Below are positions 1 through 64,000 of a stretch of 64,000 nt of DNA, piece after piece. The position numbers and the translations under genes are program-made. The notes below the pieces were generated by a model that saw only the letters and a program-made list of their open reading frames with translations, had not been told where the DNA came from and made no database searches. The first letter of the stretch is position 1; each line of letters begins with the position of its first letter. This DNA comes from Verrucomicrobiaceae bacterium (GTDB lineage: Bacteria; Verrucomicrobiota; Verrucomicrobiia; Verrucomicrobiales; Verrucomicrobiaceae), in the NCBI GenBank assembly GCA_947458455.1, contig CANGYJ010000004.1:1-64000 (forward strand), given 5' to 3'.

Positions 1-611
1 GCACGGCCCACGGCGGTCACGCCCATGACGGCGATGCCATAACGCGAAGCCGCATCGACGAGGTCGGTGAGGTTTTTGAGGCTTTGACGCTCGTAGGCAC
101 TGCCGATGAAGACTTGGACGGCCAAAACGCTCGCATTGAGGCGGATGGCTTCTTCGATGTTCAGCGCGGTGGATTCATTGGAGAGCGGTTCGAAGCCGGG
201 GCGGCCAAATTTGGCCTTCTTGCCGTCGATTTCGCCTTCCCACTCTTCGAACTGGCTCACCATCGAGGTGCCGCCGGAGGCACGAAGAGCGATGGCCTTG
301 CGGGTGGAGGCCGGAATGACACTGCGCTGAATGCCACGCGTAAGCATGAGGCAGTCGGCGTAGGGTTCGAGAGGCAGGATGGTCTGATCGACACGCTCCA
401 GGCCGGTGGTGGGGCCTTGGAAATAGCCGTGGTCAAAGGCGAGCATCACGGTGCGACCGTCCTTGGGATTGAAAACCTGGCTGAGGCGGTTCTTGAGACC
501 CCAGTCATACTGGTGGGAACCTTTGAGGAAGAAGCCCGGCGTCTCCTGAGGAGTGCTCGTGAAGTATTCTTTTTCCTTTTTGTCAGCAGCGGAGGTGGAG
601 ATGTCGGCCAT
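1..611 (-). CDS. lsrF: LsrF-like class I aldolase/thiolase, 5' part only
   Basis: The gene begins at the ATG ending at 611 and runs off the left edge, giving about 203 N-terminal residues. The translation reads MADISTSAADKKEK, then WGLKNRLSQVFNPKDGRTVM, LAFDHGYFQGPTTGLERVD and a long TIM-barrel stretch ending in MGVTAVGR. This pattern matches LsrF, the 3-hydroxy-5-phosphonooxypentane-2,4-dione thiolase of autoinducer-2 processing, which belongs to the DeoC/FbaB class I aldolase family and acts in the cytoplasm. The Schiff-base lysine lies in the missing C-terminal half, so catalytic competence cannot be judged. No other lsr genes are visible, so the role could be another class I aldolase reaction. 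Family membership is likely; the exact substrate is inferred. Confidence 0.85.
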   Translation of the reverse strand, partial: MADISTSAADKKEKEYFTSTPQETPGFFLKGSHQYDWGLKNRLSQVFNPKDGRTVMLAFDHGYFQGPTTGLERVDQTILPLEPYADCLMLTRGIQRSVIPASTRKAIALRASGGTSMVSQFEEWEGEIDGKKAKFGRPGFEPLSNESTALNIEEAIRLNASVLAVQVFIGSAYERQSLKNLTDLVDAASRYGIAVMGVTAVGR

Positions 612-782
612 GGTCGTGGGTGATGAGTGAGGGCGCGGATGATGGGCGCAAAAATCCCCGGCGCAAGGACGCAAAACCCTCGATTCAGCCACTCAGGCGT
701 GCGCTGGCGGCCAGGAGGGCTTTCAATGAATGTTGGCGCAGCGCGTTGGAAGCCCCGCTGGCCGCGAGGCGTTTGGATGGGG

Positions 783-3548
783 ATGCGTGCCTTGTTTTTT
801 CTCCTCCTATTGGCCTCCCCTGCCTCTGCCCAGATGGCTAACCGCCCTCCTGCGCCATGGTGGCTGGTTACGGAAAAGCCCACTCCCCTCACCCGCGAGG
901 TGCGCCATGCGGAAAAACTGCTCAAAGCCGTGCTGCTGACAGTCGCGGAGGCTCCTGTGGAGGTCCTCCTCGATGGGAAAGCCGTGTCCATCATCATGCC
1001 GACGACCACCGCCACCGGCACTGACCTGACCGAGCAGCTCGGTGATGGCCAACCCCATGAAATCGGCCTCCGCTTGCCCGCGAAGGCCAGAGTGGCCGCC
1101 TTGCTCGAACTCAACGGCGACCTCGCCGCCGTGCGCTGGATCGTCACCGATGCCTCATGGCAAAACGCGGTCGTTTCCGGCTCCACGGAGGCTGATCCCT
1201 CAAAGAACCCCTTCGACCTCAAAAAAGCCTTCGATGCCTACAACTCCTGGCAGCTCGCCAAGCCCGGAGCTCAGAATCAGGCCACGGAGGCGGCCACGCT
1301 GAGCTTGCCGCCCGGCTTCAAAGCCGAACTCGTCCGCTCCGCGCAGCCTGGGGAGGACTCCTGGGTGGCGATGGCCTTTGATGAGCAAGGACGTCTCACC
1401 CTAGCGAAGGAGAAAAAGGGCCTGCTGCGCCTCACGTTTCTGGGTGATGCGGGCACTCCTGCCCGCGCGGAGCCATCGTCGCGGGCAGGAGTGCCCGCGT
1501 CACTCAAGCGCCAGCAGATCGAAGTCATCGACGACGAACTCCTCGAATGCCGCGGGCTTCTTTATGCGCACGGCTCCCTCTTCGCGAACGCCAACAACAC
1601 CAAGGCCCTCGTCCGCCTCACCGACACGAACGGCGACGGCACCTTCGACGAGCGCAAAGAACTCATGCGCACCGGCGGCGGCGTGGGGCACGGTCGCAAC
1701 CACATCAAGCTCGGCCCCGATGGCGACATCTATGTGGCGCATGGAAACAACGTGCTGCTGCCGGAAGGCATCGCGCCGGATTCACCGCTGAAAAACTATG
1801 CCAGCGACCAGCTCATCCCGAATCCATGGGACGACAGCATGTTCGACGGCAATGTCGAGCTGCCCGCCGGGCACATCCTCCGCGTGAAACCGGATGGCAG
1901 CAAAATCACCCTGCTCGCCGGCGGCCTGCGCAACCCGCTCGACATCGCCTTCAACTCACGCGGCGAGCTTTTCACCTTCGACGCCGACATGGAGCGCGAT
2001 GTGGGCACGCCGTGGTACATGCCCACCCGCGTGCTCCACGTCGTGCCCGGTGCTGATTTCGGCTGGCGTCGCGGCACCGGACGCTTTCCCGCGTGGTATG
2101 CGGACACGCTGCCGAGCGTGATCGACATCGGCCTGTCCTCGCCGACGGGCATTTACTTCGGTTACGGCGCGGCGTTTCCGAAGAAGTATCAAGAAGCGCT
2201 CTACCTGCTCGATTGGAGCTACGGGCGGATCATCGCGGTGCATTTGGGGAAGGTGGTCACGCAGGAGGACTTTATCACCGGCCGGCCGCTCAACGTCACC
2301 GATGGCTGCATCGGCCCCGATGGCGCGATGTGGTTTATCACCGGCGGGAGAGGCACGCAGAGTGGGCTTTACCGGGTGACGGGCACTTCGTCGGACGGGT
2401 CCGACCAGTCCGACTGGTCTGACAAACATGCCGAGAAACATCAAAAACGCCTCACTCTCGAAAACCGCCCGGTAGCGGAATGGCGTGCGGAGGCGCTTCA
2501 GAACGGCCAGATGCACGAACTGCTCGCCCTGGCCCGCGCCGGTGAAAAGACCGACCTCGAACCGCTGCTCGATGCGGTGTTGAAAGCCGCACCGAAGCCC
2601 ACGCTGGATGCCTTGCGGGTCATCGCCGTGGCCATCGCGAGGCAGGGCGAGCCGGCGCAGAAGGCACGCCTGGCCTCTTGGGCCGTTTATCCGGCGGAGG
2701 AGACCTTCTTAAACCGCGAGTTGTGCCGCTTGCTGGTCTATTTGAACTCACCAAAGGTCATCGAGAAGACCATGCCGCTGCTCCAAGCGTCCACGACCTC
2801 GGAGGACCTGCTGTTTTATCCCTTCATGCTCCGCTACCTCAAAGAGGGCTGGACGCTCGATCAGCGCAAGATCGCCTTCGAGGCGCTGAACAAGGCCGAA
2901 AAGATGACCGGAGCCTCCACCTTCTTCAAAGCCATCAGCGACACGCGGAGCGAGCTGGCCGCCGCGTTGAAGCCCGAGGAGGCCACGAAGCTCGCCGCGA
3001 CCATTCATCCGCCGAAACCGGCTGCTTTGTCACCGCATGCGCTGCCGGGTCACAGCTTCAAAAACTGGACGTTGGCCGATCTGGAGCCACAACTCGCCAA
3101 AATGGACGCGAAGTCCCGCAGCCGCGAAAGCGCTCGTGATGCGCTGGTGCGGGCGCAGTGCGTGTTTTGCCATCGCGTGAGCACGGATGCCTCGCTGCCT
3201 GCGGGTGCCTTCGGGCCGGATCTGGTGCAGGTCTCGGCTCGCTTTGGCCGCAAGGATCTGCTCGATCACATTTTGAATCCCTCAAAGTTCATCGACGAGA
3301 AATTCCGCCTCGTGACCGTCAAGACGAGCGATGGCAAAACGCACTCTGGCAGCCTCGAAAGCGAGGACGATGAGCGTGTGGTGCTCAAACCAAACCCGCT
3401 CGCACCTGAAACCGTCGAAGTCGGCAAGGCGATGATCAAAGAGCGAACCATCTCCGAGGTCTCGCCGATGCCCGCGGGCTTGCTCAATGCCCTCAAGGCG
3501 GAGCAGATCCTCGATTTGCTCGCCTGGTTTGAGAACGGCGCGAAGTAA
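783..3548 (+). CDS. Secreted PVC-type heme-binding dehydrogenase-like protein (beta-propeller plus CxxCH domain)
   Basis: The start at 783 gives a clean signal peptide, MRALFFLLLLASPASAQ; an in-frame ATG at 777 is an alternative. The roughly 920-residue exported protein has an N-terminal region with PWWLVTEKPTP, a six-bladed propeller-like domain (GFKAELV, GVGHGRNHIKLGPDGDIYV, GLRNPLDIAFN, SYGRIIAVHL, GPDGAMWFITGG), a helical repeat section and a C-terminal heme domain with CVFCH followed by GAFGPDL and LLDHILNPSKFI. This order matches the Pirellula/Verrucomicrobium membrane-bound dehydrogenase and heme-binding families (TIGR02604/TIGR02603 type). It is probably a periplasmic or cell-surface sugar or alcohol dehydrogenase passing electrons to heme; the substrate is unknown. 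Two dispersed repeat sequences are inserted in frame (1449-1498 and 2391-2423). Confidence 0.85.
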   Translation: MRALFFLLLLASPASAQMANRPPAPWWLVTEKPTPLTREVRHAEKLLKAVLLTVAEAPVEVLLDGKAVSIIMPTTTATGTDLTEQLGDGQPHEIGLRLPAKARVAALLELNGDLAAVRWIVTDASWQNAVVSGSTEADPSKNPFDLKKAFDAYNSWQLAKPGAQNQATEAATLSLPPGFKAELVRSAQPGEDSWVAMAFDEQGRLTLAKEKKGLLRLTFLGDAGTPARAEPSSRAGVPASLKRQQIEVIDDELLECRGLLYAHGSLFANANNTKALVRLTDTNGDGTFDERKELMRTGGGVGHGRNHIKLGPDGDIYVAHGNNVLLPEGIAPDSPLKNYASDQLIPNPWDDSMFDGNVELPAGHILRVKPDGSKITLLAGGLRNPLDIAFNSRGELFTFDADMERDVGTPWYMPTRVLHVVPGADFGWRRGTGRFPAWYADTLPSVIDIGLSSPTGIYFGYGAAFPKKYQEALYLLDWSYGRIIAVHLGKVVTQEDFITGRPLNVTDGCIGPDGAMWFITGGRGTQSGLYRVTGTSSDGSDQSDWSDKHAEKHQKRLTLENRPVAEWRAEALQNGQMHELLALARAGEKTDLEPLLDAVLKAAPKPTLDALRVIAVAIARQGEPAQKARLASWAVYPAEETFLNRELCRLLVYLNSPKVIEKTMPLLQASTTSEDLLFYPFMLRYLKEGWTLDQRKIAFEALNKAEKMTGASTFFKAISDTRSELAAALKPEEATKLAATIHPPKPAALSPHALPGHSFKNWTLADLEPQLAKMDAKSRSRESARDALVRAQCVFCHRVSTDASLPAGAFGPDLVQVSARFGRKDLLDHILNPSKFIDEKFRLVTVKTSDGKTHSGSLESEDDERVVLKPNPLAPETVEVGKAMIKERTISEVSPMPAGLLNALKAEQILDLLAWFENGAK
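1449..1498. repeat. In-frame palindromic repeat, 19-bp perfect arms
   Basis: GCGGGCACTCCTGCCCGCG (1449-1467) is followed after 12 bases by its exact reverse complement (1480-1498). The hairpin lies inside the heme-binding dehydrogenase gene and is translated as AGTPARAEPSSRAGVPAS between two conserved propeller segments. A perfect palindrome of this size in coding DNA suggests a dispersed palindromic element that inserted while keeping the frame. Confidence 0.8.
2391..2423. repeat. In-frame TCCGAC-type short direct repeat
   Basis: Repeated TCGGAC/TCCGAC/TCTGAC units encode SSDGSDQSDWSD after the propeller of the heme-binding protein. Similar units occur between genes near 19400 and inside recG near 63290, so this looks like a dispersed low-complexity element tolerated as a linker. 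Confidence 0.6.
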
Positions 3549-3587
3549 GCGGGTTGCGAGGCGAGGCTTTCGCGGTTGGTTCGGCGC

Positions 3588-3959
3588 ATGTCCCTCTCGT
3601 TTGTTTTGAAGTGTCTTGGCGTCGGCGTCGTCAGCGGCCTCATCGCGGCCCTGTGCGGCGTGGGTGGTGGCGTGGTGATGGTGCCGGGCTTTGTGCTGCT
3701 GCTCGGTCTGCCGCAGAAGACCGCAGTCGCCACCTCGCTGGCGATCATCATTCCCACCGCACTCATGGCCACCACGCAAAACGTCCGCGCCGGGCTGGTG
3801 AACTGGCAGGTGGCGTTCATCACCGCCATCTCGGCTTCATTGCTGGCTTACTTCGGGGCGAGCTGGCTCAAATCCATGAGCGATGAACGGCTCACGAAGA
3901 TCTTCGGTGTGCTCTTGGTCGTCTTCGGCGTGCGGATGCTGTGGGCGGGAAAGGCATAG
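3588..3959 (+). CDS. Half-size TauE/SafE (TSUP) membrane protein
   Basis: This 123-residue protein is almost entirely membrane segments, with the glycine-rich motif SGLIAALCGVGGGVVMVPGF near its N terminus and a second hydrophobic pair ending GVLLVVFGVRMLWAGKA. This is one TSUP repeat; usual TauE/SafE anion exporters have two repeats and about 250 residues. It probably dimerises to form a transporter for sulfite or a related organic anion, but the substrate cannot be read from sequence. The ATG at 3588 is preferred over an in-frame TTG at 3576. It starts 39 bases after the heme-binding gene and may be co-transcribed with it. Confidence 0.75.
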   Translation: MSLSFVLKCLGVGVVSGLIAALCGVGGGVVMVPGFVLLLGLPQKTAVATSLAIIIPTALMATTQNVRAGLVNWQVAFITAISASLLAYFGASWLKSMSDERLTKIFGVLLVVFGVRMLWAGKA

Positions 3960-4053
3960 GGCGTAGAGCAAAGGGCGAGAGTTCAGCGATTCGCTCTGCC
4001 ATCCGCATGGAACTTTTCGCGACTCTTTGCCCTTCGCCCTACGCTCTTTGCGC
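3956..4053. repeat. Imperfect inverted repeat between convergent genes
   Basis: GCGTAGAGCAAAGGGCGAGAG near 3961 is matched, imperfectly and inverted, by CTCTTTGCCCTTCGCCCTACGC near 4023. The structure spans the TSUP stop and the 3' end of pabB. It could act as a bidirectional terminator for the convergent pair, but there is no clear U-tract. It resembles dispersed GC-rich elements rather than a classic terminator. Confidence 0.5.
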
Positions 4054-5286
4054 TGCTGCTTTGAGCAGGCCCGCCGCCTTGTGCAGGCTTTCCTCGTGCT
4101 CCAGCTCGGGGATGGAATCGGCGACGATGCCGCAGCCGGTGTGAAAGCGGATTTCGGAGCCTTTTTGGATGGCGGTGCGGATGGCGATGTTCCACTGGCT
4201 GCGGCCATCAAAGCCGAACCAGCCGATGGCGCCGGTGTAAATGCCGCGCGGATGCTTTTCGAGCTCGGCGATGATTTCGCTGGCCCGTTTTTTCGGCGCA
4301 CCGGTGATGCTGCCACCGGGAAAGCAGGCGCGAAAAGCGCCCGCGTGATCGATGTGCGCCCGCAAGCGGCCGGTGACGGTCGAGACAAGGTGAAACACCT
4401 GCGCAAAGCTCTCCACGCGCCAGAGTTCCGGCACCTGCACGCTGCCGAATTCGCACACCTGGCCGAGATCGTTTCGCTCCAGGTCGGTGATCATGAGCAG
4501 CTCAGCTTTTTCTTTTTCGGAGGCCCGCAGCTCGTTCTGAGCGGCCACATCCCGCTGCACATCGGTGATGAAGCGAGGTCGCGTGCCTTTGATCGGTCTC
4601 GTGGTGATCTGCTGGCCGTCGAGCTTCAAAAACGTCTCCATCGAGGCGGAGAGCACCGCCGTTTCATCGAGCCGCAAAAAGGCCGCGTGCGGCGCGGGCG
4701 AGACTTCGCGGAGTTTCAGATACAAACCCAGCGCATCCGCCTCTTCCGGCCAGGCGGCGGACCAGGGGTAGGAGAGGTTCACCTGGTAGATATCGCCCGC
4801 CGCGATGTAGTCCTGAGCCTTCCGCACCATGTGGGTGAAGTCGTCTTTGCTCACCAACGGCCGAAAATCCAGGGGCGGCGGCGAATCAGGCATCAGCAAT
4901 CCCGAATCAGGGATCTTGAATTCGCCGAAGGCGGACCAGCGGCCTGTGTCGTGCTCGTAGGTCATGCCGTGCGGATAGACGCCGAGCACGAATTGCCCGT
5001 CATAGCCCACCCAGCCGTAGAGGCCGCCCCGCGTGGCTCGCGGCAGGCTCAGGGCGGCGCGGACGAGCTTCCAATCCCGCTCGATGTGACCGCGCAGCAC
5101 CTCGATGGGCTCCGCCGTGAGCACGCTCACCGCCCCTGGCTGCGGCAGAGACGAATCCATCCACACAAAGCCCTCCCGCTGGCTCAGCGCCGCCGCCATT
5201 TGGACGGGTGAGAGGTGGGAGATGGGTGGCGGAGTCACGAAAGTTGTGTTCGCATGGCTTTGGCTGAGGGCAAGCTGGGTCTTCAA
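4039..5286 (-). CDS. pabB: Aminodeoxychorismate synthase component I
   Basis: The protein has the chorismate-utilising enzyme fold: GGLYGWVGYDGQF, AGDIYQVNLSYPW, LERNDLGQVCEFGSV, then GGSITGAPKKRASEIIAEL near residue 320 and a closing HTGCGIVADSIPELE. The PIKGT motif at about residue 230 carries the lysine typical of PabB; anthranilate synthases usually have PIAGT. It should convert chorismate plus ammonia to 4-amino-4-deoxychorismate for folate synthesis. No pabA or pabC is visible nearby. The 415-residue frame opens with TTG, overlapping the upstream vapC stop by four bases; a later start is possible. Confidence 0.85.
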   Translation of the reverse strand: MKTQLALSQSHANTTFVTPPPISHLSPVQMAAALSQREGFVWMDSSLPQPGAVSVLTAEPIEVLRGHIERDWKLVRAALSLPRATRGGLYGWVGYDGQFVLGVYPHGMTYEHDTGRWSAFGEFKIPDSGLLMPDSPPPLDFRPLVSKDDFTHMVRKAQDYIAAGDIYQVNLSYPWSAAWPEEADALGLYLKLREVSPAPHAAFLRLDETAVLSASMETFLKLDGQQITTRPIKGTRPRFITDVQRDVAAQNELRASEKEKAELLMITDLERNDLGQVCEFGSVQVPELWRVESFAQVFHLVSTVTGRLRAHIDHAGAFRACFPGGSITGAPKKRASEIIAELEKHPRGIYTGAIGWFGFDGRSQWNIAIRTAIQKGSEIRFHTGCGIVADSIPELEHEESLHKAAGLLKAAAQRA

Positions 5287-5693
5287 ACCGGCTGTGGTCT
5301 CAGCAAAACTCTGGCCTTCAGTTTGGGGATGATCTTTGCCATCGCCTCAAAGTGTCCATCAAAGGTGATGACCTCCGCGCTATAGGTCACCGCCACGGAA
5401 GCGATGAGCAGATCAACGGGCGGCACGATGAGGCCGGAGTCGAGGCAGATCTGGCCGTAACGTTCGGCATTTTGCCACATGAGGACAGGAGTGCGCAGCA
5501 TCGGCACCGTGGTGAGCAGCCCCTCGGCCTTTTGGCGGTCTGGTTTCCGCTCTCCACGCATCACTTCAAGGCGGATGGGTTCGCATAGCATCGTTTTTCG
5601 CGAGGCGAGATACGGGGCGATGGCCAGCCGGATGTTTTGCGGTGTTTTCTTCCGCATAAAGTCGATCCACAAAACGGAATCAGGCAGGATCAT
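5283..5693 (-). CDS. vapC: VapC-like PIN-domain toxin
   Basis: This 136-residue PIN-domain protein begins MILPDSVLWIDFMRKK. The expected acidic residues are present: the aspartates near the N terminus, E in CEPIRLEVMRG, D in PVDLLIASVAV and D in VITFDGHFEAMAK. VapC toxins are RNases inhibited by a partner antitoxin. Its start overlaps the upstream antitoxin stop (ATGA), which is standard for vapBC. Its own stop overlaps the proposed pabB TTG start, an unusual coupling of a toxin to a folate gene. Confidence 0.85.
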   Translation of the reverse strand: MILPDSVLWIDFMRKKTPQNIRLAIAPYLASRKTMLCEPIRLEVMRGERKPDRQKAEGLLTTVPMLRTPVLMWQNAERYGQICLDSGLIVPPVDLLIASVAVTYSAEVITFDGHFEAMAKIIPKLKARVLLRPQPV

Positions 5694-5905
5694 GATGCCG
5701 ACGCCCAGGATTGCTTCTTTTCGCTTCCAGTGGCTCCATCGGTGCTCCAATCGCCGGTGATGAATTTGTCGAGCACCTCCCTCCGCCGGGAAAGCTGAAG
5801 GCTGTTGGACAGAAACTTGAGCACGGCGGCATCGCGGCGCTTTTCACCGGAGAGACGAATCATGTCTCGAAGATCCTTGATATTGATATCGACAGTTACT
5901 TTCAT
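5690..5905 (-). CDS. vapB: VapB-like antitoxin
   Basis: This 71-residue protein starts MKVTVDINIKDLRDMIRLSG and ends TGSEKKQSWASAS. The N-terminal beta-strand plus helix looks like a ribbon-helix-helix or MetJ/Arc-type antitoxin, consistent with the VapC-like protein encoded by an overlapping frame immediately downstream. The methionine at 5905 is chosen because upstream residues in the same frame look like non-coding read-through. The predicted role is DNA-binding autorepression and toxin neutralisation. Confidence 0.75.
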   Translation of the reverse strand: MKVTVDINIKDLRDMIRLSGEKRRDAAVLKFLSNSLQLSRRREVLDKFITGDWSTDGATGSEKKQSWASAS

Positions 5906-6045
5906 GCGTGGATTTTGGACGAAGGGATGTCTGGCGGCAAGCGGGCATATCAGATGCCAGAATCGAAGTGCGAAGCCCGGCAGCACGATTGACACATCTC
6001 CGGCAAACCCATACGATGCCGCTCTTTTTCCGGTAAAAATCCCTC

Positions 6046-7374
6046 GTGACTCCCCCTTCCTCCATTCTCACTCACAATCGTGAACGTTCCTCGGCGCTTG
6101 CCTGGGGTTCACTCGGCCTGCTGGCCGTTTCCCAGCTCGGCCTGCTGATCTGGCTGCTAGCCGCGAAAAGCCCGAGCGAATCGGAAATGGCTGCCGCGAG
6201 CGCCCGTGAGGTGCCGCCGCTGCCCGGACTGGCCGCCACCGGCACCCGGAAGCCCGTGCCGGAGCCGGGGCAGTTCATCACGCCGCCGCCTGCGGCTCCC
6301 GTCGTGCCCGCCCTCGCCCCACCGCCGGTCTCACCGAATGCGCCGCCCCCGATGGGCACCTTTGGCAAAGCACCGCCTGTCCCAAGCCTCGCCGCCAGTG
6401 AACCGCCACCGTCTCTTCCCGGTAGTGGCATGAAGCCGCCGCCGATTCCCGATTTCTCAAAGGTTCCTGCTACCACCGAGCCTCCACCGGAACTGCCCGG
6501 TGCCGGACGTGCGATGCCAAAGGATCTGCCGAAAGGCCTCGATGGCACGCAGAGCATTCCAAATAGAAGCAGCACCGTCGATCCGCGTCGTGATGTGAAT
6601 GGCCTGCTAGCCGCCGCCAAAGATCTGCGCACCGCAGGCAATACCCAGGAGGCGCTGCAAACCCTCCAGCAGGCCGATTTGGTCTCTCCAAACCACCCGG
6701 CCGTGATGGCGGAGACGGCCGAAGTTTACGAGCAGATGGGCCTGAACACCAAAGCGGTGGACATGTGGCGCGGCATCCAGCTCCAAGGCGCAGCGAAGGC
6801 CGGGCAATACTTCGATCTGGCGCTGCGCCGCCTCGGCAATGTGCCGGGGGCGGACACGGTGGCCTCACCGTCCATCGGATCGCCACCAGCGAGCGAATCA
6901 GATAAGCGCCTACGCCTCGGTGCCTGCGAGATCAAACGTGACTTCGCCGTGAAGGAAGGTGGCGAGCGCTTCCTGCTCCGCGTGCCCATTCAGCGCAATG
7001 GCAGCAAGTCCATCGACCCGAACGCCATCGACCTGAAAGCCTTCTTTTACTACCGCCACAATGGCGGCACGAAGCTCGATAATTCTACCGAACTCATCGA
7101 GACTTGGCAGACGCAGCCGGTGAACTGGCAGGGCTCGGATCTGGAGATCGTCGATATCGTTTACACCCTGCCTCCGCCCACGCCGGAGGAGGCGGCGCAG
7201 CGCAATCCGAAGACTTACCACGGCTACATGCTGCATCTCTATTATGACAACAAGCTCCAAGACGTCGCCGCCGAGCCGCGGGATCTTTTGGAGCAGGCGA
7301 AACTGAGCCTTCCCGGCGCCGCCATGCCGGGTAATTCGCCGAACCCGCTCCTCCCGCCCGTGGCCCGGCCCTGA
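6046..7374 (+). CDS. Single-pass membrane protein with proline-rich linker and TPR-like region
   Basis: The GTG start gives a 442-residue protein. Residues about 17-40 form one membrane helix (SALAWGSLGLLAVSQLGLLI), followed by a proline-rich stretch of about 110 residues, then a TPR-like pair around residues 185-250 (RTAGNTQEALQTLQQADL, VYEQMGLNTKAVDMW). A beta-rich C-terminal domain of unknown type follows (LRLGACEIKRDFAVKEGG). The TPR part is probably periplasmic and used for protein contacts. It lies 18 bases before the receiver/pseudokinase gene on the same strand, so the two membrane proteins are likely co-expressed and may form one assembly. I do not recognise the family. Confidence 0.7.
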   Translation: MTPPSSILTHNRERSSALAWGSLGLLAVSQLGLLIWLLAAKSPSESEMAAASAREVPPLPGLAATGTRKPVPEPGQFITPPPAAPVVPALAPPPVSPNAPPPMGTFGKAPPVPSLAASEPPPSLPGSGMKPPPIPDFSKVPATTEPPPELPGAGRAMPKDLPKGLDGTQSIPNRSSTVDPRRDVNGLLAAAKDLRTAGNTQEALQTLQQADLVSPNHPAVMAETAEVYEQMGLNTKAVDMWRGIQLQGAAKAGQYFDLALRRLGNVPGADTVASPSIGSPPASESDKRLRLGACEIKRDFAVKEGGERFLLRVPIQRNGSKSIDPNAIDLKAFFYYRHNGGTKLDNSTELIETWQTQPVNWQGSDLEIVDIVYTLPPPTPEEAAQRNPKTYHGYMLHLYYDNKLQDVAAEPRDLLEQAKLSLPGAAMPGNSPNPLLPPVARP

Positions 7375-7392
7375 TGCAGGGCACCCCCGCTG

Positions 7393-9354
7393 ATGATTCT
7401 TCTTTTTGTCGATTCCAATGCCAGCCTCCTCGAAAGCCGCGCCGTTTTCCTGAGAGAGCAGCTTCCCGGCTTCACCATCGTGCCCCTCGCCGATGCGGAT
7501 GAGGCTGCCGCCTGGATTGCGAAGGCGGAGGCGCTTGACGTACTCGTCACCGAGGCCATCTTTGATGCCGGGCACACCGGCTTTGCGTTGCGTGATGCGG
7601 CGCGGGCACGCTTTCCGCATGGGCGCGTGCTTTTCACCACCCGCTTTGATTTGAGCGGCTTTGAGGAGCAGCTCGCCGGCACCACCGTGCTCAAAGACGG
7701 CCCTTATCCGCCGGAGAAGCTCGTGCAGCGCGTGCAGGCCCTGCTCACCGCCCCGGTGGATGCCTCCGAGCCGCCGCCCGTCATGGTGCCCGGCACCGTG
7801 CTGGGCAGTTATCAGGTACTCGACCGCCTGTACATCGAAAACGAGGCGGAAACCTACCGTGCCGTCCAGGTCAGCGTGCAGCGTCCGGTGGCGCTCGTGC
7901 TGCTGAAGCCCGAGTATTTGAAGAAGCCGGAAGTCGTGGCGAAATTCAAAGAGCGTATACGCGTGAAGGCCTCGCTCACCTTTGCCCGCATCGCCCCGCT
8001 GTATGAGGCGGGTGAGGCGAATGGCTGGCTCTTCTACACGCGGGAGATTCCGCGTGGCCGCACGCTCGATGAGATCAAGGAATCCGGCGAGCGACTCTCC
8101 GAACGCCGTGTGATCGAGGTGCTCCACGGCATCACCGAGGCCATGGAGCATGCCACCAGCCGTGGCTACCATCACCGCAGCCTCGCGCCGCGTGATATTT
8201 ACGTCGATGGCGAGCACCAGGCCAGCATCACCAACATCTTCCGCCAAGCCACCACCGCCAAACGCGATGCCAAGGCCGATGTGAAGGCGCTGCTGCTCCT
8301 GCTCAGAGATGTCGCCAACGAAGGAAAAGCCCGTGGCGTGCTCGAAACCCTGCAAAACGGCCAGCACGACTGGAGCGGTCTCCTCGATGCCCTCGATGAA
8401 ATCCGCGATGCCATGCGCGAGCACAGCATTGTGAAGAAAATCGAGGCCGAGACGCTGCCGGCCACCGTCGCTCGTGAACGCCCGTGGTGGCTGTGGCTCG
8501 CCGGCATTGCCATCCTCATCGCCGCGGCCCTTTCGGGTGCCCTCACCAATGGCATCGTGCCCTCTTCCAAGCCGAAAAAAGCCGCCAGCACCAGCGTGGC
8601 CTGGCGTCAGATTCCGGCGGGTACCTTCGAGTATCAAAAAAACGAACGCGTGAAGCTGCCGGACTACTGGATGCGCCAAACCGAGGTCACCATCGCTCAG
8701 TATGCTGAGTTCCTTGCCGAGCTGAAAAAAGGCCCCGCGAACCGTTTCGACCATCCCGAGCAACCCAAGACCAAAGAAGGCCACACACCGCCGAAGTGGG
8801 CCGCCATCCACGCCGCCGCGCAAAGCGGCACCAGCTTCAATGGCGAGGCCCTCTCCCTCGACATGCCCGTCACGCAGGTGGATTGGTTTGACGCCTACGC
8901 CTTCGCCAAATGGCGCGGCGAGCGCCTCCCCACCGAGCAGGAATGGGAAAAAGCTGCTCGTGGTGAAAAAGGCCTCCGCTACCCGTGGGGCAATCAACCA
9001 CGCCCCAACGCCGCCAACCTCGGCGATGACTACACCACCTCCGCCAATGCCAAAGGCGGCCAGGTGGATGGCTTCAATCTCACCGCCGCCGTCACCCGCA
9101 GCACGCAGGACGTGAGTCCCTACGGCGTGCAGGACATGGCGGGCAACGTGCAAGAATGGACCGCCAGTGAAAACCAAGACGCCGCCTGGCCTTCGCATCC
9201 CGAGTTCCCCGATGTCCGTGTCCCCGTCGCCCGTGGCGGTCACTACGGCCTCAAATCCAACGACCAGCTCCTCACCGCTCGCCTCTTCCCCGAATCCGCC
9301 CTCGAAACCGCTCCCGCCCGCGGCTTCCGCACCGTGCGAGACACCGCGCCGTGA
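7393..9354 (+). CDS. Degenerate receiver - pseudokinase - TM - FGE-fold membrane protein
   Basis: Three domains can be read in 653 residues. Residues 1-115 resemble a response-regulator receiver (MILLFVDSNASLLESR), but the usual phosphoacceptor aspartate position reads VTEAIFDAG, with glutamate. Residues about 135-330 resemble a Hanks-type kinase (VLGSYQVLDRLYIENEAETY), but the beta-3 lysine position reads VALV, the HRD loop reads HHRSLAPRD and the DFG position reads SITNIF. After a membrane helix (WLWLAGIAILIAAALSGALT) the C-terminal 260 residues are a formylglycine-generating-enzyme fold (RQIPAGTFEY, PVTQVDWFDAYAFAKWRGER, RLPTEQEWEKAARG, YGVQDMAGNVQEW, ARGGHYG). The FGE catalytic cysteine pair is absent. 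It is probably a signalling or scaffold protein rather than an enzyme. Confidence 0.8.
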   Translation: MILLFVDSNASLLESRAVFLREQLPGFTIVPLADADEAAAWIAKAEALDVLVTEAIFDAGHTGFALRDAARARFPHGRVLFTTRFDLSGFEEQLAGTTVLKDGPYPPEKLVQRVQALLTAPVDASEPPPVMVPGTVLGSYQVLDRLYIENEAETYRAVQVSVQRPVALVLLKPEYLKKPEVVAKFKERIRVKASLTFARIAPLYEAGEANGWLFYTREIPRGRTLDEIKESGERLSERRVIEVLHGITEAMEHATSRGYHHRSLAPRDIYVDGEHQASITNIFRQATTAKRDAKADVKALLLLLRDVANEGKARGVLETLQNGQHDWSGLLDALDEIRDAMREHSIVKKIEAETLPATVARERPWWLWLAGIAILIAAALSGALTNGIVPSSKPKKAASTSVAWRQIPAGTFEYQKNERVKLPDYWMRQTEVTIAQYAEFLAELKKGPANRFDHPEQPKTKEGHTPPKWAAIHAAAQSGTSFNGEALSLDMPVTQVDWFDAYAFAKWRGERLPTEQEWEKAARGEKGLRYPWGNQPRPNAANLGDDYTTSANAKGGQVDGFNLTAAVTRSTQDVSPYGVQDMAGNVQEWTASENQDAAWPSHPEFPDVRVPVARGGHYGLKSNDQLLTARLFPESALETAPARGFRTVRDTAP

Positions 9355-9381
9355 GGCGGGCGCAGGTCCCCCACTTCAACA

Positions 9382-9470
9382 ATCAGCAGTCGCCACTCAG
9401 CAATCGACATTCCGAACCTCGCCAACGGATTGAACCGCAGATGGATGAACTCTGATGGCTGATTGCTGAA
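9382..9470. repeat. Intergenic inverted repeat, TCAGCAATC type
   Basis: TCAGCAATC (9397-9405) and GATTGCTGA (9461-9469) are perfect inverted arms, and AATCAGCAG just before them is echoed by CTGATGGCTGATT. The stem encloses about 55 bases between the FGE-fold gene and the next secreted protein. It looks like a dispersed hairpin element; a terminator role is possible but there is no U-tract. Confidence 0.45.
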
Positions 9471-9519
9471 GCTTTACGCCCCCTTGACTCCTCGGCCCTC
9501 TTCCCCCCATACTCCCGCC

Positions 9520-10377
9520 ATGCGCTTCTTTCTTTTTCTCCTGCTTCTCGCCAGCCCCGCTGCGGCTCAGTATGCCGCGAATCTCACGCTGCAAAAAGGC
9601 AACTTCCTTCAGGGCGAGCCGCTGCTGGCCTTCGTCACCATCACGAACCGCTCCGGAGCCGATGCCATCGTCGGCGGCGTCGGTTCGCGGCCTTGGTTGC
9701 AGTTTCAGTTTGAGGATTCGCAGGGACGCCAGCTCGCCCCCGTGCCCATCAGCTCCCGCGATGCCATTACTTTAAAGGCGGGCAGCACCACACGGCACAC
9801 CGTCGAGATCGAAGGCAGCGCCTCCACCGCCGATGTCGGCACCTTTTACACCGTCGCCAGCATCTACCACCCGCCTAGCAGCCAGTACTACGCCACCAAT
9901 CGCTCACGCATCACCGTCACCGATTCAAAGCCCATGTTTGATGAATCCTTCGGCGTGCCGCAGGGCTTTCCCCAGGCAGGCCGTGCCCGCCGTTATCAGG
10001 CCATCATCTTTCGAGACATCGATTCCGTCACGCTTTACGCACGCATGGTCGATGATCGCTCCAAGGAACGTCTCAGCACCCAGCTCCTCGGCCCCATCAT
10101 CCATTCCATCCAGCCGCAGATGGCCATCGACAGCAAAAACCACTTTCACCTTCTCTTCATGGCTCAGCCCCGTGTCTTCTGCCACACCATCATGAAGCCC
10201 GATGGCCAGATCGCCAAGCGCAGCTACTACCGCGATCTCGAAGGCAGCCGCCCCAGGCTCATCATGATCAAAAACGGAGCGGAAATCATCGGTGGCGAGT
10301 ATTTTGATCCCTCGAAGCCCCCCGTTCGAAAAGGCCCCGCCATCCGCAAAGCCTCCGAGCGCCCTTCCGGCCTTTAA
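9520..10377 (+). CDS. Secreted protein of unknown function
   Basis: The ATG at 9520 gives a strong signal peptide, MRFFLFLLLLASPAAAQ, then a 268-residue mature protein. The first part is beta-rich, with an Ig-like feel (LTLQKGNFLQGEPLLAFVTI TNRS, TLKAGSTTRHTVEIEG, GTFYTVASIYHPPSSQYYAT). The second part contains short propeller-like phrases (QPQMAIDSKNHFHLLFMAQP, HTIMKPDGQIAKRSYYRD). I do not recognise a named family and see no catalytic motif. It lies in the same direction as the sulfatase 51 bases downstream and may be co-transcribed with it. Confidence 0.7.
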   Translation: MRFFLFLLLLASPAAAQYAANLTLQKGNFLQGEPLLAFVTITNRSGADAIVGGVGSRPWLQFQFEDSQGRQLAPVPISSRDAITLKAGSTTRHTVEIEGSASTADVGTFYTVASIYHPPSSQYYATNRSRITVTDSKPMFDESFGVPQGFPQAGRARRYQAIIFRDIDSVTLYARMVDDRSKERLSTQLLGPIIHSIQPQMAIDSKNHFHLLFMAQPRVFCHTIMKPDGQIAKRSYYRDLEGSRPRLIMIKNGAEIIGGEYFDPSKPPVRKGPAIRKASERPSGL

Positions 10378-10428
10378 ATCGGCAGATAGGCGAAAGTAAC
10401 TTGCCCGGCGGATGGTTCATGATGGCGA

Positions 10429-11895
10429 ATGAACTGCTTCCCCTGCTTACTCTTCTTCGTCCTCTGGCTTTCTTCTTCGGCTGCGCAGCCGCCGAATGTC
10501 GTCGTCATCCTTGCCGATGATCTCGGCTACGGCGATCTCGGCTGCTACGGCCATCCGAAGTTTAAAACGCCGCGCATTGATCAAATGGCCGCAGAAGGCG
10601 TGAAGATGCTGCAGTTCAACGCGCCCGCGCCTTTCTGTGCTCCTACGCGGGCCTCGCTCATGACCGGGCGTTATCCCTTCCGCTGCGGCATGACGCAGAA
10701 TCCCGCGCCCGATGGCGGAGCGGAGGCGGATGCGCTGGCATTGCCGAAAGCCGAAATCACCCTCGCGCAGATTTTGAAAGCCGCCGGCTATGCCACCGGC
10801 ATGGTCGGCAAATGGCACCTCGGCCACCAACCCGGCTCGCTGCCCACCGAGCGTGGCTTTGACGAATACTTCGGCATTCCTTACTCGAACGACATGCGTC
10901 CCGTGCAGGTCCTCGAAGGCACCGCCGTGGCCGAATATCCCGTCGTGCAGGCCACGCTCACCACCCGCTACGCAAAACACGCCACCGACTTCATCCAGCG
11001 ACACGCCAAGAAGCCCTTCTTCCTCTACTTCGCCGAGGCCATGCCGCACAAGCCGCTCGCCGCCTCCAAGAAGAATGACCAAAAGAGCGGCGCTGGCCTC
11101 TACGGCGATGCCTTGCTCGATCTCGACGACAGCGTGGGCGCGGTGCTCGATGCGCTGAAGCAAAACGGCCTCGATGAAAACACGCTCATCCTCTTCAGCA
11201 GCGACAACGGCGCGTGGTTCGGCGGCAGCTGCGGCGGTCTGCGTGGCATGAAAGGCACCAGTTGGGAAGGCGGCTACCGCGTCCCCATGATCGCCCGCTG
11301 GCCCGGCAAGATCCCCGCAGGTCGGGCGAGCAGTGAACTGGCCGTGATGATGGATCTTTTCACCACCGTCCTCGCTGCCACCGGCGCGAAGATGCCCGAT
11401 GACCGCGTGCTCGATGGTCGCGATCTGATGCCGCTACTCGCTGGCGATGCCAAATCGCCTCACGAGTTCGTTTTCGGTCATCAAGGCCCCAAGCTCGTCA
11501 CCATCCGCGATGCCCGCTGGAAGCTGCACCTGCTGCCCGCCCGCGAAATGAATCTCAAACCCGGCCCGGATGGCAAATGGCTCGATCCACGCCTTCCCGA
11601 CGGCGTCACCATCCTCGCCCCCGTTGAGCAATACAACCTCGATGCCCACCCCGGCCTCAAGACCGGCGTCGAAGGCGCGAAAGGCCTGCTCTTCGACCTT
11701 CAAGCCGATCCCGGCGAGCAAGTCGATGTCGCCTCGCAGCATCCCGACCAAGTGAAACGCCTCCAAGCCGCTTTCGATGCGATGAACAAGGACGTGCCCG
11801 TCGTCGAAGAGGTCAAACGAGCGCCTTATAAGAAGCCGCAGCCACCTTCGGCTGATACACGCAGGCCGGATCTTCCGCGAAGGGATCACCAATGA
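10429..11895 (+). CDS. Secreted arylsulfatase-type sulfatase
   Basis: This 488-residue protein has a signal peptide (MNCFPCLLFFVLWLSSSAAQ), then the sulfatase core: PNVVVILADDLGYGDLGCYG with paired metal-binding aspartates, CAPTRASLMTGRYPFR with the cysteine at residue 70 that is converted to formylglycine, GKWHLGH, and SSDNGAWFGGSCGGLRGMKG. It is a family S1 sulfatase hydrolysing sulfate esters of glycans or similar substrates in the periplasm or outside the cell. It needs a maturase; the FGE-fold protein upstream lacks catalytic cysteines and is unlikely to be it. The last 83 bases overlap a convergent radical SAM gene, and the final residues (ADTRRPDLPRRDHQ) look like read-through. Confidence 0.9.
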   Translation: MNCFPCLLFFVLWLSSSAAQPPNVVVILADDLGYGDLGCYGHPKFKTPRIDQMAAEGVKMLQFNAPAPFCAPTRASLMTGRYPFRCGMTQNPAPDGGAEADALALPKAEITLAQILKAAGYATGMVGKWHLGHQPGSLPTERGFDEYFGIPYSNDMRPVQVLEGTAVAEYPVVQATLTTRYAKHATDFIQRHAKKPFFLYFAEAMPHKPLAASKKNDQKSGAGLYGDALLDLDDSVGAVLDALKQNGLDENTLILFSSDNGAWFGGSCGGLRGMKGTSWEGGYRVPMIARWPGKIPAGRASSELAVMMDLFTTVLAATGAKMPDDRVLDGRDLMPLLAGDAKSPHEFVFGHQGPKLVTIRDARWKLHLLPAREMNLKPGPDGKWLDPRLPDGVTILAPVEQYNLDAHPGLKTGVEGAKGLLFDLQADPGEQVDVASQHPDQVKRLQAAFDAMNKDVPVVEEVKRAPYKKPQPPSADTRRPDLPRRDHQ

Positions 11896-12742
11896 CGCCA
11901 TAAGCCCGTGCCCGTGAGCCGCCGCAGCACGAATTGAACTCGCAGCGACCACACTTGCCACCCAGCGCCTGATTGTCCCGCAGCGAAACAAAGAGCGGAT
12001 GATGCCGGTAAATCTCCGTCGGATGTTCCTCGCGCACATTACCGCAATCGAACGGCAGAAAGCCGCTCAGCGAAACCACACCCGTGTGCGAAATGAACAT
12101 CACCTCGCGTCCATCGCGAATCCCCAACGGCGAGCGCATGCCCGGGCGATGCTTGCCTGCTCTCGCGCCGAGCGATTGCACCAGCAGAAACACGCTCCAG
12201 ATCGCCGGTTTCAGCTCAAACATCAGCTTCTTGAAGGCTTCATACTCGCTCAGGTTGCCCCGTGTCAGCGTCGTATTGATCTGCACACTCAAATCCGCCG
12301 CATGCGCCCGGTGAACCGCCGCGATGGTGCGGTCAAACGTGCCGCTCACCCCGCGAAACGCATCATGCGTGGCCCGCGTGGCACCATCCAGGCTCAGCGA
12401 AATTCGCTCCACCCCTGCCGCCTTGATCTCCGCAAAGTCCGCATGAATCAGCCGCGCCGTCGCCGAAGGACTCAGCCCCACATGCAGCCCTGCCGCCGCC
12501 GCCTCCCGCACCAGATCGAGCGCATCCGTCCGCATCAGCGGATCACCGCCCGTCAGGATCAACATCGGCGGCCTCAACTCCGCCAGTTGCCCGATGAGCC
12601 GGCTCGACTCCTCCCGATTCAACTCCTGCGGATGCCGATGCGACTGCGTCTCCGCCCGGCAATGCTTGCAGGCCAGCGCACAAGCCCGCGTGACCTCCCA
12701 GAAGACGAGAAATAGGCGCTCCTCAAAACCATCGTAGGCCAT
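11813..12742 (-). CDS. Radical SAM/SPASM protein (TIGR04053-like), internally shortened
   Basis: The start MAYDGFEERLFLVFWEVTR leads directly into CALACKHC, the CxxxCxxC site for the SAM-binding iron-sulfur cluster. Then come LILTGGDPLMR, ERISLSLDGATRATHDAFRG and a C-terminal SPASM-like region, KCGRCEFNSCCGGSRARAYG. This layout resembles TIGR04053-type radical SAM/SPASM proteins related to heme d1 and peptide-modification enzymes. From memory, family members have about 70 residues between SVFLLV and the GIRDGREVMFISHTG segment; here only about 17 remain. The frame stays open. It may be a decayed or minimal form. It is convergent with, and overlaps, the sulfatase. Upstream methionines in frame exist, but the motif spacing favours 12742. 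Confidence 0.75.
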   Translation of the reverse strand: MAYDGFEERLFLVFWEVTRACALACKHCRAETQSHRHPQELNREESSRLIGQLAELRPPMLILTGGDPLMRTDALDLVREAAAAGLHVGLSPSATARLIHADFAEIKAAGVERISLSLDGATRATHDAFRGVSGTFDRTIAAVHRAHAADLSVQINTTLTRGNLSEYEAFKKLMFELKPAIWSVFLLVQSLGARAGKHRPGMRSPLGIRDGREVMFISHTGVVSLSGFLPFDCGNVREEHPTEIYRHHPLFVSLRDNQALGGKCGRCEFNSCCGGSRARAYGVIGDPFAEDPACVYQPKVAAASYKALV

Positions 12743-12927
12743 CGCGGGCACCCTCGAGACTTCCAAATCCAAAACGGGCATTTTGATGGCCATACCAAAC
12801 GCCCAAACGCCGACTACGCTCCGCCAACCGACGCCGAAGGTTGCGCCGATTTTGTGCGATGCCGTTTGTGACGAGATCGTCATACCCTTTTGCCTGACAG
12901 GACCGCCAGGATTCCGAAAGGGAACGG

Positions 12928-14646
12928 GTGAGAACCCATCCTTTGCTGCTCAATGAAGAACGATGCCGCCGGCTCGGCCTGTGGATCCTGCTGGCAGTGG
13001 CCGCGCTGCTCTACCTGCCTGGAACAAGTGTGATCCCGCTGATGGACCGGGATGAGCCGCGCTTTGGTCAGGCGACGGTGGAAATGATGGAGCGCAGCAC
13101 CTGGACGGTGCCCTATTTCAATGGTGAGTACCGTTTCGACAAGCCGCCGCTGACATACTGGTGGATGCGTCTTCACTATGAACTGCTCGGTATGAACGAA
13201 CTGGCCGCGAGGATGCATGGCCTCGTGGCCGCCTGGCTGACGGCGCTGGTCATCGCGGGACTCGCGCGTCGCGTGGCCGGCACACACCGGGCGGGGGTGA
13301 TCGGCGGGCTGCTGTGGCTGACCACTCTCCAGGTACTGATCCACGGACGCCTATGCGTGGCGGACATGCCGATGGTGCTGTGTGTGACGCTCGCATGCCG
13401 AGCGCTCATGGAGCTCCTGATGCTGGAGGATGCGCAGGCGCGTTCGCCTCGCTGGTTCTGGGTGCTGTGGCTGTCGCTGGGTCTGGGCTTTTTGGCCAAA
13501 GGGCCGGTGGCCTGGATAGTCCCTGCGCTAGGACTGGTTTTGTGGCGGTTTGTGTTCTGGAGGAAAGCCGTGGCGTGGCGCCGCCTACGGGTGCTGCCCG
13601 GCATGCTGGTGATGCTGGCACCGGTGGTGGCGTGGGGTGTGCCCGCGCTGATCGAAACGCAGGGATTGTTCTGGCAGGTCGGAATGGGGCGCCATGTGGT
13701 GCAGCGAGGTGTGGAGGTACTCAACGGACGAAAATTCATTCCCGGCTACTACCTGCTCACGACCTGGGTGAGCCTGTTTCCGTGGTCATTCTTTGTGCTG
13801 CCGGCTTGGCAGCTGATGAAGTCATCGTGGCGGCCGGAGACCGCCTTTCTCGCCGCCTGTTTTGTGGCACCGCAAATCGTGTTCTTTTTCTATGCCACGC
13901 AACTGCCGCATTACGTCATGCCGGGCTATCCCGCCTTTGTGGTGCTGCTGGCCACCGCCTGGGCGAAGGAGGGCACTGAAGAGGGGCGGGCTTTCCCGGG
14001 ACTTTCGGTTTACGGCACCTACGCTCTCGGCGGGCTGGCGCTGGCGGCCGTCGTGATTGCCTTCACCATTCCCATCGAGCATGTGGCCCTGCGCTCGCTC
14101 GCTCGCTCGGCGGCTTGCTTGCTGGCCGTGATCCTGCTGGGAGGCGGTGCTGCCGCGGCCTACGCTTGGACACGGCGCGGCTCCTGGGCCCTGCTTCTGC
14201 CGGGGATGGTTCTGGTGGTCCTGGGAACGGCGCTGCTGCCTTTCGCGGACAGCCTTCGCACCACCTCGGTGACAATTCAGGCTGCACACACGGTCAAGGC
14301 TCTGCCGGCGGAGACTCGCTGTCTCGGATGTGGTTACGACGAGCCGAGCCTCGTCTATTACACCGGTCGTCGCTGGCAGATGGGAGGCGATCTTGCCACC
14401 GCACGGCAGCACCTCGAGCAGCCCGGCCCTTGCGCGGTCATCCTGCTGCGCCGGGAATGGACGCTGGATCACTGGCTGAAGACCCTCACGGGTTCGCGCA
14501 CACCAGGAACGCCCTCGAAGGACTTTTCCGCGGACGTCGATGCGCTATGTGGCTCCTTTCCCAACACGGAGGTTCAGTCCGTTGCCGGATTCAATGCCGC
14601 AAGATCGAGCTGGACGGAGGTCGTTTTGCTCGCCCGGCGACGCTGA
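12928..14646 (+). CDS. ArnT/PMT-type membrane glycosyltransferase
   Basis: This 572-residue polytopic membrane protein starts at GTG just after a purine-rich AAAGGGAA stretch. It shows the family signature LPGTSVIPLMDRDEPRFGQA with the catalytic DxDEPRF-type acidic pair after the first helix, then YRFDKPPLTYWWMRLHYELL, and ten or more further hydrophobic helices. A soluble C-terminal part includes ETRCLGCGYDEPSLVYYTG. The family transfers sugars from polyprenyl-phosphate donors to lipid A or proteins on the periplasmic side. The acceptor is not readable. The convergent neighbour is a PAP2 phosphatase, so the pair may remodel envelope lipids. Confidence 0.85.
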   Translation: MRTHPLLLNEERCRRLGLWILLAVAALLYLPGTSVIPLMDRDEPRFGQATVEMMERSTWTVPYFNGEYRFDKPPLTYWWMRLHYELLGMNELAARMHGLVAAWLTALVIAGLARRVAGTHRAGVIGGLLWLTTLQVLIHGRLCVADMPMVLCVTLACRALMELLMLEDAQARSPRWFWVLWLSLGLGFLAKGPVAWIVPALGLVLWRFVFWRKAVAWRRLRVLPGMLVMLAPVVAWGVPALIETQGLFWQVGMGRHVVQRGVEVLNGRKFIPGYYLLTTWVSLFPWSFFVLPAWQLMKSSWRPETAFLAACFVAPQIVFFFYATQLPHYVMPGYPAFVVLLATAWAKEGTEEGRAFPGLSVYGTYALGGLALAAVVIAFTIPIEHVALRSLARSAACLLAVILLGGGAAAAYAWTRRGSWALLLPGMVLVVLGTALLPFADSLRTTSVTIQAAHTVKALPAETRCLGCGYDEPSLVYYTGRRWQMGGDLATARQHLEQPGPCAVILLRREWTLDHWLKTLTGSRTPGTPSKDFSADVDALCGSFPNTEVQSVAGFNAARSSWTEVVLLARRR

Positions 14647-15422
14647 AGCTGAACGGTGCGCATCCGCCGGACTACAACGCCGAGAGGCACGCCCGCCATC
14701 AACGAGAGGCAGACGGACACAAACACATCACTGGGGTGATGGCGGTTGTTCTGCATGCGTGACCACGACACGCCGGCGGAGATCAGCACCAGCGGCACGC
14801 CTACCGGCGGCAGCGCGATCGCCACCGGCACGCTCGCGCCAAAGGCAGTCGCCGTGTGGGCGCTGGGAAAGGATTGCAGCCGGGAGCGAAACGTCGGCCC
14901 GTAGAAGCCCGGCTCGCCCTCATACGAGGGACGTGCCCTGCCTGTGAGAAAGCGCCCTACATTGGCAAGGCCACCGCAGATCACGGTACCCGCCATCGCA
15001 ATGATCACAAGCCTGCGAAAAAAAACCGACTTTCGGAATACGGCCGCCACGCCTAGAAAAACGAACACCGCCATGTTGAAACCGAGAAAGTCACCCCAGT
15101 AACTCAATGCCTGCGCCAGTTGATGCACCGTCAGCATGCCCACCCCGGTCTCCTCGTGACGGATCTCGCGCAGAAGGGGGATGTCCACGAGCATCAGCGC
15201 CAGCGCGGTCGTCAGCATGGTCAAAATCGCCAGCGCATAGGCCTGCCTTCGCCGCGACGCCCAGTCCCATGCATCTCGAACCACCTGCACGGCATCATTT
15301 CTCCAAAGTGTCGCCGCCTGAACAAAACCTGGCACATTCGTCGGCCATGGCCCGTCTGCATGACGTTTTGAGGTGAATCGAGAATGGGGGCGGGGTGGGG
15401 CGGTAAGAAGGCGGGAGTCCAT
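14574..15422 (-). CDS. Membrane PAP2-family lipid phosphatase
   Basis: The ATG at 15422 gives 282 residues. The three PAP2 motifs are present: GRFLTGRARPS (KxxxxxxRP-like, with arginine in place of the usual lysine), SFPSAHTATAF, and WSRMQNNRHHPSDV (SRxxxxxHxxxD). Several membrane helices frame them (AYALAILTMLTTALALMLV, LVIIAMAGTVICGGLANV). The enzyme should remove phosphate from a lipid such as undecaprenyl pyrophosphate, phosphatidate or lipid A at the outer face of the inner membrane. Its 3' end overlaps the convergent glycosyltransferase by 73 bases. A hairpin CGCCCG...CGGGCG lies just upstream of the start. Confidence 0.85.
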   Translation of the reverse strand: MDSRLLTAPPRPHSRFTSKRHADGPWPTNVPGFVQAATLWRNDAVQVVRDAWDWASRRRQAYALAILTMLTTALALMLVDIPLLREIRHEETGVGMLTVHQLAQALSYWGDFLGFNMAVFVFLGVAAVFRKSVFFRRLVIIAMAGTVICGGLANVGRFLTGRARPSYEGEPGFYGPTFRSRLQSFPSAHTATAFGASVPVAIALPPVGVPLVLISAGVSWSRMQNNRHHPSDVFVSVCLSLMAGVPLGVVVRRMRTVQLQRRRASKTTSVQLDLAALNPATD

Positions 15423-15485
15423 CTGGCTCCAACTTAACGCCCGGTCTAACACGGGCGAGAATCCGCATGCGACGCTTTGGTCACG

Positions 15486-16300
15486 CTAGGCATCCGATTT
15501 GTCACGCATCACCAATGGACGTCGATGCCACAGCAGCCAGAGCAAATCTCACTAGGCCCCGCGCACACGCGGCGTAGATGTGGCGGAAACGGTCGTGGAG
15601 GCCACCCAGGCGGGGGTGGCGCGGGTGGTGGCGGTCAGGATGCCGAGGAAGATCAAAAAGCGCACCCACTTTGATTGGGCGAAGAAACCTTCCAAATCGC
15701 CGCTGTGGCCGAAAAGCACGCGGGAGCCGACGATGAGCATCAACAGGCCAAAACCGCCGATGTAGAGCAGGCGCTCGATGGAGACATGCTGCCCATAGTG
15801 AAACGGCGAGAGCACGAGACCGAGCCAGCCAAGGGCCAGCGCCCAAAACAGACCCGTGGTGAGTGATCCGGCTGCTGCGGCCTCCAGCGCACTTCGATGA
15901 GCAGATCACCCGCCGCGACGACTGCTCGCAAAGCATAGCCGACGGCCACGAGGCCATGCGCTTCGAGAAAAAAGCTGCTCACGAGCAAAACGGCTGCTGC
16001 GATGGCTCGCCGCAGTTTTGCGTGGCTTTGCGCCGCTGATTTGGGATCGCCAAAATCACCGCCGAGCATGCGCGGAAACACAAACGATCCGATGCCGAGC
16101 ACCGGCGGCAGCAGGAGCCCTTGGTAAAGCAGCAGCCCGGCGAGCCAACACCTCGCCACATCCATCTCCGCATGCATCATCGCCGCGCCGGCGATGCCGC
16201 AGCTCTCGCGTGAAGCCGCGAACGATCGAATTCTGGCAGGGCGGCCCGCATCGCCTGCACGACCGCTTCCAGGATGAACGCACGGAAGAAGGCGCGTGGA
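15486..16300 (-). pseudogene. NnrS-like membrane protein, disrupted by several frameshifts
   Basis: No single frame covers this gene, but the pieces join in order. One frame gives [33 protein letters not shown] and continues to [24 protein letters not shown]. Near 15870 the reading moves to a second frame: GSLTTGLFWALALGWLGLVL, then RLLYIGGFGLLMLIVGSRVL FGHSG. Near 15585 it moves to a third (HIYAACARGLV), and near 15555 back to the second (DLLWLLWHRRPLVMRDKSDA, stop at 15486). The combined protein resembles the C-terminal half of NnrS, a heme/copper membrane protein linked to nitric oxide handling. The usual N-terminal half is missing because the upstream Spy-like gene ends at 16330. It is either a pseudogene or an assembly-error region. 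Confidence 0.6.
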
Positions 16301-16329
16301 GGCTGGAGCGGCTGGCACCGTGAGGGAGC

Positions 16330-17172
16330 TCACTTCTTGTCGAGTTCCTTCTCGGCGAAGGTGAGGATGCGGCCGACGGCTTCGGCATCCTGCGCGGCTT
16401 TGGCGGTTTCAAAGGCTTCCTTGGCCTTCAACATGCGGCGCATCACGGGGATGGAGATGATCTCCTGCGCCCGCTCTTTGACGGTTTCAAAGCGGGATTG
16501 CAGCGCGTCGAGATTCGTATCGCCCGGCTCAAAGGTGGAAAAATCAGGCGCGGCGCCGGCTTCCTCGGGTTCGTTGATGCCGGAGTCTTGGATGAGCACA
16601 TCCAGCGCGGCATCGGCGGAGGCCCATTCGCCGTTTTTGATCATCGTCTCGATTTCCTCACCTCGATAGGCCATGGCCTCGGTGGGTTTTTCCGCGATGG
16701 CATCCACGGCGGCGCGGAGTTTGTTCGCCTTGGCTTTGACGCGGGCTTCGAGATCGGTGGATTGGGCCACGGCTTTGGAGAGGCTGAGCTTGGCGGCCTT
16801 TTTCTGCTGCTCGGGTGTGAGCACATCACGCAGGGTGATGAGCGTGCGGAGCTGGAGCTGCTTCACCTCCCCCTCGGAGGCCAGCACCTTGGTGAGCACG
16901 GCACTGGCGGCATCGGCGGTGGTGGAGGGATCGCGAAGCATTTGATGCAGCGTCTTTTGCTGCTCTTTGAGGGCGGATTCGACGGATGAACCCTTCTCGC
17001 GAGCCTCGCTGACGATGGCGGTCATCTTGGATTCCTGCTCGGCGGTGAGTTCGAGCTCGGGTTTGATTTTCTGAATGATCTCCGGGGAGAGCAGGCCTGC
17101 CTTGAGCAGGTCTTCTGGAGCGGCAAAGGCCGTGGCGGCGGTCAGGAGGAGAGTAAGGACGAGGTGTTTCAT
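16330..17172 (-). CDS. Secreted Spy/CpxP-like helical protein
   Basis: This 280-residue protein begins with a signal peptide (MKHLVLTLLLTAATAFA) and is otherwise helical and charged. Two LTxxQ motifs, ELTAEQESKM near residue 43 and VLTPEQQKKAAK near residue 118, are the signature of periplasmic Spy/CpxP/CnrX-like stress proteins. It is longer than Spy and has an extra helical C-terminal half of unknown role. Its ATG overlaps the stop of the small membrane protein upstream, which in turn overlaps an ECF sigma gene. The likely role is periplasmic sensing or chaperone activity under envelope or metal stress, controlled by that sigma factor. Confidence 0.7.
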   Translation of the reverse strand: MKHLVLTLLLTAATAFAAPEDLLKAGLLSPEIIQKIKPELELTAEQESKMTAIVSEAREKGSSVESALKEQQKTLHQMLRDPSTTADAASAVLTKVLASEGEVKQLQLRTLITLRDVLTPEQQKKAAKLSLSKAVAQSTDLEARVKAKANKLRAAVDAIAEKPTEAMAYRGEEIETMIKNGEWASADAALDVLIQDSGINEPEEAGAAPDFSTFEPGDTNLDALQSRFETVKERAQEIISIPVMRRMLKAKEAFETAKAAQDAEAVGRILTFAEKELDKK

Positions 17173-17468
17173 GGCAGGTGGATGGTCAGATGGGTTGGCA
17201 AGAGAAAATCGGTCGAAGGGGTATCGAGGCTGGCGAATAGCTCGCGCGGCTCCGAATCAAGCAGCGGTGGAAAATCGGCCAAACTCGGCGCCGCAGGCCG
17301 CAGCAGCCAAAAAGCGGCTCCGCAGGCCAAAACGGCCGCGAAGGCGATTCGCGGTGCCCAGCGAGGTTCGGGGGCTGGCGCACGCAAAAAGCGCGCATGC
17401 CAGGCGGGCGTGGCGGCGTGCTCAGATTCGCGAAGATGCTCGAAGAGCGGTTTCAGATCGTCATTCAT
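17169..17468 (-). CDS. Small single-pass membrane protein, probable anti-sigma factor
   Basis: This 99-residue protein starts MNDDLKPLFEHLRESEHAAT, has one membrane helix (APRIAFAAVLACGAAFWLLR) and a short periplasmic tail. A small cytoplasmic N-terminal segment plus one helix, located directly after an ECF sigma gene with an 8-base overlap, is the usual arrangement of an anti-sigma factor. No zinc-binding HxxxCxxC motif is present, so this assignment rests on position and topology. Its stop overlaps the start of the Spy-like gene. Confidence 0.6.
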   Translation of the reverse strand: MNDDLKPLFEHLRESEHAATPAWHARFLRAPAPEPRWAPRIAFAAVLACGAAFWLLRPAAPSLADFPPLLDSEPRELFASLDTPSTDFLLPTHLTIHLP

Positions 17469-17973
17469 GGCCGGGGGAGGTTTGCAGCAGCTCGCGGAGG
17501 CGTGCTTTGCCGCGTTCGTAATGCTGGCGCACGGAGCCGAGGCTTACCCGCATGACCTGCGAGGCCTCGTTGAGCGTCAAATCCTGGTAAAAAACGAGGT
17601 GCAGCGTCTCCGCCTGCCTCGCGGGCAGTTTTTCGAGCGCGGCCCGGAGCTGCGCGGCCTGCTCGTCCCGCTCGAGCTGCCGGGAGAGGGAGGGATGATG
17701 CTCCTCGGTGAAGCTGGCGAGCAGTTTTCCGAGCAGCGACTCGCGAAACCGCGCCCGCCGGTGCTCCTCCAGCGCCGTGAGCCGGATCACGCCGAACCAC
17801 CAGGTCTTGAAGGCCGAGCGCCCGTCGAAGCGCACCCGCTCCGCCGCCACCTTCAGGTAGGCGTTTTGCAGCACGTCCTCCGCCCGGCCCGCATCCCCGC
17901 CACAACAATGGAGCGACCACCCAAAGGCGTCCGGGTGCAGAGATTCGAGGCTGGCGGCGGTGGCACTGTCCAT
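17461..17973 (-). CDS. ECF-family RNA polymerase sigma factor
   Basis: This 170-residue protein has sigma region 2 (DAGRAEDVLQNAYLKVAAER, FKTWWFGVIRLTALEEHRR) and region 4 (LRAALEKLPARQAETLHLVF, LTLNEASQVMRVSLGSVRQH YERGKARLRE). It lacks regions 1 and 3, as expected for the extracytoplasmic function class. The frame is the first gene of a tightly overlapped three-gene unit with a putative anti-sigma factor and a Spy-like protein, so it probably responds to envelope stress. It is divergent from nuoB across a 142-base intergenic region that contains a short palindrome. Confidence 0.9.
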   Translation of the reverse strand: MDSATAASLESLHPDAFGWSLHCCGGDAGRAEDVLQNAYLKVAAERVRFDGRSAFKTWWFGVIRLTALEEHRRARFRESLLGKLLASFTEEHHPSLSRQLERDEQAAQLRAALEKLPARQAETLHLVFYQDLTLNEASQVMRVSLGSVRQHYERGKARLRELLQTSPGHE

Positions 17974-18031
17974 TCATTTGCCCTTTGGGTGACACGGGCG
18001 GGCGGATTGTATGACAGGGGGCGTTTTTACC

Positions 18032-18049
18032 TTGTGAAAAGATTCACAA
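18032..18049. promoter_or_regulatory. Palindrome in the sigma/nuoB divergent promoter region
   Basis: TTGTGAA and TTCACAA form a perfect 7-bp inverted repeat separated by AAGA, midway between two divergently transcribed genes. Its size and position suit a dimeric regulator binding site, though it could also be a small hairpin. No regulator for it is identified here. Confidence 0.4.
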
Positions 18050-18115
18050 TCTGATTGCCGCCCTCCGGCGCGGAGCGTAATCCTCGCCGCCCCCTTAACC
18101 CCCGCCATCGCCCCC

Positions 18116-18652
18116 ATGGTCGCCCCTGCCGAAAACACGCTCGCCGCCTACGATTCGAAGATCGAAGGCAATGTCATTTTCACCAAGCTCGATGCCGCCA
18201 TCAACTGGATGCGAGCCAATTCCATGTGGCCGATGCCGATGGGCCTCGCCTGCTGCGCCATCGAAATGATGGCCGCCGCGTGCAGTCGCTACGATTTGAG
18301 CCGCTTCGGCATGGAGGTGATGCGCTTTTCCCCCCGTCAGGCCGATGTGATGATCGTGGCCGGCACCGTGACCTACAAGATGGCCCTCGCCGTGAAACGC
18401 GTCTGGGATCAAATGCCCGAGCCGAAGTGGTGCATCGCCATGGGTGCCTGCGCCAGCAGCGGCGGCATGTATCGCAGCTACGCCGTGCTTCAGGGCGTGG
18501 ACCAGATCATCCCGGTGGATGTGTACATCTCCGGCTGCCCTCCGCGCCCCGAGGCGCTCCTTGAAGGCCTCATGCGCCTCCAGCGCAAAATCGAAACCGA
18601 GCATTCTTTTGTGGAGCAGAAGAAGGAGCTGATCGCTGAACTCACCGCCTGA
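18116..18652 (+). CDS. nuoB: NADH-quinone oxidoreductase subunit B
   Basis: This 178-residue protein shows the N2 iron-sulfur cluster ligands of Nuo[11 protein letters not shown] (adjacent cysteines at 46 and 47), [13 protein letters not shown] (cysteine at 112) and [13 protein letters not shown] (cysteine at 141). NuoB sits in the peripheral arm of complex I and passes electrons to quinone. Length and motifs are complete. Only nuoC follows; nuoA is not upstream and nuoD is not downstream, so the rest of complex I must be encoded elsewhere if this copy is functional. Confidence 0.95.
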
Positions 18653-18664
18653 CCGGCTGCGCCG

Positions 18665-18770
18665 GAATGACGAAACCCGAATGGCGAATGACGAACTAAG
18701 CCCGAAATCCGAAGCCCCAACCGTCTCCGCCCTTTTCGTCATTCACCTCTTCGACATTCATTCGTCATTT
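18665..18770. repeat. Intergenic nested inverted repeat of the GAATGACGAA type
   Basis: GAATGACGAA occurs at 18665-18674 and 18686-18695, and its reverse complement TTCGTCATTC at 18735-18744 with near-copies at 18750 and 18761. The nested inverted repeat fills the gap between nuoB and nuoC. It looks like a dispersed mobile hairpin rather than a terminator, because the two genes should be co-transcribed. Confidence 0.55.
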
Positions 18771-18786
18771 CACCCTCTTTAGCATC

Positions 18787-19359
18787 ATGAACGCCCTTCA
18801 AATGACCGAGGCTCTCAAACAGAAATTCGGCTCCGCCGTGCTCGAAACAAAGGAGTTTCGCGGCGAGCACACGCTCATCGTCACGCTCGAAAGCGCGAAG
18901 CCGCTGCTGAAATACTGCCACGACGAGCTGGCCTTCGATTACCTCGTCGATGTCTCCAGCCTCGACTACATGGGCAAAGACCCGCGTTTTGAGATGGTGT
19001 ATGAGATCTACGGTTATGGACACCACCAGCATCTCCGCGTGCGGTCCGCCGTGGCCGAGGATGTGGAAGTCCCCACCGTCAGCGACATCTGGCCGACCGC
19101 CAATTGGCACGAGCGTGAGGTTTACGACATGATGGGCATTGTCTTTACCGGCCACCCAGACCTGCGCCGCATCCTCATGTGGGAAGGCTATCCCTTCTTC
19201 CCCCTGCGGAAGGATTTCCCCCTCGAAGGCAAGCCCAGCGACATGCCCGATGTCGGCTTCACCAAGACCGCCCCGATGGCCGACGGCCCCTTCGTCACCA
19301 ACGCAGGCATCGGCGATACCGTGACCCGCGAGCCGCGCTCCCGCCGTCCGGTGGAGTGA
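18787..19359 (+). CDS. nuoC: NADH-quinone oxidoreductase subunit C
   Basis: This 190-residue protein carries the 30-kDa complex I subunit signature: LAFDYLVDVSSLDYMGKDPR, then ANWHEREVYDMMGIVFTGHP DLRRILMWEGYPFFPLRKDF P. NuoC is part of the peripheral arm next to NuoB and NuoD. The gene is stand-alone, not fused to nuoD as in some enterobacteria, and a beta-propeller gene follows where nuoD would be expected. The C-terminal tail VTREPRSRRPVE is short and basic. Confidence 0.93.
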   Translation: MNALQMTEALKQKFGSAVLETKEFRGEHTLIVTLESAKPLLKYCHDELAFDYLVDVSSLDYMGKDPRFEMVYEIYGYGHHQHLRVRSAVAEDVEVPTVSDIWPTANWHEREVYDMMGIVFTGHPDLRRILMWEGYPFFPLRKDFPLEGKPSDMPDVGFTKTAPMADGPFVTNAGIGDTVTREPRSRRPVE

Positions 19360-19372
19360 GCCTCATTCGAAG

Positions 19373-19426
19373 CCGTCCGTCTTATCTGACCGATTAGTCC
19401 GATCCGACGGATCATTCTGCGGACGG
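19373..19426. repeat. Intergenic inverted repeat with TCCGAC-like units
   Basis: CCGTCCG (19373-19379) and CGGACGG (19420-19426) are inverted arms around TCTGACCGATTAGTCCGATC. The inner units resemble those inserted in frame in the heme-binding gene and in recG. It lies after the nuoC stop and could double as a weak terminator. Confidence 0.5.
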
Positions 19427-19470
19427 AAAGAGCCCATCACGCTCCGCGTTCCCCTTTTCTCATCCACATC

Positions 19471-20733
19471 ATGACACGCACCCACCTCACCACCGCGCTC
19501 GGCTTGGCCTTTGCCACGGCTGCTTTCTCCGCTGATTCCACCGACTGGGCCAAGTTCCGCGGCCCCGCGGGCAATGGAGCCGTCCCCGCCCTCGCCGGGG
19601 CCAAATGGAGCCTCAACCAAGTCTGGAAATCGCCCACGAACCTCGGCTTCAGCAGCTTCGCCGTCGCAGGCGGCAAGGCCTACACCCTCGTCACCGGCGA
19701 AACGGATGGCAACACCGGCGAAATGCTCGCCTGCCTCGACGCCGCCAGCGGCAAGGAAGTCTGGAGCAAGCCCCTCAGCGTCATCCCGAAGTATGACGGC
19801 GGCGGCGACGCCGGCGCGGGCGACAACAAAGGCGGCGACGGCTCCCGCTCCTCGCCCGTGATCGATGGCGACAAAGTCTATGTCATCGACAGCCTCCTGC
19901 ATGTCTTCGCCTTCGACGCTGCCACCGGCAAAGCCGTGTGGGACCACGACGTGATGAAGGAAAACAAGGGCGAGATGATCAAGTGGCAGAACGCCGCCTC
20001 CCCGCTCATCGATGGCGATGTGCTCATGCTCGCCGGCGGAGGCAAAGGCCAAGCCCTCATCGGTTTGAACAAAAACACCGGCAAAGTCCTGTGGAAGGGC
20101 GAAGACGACAAGATGACCCACGCCACCCCGATCCTCGCCGACATCCACGGCGTGCATCAGGCCATCTTCTTCACCCAGACCGGCCTCGTCGGCGTCGAGC
20201 CGAAGAAAGGCGACGTGCTCTGGCGTGCCGAGTTCCCCTATAAAGTCAGCACCGCCGCCTCCCCGGTCGTGTTTGAAGACATCGTGTATTGCTCCGCCGG
20301 TTACGGCGTCGGTGCCGGTGCCTTTAAGCTCAGCAAAAAAGGCAGCAAGCTCTCCGCCGAGCAGATCTGGCGTCGTGAAAACGAATGCTTCAACCACTGG
20401 AGCACGCCCGTCGTGAAGGACGGTTACCTCTACGGCATGTTCAGCTTCAAGGAATACGGTGCTGGCCCCCTCGCCTGCGTGGACATCCGCACCGGCAAGG
20501 ACATGTGGAAGGAGGGCGGCTTCGGCCCCGGCCAGGTCATCCTCGTCGGTGACAAGGTCGTCGCCACCAGCGACAAAGGTGAAGTCGTCGTCGCCACCGC
20601 CAACCCCGAGAAATACAGCGAAGTCGCCCGCAAAGACGTCCTCGAAGGCAAGGTCTGGAGCTACCCCGTCCTCGCTGGCGGCAAAATCTTTGCCCGCAGC
20701 ACCACCGAAGCCGTCTGCCTCGATCTGAACTGA
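19471..20733 (+). CDS. Secreted PQQ-type beta-propeller protein
   Basis: This 420-residue protein has a signal peptide ending at TAAFSA, followed by DWAKFRGPAGNGAVP, the usual opening of exported PQQ-like propeller proteins in this phylum. Several blades repeat the pattern of a variable strand followed by a GK.VW turn: AASGKEVWSKPL, AATGKAVWDHDV, KNTGKVLWKGED, RTGKDMWKEGG. No dehydrogenase catalytic residues are evident, so it may be a structural or binding propeller rather than an enzyme. A clear terminator follows. Confidence 0.85.
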   Translation: MTRTHLTTALGLAFATAAFSADSTDWAKFRGPAGNGAVPALAGAKWSLNQVWKSPTNLGFSSFAVAGGKAYTLVTGETDGNTGEMLACLDAASGKEVWSKPLSVIPKYDGGGDAGAGDNKGGDGSRSSPVIDGDKVYVIDSLLHVFAFDAATGKAVWDHDVMKENKGEMIKWQNAASPLIDGDVLMLAGGGKGQALIGLNKNTGKVLWKGEDDKMTHATPILADIHGVHQAIFFTQTGLVGVEPKKGDVLWRAEFPYKVSTAASPVVFEDIVYCSAGYGVGAGAFKLSKKGSKLSAEQIWRRENECFNHWSTPVVKDGYLYGMFSFKEYGAGPLACVDIRTGKDMWKEGGFGPGQVILVGDKVVATSDKGEVVVATANPEKYSEVARKDVLEGKVWSYPVLAGGKIFARSTTEAVCLDLN

Positions 20734-20755
20734 TTCACATCCGAACTGTTCTTCA

Positions 20756-20793
20756 GGCCCATGAGTCTCATCCGGCTCATGGGCCTTTGTTTT
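20756..20793 (+). terminator. Rho-independent terminator after the propeller gene
   Basis: A perfect 10-bp stem, GGCCCATGAG and CTCATGGGCC, encloses a 10-base loop and is followed by TTTGTTTT. It lies 22 bases past the propeller stop codon and separates that gene from the downstream transporter. Confidence 0.9.
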
Positions 20794-20844
20794 ATCCGCA
20801 AAAGACAGCTTCGCGCCCCAGCAGCGTTTTTTGAGCCTCCCGCC

Positions 20845-22059
20845 ATGCAAACCACCCTCAAAACCAAGCTCTCCGTCTTCATGTTTCTCCAGTATTTCAT
20901 CTGGAGCACTTGGTACATGACCCTCGGTGCCTACCTGGGCACGCTAAACTTCAGCGGGCAGGAGATCGGCCTCGCGTATGGCGCTTTTGCTTGGGGTGCC
21001 ATCCTTTCGCCCTTCATCGTCGGGCTCATCGCGGACCGCTACTTTGCCTCGGAGAAAATCATCGCGGTGCTCGGGGTAGTGGGTGGTTTAGTGATGCTCT
21101 GCATGCCGCAGTTCAGAACCTTCAGCACGGTGTATCCCGCGCTCATCCTCTACTGCACGCTTTACGCGCCCACCCTCGCTCTTGGCAACTCCGTCTCCAT
21201 GACGCACCTCGCCGATGCGAAGAAGGATTTCCCCTTCGTGAAAATTTTCTCCGCCGTGGGCTGGATCGCTGGTGGCGTGGTGCTCAGCCAGCTCAAAGCG
21301 GAGCAGTCATCCATACAGTACTACCTCGCAGGCGGCACCTCGATCGTTTTTGGCCTCTTTGCCCTCACGCTGCCAGCCACGCCGCCGCAGAAGAAAGGCC
21401 AAGATGTGTCGCTGGGTGAGGTGCTCGGCCTTGATGCCCTGGCGCTGCTGAAAAAGCCCGCCTTCGCTATCTTCATCCTGTGCATGTTCCTCATCTGCAT
21501 CCCGCTGTACTTTTACTTTGTGAACCTCGGCACCTACCTCACGCAGCTCAAGTGGGAGGACATGGCGCAGAAAATGACGCTGGCGCAGATCTCCGATGTC
21601 ATCTTTCTCATCTTGCTGCCGCTCATGCTCAAAAAGCTCGGCTACAAGAAAACCATCTTCCTCGGCATCGCCGCATGGGTCACCCGCTACTTCATGCTCA
21701 GCGCCAGTGCCTCCAGCACCGGCACGCTCCTCATTTTCGGTGCCATCGTGCTCCACGGCGTCTGCTACGACTTCCTCTTCATCGCCGGACAGCTTTACGT
21801 CGATGCGGAGGCGAACGAGCGCATCCGCGGCGCGGCTCAAGGACTCATCGCCATCATCCTGTGGGGCTTTGGCTCCCTCGTCGGCACCTACCTCGCGGGC
21901 CGCGTGATGGATGCCCACAAGCTCACCACGCCTCGCGGAGACATCACCCACGACTGGGCCGCCATCTGGAGCACGCCCGCCTGGATCGCCGTCGGCGTGC
22001 TGGTGCTCTTCCTCATCTTCTTCCGCGATCCACCAGCGAAGTCAGCGAGCTCTTCCTAA
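20845..22059 (+). CDS. MFS transporter, nucleoside:H+ symporter (NupG/XapB) type
   Basis: The ATG at 20845 gives 404 residues with about twelve hydrophobic segments. The opening LSVFMFLQYFIWSTWYMTLG and the following GQEIGLAYGAFAWGAILSPF IVGLIADRYF are typical of the nucleoside:H+ symporter branch of the major facilitator superfamily. Later features fit too: YCTLYAPTLALGNSVSM, and GVCYDFLFIAGQLYVDAEAN in the C-terminal half. The substrate is likely a nucleoside but cannot be fixed by sequence alone. In-frame codons before 20845 overlap the preceding terminator, so they are not used. Confidence 0.85.
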   Translation: MQTTLKTKLSVFMFLQYFIWSTWYMTLGAYLGTLNFSGQEIGLAYGAFAWGAILSPFIVGLIADRYFASEKIIAVLGVVGGLVMLCMPQFRTFSTVYPALILYCTLYAPTLALGNSVSMTHLADAKKDFPFVKIFSAVGWIAGGVVLSQLKAEQSSIQYYLAGGTSIVFGLFALTLPATPPQKKGQDVSLGEVLGLDALALLKKPAFAIFILCMFLICIPLYFYFVNLGTYLTQLKWEDMAQKMTLAQISDVIFLILLPLMLKKLGYKKTIFLGIAAWVTRYFMLSASASSTGTLLIFGAIVLHGVCYDFLFIAGQLYVDAEANERIRGAAQGLIAIILWGFGSLVGTYLAGRVMDAHKLTTPRGDITHDWAAIWSTPAWIAVGVLVLFLIFFRDPPAKSASSS

Positions 22060-22065
22060 AGAGCT
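22048..22065. terminator. Hairpin between convergent genes
   Basis: AGCTCTT and AAGAGCT form a perfect 7-bp stem with a CCTA loop across the transporter stop codon, 10 bases before the convergent acyl-CoA synthetase stop. It probably helps end transcription from both sides. There is no long U-tract. Confidence 0.5.
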
Positions 22066-22075
22066 GCACTCACGG

Positions 22076-23557
22076 TCAAAACAGCGCCTTCACCGCAGGC
22101 TTCGTCACTTTGCCCATCGCATTGCGCGGCAACTCGCTCACCACTTTGAGACGCTGCGGGATTTTATAAACGGAGAGGCGGCCTTTGCACCAGTCACGCA
22201 GCGAGGCGAGCTCCAGCGTGCCGCTATTCAAAACAACCGCCGCCGTGACAGCCTCACCCCAAGTGTCATCGGGTAATCCGATCACGGCGCACTCGGCGAT
22301 GAGAGGATGATCGAGCAGCGCGGCTTCGATTTCGAGGGCGCTGAGTTTGTAGCCACCGCTCTTGATGATGTCCACGCTCAGGCGGCCCATGATGCGGTAG
22401 TAGCCAAGCTCCAGCACGGCCATGTCGCCCGTGCGGAACCAGCCATCCTCAAATGTCTCCGCCGTGGCCTCGGGACGGTTCCAATACGCCTGAAACACCG
22501 TCGGGCCCCGCACCTGGATTTCTCCCGGCTCATCCTCGGCAGTGATGATGGGGCCGTTCTCGGCCTTCAAACGCACTTCCACGCCCGGAAGCGGCGCACC
22601 GACGGCTCCGGGGCGGCGTTCGCCATGATACAAATTGGAAATCGCCATGCCGATCTCCGTCATGCCGTAGCGTTCGAGCAATTTTTGGCCGGTGAGGGCG
22701 GTCCACTGCTCATGCACGCTCGCGGGCAAGGCAGCACTGCCGCTCACCATGAGGCGCATGCGTTTGAAACCAGCCACGATGGCCTCACGATCCGCTTCGC
22801 TGGCGGCTTCGAGTGCCTGGATGAGTTTCACATAGATCGTCGGCACGGCCATGAAGAGCGTGTAGGCATCGCCACGCACGCGGTCGAGGATGGCAGCCAA
22901 ATCAAAGCGCGGAAAGACCTCCACGCTCGCTCCGCTCCACAAGGCGCAGCCGATGATGTTGATGATGCCGTGGATGTGATGCAGGGGCAGAAACATCGGG
23001 ATGCGGTCCTCCGCGCTCCATTCCCAGGCCGTCACGAGGCTCTCGATCTGTGCCTGAATGTTCGCATGCGTCGTCACGACACCCTTTGGTTTGCTCGTCG
23101 TGCCGCTGGTGTAGAGGATCATCGCCCGGCGGTTCACATCAATCTCCGGCAGCGGCTTCAAATCACCCCTGACCTCCTCCACGACCATCAACCGAACTCC
23201 GAGCCTTTCGCAAAGCGTCGCAATCTTGGCCGCGTTCGCTGCATCGGCCAAAACGAGGCCCGCCTGCGAATCCGTGAGGGCGTACTCCCACTCCGGCTCG
23301 GTAGCGGAGAGGCAGATCGGCACTTTGATCCCGCCTGCTCGCCAAATGCCCCACTGCGCCGCCACATACTCCGCACCGGGCGTCACAAGCAAAGCGACAC
23401 GGGCTTCCTTGAGGTCTTCCGCATCCCCGAGTAACGCAGACGCAATGGCAGCCGAGCCATCAAGGAGCTGCTGATAAGTGTGCGTGCTCGTAGCCGAGCG
23501 AAAGGCGACGTGGCTGCTGTGCGAACGAGCGCGGGCGATGATGAGTAGTTCAGTCAT
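22076..23557 (-). CDS. matB: Malonyl-CoA synthetase-like AMP-forming ligase
   Basis: This 493-residue ANL-superfamily enzyme has ILYTSGTTSKPKGVVTTHAN (the P-loop-like motif), MFLPLHHIHGIINIIG, YGMTEIGMAISN, GWFRTGDMA and the C-terminal lysine region PRNAMGKVTKPAVK. Within this family the pattern RRPGAVGAPLPGVEVRLK is close to MatB/ACSF3 malonyl-CoA synthetases. The two genes just upstream on the same strand encode both subunits of a malonate transporter, which strongly supports malonate as substrate. Together they would import malonate and activate it with ATP and CoA. The ATG at 23557 lies 5 bases after the madM stop. Confidence 0.85.
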   Translation of the reverse strand: MTELLIIARARSHSSHVAFRSATSTHTYQQLLDGSAAIASALLGDAEDLKEARVALLVTPGAEYVAAQWGIWRAGGIKVPICLSATEPEWEYALTDSQAGLVLADAANAAKIATLCERLGVRLMVVEEVRGDLKPLPEIDVNRRAMILYTSGTTSKPKGVVTTHANIQAQIESLVTAWEWSAEDRIPMFLPLHHIHGIINIIGCALWSGASVEVFPRFDLAAILDRVRGDAYTLFMAVPTIYVKLIQALEAASEADREAIVAGFKRMRLMVSGSAALPASVHEQWTALTGQKLLERYGMTEIGMAISNLYHGERRPGAVGAPLPGVEVRLKAENGPIITAEDEPGEIQVRGPTVFQAYWNRPEATAETFEDGWFRTGDMAVLELGYYRIMGRLSVDIIKSGGYKLSALEIEAALLDHPLIAECAVIGLPDDTWGEAVTAAVVLNSGTLELASLRDWCKGRLSVYKIPQRLKVVSELPRNAMGKVTKPAVKALF

Positions 23558-23562
23558 AAGAT

Positions 23563-24327
23563 TCAAACCAAAGCACGGACGATAAAAAACAACACGGAAG
23601 GACCCATCAGGCAGCCGAGCCCAGTGTGAAAAGTCGCCACCAGCGCACCATAGGGCACCAGTTTTCGATCCGTGGCCGCGAGACCGGCGCTCACGCCGCT
23701 GACGGTGCCAGCGAGGCCACCGAAGACCATCGCTGAACGTGGCGTCTTGAGGCGCAGAAACTTGGCAGCGACTGGCGTGGAGACCATCACGAGGATCGCT
23801 TTGATCACACCCGTGGCGATGCTCAGCGCCATCACATCGGAGGTCGCGCCAATCGCTCCACCCGTCACGGGGCCGACGATGTAAGTGATCGCACCAGCGC
23901 CGATAGTGGTCATGCTGACCGCATCGCGATAGCCAAAAGCCCAGGCCACCGCCACGCCAACGATGAACGGCAGCACCGTGCCCAGCAGCAGCGCGATGGC
24001 ACCGATCCAGCCCGCTTTCTTCGCCTCCTCCGCATGGACTTCAAACGCCGTCGCCACGATGGCGAAGTCACGCAGCATGTTCCCGCCCATGAGGCCAACG
24101 CCGCTGAACAAGGCGAGATCAGCCAGCCCTTTCGAGCCGCCCGAGATCTTCCCGCCGACATACGCCAGCGCCAGGCCGATCAAGATGGCAATCGCCGATC
24201 CCTGCACACGACCACAGGTCAGCTTCCGCGAGATCACGCCCGAAACGAGCATCACCAAACCCACCACGGCGAACGCGGTGACGAGTCCATTCTCCTTCGC
24301 GGCCTTCTCAAGAATTTCCCACATCAT
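23563..24327 (-). CDS. madM: Malonate transporter subunit MadM
   Basis: This 254-residue, strongly hydrophobic protein contains VSGVISRKLTCGRVQGSAIA ILIGLALAYVGGK, GVGLMGGNMLRDFAIVATAF and TIGAGAITYIVGPVTGGAIG, as in the larger subunit of the two-component MadLM malonate:Na+ symporter. It overlaps madL by four bases and is followed 5 bases later by the malonyl-CoA synthetase gene, forming a compact operon. Confidence 0.88.
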   Translation of the reverse strand: MMWEILEKAAKENGLVTAFAVVGLVMLVSGVISRKLTCGRVQGSAIAILIGLALAYVGGKISGGSKGLADLALFSGVGLMGGNMLRDFAIVATAFEVHAEEAKKAGWIGAIALLLGTVLPFIVGVAVAWAFGYRDAVSMTTIGAGAITYIVGPVTGGAIGATSDVMALSIATGVIKAILVMVSTPVAAKFLRLKTPRSAMVFGGLAGTVSGVSAGLAATDRKLVPYGALVATFHTGLGCLMGPSVLFFIVRALV

Positions 24328-24704
24328 TTGCCGTCCTCCCCAGCTTCCGTTTCCGGTTCCATGCGATTGATGAAGGACACAAATAGCCCGCATAGCACCA
24401 CGCTACCCACCGCCGCGATCAACGCCACTGGCCCGCCTTTCAAAGCTGCCACCACATTCTGCTGCATCGCCATCGCCACGACGACCGGTATGTAAATGGC
24501 ACCCCAGTAATGCACACCGCTCTCCGAAATGGCGGAGAGCCGGCCACTCTTGTGCAGATAGATGCGAACGAAGATCAGTATCAGCATCGCGATGCCTACA
24601 CCGCCCACATTCGTCTGCATCCCGAGCGCTCGACCAAGAAGATCGCCAATGATGACGCCCAGCAGATGGCACACGGCGAGGAGGGCGGTTCCGTAAATAA
24701 TCAT
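24324..24704 (-). CDS. madL: Malonate transporter subunit MadL
   Basis: This 126-residue membrane protein begins MIIYGTALLAVCHLLGVIIG DLLGRALGMQTNVGGVGIAM and contains a central HYWGAIYIPVVVAMAMQQNV segment, as expected for MadL. It is the first gene of the malonate operon. A perfect GGCAG-AAA-CTGCC palindrome lies 13 bases upstream of its start. Confidence 0.88.
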   Translation of the reverse strand: MIIYGTALLAVCHLLGVIIGDLLGRALGMQTNVGGVGIAMLILIFVRIYLHKSGRLSAISESGVHYWGAIYIPVVVAMAMQQNVVAALKGGPVALIAAVGSVVLCGLFVSFINRMEPETEAGEDGK

Positions 24705-24716
24705 GGCCTATTTCTT

Positions 24717-24729
24717 GGCAGAAACTGCC
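24717..24729. promoter_or_regulatory. Candidate operator upstream of the malonate operon
   Basis: GGCAGAAACTGCC is a perfect 5-bp inverted repeat around AAA, located where a repressor would block translation start or promoter escape of madL. Malonate operons are often controlled by GntR- or LysR-type regulators, but none is encoded beside this one. Confidence 0.4.
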
Positions 24730-24791
24730 TAAATTGTCTCCATAAACTTTAAAGACGGTGTAACCTCCACTTCATGGAGCGATGGAGATAG

Positions 24792-26024
24792 CTATAACCT
24801 CGACATCGTCCCCGTGCTGCTGCTAAACTTGTCCGCCTCGATACCAAGCCCTTCCAGCATGGACACGAAGAGATTCGCCACTGGCGTGTTGTTTTGGGTG
24901 TCGAAAGCAAGATGCTTCCCGTGTTTGAAGCCGCCACCAGCAAGGATGAGCGGGAGGTTTTGGTTGCTGTGGGAGTTGGCGTTGCCGAGGCAGCTTCCGT
25001 AGAGGATCTGGGTGCGTTCGAGCAAGGTGCCGCCAGTTTCGTTGACGGATTGAAAGGCTTTGAGGAGGTCGCCAAAGGCGGTCATCTGGGCTTCTTCGAT
25101 CTTCTTCAACTCAGCGATCTTGTCGGGTTCGTTGCCGTGATGGGTGAGGCCGTGGGTTTCGCTTTTCACGCCGGGCACATGCGGCACGACGCTGAAGGTG
25201 CTAAGCGAGAGCGTGACGACGCGCGTGCTGTCCGTTTGCAAGGCGAGGCGGATGAGATCGAACATAAGCTTCGACCTTGCAATGACCTCATTGGCATCGG
25301 CGATGTCTTTGGGCTGCGGGTAGTCCACCTTCGGCTTCGGGCGGTTTTCCCACTCGATGTTGCGCTGGAGGCGGCCTTCGAGTTCGCGCACGCTTTGGAA
25401 GTATTGCTCAAGTCGCGCCCGATCCTCCGCGGCGGTGCTTTTTTCGAGTCGCTTGGCTTTGTCGAGGATCAGATCGAGCACGCTGCCACCGGCTTCGATG
25501 CGGCGCATGGTCACCGCTTTTTCCTCGGGTGTTCCGGCGACGAACAAGCGGCGATAAAGCCTCTCGGCGCTCGTTTCGGAGGGCAAAACAACGCCGGAGC
25601 GCGAGACGGCGATGGAGTCGGCATAGTGCTCGCCCTTGCGCACCGAAACGGCGAGCGAGGGGAAGCGCGTGTCGAGCCCGATCTGCTCCGCGACGAACTG
25701 ATCGAGCGAGAGGCTGTTGCGAAACGTAGGCTGCCCCGGATGCGGCGCACCCGTGAGGAAGCACTGGCCCGCGTGATGATTTCCATCCACGCCCGGATGC
25801 GAAAGCCCGCTGAAAGTGGTGAAATGCGACCGATGCGCGGCGATGAGATCGAGATACGGGCTGGAGGTCTCACCCGCCTTCGGAAAGAAGAACTGCGGCA
25901 TCATGCCCAACGGCACATGAATGGCGAAAAGCCGCTTCGGCGGCAGCTTTTCAGCCGCACGCCCGATGGAAGGCAAAGCGAGGCAAGCGCCAGCAGCGCG
26001 GAGGAAGTTTCGGCGGGTTGTCAT
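24792..26024 (-). CDS. DUF1552 family secreted protein (copy 1)
   Basis: Starting at MTTRRNFLRAAGACLALPSI, this 410-residue protein has a Tat-type leader and the DUF1552 pattern: PPKRLFAIHVPLGMMPQFFF, FSGLSHPGVDGNHHAGQCFL TG, FRNSLSLDQFVAEQIG, and a C-terminal YGSCLGNANSHSNQNLPLIL AGGGFKHGKH. DUF1552 proteins accompany DUF1592-type cytochromes in PVC bacteria. Their function is unproven, though the fold is alkaline-phosphatase-like. The normal partner, DUF1592 copy 1, lies upstream but is separated by a GxxExxY gene. A weak hairpin (CTCCA, TGGAG) follows the stop. Confidence 0.85.
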   Translation of the reverse strand: MTTRRNFLRAAGACLALPSIGRAAEKLPPKRLFAIHVPLGMMPQFFFPKAGETSSPYLDLIAAHRSHFTTFSGLSHPGVDGNHHAGQCFLTGAPHPGQPTFRNSLSLDQFVAEQIGLDTRFPSLAVSVRKGEHYADSIAVSRSGVVLPSETSAERLYRRLFVAGTPEEKAVTMRRIEAGGSVLDLILDKAKRLEKSTAAEDRARLEQYFQSVRELEGRLQRNIEWENRPKPKVDYPQPKDIADANEVIARSKLMFDLIRLALQTDSTRVVTLSLSTFSVVPHVPGVKSETHGLTHHGNEPDKIAELKKIEEAQMTAFGDLLKAFQSVNETGGTLLERTQILYGSCLGNANSHSNQNLPLILAGGGFKHGKHLAFDTQNNTPVANLFVSMLEGLGIEADKFSSSTGTMSRL

Positions 26025-26032
26025 GGTGAGAA

Positions 26033-26111
26033 TCGACAAAAGAATGGGGACAAGAGAATGGATTATGGATTTCTGTTTCGGGCTATTCTTCTGCCCCCAT
26101 TCTTTTGTCGA
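26033..26111. repeat. Stop-codon palindrome, copy 1
   Basis: Perfect 17-bp arms TCGACAAAAGAATGGGG and CCCCATTCTTTTGTCGA, with a second imperfect inner pair around AGAGAATGG and TATTCTTCT. The left end lies 8 bases upstream of the DUF1552 start, and the right arm contains the stop codon of the GxxExxY gene (26083). Confidence 0.9.
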
Positions 26112-26913
26112 AATCTGACTGAATGGTCGTCACCTCCAGCCGGAAATGGTTCAGATTGATCCACTGCATGCCCTTCAGCGAAGGAGCGTGTTGCAATAGC
26201 ACTTCCAGATGCTCCCGATAGCTGGGTTGAGGCCGGGTGAAGCCTGTGACGATGAAACCATGTTCCACGTCATGGTGTGGCACGGGATGAGTTCCAAGTA
26301 TCAAGTCCCCAGACATCATCTCTGTCCGCAGCAAACAATTGGCTTCACCTCCGAAGTGATGAATGAGAGCTTCATTGTAAAGCCGATAATCCAAATGCGT
26401 CCCCCGGTCGCGGATGAGTTCTTTGAGGTGTTCGATCAACTCTGTGCAACGAGGTCCCAACGGTCTCCAGCCAGTCTTTCGCATGGTGGGCTGATGACGT
26501 TCGGGTTCACCCATGGCATTGCGGAGCAGTTTTCCGCGAACCTCGGATTCGCCAAAGTTCAGGAGCTTCACGAGACGGATGTTTTGAAGCATCGCGTAGT
26601 TCAGTGCTTGGGCGTCATGCTCACGGAGCAATGAGGCAACGACCTTGAGTTCATAAAGCATCTGATTCACCACGAGATCGAGAAAGTAGGTCTTTTCGAA
26701 GCTTCCGTGACTGACTTTGACCGGGACTTGTGTGTGAACCTCTAAACCGTGAGCACGCAGACGAGACGCCAGATCGTTCTCATAGATGCGTTCATCGAAC
26801 AGGCGACCAAAATGGTTCTGACTCGCGTAAGCACAACGCATCACTACCTCGTCAATTTCGGCGAAGGCTTTGTCCGAGATGCTTTGGAGTTCAAGTGTGC
26901 GGTGAATAGGCAT
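26083..26913 (-). CDS. GxxExxY-family protein with C-terminal extension
   Basis: The first 125 residues match the GxxExxY family: GRLFDERIYENDLASRLRAH GLEVHTQVPV, FLDLVVNQMLYELKVVASLL, and HDAQALNYAMLQNIRLVKLL NFG. These small proteins have a PD-(D/E)XK-nuclease-like fold and no settled function. A further 150 residues (RTEMMSGDLILGTHPVPHHD) are not recognised. The last residues, DKRMGAEE, are encoded by the palindrome. By eye the base composition is clearly lower in GC than the flanking genes. It sits between a DUF1592 gene and its usual DUF1552 partner, with a palindrome copy at each end, which suggests insertion. Confidence 0.75.
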   Translation of the reverse strand: MPIHRTLELQSISDKAFAEIDEVVMRCAYASQNHFGRLFDERIYENDLASRLRAHGLEVHTQVPVKVSHGSFEKTYFLDLVVNQMLYELKVVASLLREHDAQALNYAMLQNIRLVKLLNFGESEVRGKLLRNAMGEPERHQPTMRKTGWRPLGPRCTELIEHLKELIRDRGTHLDYRLYNEALIHHFGGEANCLLRTEMMSGDLILGTHPVPHHDVEHGFIVTGFTRPQPSYREHLEVLLQHAPSLKGMQWINLNHFRLEVTTIQSDFDKRMGAEE

Positions 26914-26925
26914 GACAGTAAAGAA

Positions 26926-26993
26926 TCGACAGGAGAATGGGGAGAAGAGAATGGGATAAAAAAGTCATTCTTTTGTCCCCATTCTCCTGTCGA
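26926..26993. repeat. Stop-codon palindrome, copy 2
   Basis: Perfect 17-bp arms TCGACAGGAGAATGGGG and CCCCATTCTCCTGTCGA. It differs from copy 1 at two positions in each arm, and the changes match in both arms, so pairing is kept. The right half contains the stop codon of DUF1592 copy 1 (26965). Confidence 0.9.
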
Positions 26994-29562
26994 TAAAGAC
27001 TTCGCTTCGAGCCAGCGCATGGATTAACGACCTCATCCCATACCCGTTGCTCTTCGTGCTCTCGACGATCTGGCGGATCTGGGCTCGGTCGGCAAAGCTG
27101 ACTTCGGCTCCGGTGGCGTAGCGGGAGAGGTGGGCGATGAAGGCGCGGGCGAGTCGGGCGGGATCGTTGGTGAGGAGGACATTCAGATCATTCGGGCCGG
27201 TGAACGAGCGGCCATCGGTGAGGGTGCCGCTGGGGTCCACTTTGGGACCGAGCTTGTATTGCACGCGCCAGTCGGTTTTGCCTTTTTCGGGTGGTTCGTC
27301 GCCTTGGCCGTTGGAGCGGTAGCGATCACGCAAGCCACCGATGGGATCGAAGGCTTCGAGAGCGAAGCCAGCGGGGTCGATCTTCGCATGGCAGGCGGCG
27401 CAACTGGCATCGGCGCGATGCTTTTCGAGCTGCTCGCGAACGGTGGTGGTGCCCCGAGTATCGGGATCGACAGCGGAGACGCCCGGCGGCGGAGGCGGGG
27501 CGGGATCGTTCAACACGCGATCCATCACCCACACGCCGCGCTTCACGGGCGAGGTGGTGGTGCCATTGGCGGTGAGCTTGTGAATGGCCGAGTGGCCGAG
27601 CAGGCCTCCGCGCAGACTTTCCGGTGGCAGCGGCACTTTGCGCGGCTCCACACCATGCACGTCTTTGATGCCGTAGTGCTCGGCGAGGCGTTGCGTGAGC
27701 ATGGCAAAGCCCGGTTTGAGCAGCGCGGTGATGCGGAGATCGTTTTGGATGAGTTCGCGCAAAAAGGCACGCGTCTCGGCTGCCATGCCTTCGTGGAGCA
27801 AAAAGCGATACTCGGGGTAAAGCTGCGGATCGGGCGTGGTTTCATCGAGCCGGCTGAGTTCGAACCATTGATTCGTGAAGTCCTCGATGAAGCGGTCGCT
27901 GCGTTTGTCCGCGAGCAGGCGATCCACCTCTTTGTGGAGCACGGCTGGGTTTTGGAGGTCTGCGGCGAGCAATTGGGCATCTGGCGGGCCGTTCCAGAGC
28001 CAGTAGGAGAGACGCGACGCGAGCGAATCCGGGGCATGAAACAAAAACTCTGGCGAAGTGAGCACCGCGACATACACACGCCGCATCGCGTCCTCGAAAC
28101 AGTCCTTCGCGGCGAGTCGAGAGCGCAGCAGCGCCACATAGGGCTCGATCTCTTCGGACTTTACCTCCCGACGAAACGCCTTCGGCAAAAACGTCGTGAG
28201 CAGCTTGCGGGCATCTTCTTCCGGCTGTGCCGACTGCACGGTCTCCAGCGGCGGTTTACGCTCCTGTGGCGTGAGATCGAAATGCATGCTCGGCACATAG
28301 CCGCCGATGCTGCGCACCTCCTCGCGCTGCGGCGGCACCGCTTCACTGCCTTGCGGCCACGGCTTGATCGGCAGATCGCCAAACAAACGCTTGTGGGTTT
28401 CTGGTGGCCACACGGCGTTGATCGGCCCTTCGATCTCGAACCAGTCAATGGCCAAGCCCGGCCCGACATGCTTCTTCGCGCGTCCGGCCACCTGTCCCAC
28501 GCGCAGGCCCATCCACGGCACCGACACTGGATCAAAGACGATGCTTTCATGCGCATCGAGCCACTCGGTGATCTCCGCCTCGTTCGACTTCATCGACGGC
28601 GCAGTGAACGCTTTTAGCAACCGCCCGCCTTCCTGTTGCTTGCCCTCCTCATGCGCCCGCAGCACCGCAGCCTGGGGCGCGGTGCAAGGCTCTGGCTTGC
28701 CCAAGTTCCAGTGAAAGCCCCAGAGCGAGAGCTTCATGCGATACATCCCCGCGTAGATCGGCGACACATTCATCGCCGCCTCATAGCCCGCGAGATTCGG
28801 ATTGAGCAAGCCGACCGCGCTTTGCGATTTCTTCACGGCTTCGAGCAGCTTGCGCCTTTCCTCCAAGTCGGGGCCCGCATCACCCACATGGCCTTTTTTG
28901 TCCTCAAAGCCGCCACGCACTGGCAGCGCCGGATCAGGCTGCTTGTCCTTCAGCAGCACGAACTGCCCTTGGAGCAGGTTCCCGCCAAACTTGAACAACC
29001 CCGCCGGATAGATGCGCCTCTTGAAGACTCGCGGCGGTGCACTGCTCGTGGCGATCGCCGCATCCAGCGCCTTTTCCACCGCCTCCTCATACGCCGCGAG
29101 ATGCGCGGGCGAGATGTCCAACGCTCCCGCCATCTTGTCATAGCCCGCCACGCGGCCATCCGCCGGCAGCAGCGCCGTGATGTCGAGCCTCGGCAGCGCC
29201 AGCAGGTCCTGCAGTGTGTTTTGAAACTCCACCCGCGTCATCCGTCGCATCCGAATCCGCCCCTGATCGCCCACCTTTGCCAGCGCCATCAGCTTCGCGT
29301 CCATCTCGCTCACAAACGCAGCCTTTTCCGCCTCCGCAGGATGCTTTTTCTTCTTCGGCGGCATCTCGCCACGCTCCACGGCATCATGCACTTTGACGAG
29401 CAGGTCCAGATGCTCCGCGTCAAAGGTGAGGGCGGTCAAATCGAGGTCACCCTTCTTCGTCTCCGCATCATGGCAGTCATAACAATGCTGCTCCAAAAAC
29501 GCCGTCGGTGGCGCAGCGAAGAGTGTGGTGGAAAGAAAGCAGGCGAGGAAGTGGCGAAACAT
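26965..29562 (-). CDS. DUF1592-family secreted cytochrome-like protein (copy 1)
   Basis: The ATG at 29562 gives a signal peptide (MFRHFLACFLSTTLFA) and 865 residues. Domain order: a heme motif CYDCHDAETKKGDLDLTALT; DUF1587 (RRMTRVEFQNTLQDLLALP); a jelly-roll-like middle ending LAIDWFEIEGPINAVWPPET; DUF1595; DUF1592 (SRLSYWLWNGPPDAQLLAAD); DUF1588 (RGGLLGHSAIHKLTANGTTT SPVKRGVWV) with a second heme motif, CAACHAKIDPAGFALEAFDP; and DUF1585. These periplasmic proteins pair with DUF1552 partners and are thought to process or oxidise polymers; activity is unproven. The final residues DRRMGTKE come from the palindrome. Confidence 0.88.
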   Translation of the reverse strand: MFRHFLACFLSTTLFAAPPTAFLEQHCYDCHDAETKKGDLDLTALTFDAEHLDLLVKVHDAVERGEMPPKKKKHPAEAEKAAFVSEMDAKLMALAKVGDQGRIRMRRMTRVEFQNTLQDLLALPRLDITALLPADGRVAGYDKMAGALDISPAHLAAYEEAVEKALDAAIATSSAPPRVFKRRIYPAGLFKFGGNLLQGQFVLLKDKQPDPALPVRGGFEDKKGHVGDAGPDLEERRKLLEAVKKSQSAVGLLNPNLAGYEAAMNVSPIYAGMYRMKLSLWGFHWNLGKPEPCTAPQAAVLRAHEEGKQQEGGRLLKAFTAPSMKSNEAEITEWLDAHESIVFDPVSVPWMGLRVGQVAGRAKKHVGPGLAIDWFEIEGPINAVWPPETHKRLFGDLPIKPWPQGSEAVPPQREEVRSIGGYVPSMHFDLTPQERKPPLETVQSAQPEEDARKLLTTFLPKAFRREVKSEEIEPYVALLRSRLAAKDCFEDAMRRVYVAVLTSPEFLFHAPDSLASRLSYWLWNGPPDAQLLAADLQNPAVLHKEVDRLLADKRSDRFIEDFTNQWFELSRLDETTPDPQLYPEYRFLLHEGMAAETRAFLRELIQNDLRITALLKPGFAMLTQRLAEHYGIKDVHGVEPRKVPLPPESLRGGLLGHSAIHKLTANGTTTSPVKRGVWVMDRVLNDPAPPPPPGVSAVDPDTRGTTTVREQLEKHRADASCAACHAKIDPAGFALEAFDPIGGLRDRYRSNGQGDEPPEKGKTDWRVQYKLGPKVDPSGTLTDGRSFTGPNDLNVLLTNDPARLARAFIAHLSRYATGAEVSFADRAQIRQIVESTKSNGYGMRSLIHALARSEVFIDRRMGTKE

Positions 29563-29620
29563 GAGACAGACAGGTCTCATCATTACGGCGAAACGGGCCG
29601 AACTCGACAATGACGGTGAA

Positions 29621-29703
29621 GTAGGCAGAAGAATGGGGGCAAAAGAATTGGGATCAGTTTTTTTATCGGCCTTTCATTCTTCTGCCCCCATTCTCTTGCC
29701 TAC
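29621..29703. repeat. Stop-codon palindrome, copy 3 (GTAGGC variant)
   Basis: The 21-base outer arms begin GTAGGCAGAAGAATGGGGG (left) and end CCCCCATTCTCTTGCCTAC (right), with two mismatches. The outer bases are GTAGGC instead of TCGAC. It ends 7 bases before the SGNH hydrolase stop codon in genome coordinates, that is, just downstream of that minus-strand gene. Confidence 0.88.
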
Positions 29704-29709
29704 ATCCGG

Positions 29710-30537
29710 CTAATTCAGAGCCAGGAGCGGTTTCAGTCGCTCGGCATACACCTCATAACCTGCTGGCGAGAGGTGGATGTTGTCTGGGGTGAAGAGGTCC
29801 TTCTTGATCGTGCCATCCGCGTTGGTGAAGTCGGGCCAGAGATCGAGGACTTTCACCTTCGGATCGCTGTCCAGCTTGAGGGAATCGAGGGCGGCGTTGG
29901 TTTTCTTGATGTCTTCGTAGAAGGCGTTTCCGGGCGTGTGAGCCGGCAGAATCTTCGCCACGATGATGGCGGCAGCGGGGAACTTCTCTCGCAGGTTCTT
30001 CAGGCACATCTCGATGCCTTTCGCGGCGGCTTCGATGCCGGTCTCGGGGGTGAAGAACATGTTGTTGTTGCCGATCATGAGCACGATGGCCTTCGGCTGC
30101 AATCCCTCGACGCCGCCGTGATCGAGACGCCAGAGGACGTTTTGCGTTTTGTCGCCGCCGATACCGATGTTGACGGCTTTGAGGTCGGGAAAGTGCTTCT
30201 TCCAGGAATCGCCCCACTGGATCGTGATGCTGTCACCGACGAGCAACACATCGAGCGGGCCTTGATTCGCCTGCACAGTCTTCACATGTGCCTCGTGCAG
30301 CTTCAGCCATGAGTCACCGCCGAAATGACCCGCTGTCGGCACTTGAGGCCAGAGCTGCGGCAGATGCTTGTTCGATTCGCGCCCAGGGCGACGCTCGTAT
30401 TCCGGCTTATCGACGACATAGGTCCGTTCTTCCGCCGTGAGCGGCCAGCCGGTTTTTTGAGGCTCGGCGGTGACATGGGGGTAATCGAGAGCGGCAGCGG
30501 TGGAGGCAACGAGGAGGAGGAAGGTGAAGCGGATCAT
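29710..30537 (-). CDS. Secreted SGNH/GDSL-type hydrolase
   Basis: The ATG at 30537 gives a signal peptide (MIRFTFLLLVASTAAA) and 275 residues. SGNH blocks are present: LLVGDSITIQWG (nucleophile serine), NIGIGGDKTQNVLWRL, VLMIGNNNMFF and DNIHLSPAGYEVYAERL (catalytic Asp and His). It resembles the PAF-acetylhydrolase gamma-like branch common in this phylum. It probably removes acetyl or acyl groups from glycans or lipids outside the cytoplasm. It lies between two DUF1592 genes on the same strand. Confidence 0.85.
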   Translation of the reverse strand: MIRFTFLLLVASTAAALDYPHVTAEPQKTGWPLTAEERTYVVDKPEYERRPGRESNKHLPQLWPQVPTAGHFGGDSWLKLHEAHVKTVQANQGPLDVLLVGDSITIQWGDSWKKHFPDLKAVNIGIGGDKTQNVLWRLDHGGVEGLQPKAIVLMIGNNNMFFTPETGIEAAAKGIEMCLKNLREKFPAAAIIVAKILPAHTPGNAFYEDIKKTNAALDSLKLDSDPKVKVLDLWPDFTNADGTIKKDLFTPDNIHLSPAGYEVYAERLKPLLALN

Positions 30538-30581
30538 CTGGGTTGATACGGAGAGGTGCGCTGACACTCGACACGGATTTA

Positions 30582-30647
30582 TCGACAGAAGAATGGGGAC
30601 AAGAGAATGATCGGAATCAGATTCTTCTGTCCCCATTCTTTTGTCGA
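30582..30647. repeat. Stop-codon palindrome, copy 4
   Basis: TCGACAGAAGAATGGGG (30582-30598) pairs with CCCCATTCTTTTGTCGA (30631-30647) with one mismatch. It ends 17 bases from the stop codon of DUF1592 copy 2. Confidence 0.9.
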
Positions 30648-30663
30648 AATTCTTCGCGCATAC

Positions 30664-33600
30664 TTACTTCCGACCAAACTCCCGGCTGGTGACGAGTGAG
30701 GCGATGATCTCGCGGATCGAGAAATCCTTCGCTTTGGCTCTTTTGACGATGTCATCCGCGAGCGCGGCATCTGTGAAGCCATATGGCCTGCCGAGCGCAT
30801 ACTCGATGAGGGCCTCGGTGAAGCCTTGAGCAAAATTTTCGCTCTTGGCGGCGATTTGGTCGCGGAGGTCGAAGTAGGTTTGGAAGGTGGGGCCGTTGTG
30901 GAATCGGCCGGCGAGGTCGATGGGCCAGTCTTTTTTGGTTTTGGGGTCGTGATCGACGTCGCGCCATTTGCCGGCGGCGTTGAAGTTTTCGAGGCCGAAG
31001 CCGATGGGGTCGATTTTGCGATGGCACTGGAGGCACTGGGGCTCTTCTTGATGGGCGAGGAGGCGTTCGCGCGGGCTGATGGGTTTGCCGGCGAGTCGGT
31101 CGAGCTGCGGCACATTCGGCGGGGCGGGCGGTGGTGGATTGTGGAGGAGTTTGCGCAGCACCCAGGCGCCGCGCTCGACGGGGCTGGTGCGCTCGCCGTT
31201 GCTGCCCATGGCGAGAATGGCGGCCATGCCGAGCAGGCCGCCGCGTGGGGAGTTGGCGGGGAGTTTGACCTTTTGAAACGCATCGCCGCTCACGCCGTCG
31301 ATGCCGTAGTAGGTGGCGAGCAGGCCGTTGACGTGGATTTCGTCGCTCTTGAGCAGTTGGGTGAGGCTGCCGTTGTTTCGCAGCAGGTGGGCGAAGGTTT
31401 CATAGACTTCGCGGCGGGCGGCGGCCTTGGCGCTCTCGTCGAAGTCTCGGAACTGCTTGGTGTCGAACTGGAAGAAGTCGAGACGGTCCATGCCGAGCCA
31501 CTGATGCACGAAGCCGCTGACGAAATCGTCCGCCTTCGGGCTGGCGATGAGGCGATCCACTTCGCGGCTGAGGATGTCTGGCTTGGTGAGGTCGGCGGCG
31601 AGCAAAGCATCGTCGGGTGGAGCGCTCCAGAGGAAGTAGGAGAGGCGGGAAGCGAGTTCGGATTTCGACAAGAGAATGGGGACAGGAGAATGAGATTCAG
31701 AAGTCTTATTCTTCTGTCCCCATTCTCCTGTCGATCCTGCTTCTTGAAGATACAAAAACCCAGGTGACGCCAGAATCACGCTCAGTGGCTCTTTGAGGGC
31801 CGTTTCGTGAGCATCGCCTGCTTTGCGGCGCACATCGTAAAGCACACTCAATTTGTCCAAAAAGGCGGCGGAGGGCTTTTTGCCTCGGAAAGCTCGTTCA
31901 GCGAAGGTTTCGAGCACCGAGCGTGGATTCGTTTCACCAGCAGCGATCACAGGTTTCACCTGCGATCCGGTTTCGATCTTGTTCAGCGGGCCTTGCCACT
32001 CGATCCAGTCGATCCAGAGCACGGGATCGCGTTGTTTGGCGTCGGTGATCTGGCGGGTGCGACCGGGCAGGCTGATGGTTTCTTTTTTCAGCGGTCGCTT
32101 TTCCATGAGGATAAACTTCCGCGGACCACCGGGTCGGATTTGGAAGGGCAGCTCGATGACCTCGGGCTGGTCGAGCGTGGCGGTGATTTGTTTGTTCGCA
32201 AGGAAGGTGCGGTCGTCTTTGTCGATGGGGCTGGCTTCGACAAAGGAGAGAAAGGCACGCTCCGTGGGCATGTCGGGCACGCGGCCGATCTTCACGCGCA
32301 TGACGTAGTCGCCAGTGGCGAGGTCGGCGGGCACATCGATGGCGTGCTCGCAGGTTTCCTGCACGGTGTTGTCGAGATAGAGGCCGGTCTTCGAGAGCGG
32401 GCGGTCGAGGTATTGTTGGAACCAGCGGTTGTTGCTGTCCCACACGACCTTGGCGAACTCCGCGTGTGATTTGTCGGTGAAGCCGAACTCCTTCAGCCGC
32501 TTCTCATCGCCACCGGTGGCCTTCCACTTGGCGTATTGCTCGTTGAGGTATTGGAAGCGCAAATGACCGCGCTCGACATCGGCGCGGCGTTTCTCCGGCT
32601 CGATGCGCTCGACGTTGGCGATGGGCGCCTGCTTCACCAGCGGGCCTTTCCACTCCACCCAGTCAATCCACAGCGCGGAGGGCGGTCCCACGCCAGTGGC
32701 TTTCTGCGCGGTGGTGAAGAGTTCGTGATCGAGCTTCACATCCCGCCTCTCGCGCAGCACAAAGGTGCGCGGACCATCGGCGGCGAGGCTCACTGGCACC
32801 TCGATGATCTGCGGTGCGTCGGTGGTGCCGCTGATTTGGAGCGTCTGCATCAAAGTGAAGTCTTCATCGCCCGCCTTGCGACTGCCGAGCGCGACGAAGT
32901 GCCGCTCCTTCGGCGTACCCTTCACCGCGCCAATGCGGAAGCGCAGCAGGTAATCGCCCGGCTCGGCTTTTTCGACCTCGTGCTTCGTTTTGAGCCAGCC
33001 GGAGGGCTGATCTGGCGGCAGCGTGATGACCTCATCCTTGTGGACGTTGTAGATCGTCAAATACGCGCCGGTCTTGGTGAGCGGATCGTTCAGGTAACGC
33101 TCAAAACTCGGCCCATGCTGCTCAAAGCCACGGATGCGAAACTTCGCTTCCTGCTCGTCCGGGATGCCCTTTTGCGGCTGCCTGGTCTCCATGAACTTCT
33201 TCGCCGCCTCGTAGCCGCCTTTGAAGTAGCCATTGTAAGTGCCGCCGACCATCGCGTTCGCATGCAGCTCGACTTCGCGGCGTTGTTTGATGGTCTTCGT
33301 GAAAGCGGGCGCATTCGCACTCGCCACCTCGATCCAGTCAATCCACAGCGCGAACTCCGGCCCGATGCCGTTGCGCTTCTTTGCTTCGGCAAAGAGACGA
33401 TGCGCGACCTCTTCGGACTCATAGCTGCCTTTCTCCTGGAAGAAAAAGCCGTGGCCGTTCACGGGCGAGAACTTCAGCGGAATCTCGATCACCTGCGGCT
33501 TCTCCATCGTGCCAGTGACTTGATGGCTGCTCGTCACCGCACGCACGCCGGTGTCATGCTGTGAGCCGAACTCGACGAAGTGCCGCTCCTTGGGCGTGTT

Positions 33601-34635
33601 GCTCGTGGCCGCGATGCGCACCCGCACGACGTAATCGCCCGCAGGCCAATCGCCAGGGATGCGGAAGGGCTGATACGGATTCGCGAACACATCCTCGATG
33701 GTCAGGAAGCTGCCTGTCTTCGCCGCTGGATGCGCCAGGTAAGCAAGCTGCTGCGGCACGGAATGCACCCAGTTCCGCCGACCCTGCTCGTCCGCATGCA
33801 CCGCATCTGTGAAGCCAAAATCCGATGGTGAAGGCGCGCCTTGGATCCTCTGCCACGCGAAGAAGAGATGCGTCGCATCGCCCTTCTTCTCCGCGCGGAT
33901 CTGCGCGACGACATCTGCATTCTCAGGCCTCGCCGCTGCTGCATTCACCGCTGCCGTCCACTTTTCGTAGCGCTCATGCGCATCCGTGCGCTCCTTCAGC
34001 GATACCGCGATGCGCGCATTGCGCTCCTCCGCTTCGACGTGCATCAACCGCGGCTTGGTCGCCGTCGGCGCGATGAACCGCGCGAAGTGCTCATCCAGCG
34101 CCTGCCGACCAAGCGCGAGGTATTGCTCAAACTGGTCCGACGACATGAAGAGCGATGAGCCCACGGTATCAAAGGTGCCCGCACCGCCATCGGCGGGCAG
34201 CTCGTTCACCCGCAAGTCCACGCCGAGCAGATCGCGGATGGTGTTCTTGTATTCGCGACGATTCAGGCGGCGCATCGTGATCTTGCCACCGGAGTCACTG
34301 AGGGCTGTGCGGGCCGTGACGAGCGTGCGGGAGAGGTCGTCGAGGAAATCGGTCTTGGCGGCAGGTGAGGGCTGCTTTTCGTCTTCCGGCGGCATTTCGC
34401 CCGAGTTGATGGAGTTCAGCACCTTTTGCCAAAGATCGGCCTTTTCGACTGAATCGAGCGTGAACGCGATGTCATCGAGCCGGACCTTGCCTTTTTGCTT
34501 CTCGGCATTGTGACAGGTGAGGCAGTTGTCTTTGAGAAAGGAGCGGTGCTTGGCATCGAGCAAGGCCTGGGGCGGCTCGGCGAGAAGCGTGGATCTGAAG
34601 GTGACGAGAACGAGGACGAGGACGAGCCGAGTCAT
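30664..34635 (-). CDS. Giant DUF1592-family protein with three jelly-roll repeats (copy 2)
   Basis: The ATG at 34635 gives 1323 residues with a signal peptide, a heme motif near residue 40 (NCLTCHNAEKQKGKVRLDDI) and DUF1587 (RRLNRREYKNTIRDLLGVDL). Three copies of a region of about 220 residues follow, beginning near residues 307, 523 and 750. Each has a GDY..R.RI strand pair, a TPKERHF-like motif in two of the three, and a closing ALWIDWIE-like motif. Then come DUF1595, DUF1592 (ELASRLSYFLWSAPPDDALL), DUF1588 (RGGLLGMAAILAMGSNGERT) with a second heme motif, CLQCHRKIDPIGFGLENFNA, and DUF1585. The extra repeats look like carbohydrate-binding domains. A palindrome copy is translated in frame near residues 967-990. 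Confidence 0.85.
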   Translation of the reverse strand: MTRLVLVLVLVTFRSTLLAEPPQALLDAKHRSFLKDNCLTCHNAEKQKGKVRLDDIAFTLDSVEKADLWQKVLNSINSGEMPPEDEKQPSPAAKTDFLDDLSRTLVTARTALSDSGGKITMRRLNRREYKNTIRDLLGVDLRVNELPADGGAGTFDTVGSSLFMSSDQFEQYLALGRQALDEHFARFIAPTATKPRLMHVEAEERNARIAVSLKERTDAHERYEKWTAAVNAAAARPENADVVAQIRAEKKGDATHLFFAWQRIQGAPSPSDFGFTDAVHADEQGRRNWVHSVPQQLAYLAHPAAKTGSFLTIEDVFANPYQPFRIPGDWPAGDYVVRVRIAATSNTPKERHFVEFGSQHDTGVRAVTSSHQVTGTMEKPQVIEIPLKFSPVNGHGFFFQEKGSYESEEVAHRLFAEAKKRNGIGPEFALWIDWIEVASANAPAFTKTIKQRREVELHANAMVGGTYNGYFKGGYEAAKKFMETRQPQKGIPDEQEAKFRIRGFEQHGPSFERYLNDPLTKTGAYLTIYNVHKDEVITLPPDQPSGWLKTKHEVEKAEPGDYLLRFRIGAVKGTPKERHFVALGSRKAGDEDFTLMQTLQISGTTDAPQIIEVPVSLAADGPRTFVLRERRDVKLDHELFTTAQKATGVGPPSALWIDWVEWKGPLVKQAPIANVERIEPEKRRADVERGHLRFQYLNEQYAKWKATGGDEKRLKEFGFTDKSHAEFAKVVWDSNNRWFQQYLDRPLSKTGLYLDNTVQETCEHAIDVPADLATGDYVMRVKIGRVPDMPTERAFLSFVEASPIDKDDRTFLANKQITATLDQPEVIELPFQIRPGGPRKFILMEKRPLKKETISLPGRTRQITDAKQRDPVLWIDWIEWQGPLNKIETGSQVKPVIAAGETNPRSVLETFAERAFRGKKPSAAFLDKLSVLYDVRRKAGDAHETALKEPLSVILASPGFLYLQEAGSTGEWGQKNKTSESHSPVPILLSKSELASRLSYFLWSAPPDDALLAADLTKPDILSREVDRLIASPKADDFVSGFVHQWLGMDRLDFFQFDTKQFRDFDESAKAAARREVYETFAHLLRNNGSLTQLLKSDEIHVNGLLATYYGIDGVSGDAFQKVKLPANSPRGGLLGMAAILAMGSNGERTSPVERGAWVLRKLLHNPPPPAPPNVPQLDRLAGKPISPRERLLAHQEEPQCLQCHRKIDPIGFGLENFNAAGKWRDVDHDPKTKKDWPIDLAGRFHNGPTFQTYFDLRDQIAAKSENFAQGFTEALIEYALGRPYGFTDAALADDIVKRAKAKDFSIREIIASLVTSREFGRK
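31665..31734. repeat. Stop-codon palindrome family, copy 5, inside a gene
   Basis: TCGACAAGAGAATGGGG (31665-31681) pairs with CCCCATTCTCCTGTCGA (31718-31734) with one mismatch. Here the element is translated in frame (TGEWGQKNKTSESHSPVPIL) just before the conserved ELASRLSYFLWS block of the giant DUF1592 protein. Confidence 0.9.
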
Positions 34636-34643
34636 GAGATTCA

Positions 34644-34709
34644 ATAGGCAAGAGAATGGGGGCAAAAGAATAGGGCCATTCATTCTCCTGCCCCCATTCT
34701 TCTGTCTAT
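34644..34709. repeat. Stop-codon palindrome, copy 6 (ATAGGC variant)
   Basis: The left arm begins ATAGGCAAGAGAATGGGGG and the right arm ends CCCCCATTCTTCTGTCTAT, with three mismatches. It lies 13 bases past the stop codon of DUF1552 copy 2 and just upstream of the DUF1592 copy 2 start. Confidence 0.88.
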
Positions 34710-34721
34710 AGATGCAGCCTG

Positions 34722-35996
34722 TTACACGATGAGTTCCTTCACCAAGCCGGTGCTATCGCCGTGGCGCTCGGCTTCGATGCCGAGGCCGTTCAGCATGGTC
34801 AGCCACACGTTGCAGAGCGGTGTGTCTTTGGGCAGCACGAGGTGGTGGCCGAGTTTGAGGTTCGCGGCTCCGCCGGTGAGGACGGTGGGGCAGTTGTCGA
34901 GGTAGTGGATGGTGCGGATGTTGCTGCCGTAGGCGAGGGCGATGTGATCAAACAACGTCGTGCCATCGGCTTCCTTCGTGGCCTTGAGCTTGTCGATGAG
35001 ACCGGCGAGCAGCTCGCTCTGAGTCGTGTCACGCTTCTGCGAGGCGGCCATGCGATCACCGGGGCTGTAGTGGCTCATGTCATGCGGCGCGACCTTGGTG
35101 CCGAGACTTTGCAGCAACGTGCCCACCGGCTGCCGGTAGGTGAGCACCCGCGTGCTATCCGTCTGCAAAGCGGCGACGATGAGGTCATACATCACTTCAA
35201 TTTCCGCTTTGCCTGCGAGACCGGGTTTGGGTTCGGAGACGGGCGGTTTGGACTTCGGCACGCTGAGCCATTGCTCGTCCTTGCCGAGTCGCACTTCGAT
35301 GTCGCGGATGCTTTGGTAGTATTCGTCGAGCTTGTCGATGTCCGTCTTGGTGAGACCGTTTTGCACGCGCTTCGCATCCTCCAGCACCGCATCGAGCACG
35401 CTGCGTTTCTGCGCCAGCATGGCCTGGCGCTCGCTCAGAGGCGTGGTGTCGTTCGAGAACAGGCGATGAAATGCCGCGACGGGATTTTCGAGTCCCGCCA
35501 TCGGTTTGCCGCGCGGGTCCCAGGCCATCGACAAGCCGGGTCCGTGGCCGGAGTTCGCCACGTCCGGAGTGTTAAGCTGGATCGAGGCAAAGCGCGTCTC
35601 CTTCCCCAGATGCGCCGCCGCCACCTGATCCGCGCTGATGCTGTTGTGGAAGCTCTGCCCCGGCTCCGCATAGCGATTCGCGCCCGTGAGCCAGAACGTG
35701 CTGCCCCAATGCGCCTCATTGGCGAACTTGTTGGCACAACCCTGCACCACCGTGATGTCTTTCTGATGCCGAGCGAGCGGCTTGAGGCCCTCAGAGATTT
35801 GCCAATCGGCCCCGACCTTCGTTATGTCCGGGAACCACGTCTCATTCGTCACGCCCCAGCCAAAGCCGAGGAATACCATGCGCTTCGGTGGTGTCGCGAC
35901 TTTCGGAGCGGCGAAGGCTTTGAAGCCGATGGAATCAAGCGCAGGCAATGCGATGAGCGTGCCGGTGCTGCGGAGAAAATGGCGGCGGGTGGTCAT
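34722..35996 (-). CDS. DUF1552 family secreted protein (copy 2)
   Basis: This 424-residue protein starts MTTRRHFLRSTGTLIALPAL, a Tat-like leader, then PPKRMVFLGFGWGVTNETWF, FLTGANRYAEPGQSFHNSIS ADQVAA and AYGSNIRTIHYLDNCPTVLT GGAANLKLGHH, the family pattern. It precedes DUF1592 copy 2 by 86 bases, the usual paired arrangement, though with the DUF1552 gene first. The two probably act together outside the cytoplasm. Confidence 0.85.
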   Translation of the reverse strand: MTTRRHFLRSTGTLIALPALDSIGFKAFAAPKVATPPKRMVFLGFGWGVTNETWFPDITKVGADWQISEGLKPLARHQKDITVVQGCANKFANEAHWGSTFWLTGANRYAEPGQSFHNSISADQVAAAHLGKETRFASIQLNTPDVANSGHGPGLSMAWDPRGKPMAGLENPVAAFHRLFSNDTTPLSERQAMLAQKRSVLDAVLEDAKRVQNGLTKTDIDKLDEYYQSIRDIEVRLGKDEQWLSVPKSKPPVSEPKPGLAGKAEIEVMYDLIVAALQTDSTRVLTYRQPVGTLLQSLGTKVAPHDMSHYSPGDRMAASQKRDTTQSELLAGLIDKLKATKEADGTTLFDHIALAYGSNIRTIHYLDNCPTVLTGGAANLKLGHHLVLPKDTPLCNVWLTMLNGLGIEAERHGDSTGLVKELIV

Positions 35997-36044
35997 GGGG
36001 CGCGGGGAATTGGAGAGGTGGAGTTTTGGAGTAATGAACTGAGT

Positions 36045-36060
36045 TTAGGCAGAAGAATGG
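36045..36060. repeat. Half copy of the stop-codon palindrome
   Basis: TTAGGCAGAAGAATGG matches the left arm of the GTAGGC variant but no right arm follows; the alpha/beta hydrolase stop codon lies 10 bases away. It is probably a truncated element. Confidence 0.65.
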
Positions 36061-36069
36061 TTTCCAGAT

Positions 36070-37086
36070 TCACTTCCGCTGTGGTTGATCCATCTCGCAA
36101 TCCGCATCCATCGGCACCGCGGGGCCGCTTTGATCGACAGGGTGTGTGAAGAGGTAGCGAAAGACCTCATCATACACCCACTGGCCCATGAGATCCTTCC
36201 CACCCGGCACGACGATGGTGTGGGCGCGGCCCGCGTTGTTTTTCACATCGATGTTCGTGATGAGGCGGCGTGTGTTGCCGTAGGGTGGTTTGGCGGCGTC
36301 GATGTTCACGATGGGGCCGTGGTGGTGCATCTTGAGCAGTTGCCACGAGCGGCAGTAGTGATCGGCGGTCCAACCGCCGTCGAGAATGTGCGTGAAGCCG
36401 AAAAAGCGGTTCGAGGGCGTGGCGGAGGGGCCACCTTGCCAGGTCTCGGTGTTGTCACGAGGGCCGGAAAACATCACCACGCGGTCCACCTTTTGACGCA
36501 TGGCAAAACGCGCCGAAGTCGTGCTGCCGTGAGAGATGCCGCTCATGATGACTTTCTCCCAGCGCAGGCCGTTGCCGTCGTCGGTGAGGAACTGCTGCCA
36601 CTTGCCCTCGGGGTTCGCTTTGACGAGCCATTTCACGAACTGCAACGAGCGCTCCATCATGCCATCCGACTTCGGGATGTTCACCAGCGGGCTGTGATCG
36701 TCACCCGTGGCGGCTTCGAGGCGGATATTGCCCAACACAGTGCCGGAGCCGTCCTCGTATTGGGCTTTGGTGATGCCAGCGAACCAGCCGTTCGAGTAAT
36801 GCGGCTGGATGCCGTGATAGCCGTAGCTGGAGATGCGCTCGAACAACCCTTGATTGTGCCCCATGAGCCAGATCACGAGTTTGCCCTGCGAAGGCACACG
36901 GCTATCCACGACGGCATGTTGAAGGTCGGCGGGTTTGCCCTTGTCATCGGTGAAGGTGAACTTGATCTCCGGGTGCTCCTTCGCACGCGGATCGATCTCG
37001 CTGGCTCGCTTCGAGAGATCAAAACGCTGGCTCTCGGCAGCGTGGAGGTGGGTGACGAGGAGGAAGGTGAGAAGGAGGGGTTTCAT
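36070..37086 (-). CDS. Secreted alpha/beta-hydrolase-like protein
   Basis: This 338-residue protein has a signal peptide (MKPLLLTFLLVTHLHA). GKLVIWLMGHNQGLFERISS and VIMSGISHGSTTSARFAMRQ contain the nucleophile elbow GISHG of an alpha/beta hydrolase. A likely catalytic histidine lies in AGRAHTIVVPGGKDLMGQWV or the preceding MHHHGPIVN. It resembles the BPSS1187-type family from memory. The substrate is unknown. It lies between the membrane anti-sigma-like gene and DUF1552 copy 2, in the same direction. Confidence 0.65.
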   Translation of the reverse strand: MKPLLLTFLLVTHLHAAESQRFDLSKRASEIDPRAKEHPEIKFTFTDDKGKPADLQHAVVDSRVPSQGKLVIWLMGHNQGLFERISSYGYHGIQPHYSNGWFAGITKAQYEDGSGTVLGNIRLEAATGDDHSPLVNIPKSDGMMERSLQFVKWLVKANPEGKWQQFLTDDGNGLRWEKVIMSGISHGSTTSARFAMRQKVDRVVMFSGPRDNTETWQGGPSATPSNRFFGFTHILDGGWTADHYCRSWQLLKMHHHGPIVNIDAAKPPYGNTRRLITNIDVKNNAGRAHTIVVPGGKDLMGQWVYDEVFRYLFTHPVDQSGPAVPMDADCEMDQPQRK

Positions 37087-37104
37087 GCGGATGTGGCGTG
37101 GATT

Positions 37105-37153
37105 GTAGGCAGAAGAATGATCGGAATAAGGCTGCCTCCATTCTACTGCCTGC
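37105..37153. repeat. Shortened stop-codon palindrome
   Basis: GTAGGCAGAAGAATG and CATTCTACTGCCTGC are inverted arms with two mismatches, but the central part is reduced, leaving 49 bases. It touches the stop codon of the membrane protein gene at 37153. Confidence 0.75.
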
Positions 37154-38100
37154 TAACGCTGGGCTATACGAACGGGCAATGCAGGCTGGGTCTTCAGGGT
37201 GAGACGCACATCGTCGGCATAAAGTGAGTCGAGCACTGCGGGGCGGATGTTGGGCCTGGCGGCGAGCTGGATGACGGCGAAACCGGCCTCAGAGGGCATG
37301 AAAACACGCGTCGATCCATGCCGCCAGCGCCCCACATCACCTCCGAGCGTGGTCTGCAGCGAGGAACCGCTGGCGAGCGACTCCGGCGCGGCAAAGGGCC
37401 ACTTCGCATGCATATCGGACGGATCACCGCTGAAGAGAAAAATCTGCGCGGTGAAGGTGACCGAGGGTTTCGTGTTGGCCGGTCTGTCATCGAGAAACCG
37501 AGCACTCAGCTCCAGCACCGCATCCGCCTCTGGCACCAGCCCGGCACGGAGCGGACGCAGGTCCACGATTTGAAAAATGTCACACGAGATGGCCGGGCCA
37601 GCCGGGTCCGCTTCATCGGCCCCTGGACTCACAAATCGCAAAACCTGCCGTCCATCGCTCGCGGTGCGCTCCACGATGTCCGCCTCGTCTCCGCTCCACA
37701 CACCGCTTTGACGCGGAAAACCGCGCCCGATGGCCCTTTGCTCAAAACTGCCGTCCACCAAGGAAGAAAGCCGCTCGGTGGTCGCCTTGGGCGATGAGAT
37801 GGCCCAGACGATGGAGGCGCTAAACAACCCGATGACGAGTCCTGCCGCCATCGCGGCGATGGGGCGGGTGATCCAAGTGAAACGCTTCTTTTCCGGAGTG
37901 CGGCTGAAGACGCAGCCACTTTGAAAAGCCTCCTGACGGAAGCGATCATGCAGCACCATCGAGCGCAGTTGAGTCTCGGCAAAGAGCTGGCGTTTCGCGG
38001 GATCATCTCGCATCACGGCTTCGAGTGCGGTCATCTCATCGGGCGTGAGCACGCCGTCCTGATGACGCATGAGCAGGTGGAGAAAGTCGGTGTCGTTCAT
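37153..38100 (-). CDS. FecR/anti-sigma-like single-pass membrane protein
   Basis: This 315-residue protein has a cytoplasmic N terminus (MNDTDFLHLLMRHQDGVLTP DEMTALEAVMRDDPAKRQLF) typical of PVC anti-sigma/FecR-like proteins, one membrane helix (PIAAMAAGLVIGLFSASIVW) and a beta-rich exported domain with FEQRAIGRGFPRQSGVWSGD. It overlaps the ECF sigma gene by four bases, so it probably holds that sigma factor inactive until an external signal arrives. Confidence 0.75.
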   Translation of the reverse strand: MNDTDFLHLLMRHQDGVLTPDEMTALEAVMRDDPAKRQLFAETQLRSMVLHDRFRQEAFQSGCVFSRTPEKKRFTWITRPIAAMAAGLVIGLFSASIVWAISSPKATTERLSSLVDGSFEQRAIGRGFPRQSGVWSGDEADIVERTASDGRQVLRFVSPGADEADPAGPAISCDIFQIVDLRPLRAGLVPEADAVLELSARFLDDRPANTKPSVTFTAQIFLFSGDPSDMHAKWPFAAPESLASGSSLQTTLGGDVGRWRHGSTRVFMPSEAGFAVIQLAARPNIRPAVLDSLYADDVRLTLKTQPALPVRIAQR

Positions 38101-38612
38101 GAGCCGGAGTCGGTTTGAAGGCGGGTGCGGATGCAGTCGCCGAGGGTTTTGTGCAGGCGGGCGAGAGCTTGATAGACGGTTTCGATCTTGCGGCCCATGA
38201 TCGCGGCCACATCGGTGCAGTTGCGACGCTCAAAGTAGCGCAGGCGGAGCAGCTCACGGTTGTTGGGCGTGATTTGCTCGACGCACTGACTCAGTGCCTC
38301 CTGCATGGTGTCCACACGGCTTTTCTCCGGCCACTCGTCAGCCAGCAGAGCGAGCATTTCATCACTCAGGCCCACATAGCGGCCATCACGAGCACGGAGA
38401 ATATCGATGGCGCGATTCTTTCCCGCGAGCCGAGCCCAGTTCATGACATGCGCCGTCGTCTCGAAGGTCTCCGCTCGCGCCACGGCCTTCACACAGACCT
38501 CCTGAAACACATCCTCAGCCAGATGAAAATCTCGCGTCACACTGGCAAAGAACGCCGTGAGCGGCAGCCGCTCGGCGAGCAGGGTGGCGGTGATGTCTTC
38601 CGGGGCGTGCAT
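38097..38612 (-). CDS. ECF-family sigma factor
   Basis: The ATG at 38612 gives 171 residues. Region 2 reads RDFHLAEDVFQEVCVKAVAR, then TAHVMNWARLAGKNRAIDIL; region 4 reads LSQCVEQITPNNRELLRLRY, CTDVAAIMGRKIETVYQALA RLHKTL. This resembles the Rhodopirellula/Verrucomicrobium sigma subfamily. Together with the overlapping membrane protein it forms a signal-transduction pair within the long cytochrome/DUF1552 block, which it may control. Confidence 0.88.
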   Translation of the reverse strand: MHAPEDITATLLAERLPLTAFFASVTRDFHLAEDVFQEVCVKAVARAETFETTAHVMNWARLAGKNRAIDILRARDGRYVGLSDEMLALLADEWPEKSRVDTMQEALSQCVEQITPNNRELLRLRYFERRNCTDVAAIMGRKIETVYQALARLHKTLGDCIRTRLQTDSGS

Positions 38613-38658
38613 GACTTTGCACAGACTACGGCGATTCTGGCGAAAACTCGACATCGCG

Positions 38659-40542
38659 TCACTTCTTCACTGCCTCTTCCACAAACTTCAGCAGCAGAGG
38701 AAAGGCCGGCTCGGGCATCTTGCCGTGATCGAAGCCGTCGAGTTCGTGCAGCATCGTATCCTTGTGACCGGTGAGCTTCATCATGCGCCAGAAGTAGGCG
38801 CACTCTTCGTAGCGGCCCATGAGTTCTCTTTCGCGATCGCCAGTGACGAGGAGGATGGGCGGCGCGTCTTTGCGGACGTGAAACAGCGGCGCGAGGTCGT
38901 CGATGATCGGCTGCGTCTCCTCGATGTCGCGCTCGTCGCGGATGGTGAAGTGCGTGATGACCTGTGGGCTGAGCGGGATGAGCCCGGCGAGGTCGTCAGC
39001 ATTCACGCCGTGCTTGGCGAGCCACTTCTTATCTAGGCCGCACATGAGCGTGAGGTAGGCTCCGGCGCTGTGACCGCTGACAAAGATGCGCTGCGGATCA
39101 CCGCCGAAGTCGGCGATGTGTTTGAAGGTCCATGCGATAGCAGCGGCAGCATCTTCGATGAAGACAGGCGATTTCACGCCGGGGCTGACGCGATAGTTCG
39201 CCGTGACGACGGCGATGCCTTGATTGCGCAACGGCAGCGGAATGGAGCGCTCGCCCTGTGTCAAACCGCCTCCGTGAAACCAGATGACGGTGGGAAACGG
39301 CTTCTTCGTGGCCGGTGCATACACATCGAGCCTGCAACGCTGGTTTTGCTCAGCCGTGATGCCTTTCTCCTCGCGGTAAAGCAACTCCGCGGTGAGGTGA
39401 TAGCCGCCGTCGATGATTTGTTTGCCGAGTTCGCGGCTCACGCTCGCGAGGATGGCCTCGGCTTCGGTAAATTTCGACGCAAACATCAGCGTGGCGGCTT
39501 CATCGAGCTTCGTGGCATTGCCGCCGCGTTTGCGGAGTTGGTAAAGCATGACCGGCAGGCGCAGATCCGCCGGATTGCCGCAGCGCGGGAGCTTTTCGAG
39601 ATGGCGGAAGCCGTTGTTGCGAGTCGGCTCGATCATCGTGCCCTCGCCGTAGTCGTTCCAGGTGGCGATCTGGATGAGCGGTGCCTTGCTTTCGAGCGCC
39701 TGAGTGAGCGATTCGCTCAACGTGAGGCCGTTTCGCGAAGCGATGCTGCCGTAGCTGTCATGCACGCCTGCTTGTTTGTAGATGTCTTTGAAGCCTGGGA
39801 ACGCGGTGGCGATGAAAGGCTGCTTCTGCGCATAAATGAGGCCGAGTTCCGTCTTCCACTGATCGGTGCTGAGAGCTTTGCCACCCGTGACCGGTGGCCA
39901 CGCGAAAGCGCCATCGAGTCCGTTTCCCTTCGCGAGATGCGCGAGACCAAACACGAGCGGTTGGGACTCCAGATTGAACTTCCACCTCAAATGCTGCGGC
40001 CCGAAGACGAGCAGCACCGGGCGGTCATCTTGGCGGACGTAGCTCGGATCGGCGAAAAAGTGCTCCTCGGCCCATTGCAGGTCTTTTTCGGCCTGTTTCG
40101 CGTCCTCGCCATTCTTGAGCGACTTCACCGCCTGGTCCTCGTAGCATACCGCGAAGCTCAAACCGGCCTTTTTCAGCCACGAGATGAACCTCTGCGTGTT
40201 GCGATGGTTCATCGCGTGGTCGTTGCGGTCGCTCGTGCCATACCAGTCAATGACCACACCATCGAGCCCGGCGATCTTCATGAGCAGCGCCTGGCATTCC
40301 AGCGCCTGATCATCCCCCGAGTCATACGGCCCGATGAGTGGGTAATCATGCGAGGCGATCTCCCGCTGGTCATCCCACTTCTTCTGCTCCGGGTCGAAGT
40401 GATTCATCGTCCAATGCCAGCCCCAGGCCCCGCTGACATCCTTCGTGGCATACCACGGCATGTAGTGCGCGAGAAGACGTGGCTCCGCCGAGAAAGCGGG
40501 GAGCAGAGGGCAGAGAACGAAGAGGATCAGGAGAAGGCGCAT
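38659..40542 (-). CDS. GH71/99-like domain fused to an alpha/beta-hydrolase esterase
   Basis: This 627-residue secreted protein (signal MRLLLILFVLCPLLPAFSA) has two parts. Residues about 20-330 resemble the GH71/GH99-like TIM barrel: LLAHYMPWYATKDVSGAWGW HW, AGLDGVVIDWYGTSDRNDHA, IATWNDYGEGTMIEPTR. Residues about 400-627 are a BD-FAE/carboxylesterase-like hydrolase: VIWFHGGGLTQGERS (oxyanion hole, near 424), IFVSGHSAGAYLTLMCG (nucleophile serine, near 490), and aspartate and histidine in ILLVTGDRERE and DGFDHGKMPEPA. It may cleave and deacylate an acylated polysaccharide. It lies 46 bases upstream of the ECF sigma gene start. Confidence 0.8.
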   Translation of the reverse strand: MRLLLILFVLCPLLPAFSAEPRLLAHYMPWYATKDVSGAWGWHWTMNHFDPEQKKWDDQREIASHDYPLIGPYDSGDDQALECQALLMKIAGLDGVVIDWYGTSDRNDHAMNHRNTQRFISWLKKAGLSFAVCYEDQAVKSLKNGEDAKQAEKDLQWAEEHFFADPSYVRQDDRPVLLVFGPQHLRWKFNLESQPLVFGLAHLAKGNGLDGAFAWPPVTGGKALSTDQWKTELGLIYAQKQPFIATAFPGFKDIYKQAGVHDSYGSIASRNGLTLSESLTQALESKAPLIQIATWNDYGEGTMIEPTRNNGFRHLEKLPRCGNPADLRLPVMLYQLRKRGGNATKLDEAATLMFASKFTEAEAILASVSRELGKQIIDGGYHLTAELLYREEKGITAEQNQRCRLDVYAPATKKPFPTVIWFHGGGLTQGERSIPLPLRNQGIAVVTANYRVSPGVKSPVFIEDAAAAIAWTFKHIADFGGDPQRIFVSGHSAGAYLTLMCGLDKKWLAKHGVNADDLAGLIPLSPQVITHFTIRDERDIEETQPIIDDLAPLFHVRKDAPPILLVTGDRERELMGRYEECAYFWRMMKLTGHKDTMLHELDGFDHGKMPEPAFPLLLKFVEEAVKK

Positions 40543-40692
40543 CAGGTCAAACGTTGGTCGTGTGGATCAAAGCAGAGTCGGGAAACCTTATCCACTCTCA
40601 AGCGGACCACGATGGGCAGGAGCGGCACTCGCATACTGCCGTGCCACCGTTCATCCGCCCAGCAGTGAGGCAGCCGCACTCTGAGCGCACCT

Positions 40693-41994
40693 TCAGGCGT
40701 GAAGCTCAGAAATCATTCCTGTGCTGGAGACAAAGCGATCAGCCTCGATACCGAGGTGCTGGAGCATGGTGACGAAGAGATTGCACAGCGGCTTGTTGTG
40801 CAGGGTGTCGAAGGCGAGGTGCTGGCCGTGTTTGAATCCGCCGCCCGCGAGGAGGACGGGGAGGTTGGTGCAGTTGTGGACGTTCGCATCGCCGAGGTTG
40901 CTGCCGTAGAGGACCATGGTGTGGTCGAGCAGGCGTTGGCCCGCGGCAGGTGTCGCGGCGAGTGCGGCGATGAGATCGCGGAGGTGGCGCATTTGTTGCA
41001 GGTCCACCTTTTCGAGTTCGGCGAGCTTTTCCTTCGATTGGCCGTGGTGGCTGAGATTGTGGTAGCCGTCGCGGGTGCGATGCTGTGCATCGATTTCAAA
41101 CACAGGCGTGGCGAAACCGTCCACCATGAGGGTGATGATGCGGGTGGAGTCGGATTCGAAAGCGAGCCGCGCCATGTCGAGCATGAGCTGGATCTTGGGG
41201 AAGAACCTCGCCTTGTCGGCGATGTCCTTGGGTTCGGTGGTCTTGATTTGCGGCTTGGGTTTCTGCTCCCACTCGCCGGAGATGGCGAGGCGCTCTTCGA
41301 GTTCACGCACGGAGGTCAAGTATTGGTCCAAACGCGAGCGATCCGTGGCGCTGAGTCCGCGTTGGAAACCGCGCATGTCTTCGCCTAATACATCGAGCAC
41401 GCTGCCGCGCTCTTGCAGGCGTTTGAGGGAGAGCGCAGTCTGCTTGGCATCGCCTTGGATGAACATTTTGCGGAACAAGGCCGCTGGGCTGTCTTCGGCG
41501 GGCAACAGCACGCCATCGCGTGTCCAGGAGAGGCTGCGGTTGGCCTTGTCGATGTTTACACCGAGATTCAGCGTTGGGAAACGCGTCACCTGGCCCAGTG
41601 ACTCGGCGGCGAATTGGTCGAGTGAAATGCTGTTGCGAAAGCCACTGCCCGTCGGGTCGCGTGCGGCGGTGAGGAAGCAGTTTTCCGTGCTGTGTCCACC
41701 CGTCACCGCCGGATGCGAAAGGCCGCTGCACACGGTGAAGTCGTTCCTGAAGGCCGCGAGTTCCTTCAAATAGGGCGAGAGTGTGTAGCTATTGCCTTTG
41801 TCCTTCGGAAAGAAGTGCTGAGGTAGCACACCGAGGTTATTGGAGATCAGAAGCATCCGCTTGGGTGGCTTCGATTCCGCAGCACGGGAGAAGACCGGTG
41901 TCATGCATTCGAGCATCGGAAGTCCGAGTGTAACGCCGAGGCCACGGAGGAAACGACGACGAGGAAGAGAAGTGGCGATGTGTGGTGCGTTCAT
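40693..41994 (-). CDS. DUF1552 family secreted protein (copy 3)
   Basis: The ATG at 41994 overlaps the upstream DUF1592 stop (ATGA). The 433-residue protein begins MNAPHIATSLPRRRFLRGLG VTLGLPMLECM, a Tat-like leader, then PPKRMLLISNNLGVLPQHFF, CSGLSHPAVTGGHSTENCFL, FRNSISLDQFAAESLG and LYGSNLGDANVHNCTNLPVL LAGGGFKHGQH. It pairs directly with DUF1592 copy 3. Confidence 0.88.
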   Translation of the reverse strand: MNAPHIATSLPRRRFLRGLGVTLGLPMLECMTPVFSRAAESKPPKRMLLISNNLGVLPQHFFPKDKGNSYTLSPYLKELAAFRNDFTVCSGLSHPAVTGGHSTENCFLTAARDPTGSGFRNSISLDQFAAESLGQVTRFPTLNLGVNIDKANRSLSWTRDGVLLPAEDSPAALFRKMFIQGDAKQTALSLKRLQERGSVLDVLGEDMRGFQRGLSATDRSRLDQYLTSVRELEERLAISGEWEQKPKPQIKTTEPKDIADKARFFPKIQLMLDMARLAFESDSTRIITLMVDGFATPVFEIDAQHRTRDGYHNLSHHGQSKEKLAELEKVDLQQMRHLRDLIAALAATPAAGQRLLDHTMVLYGSNLGDANVHNCTNLPVLLAGGGFKHGQHLAFDTLHNKPLCNLFVTMLQHLGIEADRFVSSTGMISELHA

Positions 41995-44900
41995 GGGATG
42001 CATTGTGTTCCGAGGAAAATTTGACTCCGCACCAGCGAGTGGATCAGATCTCGAACCCGATAGCCGTTCGCGGCACACGCATCGAGCATGCTCTCAACCT
42101 CTCCGCGATCTGCGAAGCCCACGGGTGTGCCGGTGGCGTGCAGGACGAGGTGGTGAAGGAGGTTGCGGGCGAGTTGGCGCGGGTTGGCAGCTAGGAGGCG
42201 TTTCACGTCGTGGATGTTGTGGAAGGTCTCACCGCTGGGGAGTTTGCCCGAGGCATCGATGGCCTGGCCGACGAAGTAAGTGTAAGGATGTCCGGCAGGA
42301 TCGAAGCCGGTGATCTTCTCGCCGCGTTCCATGCCACGATAGCGATCCCGCCATGCGCCCATGACATCGAAGTTTTCCAGGGCGAAGCCGATGGGATCAA
42401 ACTTCGCATGGCAGGCTGCACAGGTTTTTGACGAGGTGTGTTTGGCGAGCAGATCGCGGATCGTCGTGGCACCACGGATGTCTGGCTCGACGGCGGGCAC
42501 GCTCTTGGGTGGCGGTGGTGGCGGCTGGCCGAGCAGCTTTTCCATGATCCACACGCCTCGCAGCACGGGTGAGGTCGTGGTGCCATTCGCGGTGTGTTTC
42601 ATGAGCGCGGCCTGCGTGATGAGACCTCCAAAGGGGCTGCCTTTAGGCAATGAAACTCGCTGCATGGCGGAGCCGGACACACGCGGCAGATCATAGTGCC
42701 GAGCAAGACGATCATTCACAAAGGTGAAGTCGGCTGTGACGAGTGTGGTGGTGGGTAAGTTCTCGCGCACCATCGCCTTCAGGAAGGCCAGTGTCTCATG
42801 CGCCATCGAATCCACGAGGTAGTCGTCTTTGCGATACTCAGGATACAAACGCTCGTCTGGGACGTCGCGTCGCAGCTTGCGGAGATCGAGCCATTCGTTG
42901 GCGAACATGCTGACGAACTGCTCGAATCGAGGATCGGCGATGAGCCGCTCCGTTTGGGCCTTGAGCGTGGCGACATCGCGCAGGCGTCCGTTCTTGGCGA
43001 GCTGCATGAGTTCAGCATCAGGACGCTGATTCCAGTAAAGATGCGAAAGCCGCGCGGCGATGTCGAAATGGACGACTTCAGATGCAGAACGCGGCTCGGC
43101 GAGATAAAGGCAGTGTGACGAGCAGAGCAGGCTTTGATAGCCCGCGAGCATTGCATCAACAAAAGTCGTGCCGCTCGCGAGTTTGGCTCGGATGAACTTG
43201 ATGAATGGCTCATGCGCCTTTTCGCTCATCGGGCGCAGCGCAGCGATGGCGGCGAAACGCCGAAACAACCTCTCTGCATCGGCAGCGGTGCCTTTCTCGG
43301 GCGCAACCTCATCAAACAAGACGTGATGCGAAGCCGGTGGCCATTGCGACTCGATGATGGGGCCGGTGACTTCGAGCCACTGAATCGCCACACCGCGATG
43401 CCCCTCCGGCGGCATGGGCGGATAGTCATAAAAGAAGCCGCCATCCGTGCGGATGAACGGCACGGGCAATCCGAGCGGACTGTATTCAAAAGTCTCGCCT
43501 GCCTTGAGATGAATCGTCGTTGCAAACTCACGTGCCTCGGGTTGCAGATCCATCCAGCCGCCGGTCTCACGCACATCGCCGGAGACATCAGGTCCCGATG
43601 GCTGCCGCGCACGGAAGCTCATGGCGTTGGGTTCATAGGCAGGCACCAAACGGAAGTCACGCACCTGCCGCACGGCTCGCCCTTTGAACCGCACGCGATA
43701 GGCACCATCTGCCTTTGCACGAAAGCCGTGCGGGTAGCCATAGTAAGGCCAGGTGGCGGAACGAAAGAGCGCCATCTCCAAGCTGGGATCGCTGCGCTGC
43801 TCAGGCGTCATCGCTTTCAGCTCCGGCGCATTGATGGGCACCATGCGATTGTCCCGCGCAAAGAACATCGCCTCGCGCTCGCCGAAAGTGTTGAGGCCGG
43901 GAAACAATTGCAAACCAAAGAAGCGCTGCATGACCGCTGCTGCAGGTGGCTTGGCGCCCGCCATCGCCGTGCGCAACGCGGTTTCGGTGGCATCGAGATA
44001 AGCGTCCAACTGCACGCGTGACACATCGAGCATTGAAGAAACCTTCGTGAAGCCGTGTGAATCGCGGTCTTCGGGTAACTTGTCGCGAATGTCGAGATGC
44101 GGCAGCTTCAACAGCACGCGCAGGTTGTTTTCAAACTCGATCCGCGTGAGCCTGCGAACGGGTCCGCGACCATTCTTCGCGGCATAAGCCTTCGCGGCAG
44201 CGAGCAGGTCGGCAGCGAGTTGTTTGACGACGGCTTGCCGTTCCTCCGTGCTGACCTTCGACTTTTCCGGTGGCGGCATGTCGCCTTTTTCGATGAGGTC
44301 AAACACTCGCGTCCAGCGGCCTCGTGTCTCTACCTGATTGAGATCAAAGGTCAGCGCGGTGATGTCGAAGTCGCCCTTCGCCGTGCTGTCGTCATGGCAG
44401 TCGATGCAGTGCTGATCAATGAAGCTGTGGATCGGGCTCGTGGAGGCTGATTTTGGAGCGGGTGAGTCAAAGACGTGAACATTCGTGATGTGCAGTTCTT
44501 CGAGGCCGCTTTTTTTATCAATGAAGCCGTCGATCTGATCCACCAACTGATCTCGCGTGAGCTTCCAAACGACTTTTCCGGCTGGATCAATCTCCGCCAG
44601 CAGATCACGGCCTTCTTCGGCTTTTTGCATGTGATAATCCCCGCAGGCCATGAGCACATTGCCATTGGCCAAGCGTGACATGCCAAGCGTGTAGCGGCAT
44701 TGCAGGCCCAGGTCTTCGATGGTCCAGCAGCCGAGCTTTTTGCCCTCTGCATCCACGTGCAGCAACTGGCAGCCTGTGGACGTGGCCACCCACAGCGACC
44801 CATCCTCCGCCTGCAACGTGGCAAAGGCCTTCTTCGTGGTTGGCGAAGGCTTCAGCAGCGGATCGAGTGGGATCGTCTGCAACAAGCGCCCCGTTCCTTT

Positions 44901-45401
44901 CTCCACCTTCAGCACCGTTTTGCGGCCGTATTGCCCGACCCAGAAGGCATTGGCACCCGGCACTTCACGAATCATGCGATAGCGAAAGTGCAGAGGATCC
45001 TCCTTGAGATCCGGCAGCGGTGTCTCGCTCACGATGGTGCCGTTGCGATCCACGATGCGGATCTGATTCACGCCGCTGTCCATGAGCGCGAACTTTTTCC
45101 CGCCTTCGAGCACCGCCACGCTGTTCGCTTCCGCACCTTTGGGGCCTGCGACGGCTTTGTGCTCCATGACCAACTTCTTCGCCGCATCAAACACCGCCAA
45201 GCCGCCCCGATGCGCATACGCGATGCCACCGTCCGGTAGTCGAGCCGCATCATAAATGCCGCTATGGCCGGGATGCTTCAGCACGGAGACGACTTTGCCA
45301 GTGCGGTCGATCTCGATGACCTGATTGTCCGCCGCGAGCAGATAGCGCTCCTCAGCGTGAGCGAAGGCGGTGAGGAGAAGGAAGATAAGCAGGTGTTTCA
45401 C
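41991..45401 (-). CDS. N-terminal beta-propeller fused to DUF1592-family cytochrome (copy 3)
   Basis: The GTG at 45401 gives a signal peptide (MKHLLIFLLLTAFAHA, with GTG as start) and 1136 residues. Residues about 18-330 are a beta-propeller of the NHL/arylsulfotransferase kind: YLLAADNQVIEIDRTGKVVS, GHSGIYDAARLPDGGIAYAH, NSVAVLEGGKKFALMDSG, RLANGNVLMACGDYHM. A heme motif follows (HCIDCHDDSTAKGDFDITAL), then DUF1587, a jelly-roll part, DUF1595, DUF1592 (ARLSHLYWNQRPDAELMQLA), DUF1588 with CAACHAKFDPIGFALENFDV, and DUF1585. The propeller fusion is unusual for the family. Codons before 45401 lie in the palindrome and are not used. Confidence 0.85.
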   Translation of the reverse strand: MKHLLIFLLLTAFAHAEERYLLAADNQVIEIDRTGKVVSVLKHPGHSGIYDAARLPDGGIAYAHRGGLAVFDAAKKLVMEHKAVAGPKGAEANSVAVLEGGKKFALMDSGVNQIRIVDRNGTIVSETPLPDLKEDPLHFRYRMIREVPGANAFWVGQYGRKTVLKVEKGTGRLLQTIPLDPLLKPSPTTKKAFATLQAEDGSLWVATSTGCQLLHVDAEGKKLGCWTIEDLGLQCRYTLGMSRLANGNVLMACGDYHMQKAEEGRDLLAEIDPAGKVVWKLTRDQLVDQIDGFIDKKSGLEELHITNVHVFDSPAPKSASTSPIHSFIDQHCIDCHDDSTAKGDFDITALTFDLNQVETRGRWTRVFDLIEKGDMPPPEKSKVSTEERQAVVKQLAADLLAAAKAYAAKNGRGPVRRLTRIEFENNLRVLLKLPHLDIRDKLPEDRDSHGFTKVSSMLDVSRVQLDAYLDATETALRTAMAGAKPPAAAVMQRFFGLQLFPGLNTFGEREAMFFARDNRMVPINAPELKAMTPEQRSDPSLEMALFRSATWPYYGYPHGFRAKADGAYRVRFKGRAVRQVRDFRLVPAYEPNAMSFRARQPSGPDVSGDVRETGGWMDLQPEAREFATTIHLKAGETFEYSPLGLPVPFIRTDGGFFYDYPPMPPEGHRGVAIQWLEVTGPIIESQWPPASHHVLFDEVAPEKGTAADAERLFRRFAAIAALRPMSEKAHEPFIKFIRAKLASGTTFVDAMLAGYQSLLCSSHCLYLAEPRSASEVVHFDIAARLSHLYWNQRPDAELMQLAKNGRLRDVATLKAQTERLIADPRFEQFVSMFANEWLDLRKLRRDVPDERLYPEYRKDDYLVDSMAHETLAFLKAMVRENLPTTTLVTADFTFVNDRLARHYDLPRVSGSAMQRVSLPKGSPFGGLITQAALMKHTANGTTTSPVLRGVWIMEKLLGQPPPPPPKSVPAVEPDIRGATTIRDLLAKHTSSKTCAACHAKFDPIGFALENFDVMGAWRDRYRGMERGEKITGFDPAGHPYTYFVGQAIDASGKLPSGETFHNIHDVKRLLAANPRQLARNLLHHLVLHATGTPVGFADRGEVESMLDACAANGYRVRDLIHSLVRSQIFLGTQCIP

Positions 45402-45417
45402 GAGAAGTGGGATTTGA

Positions 45418-45477
45418 TCGACAGAAGAATGGGGACAGGAGAATAAGGCCATTTTTCTGTCCCCATTCTTCTGTCGA
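45418..45477. repeat. Stop-codon palindrome, copy with perfect 21-bp arms
   Basis: The arms beginning TCGACAGAAGAATGGGGACA and ending TGTCCCCATTCTTCTGTCGA are perfect over 21 bases, around an 18-base centre. It lies 17 bases past the DUF1501 stop codon and just upstream of the propeller-DUF1592 start. Confidence 0.92.
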
Positions 45478-45493
45478 TGGATGCTTGAGCCGG

Positions 45494-46876
45494 TCACGCG
45501 AGGATCTCCTTCACGAGTTTGCCATGCACATCGGTAAGGCGAAAATCACGGCCGGAGTAGCGGTAGGTCAGGCGCTCGTGGTCGATGCCGAGGAGGTGTA
45601 GGACGGTGGCGTGGATGTCGTGAATATCGACGGCTCCGTCGACCGGGAAGTAGCCGAACTCGTCGAGCTGACCGTGGCTGGTGCCGGGACGGAGACCCGC
45701 GCCGGCCATCCAGATGGTGAAGCCCCAGGGATGATGGTCGCGGCCAGGTTTACTGCCGCCGCCTTCGGTGTTCGGGGTGCGGCCAAACTCGGTGGCGAAG
45801 ACGACGAGCGTGTCTTCAAGTAGGCCGCGACCTTTCAAGTCCTTCAAGAGCCCGGCGATGGGCCGGTCGATGGCACGGGCGTTCTGGGCGTGTTTATCCT
45901 TCAAGTCGCCGTGCTGGTCCCAGCCGTTGCTGACGATCTCGATGAAGCGAACGCCGCGCTCGAGTAACCTCCGAGCGACGAGGCATTGTCGGCCAAACTC
46001 ATCGGTTTCCTTCTGCCCGGTGCCCACGCCGTAGAGCGCGAGGGTGGTAGCGGTCTCCCTGGTGAGATCGGTCGCCTCGGGCACGGCATCTTGCATGACG
46101 TAGGCTTTTTCGTGGTTGGAGATCGCGGCCTCGATGATCTGATTCTGCGCGGAGAATTTCAGAAAGTCGCGGTCGAGCTGCCCCACCGCCCGCATCTTGT
46201 TTTGCTGGAGCGATTTGATCTTCTCCGCCATCACGAGGTCGGCCAGAGGCCGGGCGGGGTCCTGGAAAAAGGGCGATCCTTGATGGACCGGCGGCAGGAA
46301 TCCATTGGTGCGATACATGCGCTTCCGAGAGCCCATGACGACGAAGCCGGGCAGGTTCTGATTTTCCGAACCGAGGCCGTAGTGCGCCCACGAGCCGACG
46401 CTGGGAAAGCCCTGCAAGAGCGAGCCGCCGTGCAACATGCCGATGGCGCTCTCGTGATCGGGTGACGGGCCGTGCACGCCATGGAGAAAGGTGAGGTCAT
46501 CCACGCAGGAGCCGATGTGCGGGAAGAGGTCGCTCACCATCTTGCCGCACGAGCCGTAGCGCTGAAAAGCGAAGGGACTGCCGAGGATGGCGTTGGTGGT
46601 GCGTCCGGTGATGTCCTCTTTTTTGCCGGCGATTTGGAGCGGCTTGCCGTGATCTTGGGTGAGGCGCGGCTTGTGATCAAAGCTGTCGAGATGCGAGAGG
46701 CCGCCGTCCAGGAAGAACCAGACAACGCGTTTTGCTTTCGGTGCGAGGTGAGGTGTGGTGATCTGCACGGGCGAGCCGAAGGAGCGGTCTGCCAAGAGAG
46801 ATTGCAGGGCGAGCCAGCCAAAGCCCGAGGCGCTGGTTTGCAGGAGAGAGCGGCGGCTGATTGGTGAGAGCTTCAT
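45494..46876 (-). CDS. DUF1501 family secreted protein
   Basis: This 460-residue protein has a Tat-type leader (MKLSPISRRSLLQTSASGFG), then AKRVVWFFLDGGLSHLDSFD HKP, SCGKMVSDLFPHIGSCVDDL TFLHGVHGPSPDHESAIGML HGG, and VFATEFGRTPNTEGGGSKPG RDHHPWGFTIWMAG. This is the DUF1501 pattern, related to the alkaline phosphatase/sulfatase fold. It starts 6 bases after its usual partner, the PSD1 cytochrome gene. Confidence 0.9.
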   Translation of the reverse strand: MKLSPISRRSLLQTSASGFGWLALQSLLADRSFGSPVQITTPHLAPKAKRVVWFFLDGGLSHLDSFDHKPRLTQDHGKPLQIAGKKEDITGRTTNAILGSPFAFQRYGSCGKMVSDLFPHIGSCVDDLTFLHGVHGPSPDHESAIGMLHGGSLLQGFPSVGSWAHYGLGSENQNLPGFVVMGSRKRMYRTNGFLPPVHQGSPFFQDPARPLADLVMAEKIKSLQQNKMRAVGQLDRDFLKFSAQNQIIEAAISNHEKAYVMQDAVPEATDLTRETATTLALYGVGTGQKETDEFGRQCLVARRLLERGVRFIEIVSNGWDQHGDLKDKHAQNARAIDRPIAGLLKDLKGRGLLEDTLVVFATEFGRTPNTEGGGSKPGRDHHPWGFTIWMAGAGLRPGTSHGQLDEFGYFPVDGAVDIHDIHATVLHLLGIDHERLTYRYSGRDFRLTDVHGKLVKEILA

Positions 46877-46882
46877 GGCGGA

Positions 46883-49800
46883 TCAGGGGATGTAGAGAAA
46901 CTCTTTGGCGTTGATGAGGACGTGGCAAAGGTCCGTCCAAAGTCGCTGGTCCGAGCCACGCGCGGCGGGTGGCAGAGCGTAGGCCTCGGCCTGGTCGTCA
47001 ATGAACTCGACGAGCGACTGCACCTCGTCAGCGAAGGGCTGGCGGCCTAGCGCCTTGGCAAAGAGATGCTCGATGCGCTGCTCGGTCGAGTAGCCTTTGC
47101 GTAGTTTCATGTCCTTCGCGGCCCAGGCGGTGGCTTGTTCGTGGACCAGGGAGCTGTTCAGCATGAGCAGCGACTGCCCGGGCACGCTGCTGGTCTCGCG
47201 GTCGCCCTGCGTGCGGGATGGCTCCGGCGCATCGAACATGATCATCATGTGATCAAGCGCCTCGCGTCGGATGTATTGGTAAACCCCACGCCTCAGCTTC
47301 GGATTGGCCACGGCAGCGCTCTCGCTCTGGTTCGCTGGCCCGGTGTAGCCAAACATCGTTTGATCCAGCGTGCCGGAGACCGCGAGGATGGAATCGCGCA
47401 CCGCCTCGGCCCGCAAGCGCTGCACCGGCATGTGCGAGAGGAGTCGGTTGGCGGGATCCACTTGCTGCGCCTTGGCGGAGGCGATGCTTTGCGCCTGGAA
47501 AGACCGGCTCGTGACGAGATGACGGATCAAAGCTTTCACCGACCAATCATGCTCGACGAGATAGTTAGCGAGGTAATCGAGCAACTCAGGATGGCTCGGT
47601 GCTTCGCCCATCACGCCAAAGTTGTCCACGGTGGCAACGAGCCCTTGGCCATAGACCCAACGCCACACGCGGTTCGCCATGACGCGAGCGGTGAGCGGAT
47701 TCTGCGTCGAAGTGAGGTCGTGGGCGAGCTCCAGCCGCGCCTGCGATCCAGTGGTGTAACCTTCGGCACCGTGGATGACTTCGAGGAAACGGCGCGGAGC
47801 CTTTTCCCCTAGCGAATCTGGCGAGCCGCGACGATGCACGGGAGAATCAAACCCCGACCCCTCCGCCACGATGGCCGAGGCACGCTGGAACCGTGGCACT
47901 GCGGATTCGTGCGCTCGATACTGCTCCGCGAGCTTTTGCATATCGCCGGGCAGTTGTTCCAATTGATTGCGCAAAGCACCGTGTTCCAGCAGCCAATTCA
48001 AGAGGTCCACCTCATCGGCGTTCGCCGCATTGCGGCCCCAGCGATCCAGCGCGGCATCACATTCCTTGCGCCAGTGAGCCGCGAGAGTTTCGGCGTTCCA
48101 CTCTGAACTCGCAGGCGCGAGACGCAGCGACAGGTGCAGCTCATTCTCGGGCGCTCCTGGAGTCTGGTGCTCCACGAGCTGATCCACGCCGAACCATGAG
48201 CGACCAGTCGCGTTATTGACCACGAGTTGATAAGGTTTGTTGCCCTCATCGGAACGGCGGAAATGGGCCGCATCATCCTTGGTTAGGATTTCCAAATACG
48301 AGCGACGTCCCTGCCAGCTAGCCTGATGCCCCACAGGCACCGTCACCCAGGTGGGAAAGCGTGAATCAAAGTGCCGCACTTTGTTCGCGTGAGCGATGTT
48401 CTCCATCTGCTGGAAGTTGTTTTGAATCAGCCGCACATGCGCCGACGAACCACCCGCCACACGAAGGCTGACGAACTGCGTGCCGAGCGAAAAGTCGGTC
48501 GAACGAGCGATGCTGCCATGCTTGCGGGTCAATCGATCCGAGCTGAGGCCCGGGGGCACCAAGCGATCGACCAACTCCTTGCCCTCCGGCATCAGCGTGA
48601 AATCGCTGCCACCGCTCCAGACCATGCTCGGCTGCACACCCGAGAGGAACCAACCAGCATCGCTCTCGCGAAAATCCGCCGTGGTCTTGAACTTGCTCCG
48701 GTTCCGCTCCTCGCGGGCTGCGGACTCACGCCGCTGCTCGTCCAGCCAAGTGGCGGCTACCTTTTCCCAGCGCTCGCCCGCAGGCGTCTGCCGGATGCGC
48801 CAAAAAATATGCCCCGGGTCCGCGCGGTCCACCTTTTGCCTGAGCAGCACACGGCCCCAGAAAGACGAGGCATCCAGCTTACCTCCAGGCCCGGCTTGCA
48901 GCCACTTTTGCATGGCCGCTGCCTCATTTTTCACGTCGTCTTTCCATAGCGTGAGCAGGCGGCCCTTCATCTGATGCTTGGCGGATTGCATGGCCGCCAT
49001 CCCGCTGTCCTTCACCTCAGGGGCATCGATGATCACCTGGCTCTGCCTCGAGCTGGCGAGTGTCCCGAAGAGCGCGTAGTAATCCGCCGTGGAGATCGCA
49101 TCGAACTTGTGATCATGGCAGCGGGCGCAGGACACGGTGAGGCCCTGAAAAGCCTTCGCCAGCGTGTCGATCTGGTTTTCCACGATCTGCGCCTCTTCCA
49201 GCGCGACGTCCGAGGCCGTCGAGGAAACCTCCATCAGTCGCATGAAGCCCGTGCCGAGAGGTGACTCATTGATCTTCATTGCGGTATTGATTCGCGGCGG
49301 GAGCAGGTCGCCCGCCACATGCTCCTGAGCGAAACGGTCATACGGCACATCCGCATTGAAGGCGCGGATCACATAGTCGCGATAACGCCAGGCCTGCGGG
49401 ATCGGGTAATCGCGCACATAGCCGCCGGTCTCACCAAAGCGCATCAAATCCAGCCAGTAGGCGGCCCAGTGCTCGCCAAACTGAGGGCTCTGAAGGAGGC
49501 GGTCGATGAGGGATTCGGTTTGAGACTTTCCAGCGGAGCCTTCGGCCATATCTCGAACAAAACTCTCCATCTCCTCCTCCGTCGGCGGCAGGCCCACCAA
49601 CGCGAATTTCAGCCTGCGCAACAAGGCGGCAGGCGCTGCCGGTGCGGCGGGTTCCAGGCCTTTCTCTTGCATCTTCGACATGAGAAAGCTGTCCACCGGA
49701 TGCGCCGCCAGCGTCGGCACGGTGGGTTTGTCCACCGGCTGCCAAGCCCAGTGAGAACGACGTTTCGTCAATTTGGCCTGCCATTCTTCGGTGGCAGCGG

Positions 49801-50191
49801 CTTGGGCGCTCGGCGGATTCTCCGGCAAACCCGGCAGGCCCATGCTCACCCAGCGAGTGAGATCTGCGATCACACCGTCGGACAGCTTATCAGCTCCTTT
49901 CGGCATCTTCAGGTCCGCATTTTCATGGCGAATGGCTTGCAGCAGCAGGCTCTTGTCGGGCGCGCTCGCATTCACCAGCGCACCACCCTCACCGCCCTTT
50001 TTAAAACCGCCGCGATAGTCCAGCCGCAAGCCGCCCTTGGTCTTCTCCGCACTGTGGCATTCGTAGCAGTGCATCACCAGCACCGGCCGGATGCGCGATT
50101 CAAAGAACGCCGCGCCATCGGGCTCCGCAGCCCTGGCAAGTAAGGGAAGCGCCAGAAACAGCCCAAAAATGGAACGAATCAGTGATTTCAT
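46883..50191 (-). CDS. PSD1 (DUF1549/DUF1553) planctomycete-type cytochrome protein
   Basis: The ATG at 50191 gives a signal peptide (MKSLIRSIFGLFLALPLLAR AA) and 1102 residues. A heme motif, MHCYECHSAEKTKGGLRLDY, is followed by DUF1549 (VDSFLMSKMQEKGLEPA, YWLDLMRFGETGGYVRDYPI, FQGLTVSCARCHDHKFDAIS with a second CxxCH-type motif), a jelly-roll-like middle, and DUF1553 (LTARVMANRVWRWVYGQGLV, LTSRSFQAQS-type motif, PVQRLRAEAVRDSILAVSGT). It is periplasmic, paired with DUF1501, and probably acts on complex polymers. Its start overlaps the IclR stop (ATGA), which ties its expression to that regulator. Confidence 0.9.
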   Translation of the reverse strand: MKSLIRSIFGLFLALPLLARAAEPDGAAFFESRIRPVLVMHCYECHSAEKTKGGLRLDYRGGFKKGGEGGALVNASAPDKSLLLQAIRHENADLKMPKGADKLSDGVIADLTRWVSMGLPGLPENPPSAQAAATEEWQAKLTKRRSHWAWQPVDKPTVPTLAAHPVDSFLMSKMQEKGLEPAAPAAPAALLRRLKFALVGLPPTEEEMESFVRDMAEGSAGKSQTESLIDRLLQSPQFGEHWAAYWLDLMRFGETGGYVRDYPIPQAWRYRDYVIRAFNADVPYDRFAQEHVAGDLLPPRINTAMKINESPLGTGFMRLMEVSSTASDVALEEAQIVENQIDTLAKAFQGLTVSCARCHDHKFDAISTADYYALFGTLASSRQSQVIIDAPEVKDSGMAAMQSAKHQMKGRLLTLWKDDVKNEAAAMQKWLQAGPGGKLDASSFWGRVLLRQKVDRADPGHIFWRIRQTPAGERWEKVAATWLDEQRRESAAREERNRSKFKTTADFRESDAGWFLSGVQPSMVWSGGSDFTLMPEGKELVDRLVPPGLSSDRLTRKHGSIARSTDFSLGTQFVSLRVAGGSSAHVRLIQNNFQQMENIAHANKVRHFDSRFPTWVTVPVGHQASWQGRRSYLEILTKDDAAHFRRSDEGNKPYQLVVNNATGRSWFGVDQLVEHQTPGAPENELHLSLRLAPASSEWNAETLAAHWRKECDAALDRWGRNAANADEVDLLNWLLEHGALRNQLEQLPGDMQKLAEQYRAHESAVPRFQRASAIVAEGSGFDSPVHRRGSPDSLGEKAPRRFLEVIHGAEGYTTGSQARLELAHDLTSTQNPLTARVMANRVWRWVYGQGLVATVDNFGVMGEAPSHPELLDYLANYLVEHDWSVKALIRHLVTSRSFQAQSIASAKAQQVDPANRLLSHMPVQRLRAEAVRDSILAVSGTLDQTMFGYTGPANQSESAAVANPKLRRGVYQYIRREALDHMMIMFDAPEPSRTQGDRETSSVPGQSLLMLNSSLVHEQATAWAAKDMKLRKGYSTEQRIEHLFAKALGRQPFADEVQSLVEFIDDQAEAYALPPAARGSDQRLWTDLCHVLINAKEFLYIP

Positions 50192-51006
50192 GCTTTCACA
50201 TGCGAGGGGTTGAGTGCGGTCGTGGCCATCGCGCCCGCTTTTTTCACGACCGGAGCGAGCTTGGCGAGACGCTCCTCCGAAAGCCGCTGGCTCGGTCCCG
50301 AGATCCACAGGCTGGCGATGGCGTTTCCTTCCGCGTCGATAATAGGAGCACCGAGGCAGTGGTGACCCTCTAGGTGCTCACCTGCATCCACGGCCCAGCC
50401 TTGCTGCCGCACCAGTTCGAGGCACTTGAGGAAGTCTTTGCGATTCGAAATCGTCCATGGCTGAAAGCGCTCGAACTTCATGCCCGCGATGACTTCATCC
50501 CGCTCCGCCTCCGGCATGAAGGCCAGCATCACTTTTCCCGGACCGCTCGTGTGCAGTGGGAAACGCGTGCCGCGCTCCACATAGAATTTGATCAACGCCC
50601 GTCCGATCACTCGCTCCAGGACGATGCCCTCATGGCCGCTGATGATGCCCAAATGCGCCGCCTCTCCCGTCTGCTCGCTCAGCCAGCGCATCGCAGGCAA
50701 GGCGGCCTCCGCCAGAGGCACATCATCCACCACCGGCTGGCACAGCGCCAGCATCTGCGCCCCGATGCTGAAGCGCTTCTCCGCATCCCGCACCACATAC
50801 CCATGCGCAACGAGAGACTGCGTGACGCGATACACAAAGTTCACCGACAGCCCCAGCCGCTCCGCGATCTCCGAAAGCGTGAGTCCAACCGAGGCGGAAC
50901 CCAAGCACTGCAGCACCGCTAGAGCGCGGTCCAGACTCGGAGTGCTGAAACCCGAATCGTGAACGGGAGAAACCACTTTGCGTTTGTTGGGTCGAGGCGA
51001 TGGCAT
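50188..51006 (-). CDS. IclR-family transcriptional regulator
   Basis: The methionine at 51006 gives 272 residues; one at 51030 is an alternative. A winged HTH (SLDRALAVLQCLGSASVGLT LSEIAERLGLSVNFVYRVTQ SLVAHGYV) is followed by the IclR effector domain (GEAAHLGIISGHEGIVLERV, PLHTSGPGKVMLAFMP, DAGEHLEGHHCLGAPIIDAE GNAIASLWISGP). It is the first gene of the PSD1/DUF1501 operon, so it probably autoregulates and controls that operon in response to a small catabolite. Two palindromes lie around its start region. Confidence 0.92.
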   Translation of the reverse strand: MPSPRPNKRKVVSPVHDSGFSTPSLDRALAVLQCLGSASVGLTLSEIAERLGLSVNFVYRVTQSLVAHGYVVRDAEKRFSIGAQMLALCQPVVDDVPLAEAALPAMRWLSEQTGEAAHLGIISGHEGIVLERVIGRALIKFYVERGTRFPLHTSGPGKVMLAFMPEAERDEVIAGMKFERFQPWTISNRKDFLKCLELVRQQGWAVDAGEHLEGHHCLGAPIIDAEGNAIASLWISGPSQRLSEERLAKLAPVVKKAGAMATTALNPSHVKA

Positions 51007-51009
51007 TTC

Positions 51010-51033
51010 TATATGCTGGGAGGTTTGCATATA
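51010..51033. promoter_or_regulatory. Candidate operator 1 at iclR start
   Basis: TATATGC and GCATATA form an inverted repeat with a 10-base spacer, overlapping the possible iclR starts. It may be a regulator site or a promoter -10-like AT-rich stretch. Confidence 0.35.
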
Positions 51034-51040
51034 TATAAAC

Positions 51041-51066
51041 TGGATGAGACATGATTCTCTCATCCA
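51041..51066. promoter_or_regulatory. Candidate IclR operator, perfect 9-bp palindrome
   Basis: TGGATGAGA and TCTCATCCA are perfect inverted arms separated by 8 bases, 35 bases upstream of the proposed iclR start. Size, symmetry and position fit an autoregulatory IclR-type operator of the TGGAn...nTCCA kind. Confidence 0.55.
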
Positions 51067-51243
51067 TTTTGTTCTCATTTGCAGCGCACCAGGTCGGGTG
51101 GTGCAATCGGCTGACCTTGTGACTGAGGGCGGCAATGCCATCGTCACGAAGCTCTCACCTCGGATGGTCGAAGCGCCTTGAGTTCCGGGAAGGTGACGGA
51201 GTTTAAAGCGCTATAGAGCTGGCAGCGCCTGGGGCGAGTTTCA

Positions 51244-52458
51244 TCAGCGCCTGAGATATTCCAGCGCGGCGGCGCGGAACTCGGCGTCGGTGATGGGCTT
51301 GCCAGTGCGTTGTTGGGAGTCGGCGATGTGCTTTCTCGCCCATCCAAAGTAGCGCTGGTGGGTGTGCCAGATGGGCTGTTTTTCGTTCTTTTCGTTGATG
51401 AGCCAGAAGCCGCCGGGTTTTTCGGGGGTGCCTTCGTTGTCGTAGAGTTCCCAGTAGAGCACGAAGGGGCAGCCCCATTCGATGGCGGCGATCATGGTCT
51501 CGATGCTTTTGCGGTTGGTCACCTCGGGCGAGTAGCGTCGTGCGGGGAAGCCGTATTCGCCGATGAAGACGCGTTTGCCGGAGATGCCTGGCTTGGGCTT
51601 CAGCTTCGACTCGATGTGGTTGAGTGTGGCGCGGAGATCGTCGCGGATGCCGCGCTGGAGGCTGTCGTAGCAGGAGTAGCTGACGAAATCGACCTCGACC
51701 TGCGGGAGGATGTCGTTGGCGAGGCATTGGCCGCCTTTGAGGTAGGGCTCGACGAGGTTCGCCTCGGTGTAGTGCCAGACTTCGACGTTTTGATACGGCG
51801 TGTCGCGCTTCGCGTCGTCGATGGCCTGCTGGCGGACCTTGAGCCAGGCGATGAAGTTTTCGCCAAAGTGCTCAGGGAAGGGCTGTTTCGGGTCAAAGTG
51901 CGGCCGCAGGTGCCAATCGCCCTCCCAATGGCCGAGGTAGAATTTTTTGCCGCTGCCGCTGTAGGTGCGCAGCAGATGCGCGGTGAGGTCAAACATCTCG
52001 CGATACTCCAGATCTCGCTCTGCGGGCTTGAAGGTTCCCGCGCTGCCATGCGTGGTGAAGGGATAAGCCCAGATGAAAACGTGCGTGAATGGCATGTCGA
52101 GCACCGCGCGATGCGTCGGCTCCTTCTCCGCGATCTCGGCGAGGGTTTTGAGGCCGGGATGGCTCTCGCGCACATTCGCCTTCGTTTGGCCAAACGAGGC
52201 CTGCTTCGAGATCGAGAACTTCATGATGCCCGACCCCAGCTCCGCGATCAGCTTCGCACTCTCCAGCAACGGCTCGTCCTGCGTGAACTGATACCGCCCG
52301 CCGATGGCCTGCGTGCCGAGGAGCATGTTCGGCGGCTCTGCCGCCAATGACGAAACCAGAGCCGAGCAAAGCGAGACAGCCAGCACCGCGAAGCGTGTGC
52401 TGCCCCGCAGGGGTAAGCGTAGCGAAGCAATGGCGAATGAGGAAAGGAGGAGGCGCAT
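51244..52458 (-). CDS. Secreted TIM-barrel-like protein of unknown function
   Basis: The ATG at 52458 gives 404 residues with an unusually long leader (about 33 residues before AAEPPN). The mature part shows alternating beta/alpha segments: IMKFSISKQASFGQTKANVR, FTHVFIWAYPFTTHGSAGTF, KFYLGHWEGDWHLRPHFD, NVEVWHYTEANLVEPYLKGG, DFVSYSCYDSLQRGIRDDLR, KRVFIGEYGFPARRYSP, CPFVLYWELYDNEGTPEKPG GFWLI. The acidic residues at strand ends (EAN, GEYGF, YWELYD) resemble the catalytic glutamates of clan A glycoside hydrolases. I cannot name a family with confidence. Confidence 0.65.
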   Translation of the reverse strand: MRLLLSSFAIASLRLPLRGSTRFAVLAVSLCSALVSSLAAEPPNMLLGTQAIGGRYQFTQDEPLLESAKLIAELGSGIMKFSISKQASFGQTKANVRESHPGLKTLAEIAEKEPTHRAVLDMPFTHVFIWAYPFTTHGSAGTFKPAERDLEYREMFDLTAHLLRTYSGSGKKFYLGHWEGDWHLRPHFDPKQPFPEHFGENFIAWLKVRQQAIDDAKRDTPYQNVEVWHYTEANLVEPYLKGGQCLANDILPQVEVDFVSYSCYDSLQRGIRDDLRATLNHIESKLKPKPGISGKRVFIGEYGFPARRYSPEVTNRKSIETMIAAIEWGCPFVLYWELYDNEGTPEKPGGFWLINEKNEKQPIWHTHQRYFGWARKHIADSQQRTGKPITDAEFRAAALEYLRR

Positions 52459-52478
52459 GGGGATGAGAGGACCAGCAT

Positions 52479-52842
52479 TCAAGATCTTCGCCAGAAAGCC
52501 CGCCAGGATTTCTGAATACGCTTCTCTATATTTTCGCCACCCAAAAGGCTCTCATACCAGTTTTGATGATTCCTTAGCTCGTTGGCAAAGCCTGCCGCAA
52601 AGATCACATCACGGCAATCTTCCTTCGCGAGTTTGAAGATATCATCCTCACTTTTTTGGCTCTGCGATCAATTTCATGATCGAAAACCGAATCTGATCCA
52701 TATCGTCTGGTTTCCTTTTTTCACAAAAAGGCAGCTTCTCTGAAGCTTCATTTAGCAGCCTGCGAATGACCTCCGAACGTCGCGGTTCTTCGAATAACCG
52801 TTCAGCTACCTTGAGACACCTTTTGGAAAGCGGAATGGGCAT
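52479..52842 (-). pseudogene. Small protein gene split by a one-base frameshift
   Basis: The first frame (MPIPLSKRCLKVAERLFEEP ... MKLIAEPKK) stops at 52648. Directly after, in a frame one base away, a convincing continuation reads SEDDIFKLAKEDCRDVIFAA GFANELRNHQNWYESLLGG and ends at 52479. Removing one A from the run of six at about 52650-52655 would fuse the two into about 120 residues. The KEDCRDVIFAAGFAN portion recalls small uncharacterised proteins with a DWRDVL motif in this group. It is either a frameshift mutation or a sequencing error. The function is unknown. Confidence 0.5.
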
Positions 52843-52877
52843 GGCATGAGAAGTGATTGTTTTGTTTTTGTGCTGCG

Positions 52878-54104
52878 TCAATCCAGCCACTTCCAGGCTG
52901 GCACGACGCCGATCGTTAGGTCTTTCTCTTCGAGTTGATCTTCCTGATCGAGGGTGAGTACGAGTAGCTCTCTTGGCTGTCCTTTGCTACCGCCGGGCAA
53001 TGCGGAGGCTTGGAGGAGGCCGCGGAGTTCGCGGGCGCGGTTTTCGGGAGTGAGGCGGGCGCAGCACTGGATGGCGAGCGAGGGCGTGACGAAGTCGCAT
53101 TCCCAGTCGTTCGGCATGGCGGCGAAGGTGGGCGACTCGCCGAGGCGGCGGAGGTGGAGCAGGACGGCGTTTTCGAGTCGGCGGCCGAGGTCGGGCGTAG
53201 GGTTCGGCGTGTTTGCGGCGGCGAGTCCCGTGTCGATGGCGTAGTACTTCGGCGGGCTGACGACGCGTTGTTTAAACTTCGTGCTGAAGCGCGGCACGGC
53301 CAGCAGCAGCCACGCATCCTGCAAATATTCGATCATGCGGCCCGTTTGCGCCACAGAGGGTAGCGCGAGTCCTTTGGCGAGCGCCTGCAAAGACAGCGGC
53401 TGCCCGGTGTGGGCCAGCAGATGCAGCATGAGAGTCATGAGAGGTCGCGAGGCACGCAGCGCATGGCGGGAGACGATGTCGCGCTGCACCACGTCCCGCA
53501 AAAGCTCGCGCAGCAGGACAGCGCCTTGTTCAGCGCCTGCGGAGAGAGCGGCAGCGAAGCCTCCGCGTGCTAGGTAATCCTGCAAACTGGCCGCGCCGGG
53601 CTGTTGGGCGGTGAATTCGAGGAATTCGCGATACGAGAAGGGATAGACCTCATGTGAGAGATGCCTGCCGGTGAGCTTGGAACCGAGTTCACGGCCCAGC
53701 AGGCTCGCGTTGGAGCCGGTGAGGCAGACGCGGCGACCTTTGTCGAGCAGGGCGCGGACGAGCCGCTGCCATTCAGGGACCTCCTGCACTTCGTCGAGAT
53801 AGATCGAGGCATCGGAATGATGCTCATCGAGCAGGGCAAGCAGGGGCGCGAAGTCCTCCGGGCCGAGTCCATAGAGCCGCGTGTCTTCGAGATTGAGCGT
53901 GACGGCTTTTCCTTTCACCGTCTGCCTGATTTGGCCCTGCAAGGTGCTTTTGCCGCAGCGCCTCACGCCCGTGAGCACCAGCGCGTGCGACTGCTGCTGG
54001 CTGCGTTCCCAAACCGGCTGCCGATGCCGCTGCAGCTCGCCGGTGGGCGCAGGAGGCACCGCTGGCTGGTCGAGCACGGCGAGTAGGGTTTCACGGAGGA
54101 GCAT
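52878..54104 (-). CDS. AAA-type ATPase with DUF4143-like C-terminal domain
   Basis: This 408-residue protein has a Walker A, LVLTGVRRCGKSTLQGQI, Walker B, SIYLDEVQEVPEWQRLVRAL, sensor segment VCLTGSNASLLGRELGSKLT GRHLSHEVYPFSYREFL, then a winged-helix region and a C-terminal DUF4143-type nuclease-like domain (YYAIDTGLAAANTPNPTPDL GRRLENAVLLHLRR). Such proteins are widespread in bacteria and archaea, often stand-alone; roles in mobile elements or toxin-antitoxin-like functions have been proposed but none is settled. A palindrome lies 41 bases upstream. Confidence 0.85.
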   Translation of the reverse strand: MLLRETLLAVLDQPAVPPAPTGELQRHRQPVWERSQQQSHALVLTGVRRCGKSTLQGQIRQTVKGKAVTLNLEDTRLYGLGPEDFAPLLALLDEHHSDASIYLDEVQEVPEWQRLVRALLDKGRRVCLTGSNASLLGRELGSKLTGRHLSHEVYPFSYREFLEFTAQQPGAASLQDYLARGGFAAALSAGAEQGAVLLRELLRDVVQRDIVSRHALRASRPLMTLMLHLLAHTGQPLSLQALAKGLALPSVAQTGRMIEYLQDAWLLLAVPRFSTKFKQRVVSPPKYYAIDTGLAAANTPNPTPDLGRRLENAVLLHLRRLGESPTFAAMPNDWECDFVTPSLAIQCCARLTPENRARELRGLLQASALPGGSKGQPRELLVLTLDQEDQLEEKDLTIGVVPAWKWLD

Positions 54105-54144
54105 GGGGGGATTTTATGCCCTTCCCGAAATTGTGCAATCGTAA

Positions 54145-54160
54145 TGAACACTTGTGTTCA
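54145..54160. promoter_or_regulatory. Palindrome upstream of the AAA ATPase gene
   Basis: TGAACAC-TT-GTGTTCA is a perfect 7-bp inverted repeat, with a third TGAACAC half-site at 54167-54173. It lies in the short gap between the ATPase start and the pectate lyase stop and could be an autoregulatory operator. Confidence 0.45.
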
Positions 54161-54178
54161 CTGTGATGAACACCTCAC

Positions 54179-55408
54179 TCACTTCCCCTTCTCCAGCCTC
54201 TTCCTCCATCTCGGCAGCTCCTTGCCGAGGAGTTCGGCGGGGCGGGTGCTGAAGAAGTCGTAGGCGACTTTGTTTTTGGCGGCCATTTCGTGGAAGGTGT
54301 GATAGACGATGCCGTCGTCGGCACCAGCGAAGATGGGCTTGGCGGTCTGGAGATCGTAGAAGCGGGCCCAGAGGACATCGGTGGAGGCGGGGTCGGCGAT
54401 GTAGTCGGTCTTGCCCTGGTCGGTCTTGGTTTTGCGCAGGCCGGTGAGGCGGTGGGCGTCGAACCACTTTAGCGCGGACTCGATGATGGCGACGACTTCG
54501 GGCCTGGTGGGGCCGCTGCGCATGAGGAACTTCACGAGGTTCGCGGACTCGCCGCCGCTGAGGGACGGCGGCTCTTTGGCGCGGGCTTTCACGGGCTCAA
54601 GGGTGAGCGGGTGATGCTGGGCGCACCAGACGGTGGGCTGGCCGTCGATGCGGACCTGCATGGCGGCGATGTTGGCGATGCCTTTGTCGAACACGACCCG
54701 CGCCCGCTGCTTCAGCGCGGCATCGGCGAAAGCGAAGTGGTTGTCGCCCTCGGCGAGGTCGTGGAGGACCTCGAGGATGTGAACCATGGCGTCGTCATTG
54801 AGCGTGATGGCCTCGTGGTAGCCGCGTTCGATGGGGAAATTTTGAGGCCAGCCGCCGTTCGGATACTGCGCGGCGAAAATGTAGTCGAGGCCCTTCATCA
54901 GCGCGGCCTTCACGTCGTCGCGTTTCGTGGCGGTGAAGACACCGGCGAGGAACTTGATCTGCTCGGTCGTGGTGCGGTTGTCAAAGGTGCCGCAGTAGTG
55001 CCAGGCGTCGCCGGTTTGCGCGGTCCAGTGCGTGCCGGGCTGGCGCGGGCCTTTCGTGTAATCGACGGCCTTGGACCAGCCACCGGTGGGTGTCTGGTAG
55101 CTGATGACGACTTCGGCGAGCTTTTGGTTTTCCTCGCTGGCGAACCACTCCGCAGGCGTGTCGCTGTCGTGCTCAAACTCGGCACGATTGCCCGGCGCGG
55201 GCTTGGCATCGGCTTTGGTGTGTTCAGCATCGAGGATGCGGTGCTCCTCCGCGGCAAAGGCACGCGATTGGGCGATGTAGGCGGTCCATTCGCTGCGCTG
55301 GGCCTCGGGAAGCTTCGCGATCAATTCGTCGGTGAGCAGGGTGAAGGGCTTTTCGGCGGCCTGGGCGAAGAGCAAAGGGCAAAGGGCGAAGAGAAGGAGG
55401 AGGCGCAT
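54179..55408 (-). CDS. pelA: Secreted PL10-type pectate lyase
   Basis: The ATG at 55408 gives a signal peptide (MRLLLLFALCPLLFAQAA) and 409 residues. The PL10 pattern is visible: YQTPTGGWSKAVDYTKG, TFDNRTTTEQIKFLAGVF, YIFAAQYPNGGWPQNFPIER GYHEAITLNDDAMV, QPTVWCAQHHPLTLEPVKAR, and a late TGLRKTKTDQGKTDYIADPA. These alpha/alpha-toroid enzymes cut polygalacturonate by beta-elimination. The neighbours (jelly-roll protein, GntR/LacI regulator, dehydrogenase, aldolase, sugar transporter) support a pectin or uronate degradation locus. Confidence 0.88.
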   Translation of the reverse strand: MRLLLLFALCPLLFAQAAEKPFTLLTDELIAKLPEAQRSEWTAYIAQSRAFAAEEHRILDAEHTKADAKPAPGNRAEFEHDSDTPAEWFASEENQKLAEVVISYQTPTGGWSKAVDYTKGPRQPGTHWTAQTGDAWHYCGTFDNRTTTEQIKFLAGVFTATKRDDVKAALMKGLDYIFAAQYPNGGWPQNFPIERGYHEAITLNDDAMVHILEVLHDLAEGDNHFAFADAALKQRARVVFDKGIANIAAMQVRIDGQPTVWCAQHHPLTLEPVKARAKEPPSLSGGESANLVKFLMRSGPTRPEVVAIIESALKWFDAHRLTGLRKTKTDQGKTDYIADPASTDVLWARFYDLQTAKPIFAGADDGIVYHTFHEMAAKNKVAYDFFSTRPAELLGKELPRWRKRLEKGK

Positions 55409-55410
55409 GG

Positions 55411-56154
55411 TTATTTGATCTTCCAGATTTTGACGTCGTCGATCCAAACGGTGTTTGGGATCAGAAAGCTGAACCAACGCTTCATTGGATGCGCGAAACC
55501 TTCGGAGTGGTGTTGGGCGACGAGTTTGCCATCCAGCGTGAGGCGCATTTCATCGCCGACGGTAATCAAGATAAGCTCATGCCACTCGGTATCGGCTTTG
55601 AAGGGCACGTTGATGCTTTTCGTTTTGAGCAGCGCCTCCAGGTCGGCGGGGATCTTTTCTTTCTTCGCCACGGCCTCATCGCGACGGCGGCGGTTTTCGA
55701 GGTTCATGATGCCGGTTTTGTGATCGACGAGGGTCACGCTGCTCTGGCTGAGGATGCCGTAGCAAAGATGGCCGGCATGCACGCCCTTCGTTTCACGATC
55801 GACAAAGCCGAGCTGCAAGCTCTCGCCTTTGCTGAGTCCCGGGAAACGAAAGCGCACCACCGCGCCGCCATCGGTGAAACCGGCCTCGTGGTGGATGTGC
55901 GCCGAGTGCTTCGCCGCCTCTGAGGCGCTCGCGACCTTCAAGATGCCGCCATCGAGATCCGCCATCTTCACCTTCGGCACACGATCGGCGGTGGCGCTGT
56001 TCCAACCGTTGCCGATGGCTTTGGCGAGGTTTCCATCCTCCTCACGCTCAAAGGCCTCGTGGAAGATGAGCGTGGCGTTTTTCTCCAGCCAGGCCGTGGA
56101 GTCCTGGGCGAAGGATGGAACCGAAAGAAGAGCGAGGAAGAGGAGGGGGCGCAT
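55411..56154 (-). CDS. Secreted jelly-roll (LamG/DUF1080-like) protein
   Basis: The ATG at 56154 gives a signal peptide (MRPLLFLALLSVPSFAQ) and 247 residues. The beta-rich body (LIFHEAFEREEDGNLAKAIG NGWNSAT, DGGAVVRFRFPGLSKGESLQ LGFVD, WHELILITVGDEMRLTLDGK LVAQ, IPNTVWIDDVKIWKIK) is typical of LamG/DUF1080-type concanavalin-like domains found in secreted glycan-binding proteins of this phylum. It ends two bases before the pectate lyase ATG, so the two are almost certainly co-translated. Confidence 0.7.
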   Translation of the reverse strand: MRPLLFLALLSVPSFAQDSTAWLEKNATLIFHEAFEREEDGNLAKAIGNGWNSATADRVPKVKMADLDGGILKVASASEAAKHSAHIHHEAGFTDGGAVVRFRFPGLSKGESLQLGFVDRETKGVHAGHLCYGILSQSSVTLVDHKTGIMNLENRRRRDEAVAKKEKIPADLEALLKTKSINVPFKADTEWHELILITVGDEMRLTLDGKLVAQHHSEGFAHPMKRWFSFLIPNTVWIDDVKIWKIK

Positions 56155-56183
56155 GGGAAGGAAAGGGAGATGAACTCGAAAAA

Positions 56184-57272
56184 TCACACCGTCTCGCCGG
56201 GCATGTAGGTGGGCATCAGCCGCATGCCGCTCACGGAGGAGGTGCCGTTTTCGGCGAGCTGGCGCACAGCCTGCACGATGCGGCTGGCGAACTGTTTCGG
56301 CTCGATGCCATAGCGGCAGACGGATGGGCTGGTGCTGTCGAGCGTGGGATCGTTGTCACGCGAGAGCACGGCCACATCCTGCGGGATGCGTTTGCCGCGT
56401 CGCATGAGGTGCATGAGCGTGGTGATGACAAACGGCGGACGAGCCACAAAGTAAGCAGTGGGAGCATCGGCGCCGCGCATGACCTCATCGAGAAGGCGGC
56501 AGAGATGCGAGGTGGTACCATCGTGGCGTAGAATGCGAAGCTGCGTGCCCGGCAGGCTGCGCAGCGCCTCGTTGAGGCCCTCCTCGCTGGCGATGTCGCC
56601 ACCATACTGACCTTTCGGCACGACGAAGGCGATGCGGCGGTGGCCTTTGCGCCAGAGCATCGTGCCGGCGTGATGGCAGGCGGCGTGGAAGTCCGTGTCG
56701 AGCGAGGGAAGCGTGAGCCCCTTCGCGGCGGAGCCCATCAAAAAACATGGCAGCCGCTGCTCCACCAGCCAGCGCTGCATGGGCACCTGGGCACTCAGCA
56801 CGAGCCACGCGGTGTAGGGATGCTCCGCGAAGAATTTCTCCAGTGCCCGTGCTGGTGAGGGCGTGTAGCACGCGGGCTGCACATGGATGCGCACCTCGTA
56901 GCCCGCGGCGGTGAGCTTGCTGCGCAGCATGTCCATCACATAGGCCACATGCGCGGGCATGCCGAGAAAGGACGCGGAGCTGAGCACGCCGACAATCTTG
57001 GGCCCGTTCGTCTTGCGGGGCGCTTGGGTGGTCTGCTTGATCTTGCGGCGCTGACGTCCGCTGACCTCCAGCCAGCCTTCGCGCTGCAGATCCTCCAGCG
57101 CGGCACGCAGCGTGCGGCGGCTCACTTGCAGCTCCTCGCACAGCTCGCGTTCGCCTGGGAGAAAGTCCTGCCAGTGACCGCTTTGCAAACCCTCCCGCAA
57201 GCTGTCCACGGTCTGCGCCACGAGCGACTGGCGCTGCGGCAGTTTCGGTGCGGTGGAGGTGGGTTTCTTCAT
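56184..57272 (-). CDS. GntR-HTH/LacI-type sugar-responsive regulator
   Basis: From MKKPTSTAPKLPQRQSLVAQ, residues 15-80 are a GntR winged helix (LREGLQSGHWQDFLPGERELCEELQVSRR is split here as PGERELCEELQVSRRTLRAA then LQREGWLEV). The rest is a LacI/periplasmic-binding-protein-like sensor domain (KIVGVLSSASFLGMPAHVAY VMDML, GHRRIAFVVPKGQYGGDIAS EEG, LMHLMRRGKRIPQDVAVLSR DND). The 362-residue architecture is that of AraR-like regulators. It is divergent from a dehydrogenase/aldolase pair and lies upstream of the pectate lyase genes on its own strand. Confidence 0.88.
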   Translation of the reverse strand: MKKPTSTAPKLPQRQSLVAQTVDSLREGLQSGHWQDFLPGERELCEELQVSRRTLRAALEDLQREGWLEVSGRQRRKIKQTTQAPRKTNGPKIVGVLSSASFLGMPAHVAYVMDMLRSKLTAAGYEVRIHVQPACYTPSPARALEKFFAEHPYTAWLVLSAQVPMQRWLVEQRLPCFLMGSAAKGLTLPSLDTDFHAACHHAGTMLWRKGHRRIAFVVPKGQYGGDIASEEGLNEALRSLPGTQLRILRHDGTTSHLCRLLDEVMRGADAPTAYFVARPPFVITTLMHLMRRGKRIPQDVAVLSRDNDPTLDSTSPSVCRYGIEPKQFASRIVQAVRQLAENGTSSVSGMRLMPTYMPGETV

Positions 57273-57291
57273 GTGGTGCCCCGGTGGAACC

Positions 57292-57307
57292 ACGAGTAAA
57301 CGCTCGT
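57292..57307. promoter_or_regulatory. Candidate operator in the GntR/SDR divergent region
   Basis: ACGAGTAAACGCTCGT has 5-bp perfect arms (ACGAG, CTCGT) around TAAACG, resembling LacI/GntR-type sites with a GTAAACG core. A second looser pair, GTGGT (57273) and ACCAC (57289), lies next to it. The gap is only 69 bases, so one site could control both directions. Confidence 0.5.
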
Positions 57308-57341
57308 TTCCGCGAGGCTCGCAATCAGAATCCGCGCCATC

Positions 57342-58103
57342 ATGAGCCAGCCACCCTTCTCTCTCGAAAACCGCGACATCTGGGTCATCGGCGGCGCGGG
57401 CTATCTCGGCCAGGAAGTGGTCAAACTGCTCACGCAGCTCGGAGCGACCGTTTTGTGCGCGGATCTGCCCGGAAAGGCTCAAAGCGGCCCTCAAGTCACC
57501 GCTGCGGATCTCGATGCGGCGGACATCCCGGCACTCGAAGCCTTCATCGCGGATCAAATCGCCGCTCGTGGTGTGCCGCATGGCCTTGTCATCATGACCT
57601 ATGCCTCCACGGCCAAAAAATTCGACGACCTCACCGCGGCGGATTTCGATCACGCGAACCACGGCAACCTCACCGCCACCTTCACGCTCGCCCGAGCCAT
57701 CGGCAATGCCATGGCGGAGCGTGGCAGCGGCAGCCTCGTGCTCTTTTCCAGCATGTACGGCACCGTCTCGCCGGACCCGCACATCTACGAGACCCCGATG
57801 AATCCGAACCCCGTCGAATACGGCGTCGGCAAAGCGGGTATCCAGCAGCTCACGCGTTATCTTGCCGTGCATTTCGGCAAGAGGGGCGTGCGCTGCAATA
57901 CCATCAGCCCAGGTCCCTTCCCGAATCCGAACATCCAGCGTGACCAGCCCGCTTTCATCGAGCGCTTGTCGAAAAAAGTGCCGCTGGGCCGTGTCGGCCA
58001 ATCGCCCGAGATCGCCGGAGCCGTCGCTTTTCTCGTCAGCGATGCTTCCACCTTCATCACGGGTCAAAATCTCGCCGTCGATGGCGGTTGGACCGTTTGG
58101 TGA
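57342..58103 (+). CDS. SDR-family dehydrogenase/reductase
   Basis: This 253-residue short-chain dehydrogenase has the cofactor motif [38 protein letters not shown] with the catalytic serine, [20 protein letters not shown] with YxxxK, and the C-terminal [15 protein letters not shown]. In a uronate locus it could be a 2-keto-3-deoxygluconate-type dehydrogenase, but the substrate is inferred from neighbours only. The aldolase gene follows in the same direction. Confidence 0.85.
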
Positions 58104-58153
58104 ATGCCTTTTATCAGCATCGAATCAGCGATTCAAACCTTCCCCTCATTCCC

Positions 58154-58927
58154 ATGCGCCCCTCCAAAGTCCTCGCCAAGCTCCGCGCTGGCAAAGTCGC
58201 CCGCATCTGCTGCACCGGCTCGCCCATCGCCTTCTTCCCGGCCATGGCCGCCCACTTCCACTATGATGGCATCTGGCTCGATGGCGAACACCGCGCCTGG
58301 GAGGCCCGTGAAATCGAAACCATGCTCGGCCGTCATCACGCCGCCGACATCGACTGCATGTGGCGTCCGCCCACCAAGGAAAAAAACGGCCTCTACCGCC
58401 TCCTCGAAGATGGTGCCGCTGGTTTGATGATCCCACACGTCGGCACTGCCGATGAAGCCCGCGCTTTGGTGCAAGCCATCAAATTTCCGCCACTCGGTGA
58501 TCGCGGCTTCTGCGGCGGCGGACGCGATGCCGACTACTGGATCGGCAAGCCTGCCGACTACACCGACGCCGCCAACCGCGAGACCTTCCTCACCGTCCAA
58601 ATCGAAACACCTTCAGCACTCGAAAACGCCGAAGCCATTGCCGCCGTCGCCGGCGTGGACATTCTCTTCCTCGGCCCTGGCGACATGTCCCTGCGCCTCG
58701 GCTGCTCTCCTGGCGTGAATGATCCCGTCATGATGGACGTGCAGAAACAAATCGCCGCCGCCTGCCAAAAGCACGGCAAAGCCTGGGGCCGCCCCGTCGG
58801 CACCGCTGCTGATGCGAAAACCCTCATCGACCTCGGGGCTCAATTCATCGTTCTCGGCAGCGAGTTCGGCGCTGTCCATGCGCACCTTTCCGCCTGCGCG
58901 GCCGACTTCGATTCCGTTCTTTCCTAA
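58154..58927 (+). CDS. HpcH/HpaI-family aldolase
   Basis: The ATG at 58154 gives 257 residues. The class II aldolase pattern is present: FHYDGIWLDGEHRAWEAREI (metal and base region), DIDCMWRPP, AAGLMIPHVGTADEARALVQ, DRGFCGGGRDADYW, LTVQIETPSALENAEAIAAV AGVDILFLGPGDMSLRLG. The family cleaves 2-keto-3-deoxy acids such as 2-keto-3-deoxy-L-rhamnonate or related uronate products to pyruvate plus an aldehyde. With the SDR it forms a likely two-step catabolic pair. Confidence 0.88.
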   Translation: MRPSKVLAKLRAGKVARICCTGSPIAFFPAMAAHFHYDGIWLDGEHRAWEAREIETMLGRHHAADIDCMWRPPTKEKNGLYRLLEDGAAGLMIPHVGTADEARALVQAIKFPPLGDRGFCGGGRDADYWIGKPADYTDAANRETFLTVQIETPSALENAEAIAAVAGVDILFLGPGDMSLRLGCSPGVNDPVMMDVQKQIAAACQKHGKAWGRPVGTAADAKTLIDLGAQFIVLGSEFGAVHAHLSACAADFDSVLS

Positions 58928-58968
58928 GCCGCACATCTCACGCCTATCACGCTGCACCTGCCAAAGTG

Positions 58969-59054
58969 TTTGCCGCAAAGGAGCAGAGTGCGCAGAGATG
59001 AAAACCGAAGGAAATCTTGGCGTCCTCTGCCTCTTTGCCCCTCTGCGGCAAAAA
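58969..59054. repeat. Inverted repeat of the GCCGCAAAGG / CTCTGCGGC type
   Basis: TTGCCGCAAAGGAGCAGAG near 58970 pairs imperfectly with CTCTTTGCCCCTCTGCGGCA near 59031, enclosing about 30 bases. Hairpins of this wording recur in many environmental genomes. It lies in a 415-base stretch without genes, after the aldolase stop. Confidence 0.6.
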
Positions 59055-59104
59055 ACGAGTGTGAAAATGCTGGCTCACCCCAATGCCGTTAAGCAGTCCT
59101 GAAA

Positions 59105-59285
59105 CGGCCTTCAACCTCACTCCTCACCTTACCTCTCCCCCGAAGTTCACGGGATGAAGAAACGCGCTTCTCGCGGGGGAGAGGGACCTGAATCTCCGCG
59201 TCAGCGTCTGTCTCCCTCTCCCCGGCGAAAAACGTGTCTGAATGAAACGCCCTTTTCCGGGGAGAGGGCTGGGGTGAGGGGCCAG
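59105..59285. repeat. Intergenic repeat with CTCTCCCC/GGGGAGAG arms
   Basis: The rest of the gene-free stretch 58928-59342 holds alternating CTCTCCCCC, GGGGGAGAGGG, CCCTCTCCCC and GGGGAGAGGGCTGGGGTGAG blocks able to form stacked hairpins. This wording is common as a dispersed intergenic repeat. I see no gene in this stretch. Confidence 0.55.
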
Positions 59286-59342
59286 CTTTGTTTTCCTCCC
59301 CACCCGGATTGCTTAATGGCATTGTGGCTAACCCACTACGCC

Positions 59343-60596
59343 CTACTTCTTCCGCTCCATCGCCACGGCGGCGAGGATGACGAGGCCGAGGACGATGTTC
59401 TGCGTGTTGCTCTCCACGCTGGTGAGGTTCATGCCATTTTGAATCACGGCGATGATGAAGGCCCCGATGAGCGTGCCGGGCATCGTGCCGCGACCACCGC
59501 TGAGGCTGGTGCCGCCCACCACGGCAGCGGCGATGGCATATAACTCATATTTGGTGCCAAAAGTACCCGAGCCGCTCTTGAGCTGCGAGGCCATCGCCAC
59601 ACCGCCGAGACCCGCAAGCAGGCCGCAAAGCGCATAGGCCATCACTGTGACACGCTTCACCGGCACACCCGAAACCAGCGCGGCCTCCGCATTGCCGCCC
59701 ACGGCATACAAATGCCTGCCAAAGGCCGTCTGCGTCATCATCACATGCGCGGCGGCGTAGAGCAGCAGCATGAGCACGACCGCGTTCGGCACATTCATGA
59801 GGTCCGCGCCGCGTCCCAGCCAAATAAAACTCTCCGGCACCTGATAGACGCTTTGATTGTCCGCCAGTCGATAAGCCAGGCCGCTGCCCACGAGCATCAT
59901 CGCGAGGGTGACAATGAAGGGCGGCATGCGTAGCCGCGTGATGATGCCACCGGCGAGCCAGCCGCTCGCGGCGCACAAACCGATGCCGCCGAGCGAGGCG
60001 AGCGTCATGTGCATACCCGAGGCCTTTTCACCCCCAAACGCATCGCGAATGATCAGCGTCGTCACGACCGCCGAGAGCGCCAGCAGGCTGCCCACGCTCA
60101 AATCAATGCCGCCGGCGATGATCACCAAGGTCATGCCGATGGCCAGAATCGCGATCACGGCGATCTGGCTGGCGATGTTGAGCAGATTGTCCCGCGTCAA
60201 AAACACCGGCCAGGTGCGGCTGGAGGGCTTCAAAAGGGTGACGTCCTTCAAATCGCTGAAAACAAGCCACTCGGCCGTCACTTGGGTGCCGATGATCACA
60301 TCGAGGCCAGTTGCGGCGACGCGGTCGAGTGCCTTCCGCGCATCGCGAGGCTCGCCCGTGACGACTTCGACGGCTCGCGGGCCGAGTTCTGCCTTCAAAG
60401 TCTCCGCGAAAGTCTTGTCCTCCGCCACGCTGCGCACGGCGATCATCACTTTCGCATCCTTTCCGATACCCGAGATGATCTCGCGTGCCGCCGCGGCATC
60501 CTGCGGGAATTCCTCGCGCCGTGTCATGACGCTGAAAAATACCGCCAGCACGAGCAGCGCCGCGAGGCGTGAGAGCTGTTCCTTCCAGAGGTTCAT
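59343..60596 (-). CDS. RbsC-type sugar ABC permease with inserted periplasmic segment
   Basis: This 417-residue protein has the ribose-permease signature NLLNIASQIAVIAILAIGMT LVIIAGGIDLSVGSLLAL, then RMPPFIVTLAMMLVGSGLAY RLADNQSVY, TAFGRHLYAVGGNAEAALVS GVPVKRV and a late GGTSLSGGRGTMPGTLIGAF. Between the first helix and the FLTRDNLLNI region it carries about 100 extra residues (AKVMIAVRSVAEDKTFAETL, DVIIGTQVTAEWLVFSDLKD) that normal RbsC lacks. It follows the binding-protein gene with an ATGA overlap. No ATPase gene is present in the cluster. Confidence 0.85.
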   Translation of the reverse strand: MNLWKEQLSRLAALLVLAVFFSVMTRREEFPQDAAAAREIISGIGKDAKVMIAVRSVAEDKTFAETLKAELGPRAVEVVTGEPRDARKALDRVAATGLDVIIGTQVTAEWLVFSDLKDVTLLKPSSRTWPVFLTRDNLLNIASQIAVIAILAIGMTLVIIAGGIDLSVGSLLALSAVVTTLIIRDAFGGEKASGMHMTLASLGGIGLCAASGWLAGGIITRLRMPPFIVTLAMMLVGSGLAYRLADNQSVYQVPESFIWLGRGADLMNVPNAVVLMLLLYAAAHVMMTQTAFGRHLYAVGGNAEAALVSGVPVKRVTVMAYALCGLLAGLGGVAMASQLKSGSGTFGTKYELYAIAAAVVGGTSLSGGRGTMPGTLIGAFIIAVIQNGMNLTSVESNTQNIVLGLVILAAVAMERKK

Positions 60597-61525
60597 TTCA
60601 GCTCGGGATCGGCCGCGCCATCGGCTTGGCGATACAACTTCGTCGGGATGAGCATCTGCGGCGGCAGGTCATCGCCCTTCGAGTAGCGAAGGAAGGCCTT
60701 CACCACCTCCACGCCCATCTGATCGGGGAACTGAATCGGATCGGCGTAGATCTTGCCGTCCTTGATGGCCTGCTTGCCCTCCGGCTGGCCGTCAAAGCCG
60801 ATGATGACCACCTTGTCCGCCTTCCCAGCCTTTTCGAGGGCTCCACGAGCCCCAAGCGCGGAGGGATCATTGATCGCGAAAAGACCCACGAGGTCGGGAA
60901 AGGCCTGCAACATATCCTCGGCGACTTTGTAGCCCTTGTCCTTCGCGCCGCCGCCATCCAGCTCGCTCACGATTTCGATCTTCGCCGCCCCCGCGGAGGC
61001 GTTGTGTGCCTCAATGACCTCTTTGAAGCCTTTCACGCGCAGGATGCAGGACTCCACCTGCTTCAAATCGAGCACGCCGATCTTCCCCCCCCGACCGCCG
61101 AGCGCCTCGATCATCGCTTTGCCCGCCTCTTTGCCACCGCCGAAGTTATCCGTGGCCACCTGTGTCACGATTTGCACACCGGGTTCATTGCACGGCACGT
61201 CCACCGTGAAAACGGGGATGCCCGCTGCGTTCGCATCCTGGATGACGGGCACGATGCCCTTCGAATCACACGGGCTCAGCACAATGGCCGCCACCTTCTT
61301 CACGATGAAGTCCTTCACCTGGTTGCTCTGCCGCCCCACATCCTGATCCGCACTCAGCACCACCGCTTCATAACCGCTCTTGGCGGCTTCCGCCGTGAGG
61401 CTATCGCCGATGACCTTGAAGAACGGATTTTGCAGCGTCAGCAAAGAGACGCCGATGGTGCCCTTCGCGGCAAAGAGCGGCTGGGTGAGCAGGATGGAGC
61501 AGATGAGGCAGGCGACGAATTTCAT
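60593..61525 (-). CDS. RbsB-like periplasmic sugar-binding protein
   Basis: The ATG at 61525 gives a signal peptide (MKFVACLICSILLTQPLFA) and 310 residues. The two-lobed fold is clear: GTIGVSLLTLQNPFFKVIGD SLTAEA, VAAIVLSPCDSKGIVPVIQD ANAAGIPVFTVDV, VATDNFGGGKEAGKAMIEAL, GLFAINDPSALGARGALEKA, KVVIIGFDGQPEGKQAIKDG. It delivers a pentose- or hexose-like sugar to the permease encoded next to it. Confidence 0.88.
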   Translation of the reverse strand: MKFVACLICSILLTQPLFAAKGTIGVSLLTLQNPFFKVIGDSLTAEAAKSGYEAVVLSADQDVGRQSNQVKDFIVKKVAAIVLSPCDSKGIVPVIQDANAAGIPVFTVDVPCNEPGVQIVTQVATDNFGGGKEAGKAMIEALGGRGGKIGVLDLKQVESCILRVKGFKEVIEAHNASAGAAKIEIVSELDGGGAKDKGYKVAEDMLQAFPDLVGLFAINDPSALGARGALEKAGKADKVVIIGFDGQPEGKQAIKDGKIYADPIQFPDQMGVEVVKAFLRYSKGDDLPPQMLIPTKLYRQADGAADPELK

Positions 61526-61573
61526 GCGGGGGCGAGTCTGCAATGAAACGTCGGCGAGGCGCAATCCTATTCG

Positions 61574-61885
61574 TCATTCCAATCTCTCACGCAGCAACTT
61601 ATCCAACCAAGCAGGGTCCTGACGGAGATCGGCCACCGCATGAACCATAACTTCTCTCGCTTCGATCTGGTAATACACACCATACACATGCCCGGGAACG
61701 AGAATGCGCCTGAAACCAAGCTGGCGTGGACGTCCCAACTCAGGAAAACTCTCCAGCAGGCGGACAATGCTGTCGAGGCGGTCCAGAAATTCATCGCCTG
61801 CTCCGTCTCGGTAGTCCGTAAGTCGATTGTAGATGCGTTGAACATCCGCCTCAGCGCCCGAAAGGATGACAACCGGAGCGCTCAT
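61574..61885 (-). CDS. RelE/ParE-type toxin
   Basis: This 103-residue protein (MSAPVVILSGAEADVQRIYN RLTDYRDGAGDEFLDRLDSI) with the central LESFPELGRPRQLGFRRILV and a late YYQIEAREVMVHAVADLRQD PAWLDKLL is a typical RelE/ParE-fold toxin. It starts one base after the antitoxin gene stop. It either cleaves ribosome-bound mRNA (RelE) or poisons gyrase (ParE); the sequence cannot decide between them. Confidence 0.85.
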   Translation of the reverse strand: MSAPVVILSGAEADVQRIYNRLTDYRDGAGDEFLDRLDSIVRLLESFPELGRPRQLGFRRILVPGHVYGVYYQIEAREVMVHAVADLRQDPAWLDKLLRERLE

Positions 61886-61886
61886 C

Positions 61887-62108
61887 TCAATCCCGACGTT
61901 GAATGGCCGCACGCACTTCTGCCCACGACCTGCCGGTGATCTCTCCAGCACGATAGCGGGTCAGCCGATCTTCCAGCATAGCCGCGATGCCGGGCGGGTC
62001 CTGCACCTCGTCCTCATGCTCCATCACATCCTGCCAGAGCTCGGCGGCGAGCTGGAATTTCTCCTGCGTGCCCATAGCCTGGATTTGCGGAATGGTTTCA
62101 GCGATCAT
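61887..62108 (-). CDS. Antitoxin partner of the RelE/ParE-type toxin
   Basis: This 73-residue protein begins MIAETIPQIQAMGTQEKFQL AAELWQDVMEHEDEVQDPPG and ends GRSWAEVRAAIQRRD. The wording, with an RAGEITGRSWAEV tail, matches the small antitoxins that accompany ParE/RelE toxins, sometimes annotated as addiction-module proteins. It is the first gene of the pair. Confidence 0.8.
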   Translation of the reverse strand: MIAETIPQIQAMGTQEKFQLAAELWQDVMEHEDEVQDPPGIAAMLEDRLTRYRAGEITGRSWAEVRAAIQRRD

Positions 62109-62203
62109 GCGACGAGACTATGCCTTCCGACAATCTCTTCAATACTCTTTTCGTCTCCGTCATTCCATTTTGACAGCACCTCACCCTCGCACCATCTGCG
62201 CGG

Positions 62204-64000
62204 GTGCCTGCCACTGACCTCACTCTTGCCCTCGCTGCCGTGCCCGGATTGCCGGCGAAGGTGACACGCACGCTGGCGAAGGAGGGCATCAGCACGATGG
62301 CGGATGTGGTATGGCATCTGCCATCGCGGCATGAGGACCGGCGGAGGATGGAGGCGCTGGCGTTTCAGGCGGCGCTGACGCCTTCGTGCCATCATGTGAT
62401 CGTCACGAAGTGTGCGAACAAGTTCTTCGGTCGCGGCAAAGGCACCTTCGAGGCCGTGGCGCAGCAGGCGGGCGGCTTGCTCGGCCAGCAGCTCACGCTG
62501 CGCTGGTGGAACATGCCGTGGCTGTCCAAATCGCTCGCCGAGGGCATGGAGCTGATCGTTTACGGCGTCATCAAGGACTTCAAAGGCCGCCTCTCCATCG
62601 TCCATCCCGAATACGAGATCATCAAAGGCGAGGACGACGAGTCCGCCACCATCCACACCGGCCGTATCACGCCGATCTACCGCCTGCGCGGCGGGATGAC
62701 GCAAAAGGCGCTGCGCGTGGCCGCGTGGCATGTGCTCCAGCACCTGCCGCCCGATTTCATCGACGATCTGCTGCCGAAACCATCCGAGCAGGGCGAGTTC
62801 GCCGGCATGACGCGGGCGAAGGCGCTGCGCGAGGTGCATTTCGCGAGCAGCAACGAGGTGCTGGCCGTGGCACGACGCTACCTGGCCCTCGAAGAATTCT
62901 ACGGCTACCAGCTCCGCGTGGCGCAACGACGTCGCCGCATGCTGGACGCGGGCGGCAGAGCGCAAAAAGGCACTGGCGAGCTGCTGCGCGACTTTTTTGC
63001 CGAACTGCCCTTCCAGCTCACCGAGGCTCAAAAGCGTTGTTTGGATGAAATCCATCGCGACATGGCCTCCACCGCCCCGATGAACCGCCTGCTGCATGGC
63101 GATGTGGGCAGCGGTAAAACCGTGGTGGCCTTCGCCGCCATGCTCCGCGCCATCGAAAGCGGTGCCCAGGCCGCGCTCATGGCTCCCACGCAGATCCTCG
63201 CCGAGCAACACGCCCGCACCGCCGCGAAGTGGCTGGAGCCGCTGGGGCTCAGCGTCACCCTCCTCACCAGTCAAACACGTCAGTCCGGTCAATCGAGTCA
63301 GTCCGACATCGTCATCGGCACCCACGCGCTTCTTTTCAACGACGAGCTGCTCTCCAACGCCGGCCTCATCGTCATCGACGAGCAGCATAAATTCGGCGTG
63401 GCGCAGCGGGCGAAGCTCATTCGCAAATCGGCCACGCCGGATGTGCTCGTGATGACCGCCACGCCCATTCCGCGCACGTTGACGCTCACCGTGTATGGCG
63501 ATCTCGATGTCTCCACCATCGACCAGCGGCCACGCGATGGCGTGAAGATCATCACCAAGGTCCGCGCCCGCACCAAGCAGGCCGAGGCGGCGAAATTCCT
63601 GCGCGACCAGATCGAAGAAGGCCGCCAGGGCTACATCGTGTATCCGCTCATCGAGGAATCGGAGAAGGTGGATGCCGGTGCGGCTGTCAAAGGCCATGCC
63701 GAATGGTCCAAACTGCTCGCCCCGCTCGAAGTGGGCCTCTTGCATGGCAAACTCAGCCCCGAGGAAAAAGAGCATGTCATGAAGCGCTTCCGCGATGGCA
63801 AACTCGACGCGCTTGTTTCCACCACCGTCATCGAGGTGGGCATCGACGTGCCGAATGCCACCGTCATGTTCATCCACGATGCGGGTCGCTTTGGGCTGGC
63901 TCAGCTTCATCAGCTCCGTGGCCGCATCGGACGCGGGGCGCATACGAGCTACTGCGTGCTCTTCATCGACGACAAAGACGAGGAGAACAAAATGCGCCTC
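62204..64000 (+). CDS. recG: ATP-dependent DNA helicase RecG, 3' end missing
   Basis: Reading from the GTG at 62204, 599 residues run to the window edge. RecG features are clear: an N-terminal wedge/OB region (VVWHLPSRHEDRR, GMELIVYGVIKDFKGRLSIV), then helicase motifs LLHGDVGSGKTVVAFAAMLR (Walker A), ALMAPTQILAEQHARTAAKW, IVIDEQHKFGVAQRAKL (DExH), VMTATPIPRTLTLTVYGDLD and VIEVGIDVPNATVMFIHDAG. RecG remodels stalled forks. Between LGLSVTLLTS and DIVIGTHALL, the family's usual segment of about 25-30 residues is replaced by QTRQSGQSSQS, encoded by TCCGGTCAA-type repeats. An in-frame TGA at 62171 limits the start. Confidence 0.9.
   Translation, partial: MPATDLTLALAAVPGLPAKVTRTLAKEGISTMADVVWHLPSRHEDRRRMEALAFQAALTPSCHHVIVTKCANKFFGRGKGTFEAVAQQAGGLLGQQLTLRWWNMPWLSKSLAEGMELIVYGVIKDFKGRLSIVHPEYEIIKGEDDESATIHTGRITPIYRLRGGMTQKALRVAAWHVLQHLPPDFIDDLLPKPSEQGEFAGMTRAKALREVHFASSNEVLAVARRYLALEEFYGYQLRVAQRRRRMLDAGGRAQKGTGELLRDFFAELPFQLTEAQKRCLDEIHRDMASTAPMNRLLHGDVGSGKTVVAFAAMLRAIESGAQAALMAPTQILAEQHARTAAKWLEPLGLSVTLLTSQTRQSGQSSQSDIVIGTHALLFNDELLSNAGLIVIDEQHKFGVAQRAKLIRKSATPDVLVMTATPIPRTLTLTVYGDLDVSTIDQRPRDGVKIITKVRARTKQAEAAKFLRDQIEEGRQGYIVYPLIEESEKVDAGAAVKGHAEWSKLLAPLEVGLLHGKLSPEEKEHVMKRFRDGKLDALVSTTVIEVGIDVPNATVMFIHDAGRFGLAQLHQLRGRIGRGAHTSYCVLFIDDKDEENKMRL

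Follow-up and report, generated by a model that had tools for sequence, protein, structure and literature searches.

In the 64,000-nt window (the whole stretch of DNA analysed here) a gene for a large multidomain PSD protein contains a palindrome that is translated together with the conserved domains around it. How could a sequence of this kind become part of a protein, and what determines the place where it is kept? The palindrome reported in the earlier note is confirmed: a 70-bp near-palindrome (TCGACA...TGTCGA) occupies exactly positions 31665-31734. Folded with its flanks, the plus strand reaches -65.6 kcal/mol (z -9.45), where shuffles average -31.2, and none of 200 shuffles was equally low. 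Folding of the 70 nt alone as DNA gave z -9.2 and -8.3, one value per strand. The source genome (G000, 5.35 Mb) belongs to a group with Verrucomicrobiaceae, Prosthecobacter and Akkermansia MAGs as its closest named relatives, and it contains dispersed copies of the same sequence.

The reading frame is open throughout. It reads AGSTGEWGQKNKTSESHSPVPILLSKS, then ELASRLSYFLWS, and the translated element, STGEWGQKNKTSESHSPVPILLS, ends two codons ahead of the conserved ELASRLSYFLWS. Pfam matches place PSD5 (DUF1595) at residues 921-981 and PSD4 (DUF1592) at residues 1005-1128, with the insert at residues 984-1006; three domains precede it and three come after it in one frame, which bears out the claim that the palindrome is read in frame between DUF1595 and DUF1592. 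AlphaFold modelled residues 872-1339 with a mean pLDDT of 77.5. In the model, pLDDT is below 50 at positions 106-129 of the fragment, inside a loop between the helices 103-106 and 136-147, and the linker corresponds to positions 111-137 in the same numbering. According to this model, the insert occupies a low-confidence inter-helix loop.

Table 1. Family-A copies and the translated palindrome in the window, with the host gene and its linker
Feature	Positions	Strand	Remarks
Family-A copy, 5' end of DUF1552 ORF, one A1 arm and one A2 arm	26033..26111	.	
Family-A copy between PDDEXK_3 ORF and 881-aa PSD ORF	26926..26993	.	
Family-A copy, A2 subtype, between 881-aa PSD ORF and GDSL lipase ORF	29626..29698	.	
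Family-A copy over called 5' end of GDSL ORF, just beyond 3' end of PSD ORF	30582..30647	.	
PSCyt1-PSD3-PSD5-PSD4-PSCyt3-PSD2 (DUF1587/1595/1592/1588/1585) protein, 1339 aa as called	30664..34683	-	ORF, Pfam
Inter-domain linker, residues 982-1008, 81 nt	31660..31740	-	Family A, B, C or D in 28/65 homologous genes; the rest mostly 39 nt
Palindrome of family A (subtype A1) with TCGA ends and arm pattern CARRAGAATGGGGACARRAGAAT	31665..31734	-	Read as STGEWGQKNKTSESHSPVPILLS, residues 984-1006 of PSD ORF
Family-A copy, A2 subtype, over called 5' end of 1339-aa PSD ORF, beside DUF1552 ORF	34649..34706	.	
Family-A copy over called 5' end of 1168-aa PSD ORF, adjoining DUF1501 ORF	45418..45477	.	

Since another copy of the repeat, of subtype A2, lies over the called start of this ORF, the called N-terminus is probably too long, and translation may truly begin at Met 17. 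Beyond residue 60, the length-variable regions other than the linker were compared in 20 PSD homologues and no long palindromic insert was found in them; 33 nt close to residue 206 of the window protein fold at -15.6 and are not an insert. Near residue 455, about 265 extra residues are present in L015, L017, L018, L024 and L037 and about 530 in L031, apparently additional copies of a repeated domain.

The palindrome belongs to a repeat family, here called A, which has about 30 copies in its host genome. A BLAST search with the palindrome gave 43 matches on both strands. They merge to 29 places in the stretches examined (the two SbcD arms being kept separate and one weak 20-nt match included), and two more arm matches lie outside those stretches, on contigs C10 and C21. 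The arm pattern gave 47 matches in the same genome (23 + 24), the reversed control pattern none, and it occurs in 21 of the 56 genomes searched. Two arms of about 28 bp in inverted orientation make up an element, and each of them contains two 14-bp units; arms are found single, as pairs facing in and, in SbcD, facing out, and the copies with both arms span 52-79 bp (BLAST extents). There are two subtypes, in which ends and units change together: A1 has TCGA ends and GGGGACA, A2 has TAGG/CCTA ends and GGGGGCA. The arms agree in subtype in 25 of the 28 distinct pairs. The end bases of these pairs are mostly TCGA or TAGG/CCTA and never CGTC, with no GTAG tag; TGTC sits two bases inside the A1 end and is absent there in A2. 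Single arms fold at 0 kcal/mol in four of four cases tested, i.e., there is no stem-loop within an arm. Each unit has two purine positions (CARRAG) at which either A or G occurs. The arms match at 47 of 112 paired positions, against a shuffle mean of 58.6, and 4971 of 5000 shuffles equalled or exceeded the observed value, which is suggestive only, as the 28 pairs include related copies.

Seven A copies are found inside the window on a stretch of 20 kb (26033-45477), all of them in or beside a cluster of PSD, DUF1552, DUF1501 and GDSL genes. In a few other genomes A copies also lie near those gene families, but several of them are orthologous in-gene copies.

Five A elements of the source genome lie within proteins that have domain matches before and after the element: the window PSD protein, HrpB, SbcD and a 1291-aa second PSD protein (at residues 670 and 1068). 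Other ORFs that seemed to read through A are short, have no Pfam match, or carry the element ahead of their first domain (a response regulator and GDSL, where the start codon is doubtful). The idea that an intergenic element has turned into coding sequence is upheld: a dispersed, mostly intergenic palindrome is now coding in frame, much like the Rickettsia palindromic elements (RPEs).

The history of the PSD linker was followed in 65 homologous genes, orthologues and paralogues, with the linker taken between the flanks FLYLQE and ELASRLSY, both present in each gene; rows with short or poorly placed flanks, including L024, a carrier of C, were excluded. Elements were labelled by pattern scores, and one B row was assigned by hand. 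Family A is present in ten linkers, B in eight, C in eight and D in two; 37 have none. The earlier note held that relatives have only a short linker, which is true of these 37 (39-123 nt, mostly 39) and wrong for the 28 that carry A, B, C or D. The length of all 28 element-bearing linkers is divisible by three. Nor is the insertion private to the window gene, A being present in nine other rows, one of them decayed (L100) and one compound (L020, A followed by D-like sequence, counted as A). The same residues in all orthologues had been named as the sign of an ancient protein segment; what was found is A in near relatives and the 39-nt linker or other palindromes in the others. The linker is 81 nt long against the usual 39, so this is no plain 70-bp addition and native linker has been lost or replaced; no clear target duplication was found. 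In the flanks of the in-protein copies there was no consistent direct repeat of the kind expected of a MITE target-site duplication, AATCC being present on both sides in HrpB only.

Compared with dinucleotide shuffles, 22 of the 28 typed linkers have z below -3 (A 9/10, B 6/8, C 5/8, D 2/2) and none of the 37 others does. The labels of the remaining six (L009 -3.0, L100 -2.0, L017 -1.9, L126 -1.5, L034 0.5, L021 1.0) therefore rest on sequence resemblance. Families B, C and D look unrelated to A in sequence, and A, B and C each occur as dispersed repeats in the genomes that carry them. In PSD, C keeps a native-looking DERQRSLSPP to its right, and its landing point is in the same short linker as that of A, at a different nucleotide.

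A tree built on 319 columns, linker excluded, needs 19 changes for the five labels, against a mean of 26.3 for shuffled labels. As the labels are jointly more clustered than shuffled ones, their distribution is partly inherited; B alone is unclustered. Starred branches force at least six changes for A, at least eight for B and at least six for C, and single-clade trees are rejected for each of the three. Each of these families has several origins in the PSD linker. The window gene belongs to a starred group of five: four rows have A and one, L009, has B and is sister to an A row with support 99/85. Several insert-bearing rows have sisters with a plain 39-nt linker, and distant paralogues carry several of the inserts (A in L119, B in L114-L116, C in L126). 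Some rows of the tree have long branches, and gene-segment exchange between species could explain some of the scatter of labels.

All five in-protein sites were selected for A in the source genome and are no random sample. For HrpB, SbcD and residue 1068 of the second PSD protein, the counts refer to the 30 loci listed per search of 56 genomes. The HrpB loop has 18 or 27 nt in 23 of its listed loci; it holds A1 in the source genome, A2 in G026 and an A-like palindrome in G032, and four other loops are 30-48 nt long, some with short palindromes. In SbcD, 29 of the 30 listed loci could be read (one has no flank pair): 14 have 27 nt, four have 33-51 nt, and the rest carry A1 (two), A2 (two), an A-like element (one), palindrome E (four), half of E (one) or another palindrome (one). 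E is itself repeated, with 26 matches in G005 (both strands counted) and 21 in G015. At residue 1068, the loop has 12-21 nt in 21 listed loci, and A1 is present in two, A2 in two, F or an F-like palindrome in four and another one in a single locus. All 89 loops of these three sites are in frame.

The SbcD coding region holds element sequence in 11 of the 29 listed loci (L247-L257), one of them having just half an element. SbcD is a subunit of a hairpin-cutting nuclease complex.

At residue 670 of the second PSD protein, 17 of 30 listed loci were read. A (69 nt) is present in the source genome only, where it replaces the native 33-nt loop and does not merely split it; in 12 loci the loop is 33 nt long and free of palindromes, in four the sequence is longer and divergent, and there is no second family. 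Several families are thus found at four of the five in-protein A sites; residue 670 differs, and turnover is not universal. In HrpB and SbcD the named loop is the sole internal region with palindromic inserts, N-terminal differences being left out of account. More variable regions were found in the second PSD protein (25 rows), and two rows of these regions fold at -0.45 kcal/mol per nt.

For family B, association supports mobilisation by a transposase acting in trans. In two genomes (L199 in G029 and L205 in G016) a Y1 gene lies between GTAG..TTGGGCTTCAGCCCAA repeats of B, and an inverted pair is found directly upstream of the gene. Two arms of L199 fold at -5.3 and -5.5. Its stem-loop unit, its GTAG tag and the RAYT-like gene between its copies make B a REP dimer of the GTAG/RAYT type. 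Families A, C, E and F are presumably moved by trans-acting transposases. A was not found in the examined flanks of 12 PF01797 matches in the source genome, and coordinates compared by eye in 10 genomes with PF01797 hits (A places listed fully for seven, partly for G006 and not for G022 and G033) gave no Y1 gene adjoining an A copy, the nearest being about 4.5 kb away (G024:C452). Among the 12 largest clusters of genes recurring beside A copies, PSD, DUF1552 and DUF1501 were recognised and no transposase; these clusters argue only weakly for enrichment, since several loci overlap or are orthologous in-gene copies.

The source genome also has a 353-aa Y1 transposase gene (L080, G000:C17:842-1900) with tandem 14-bp AACGGGGTCAGA units upstream. 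This gene was considered as the mobiliser of A and rejected: A was not found in the 30 loci of its relatives, and 12 of these show the AACGGGGTCA unit. Different palindromic or inverted repeats of their own are found in the stretches L077, L078, L079 and L081, which contain other Y1 matches of the genome.

Overall, we consider it probable that short palindromic mobile repeats insert repeatedly, and that a few permissive loops keep and exchange unrelated families. In the window gene, a dispersed palindromic copy of family A would have inserted into the loop joining two helical PSD domains. It would have been kept as its length preserves the frame, it is read through without a stop, and additional hydrophilic residues are tolerated in the loop. 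If permissive loops are few per protein, over evolutionary time some of them would receive, lose and regain palindromes of unrelated families, as may have happened in PSD (A, B, C and D), HrpB (A and others), SbcD (A, E and another) and the second PSD protein (A, F and another). The insert peptide is probably translated and neutral.

The families could also have replaced one another in place. A resident hairpin would then attract other palindromes, or arms would be exchanged by recombination or hairpin repair, one early insertion having seeded each loop and the families having been swapped later. We regard this as a serious possibility, though less likely than not. The left flank of the HrpB loop is common to G000 and G026, yet one holds A1 and the other A2; the concerted difference of the subtypes in ends and units fits such an exchange, as does the fact that A1, A2 and E in SbcD all come after the same DTQ/ETQ residues, and the wholly replaced native loop at residue 670 shows that replacement of loop DNA occurs. 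However, that loop had no earlier palindrome in relatives, C lies slightly apart from A within the PSD linker, and the plain-linker sisters of insert-bearing rows are hard to fit in. There is also no proven side-by-side pair of different complete elements, L020 looking like A plus D-like sequence.

Recognition by the elements of a DNA motif encoded at these loops seems unlikely to us. TCGGATT beside TCGA is common to three in-gene copies, and TTGTCGAA in some default HrpB loops resembles the A end, but inspection by eye revealed no motif common to the loops. Elements with unrelated ends (TCGA, TAGG, GTAG, CACCGCAGAG) share a loop, and the landing points in the PSD linker are several codons apart, so loop tolerance fits better than a target motif. 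It is loop tolerance, rather than site-specific integration, that appears to set the positions.

An equally improbable reading is that the inserts are favoured as a mobile linker module, beyond mere tolerance. A is read as ST.EWGQ.N...VPILLS in three proteins and four of the five internal elements of the source genome are in the same reading frame, but one SbcD arm is in another frame, most homologues are without an insert, and the different families yield unrelated peptides. That the residues are an old protein segment, with a palindrome that is coincidental or locally generated, is hardly credible: ten rows, some distant, have A in common, but the reading is already refuted by the roughly 30 other copies in unrelated genes and intergenic regions, and 37 of 65 rows have no insert, other families stand in its place and a single A clade is rejected. 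Taken together, the interpretation of the earlier note is partly supported.

RPEs are dispersed palindromes of about 150 bp which form several families and are found in frame in unrelated protein genes, according to the summary of Ogata et al. (2000, 2002) in PMC10969869; the passages on their ends in PMC3733652 give CGTC, with TGTC as a frequent variant. Like them, family A is in frame in unrelated genes (PSD, HrpB, SbcD and the second PSD protein), where domains lie to either side of it. Unlike RPEs, it spans only 52-79 bp, has no CGTC end and its half-units are not stem-loops; its hosts are Verrucomicrobia, and other families are found in the loops that it occupies. Family A is not an RPE.

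In-frame REPs are known in many species, REP dimers or groups being read as 20-30 residues; intragenic GTAG copies are most numerous in the verrucomicrobium O. terrae, and many intragenic REPs lie in DNA synthesis and repair genes (PMC3733652). The left end of B in PSD is GTGG, as in most GTAG-20 elements of O. terrae according to the passage describing them (PMC3733652). B is of this intragenic GTAG REP type, and SbcD is a repair gene, like the published REP hosts. Family A, in contrast to GTAG/CGTC REPs, has neither a GTAG nor a CGTC end and no stem-loop within the arm. In the REPIN-RAYT system, as the passages on it in PMC3116915 describe, the inverted pair is the unit, single arms are likely remnants, and insertion takes place into or beside older elements. 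Family A is like REPINs in these respects; it differs in that no RAYT was found nearby in the genomes compared, and the REPIN passages are concerned with extragenic space. The recB gene of two Xanthomonas species has "different REPs" at roughly one site, other genes of this category having them at different sites (PMC3733652). That section thus describes one same-site gene, whereas here four loops in four genes each hold at least two families. Beyond PMC3733652, a search of the open-licence literature with limited terms gave nothing on family A or on multi-family turnover in one loop among the matches listed. In-frame REPs, including those of Verrucomicrobia, are already published; multi-family loop turnover is the new part.

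More speculatively, a small set of protein loops in this genus may be standing docks, where occupied loops attract or exchange unrelated families, a hairpin, once inserted, favours its own replacement and the peptide of the loop is repeatedly rewritten as a whole, SbcD included; we think this rather doubtful. The loops described here provide a natural, replicated record of the protein loops that tolerate 20-35 arbitrary residues, and unrelated palindrome families meet at the same loops. This makes it testable whether loop tolerance alone or hairpin-directed replacement determines the landing places of these elements, and how frequently, outside Rickettsia, protein linkers are rewritten by mobile DNA.
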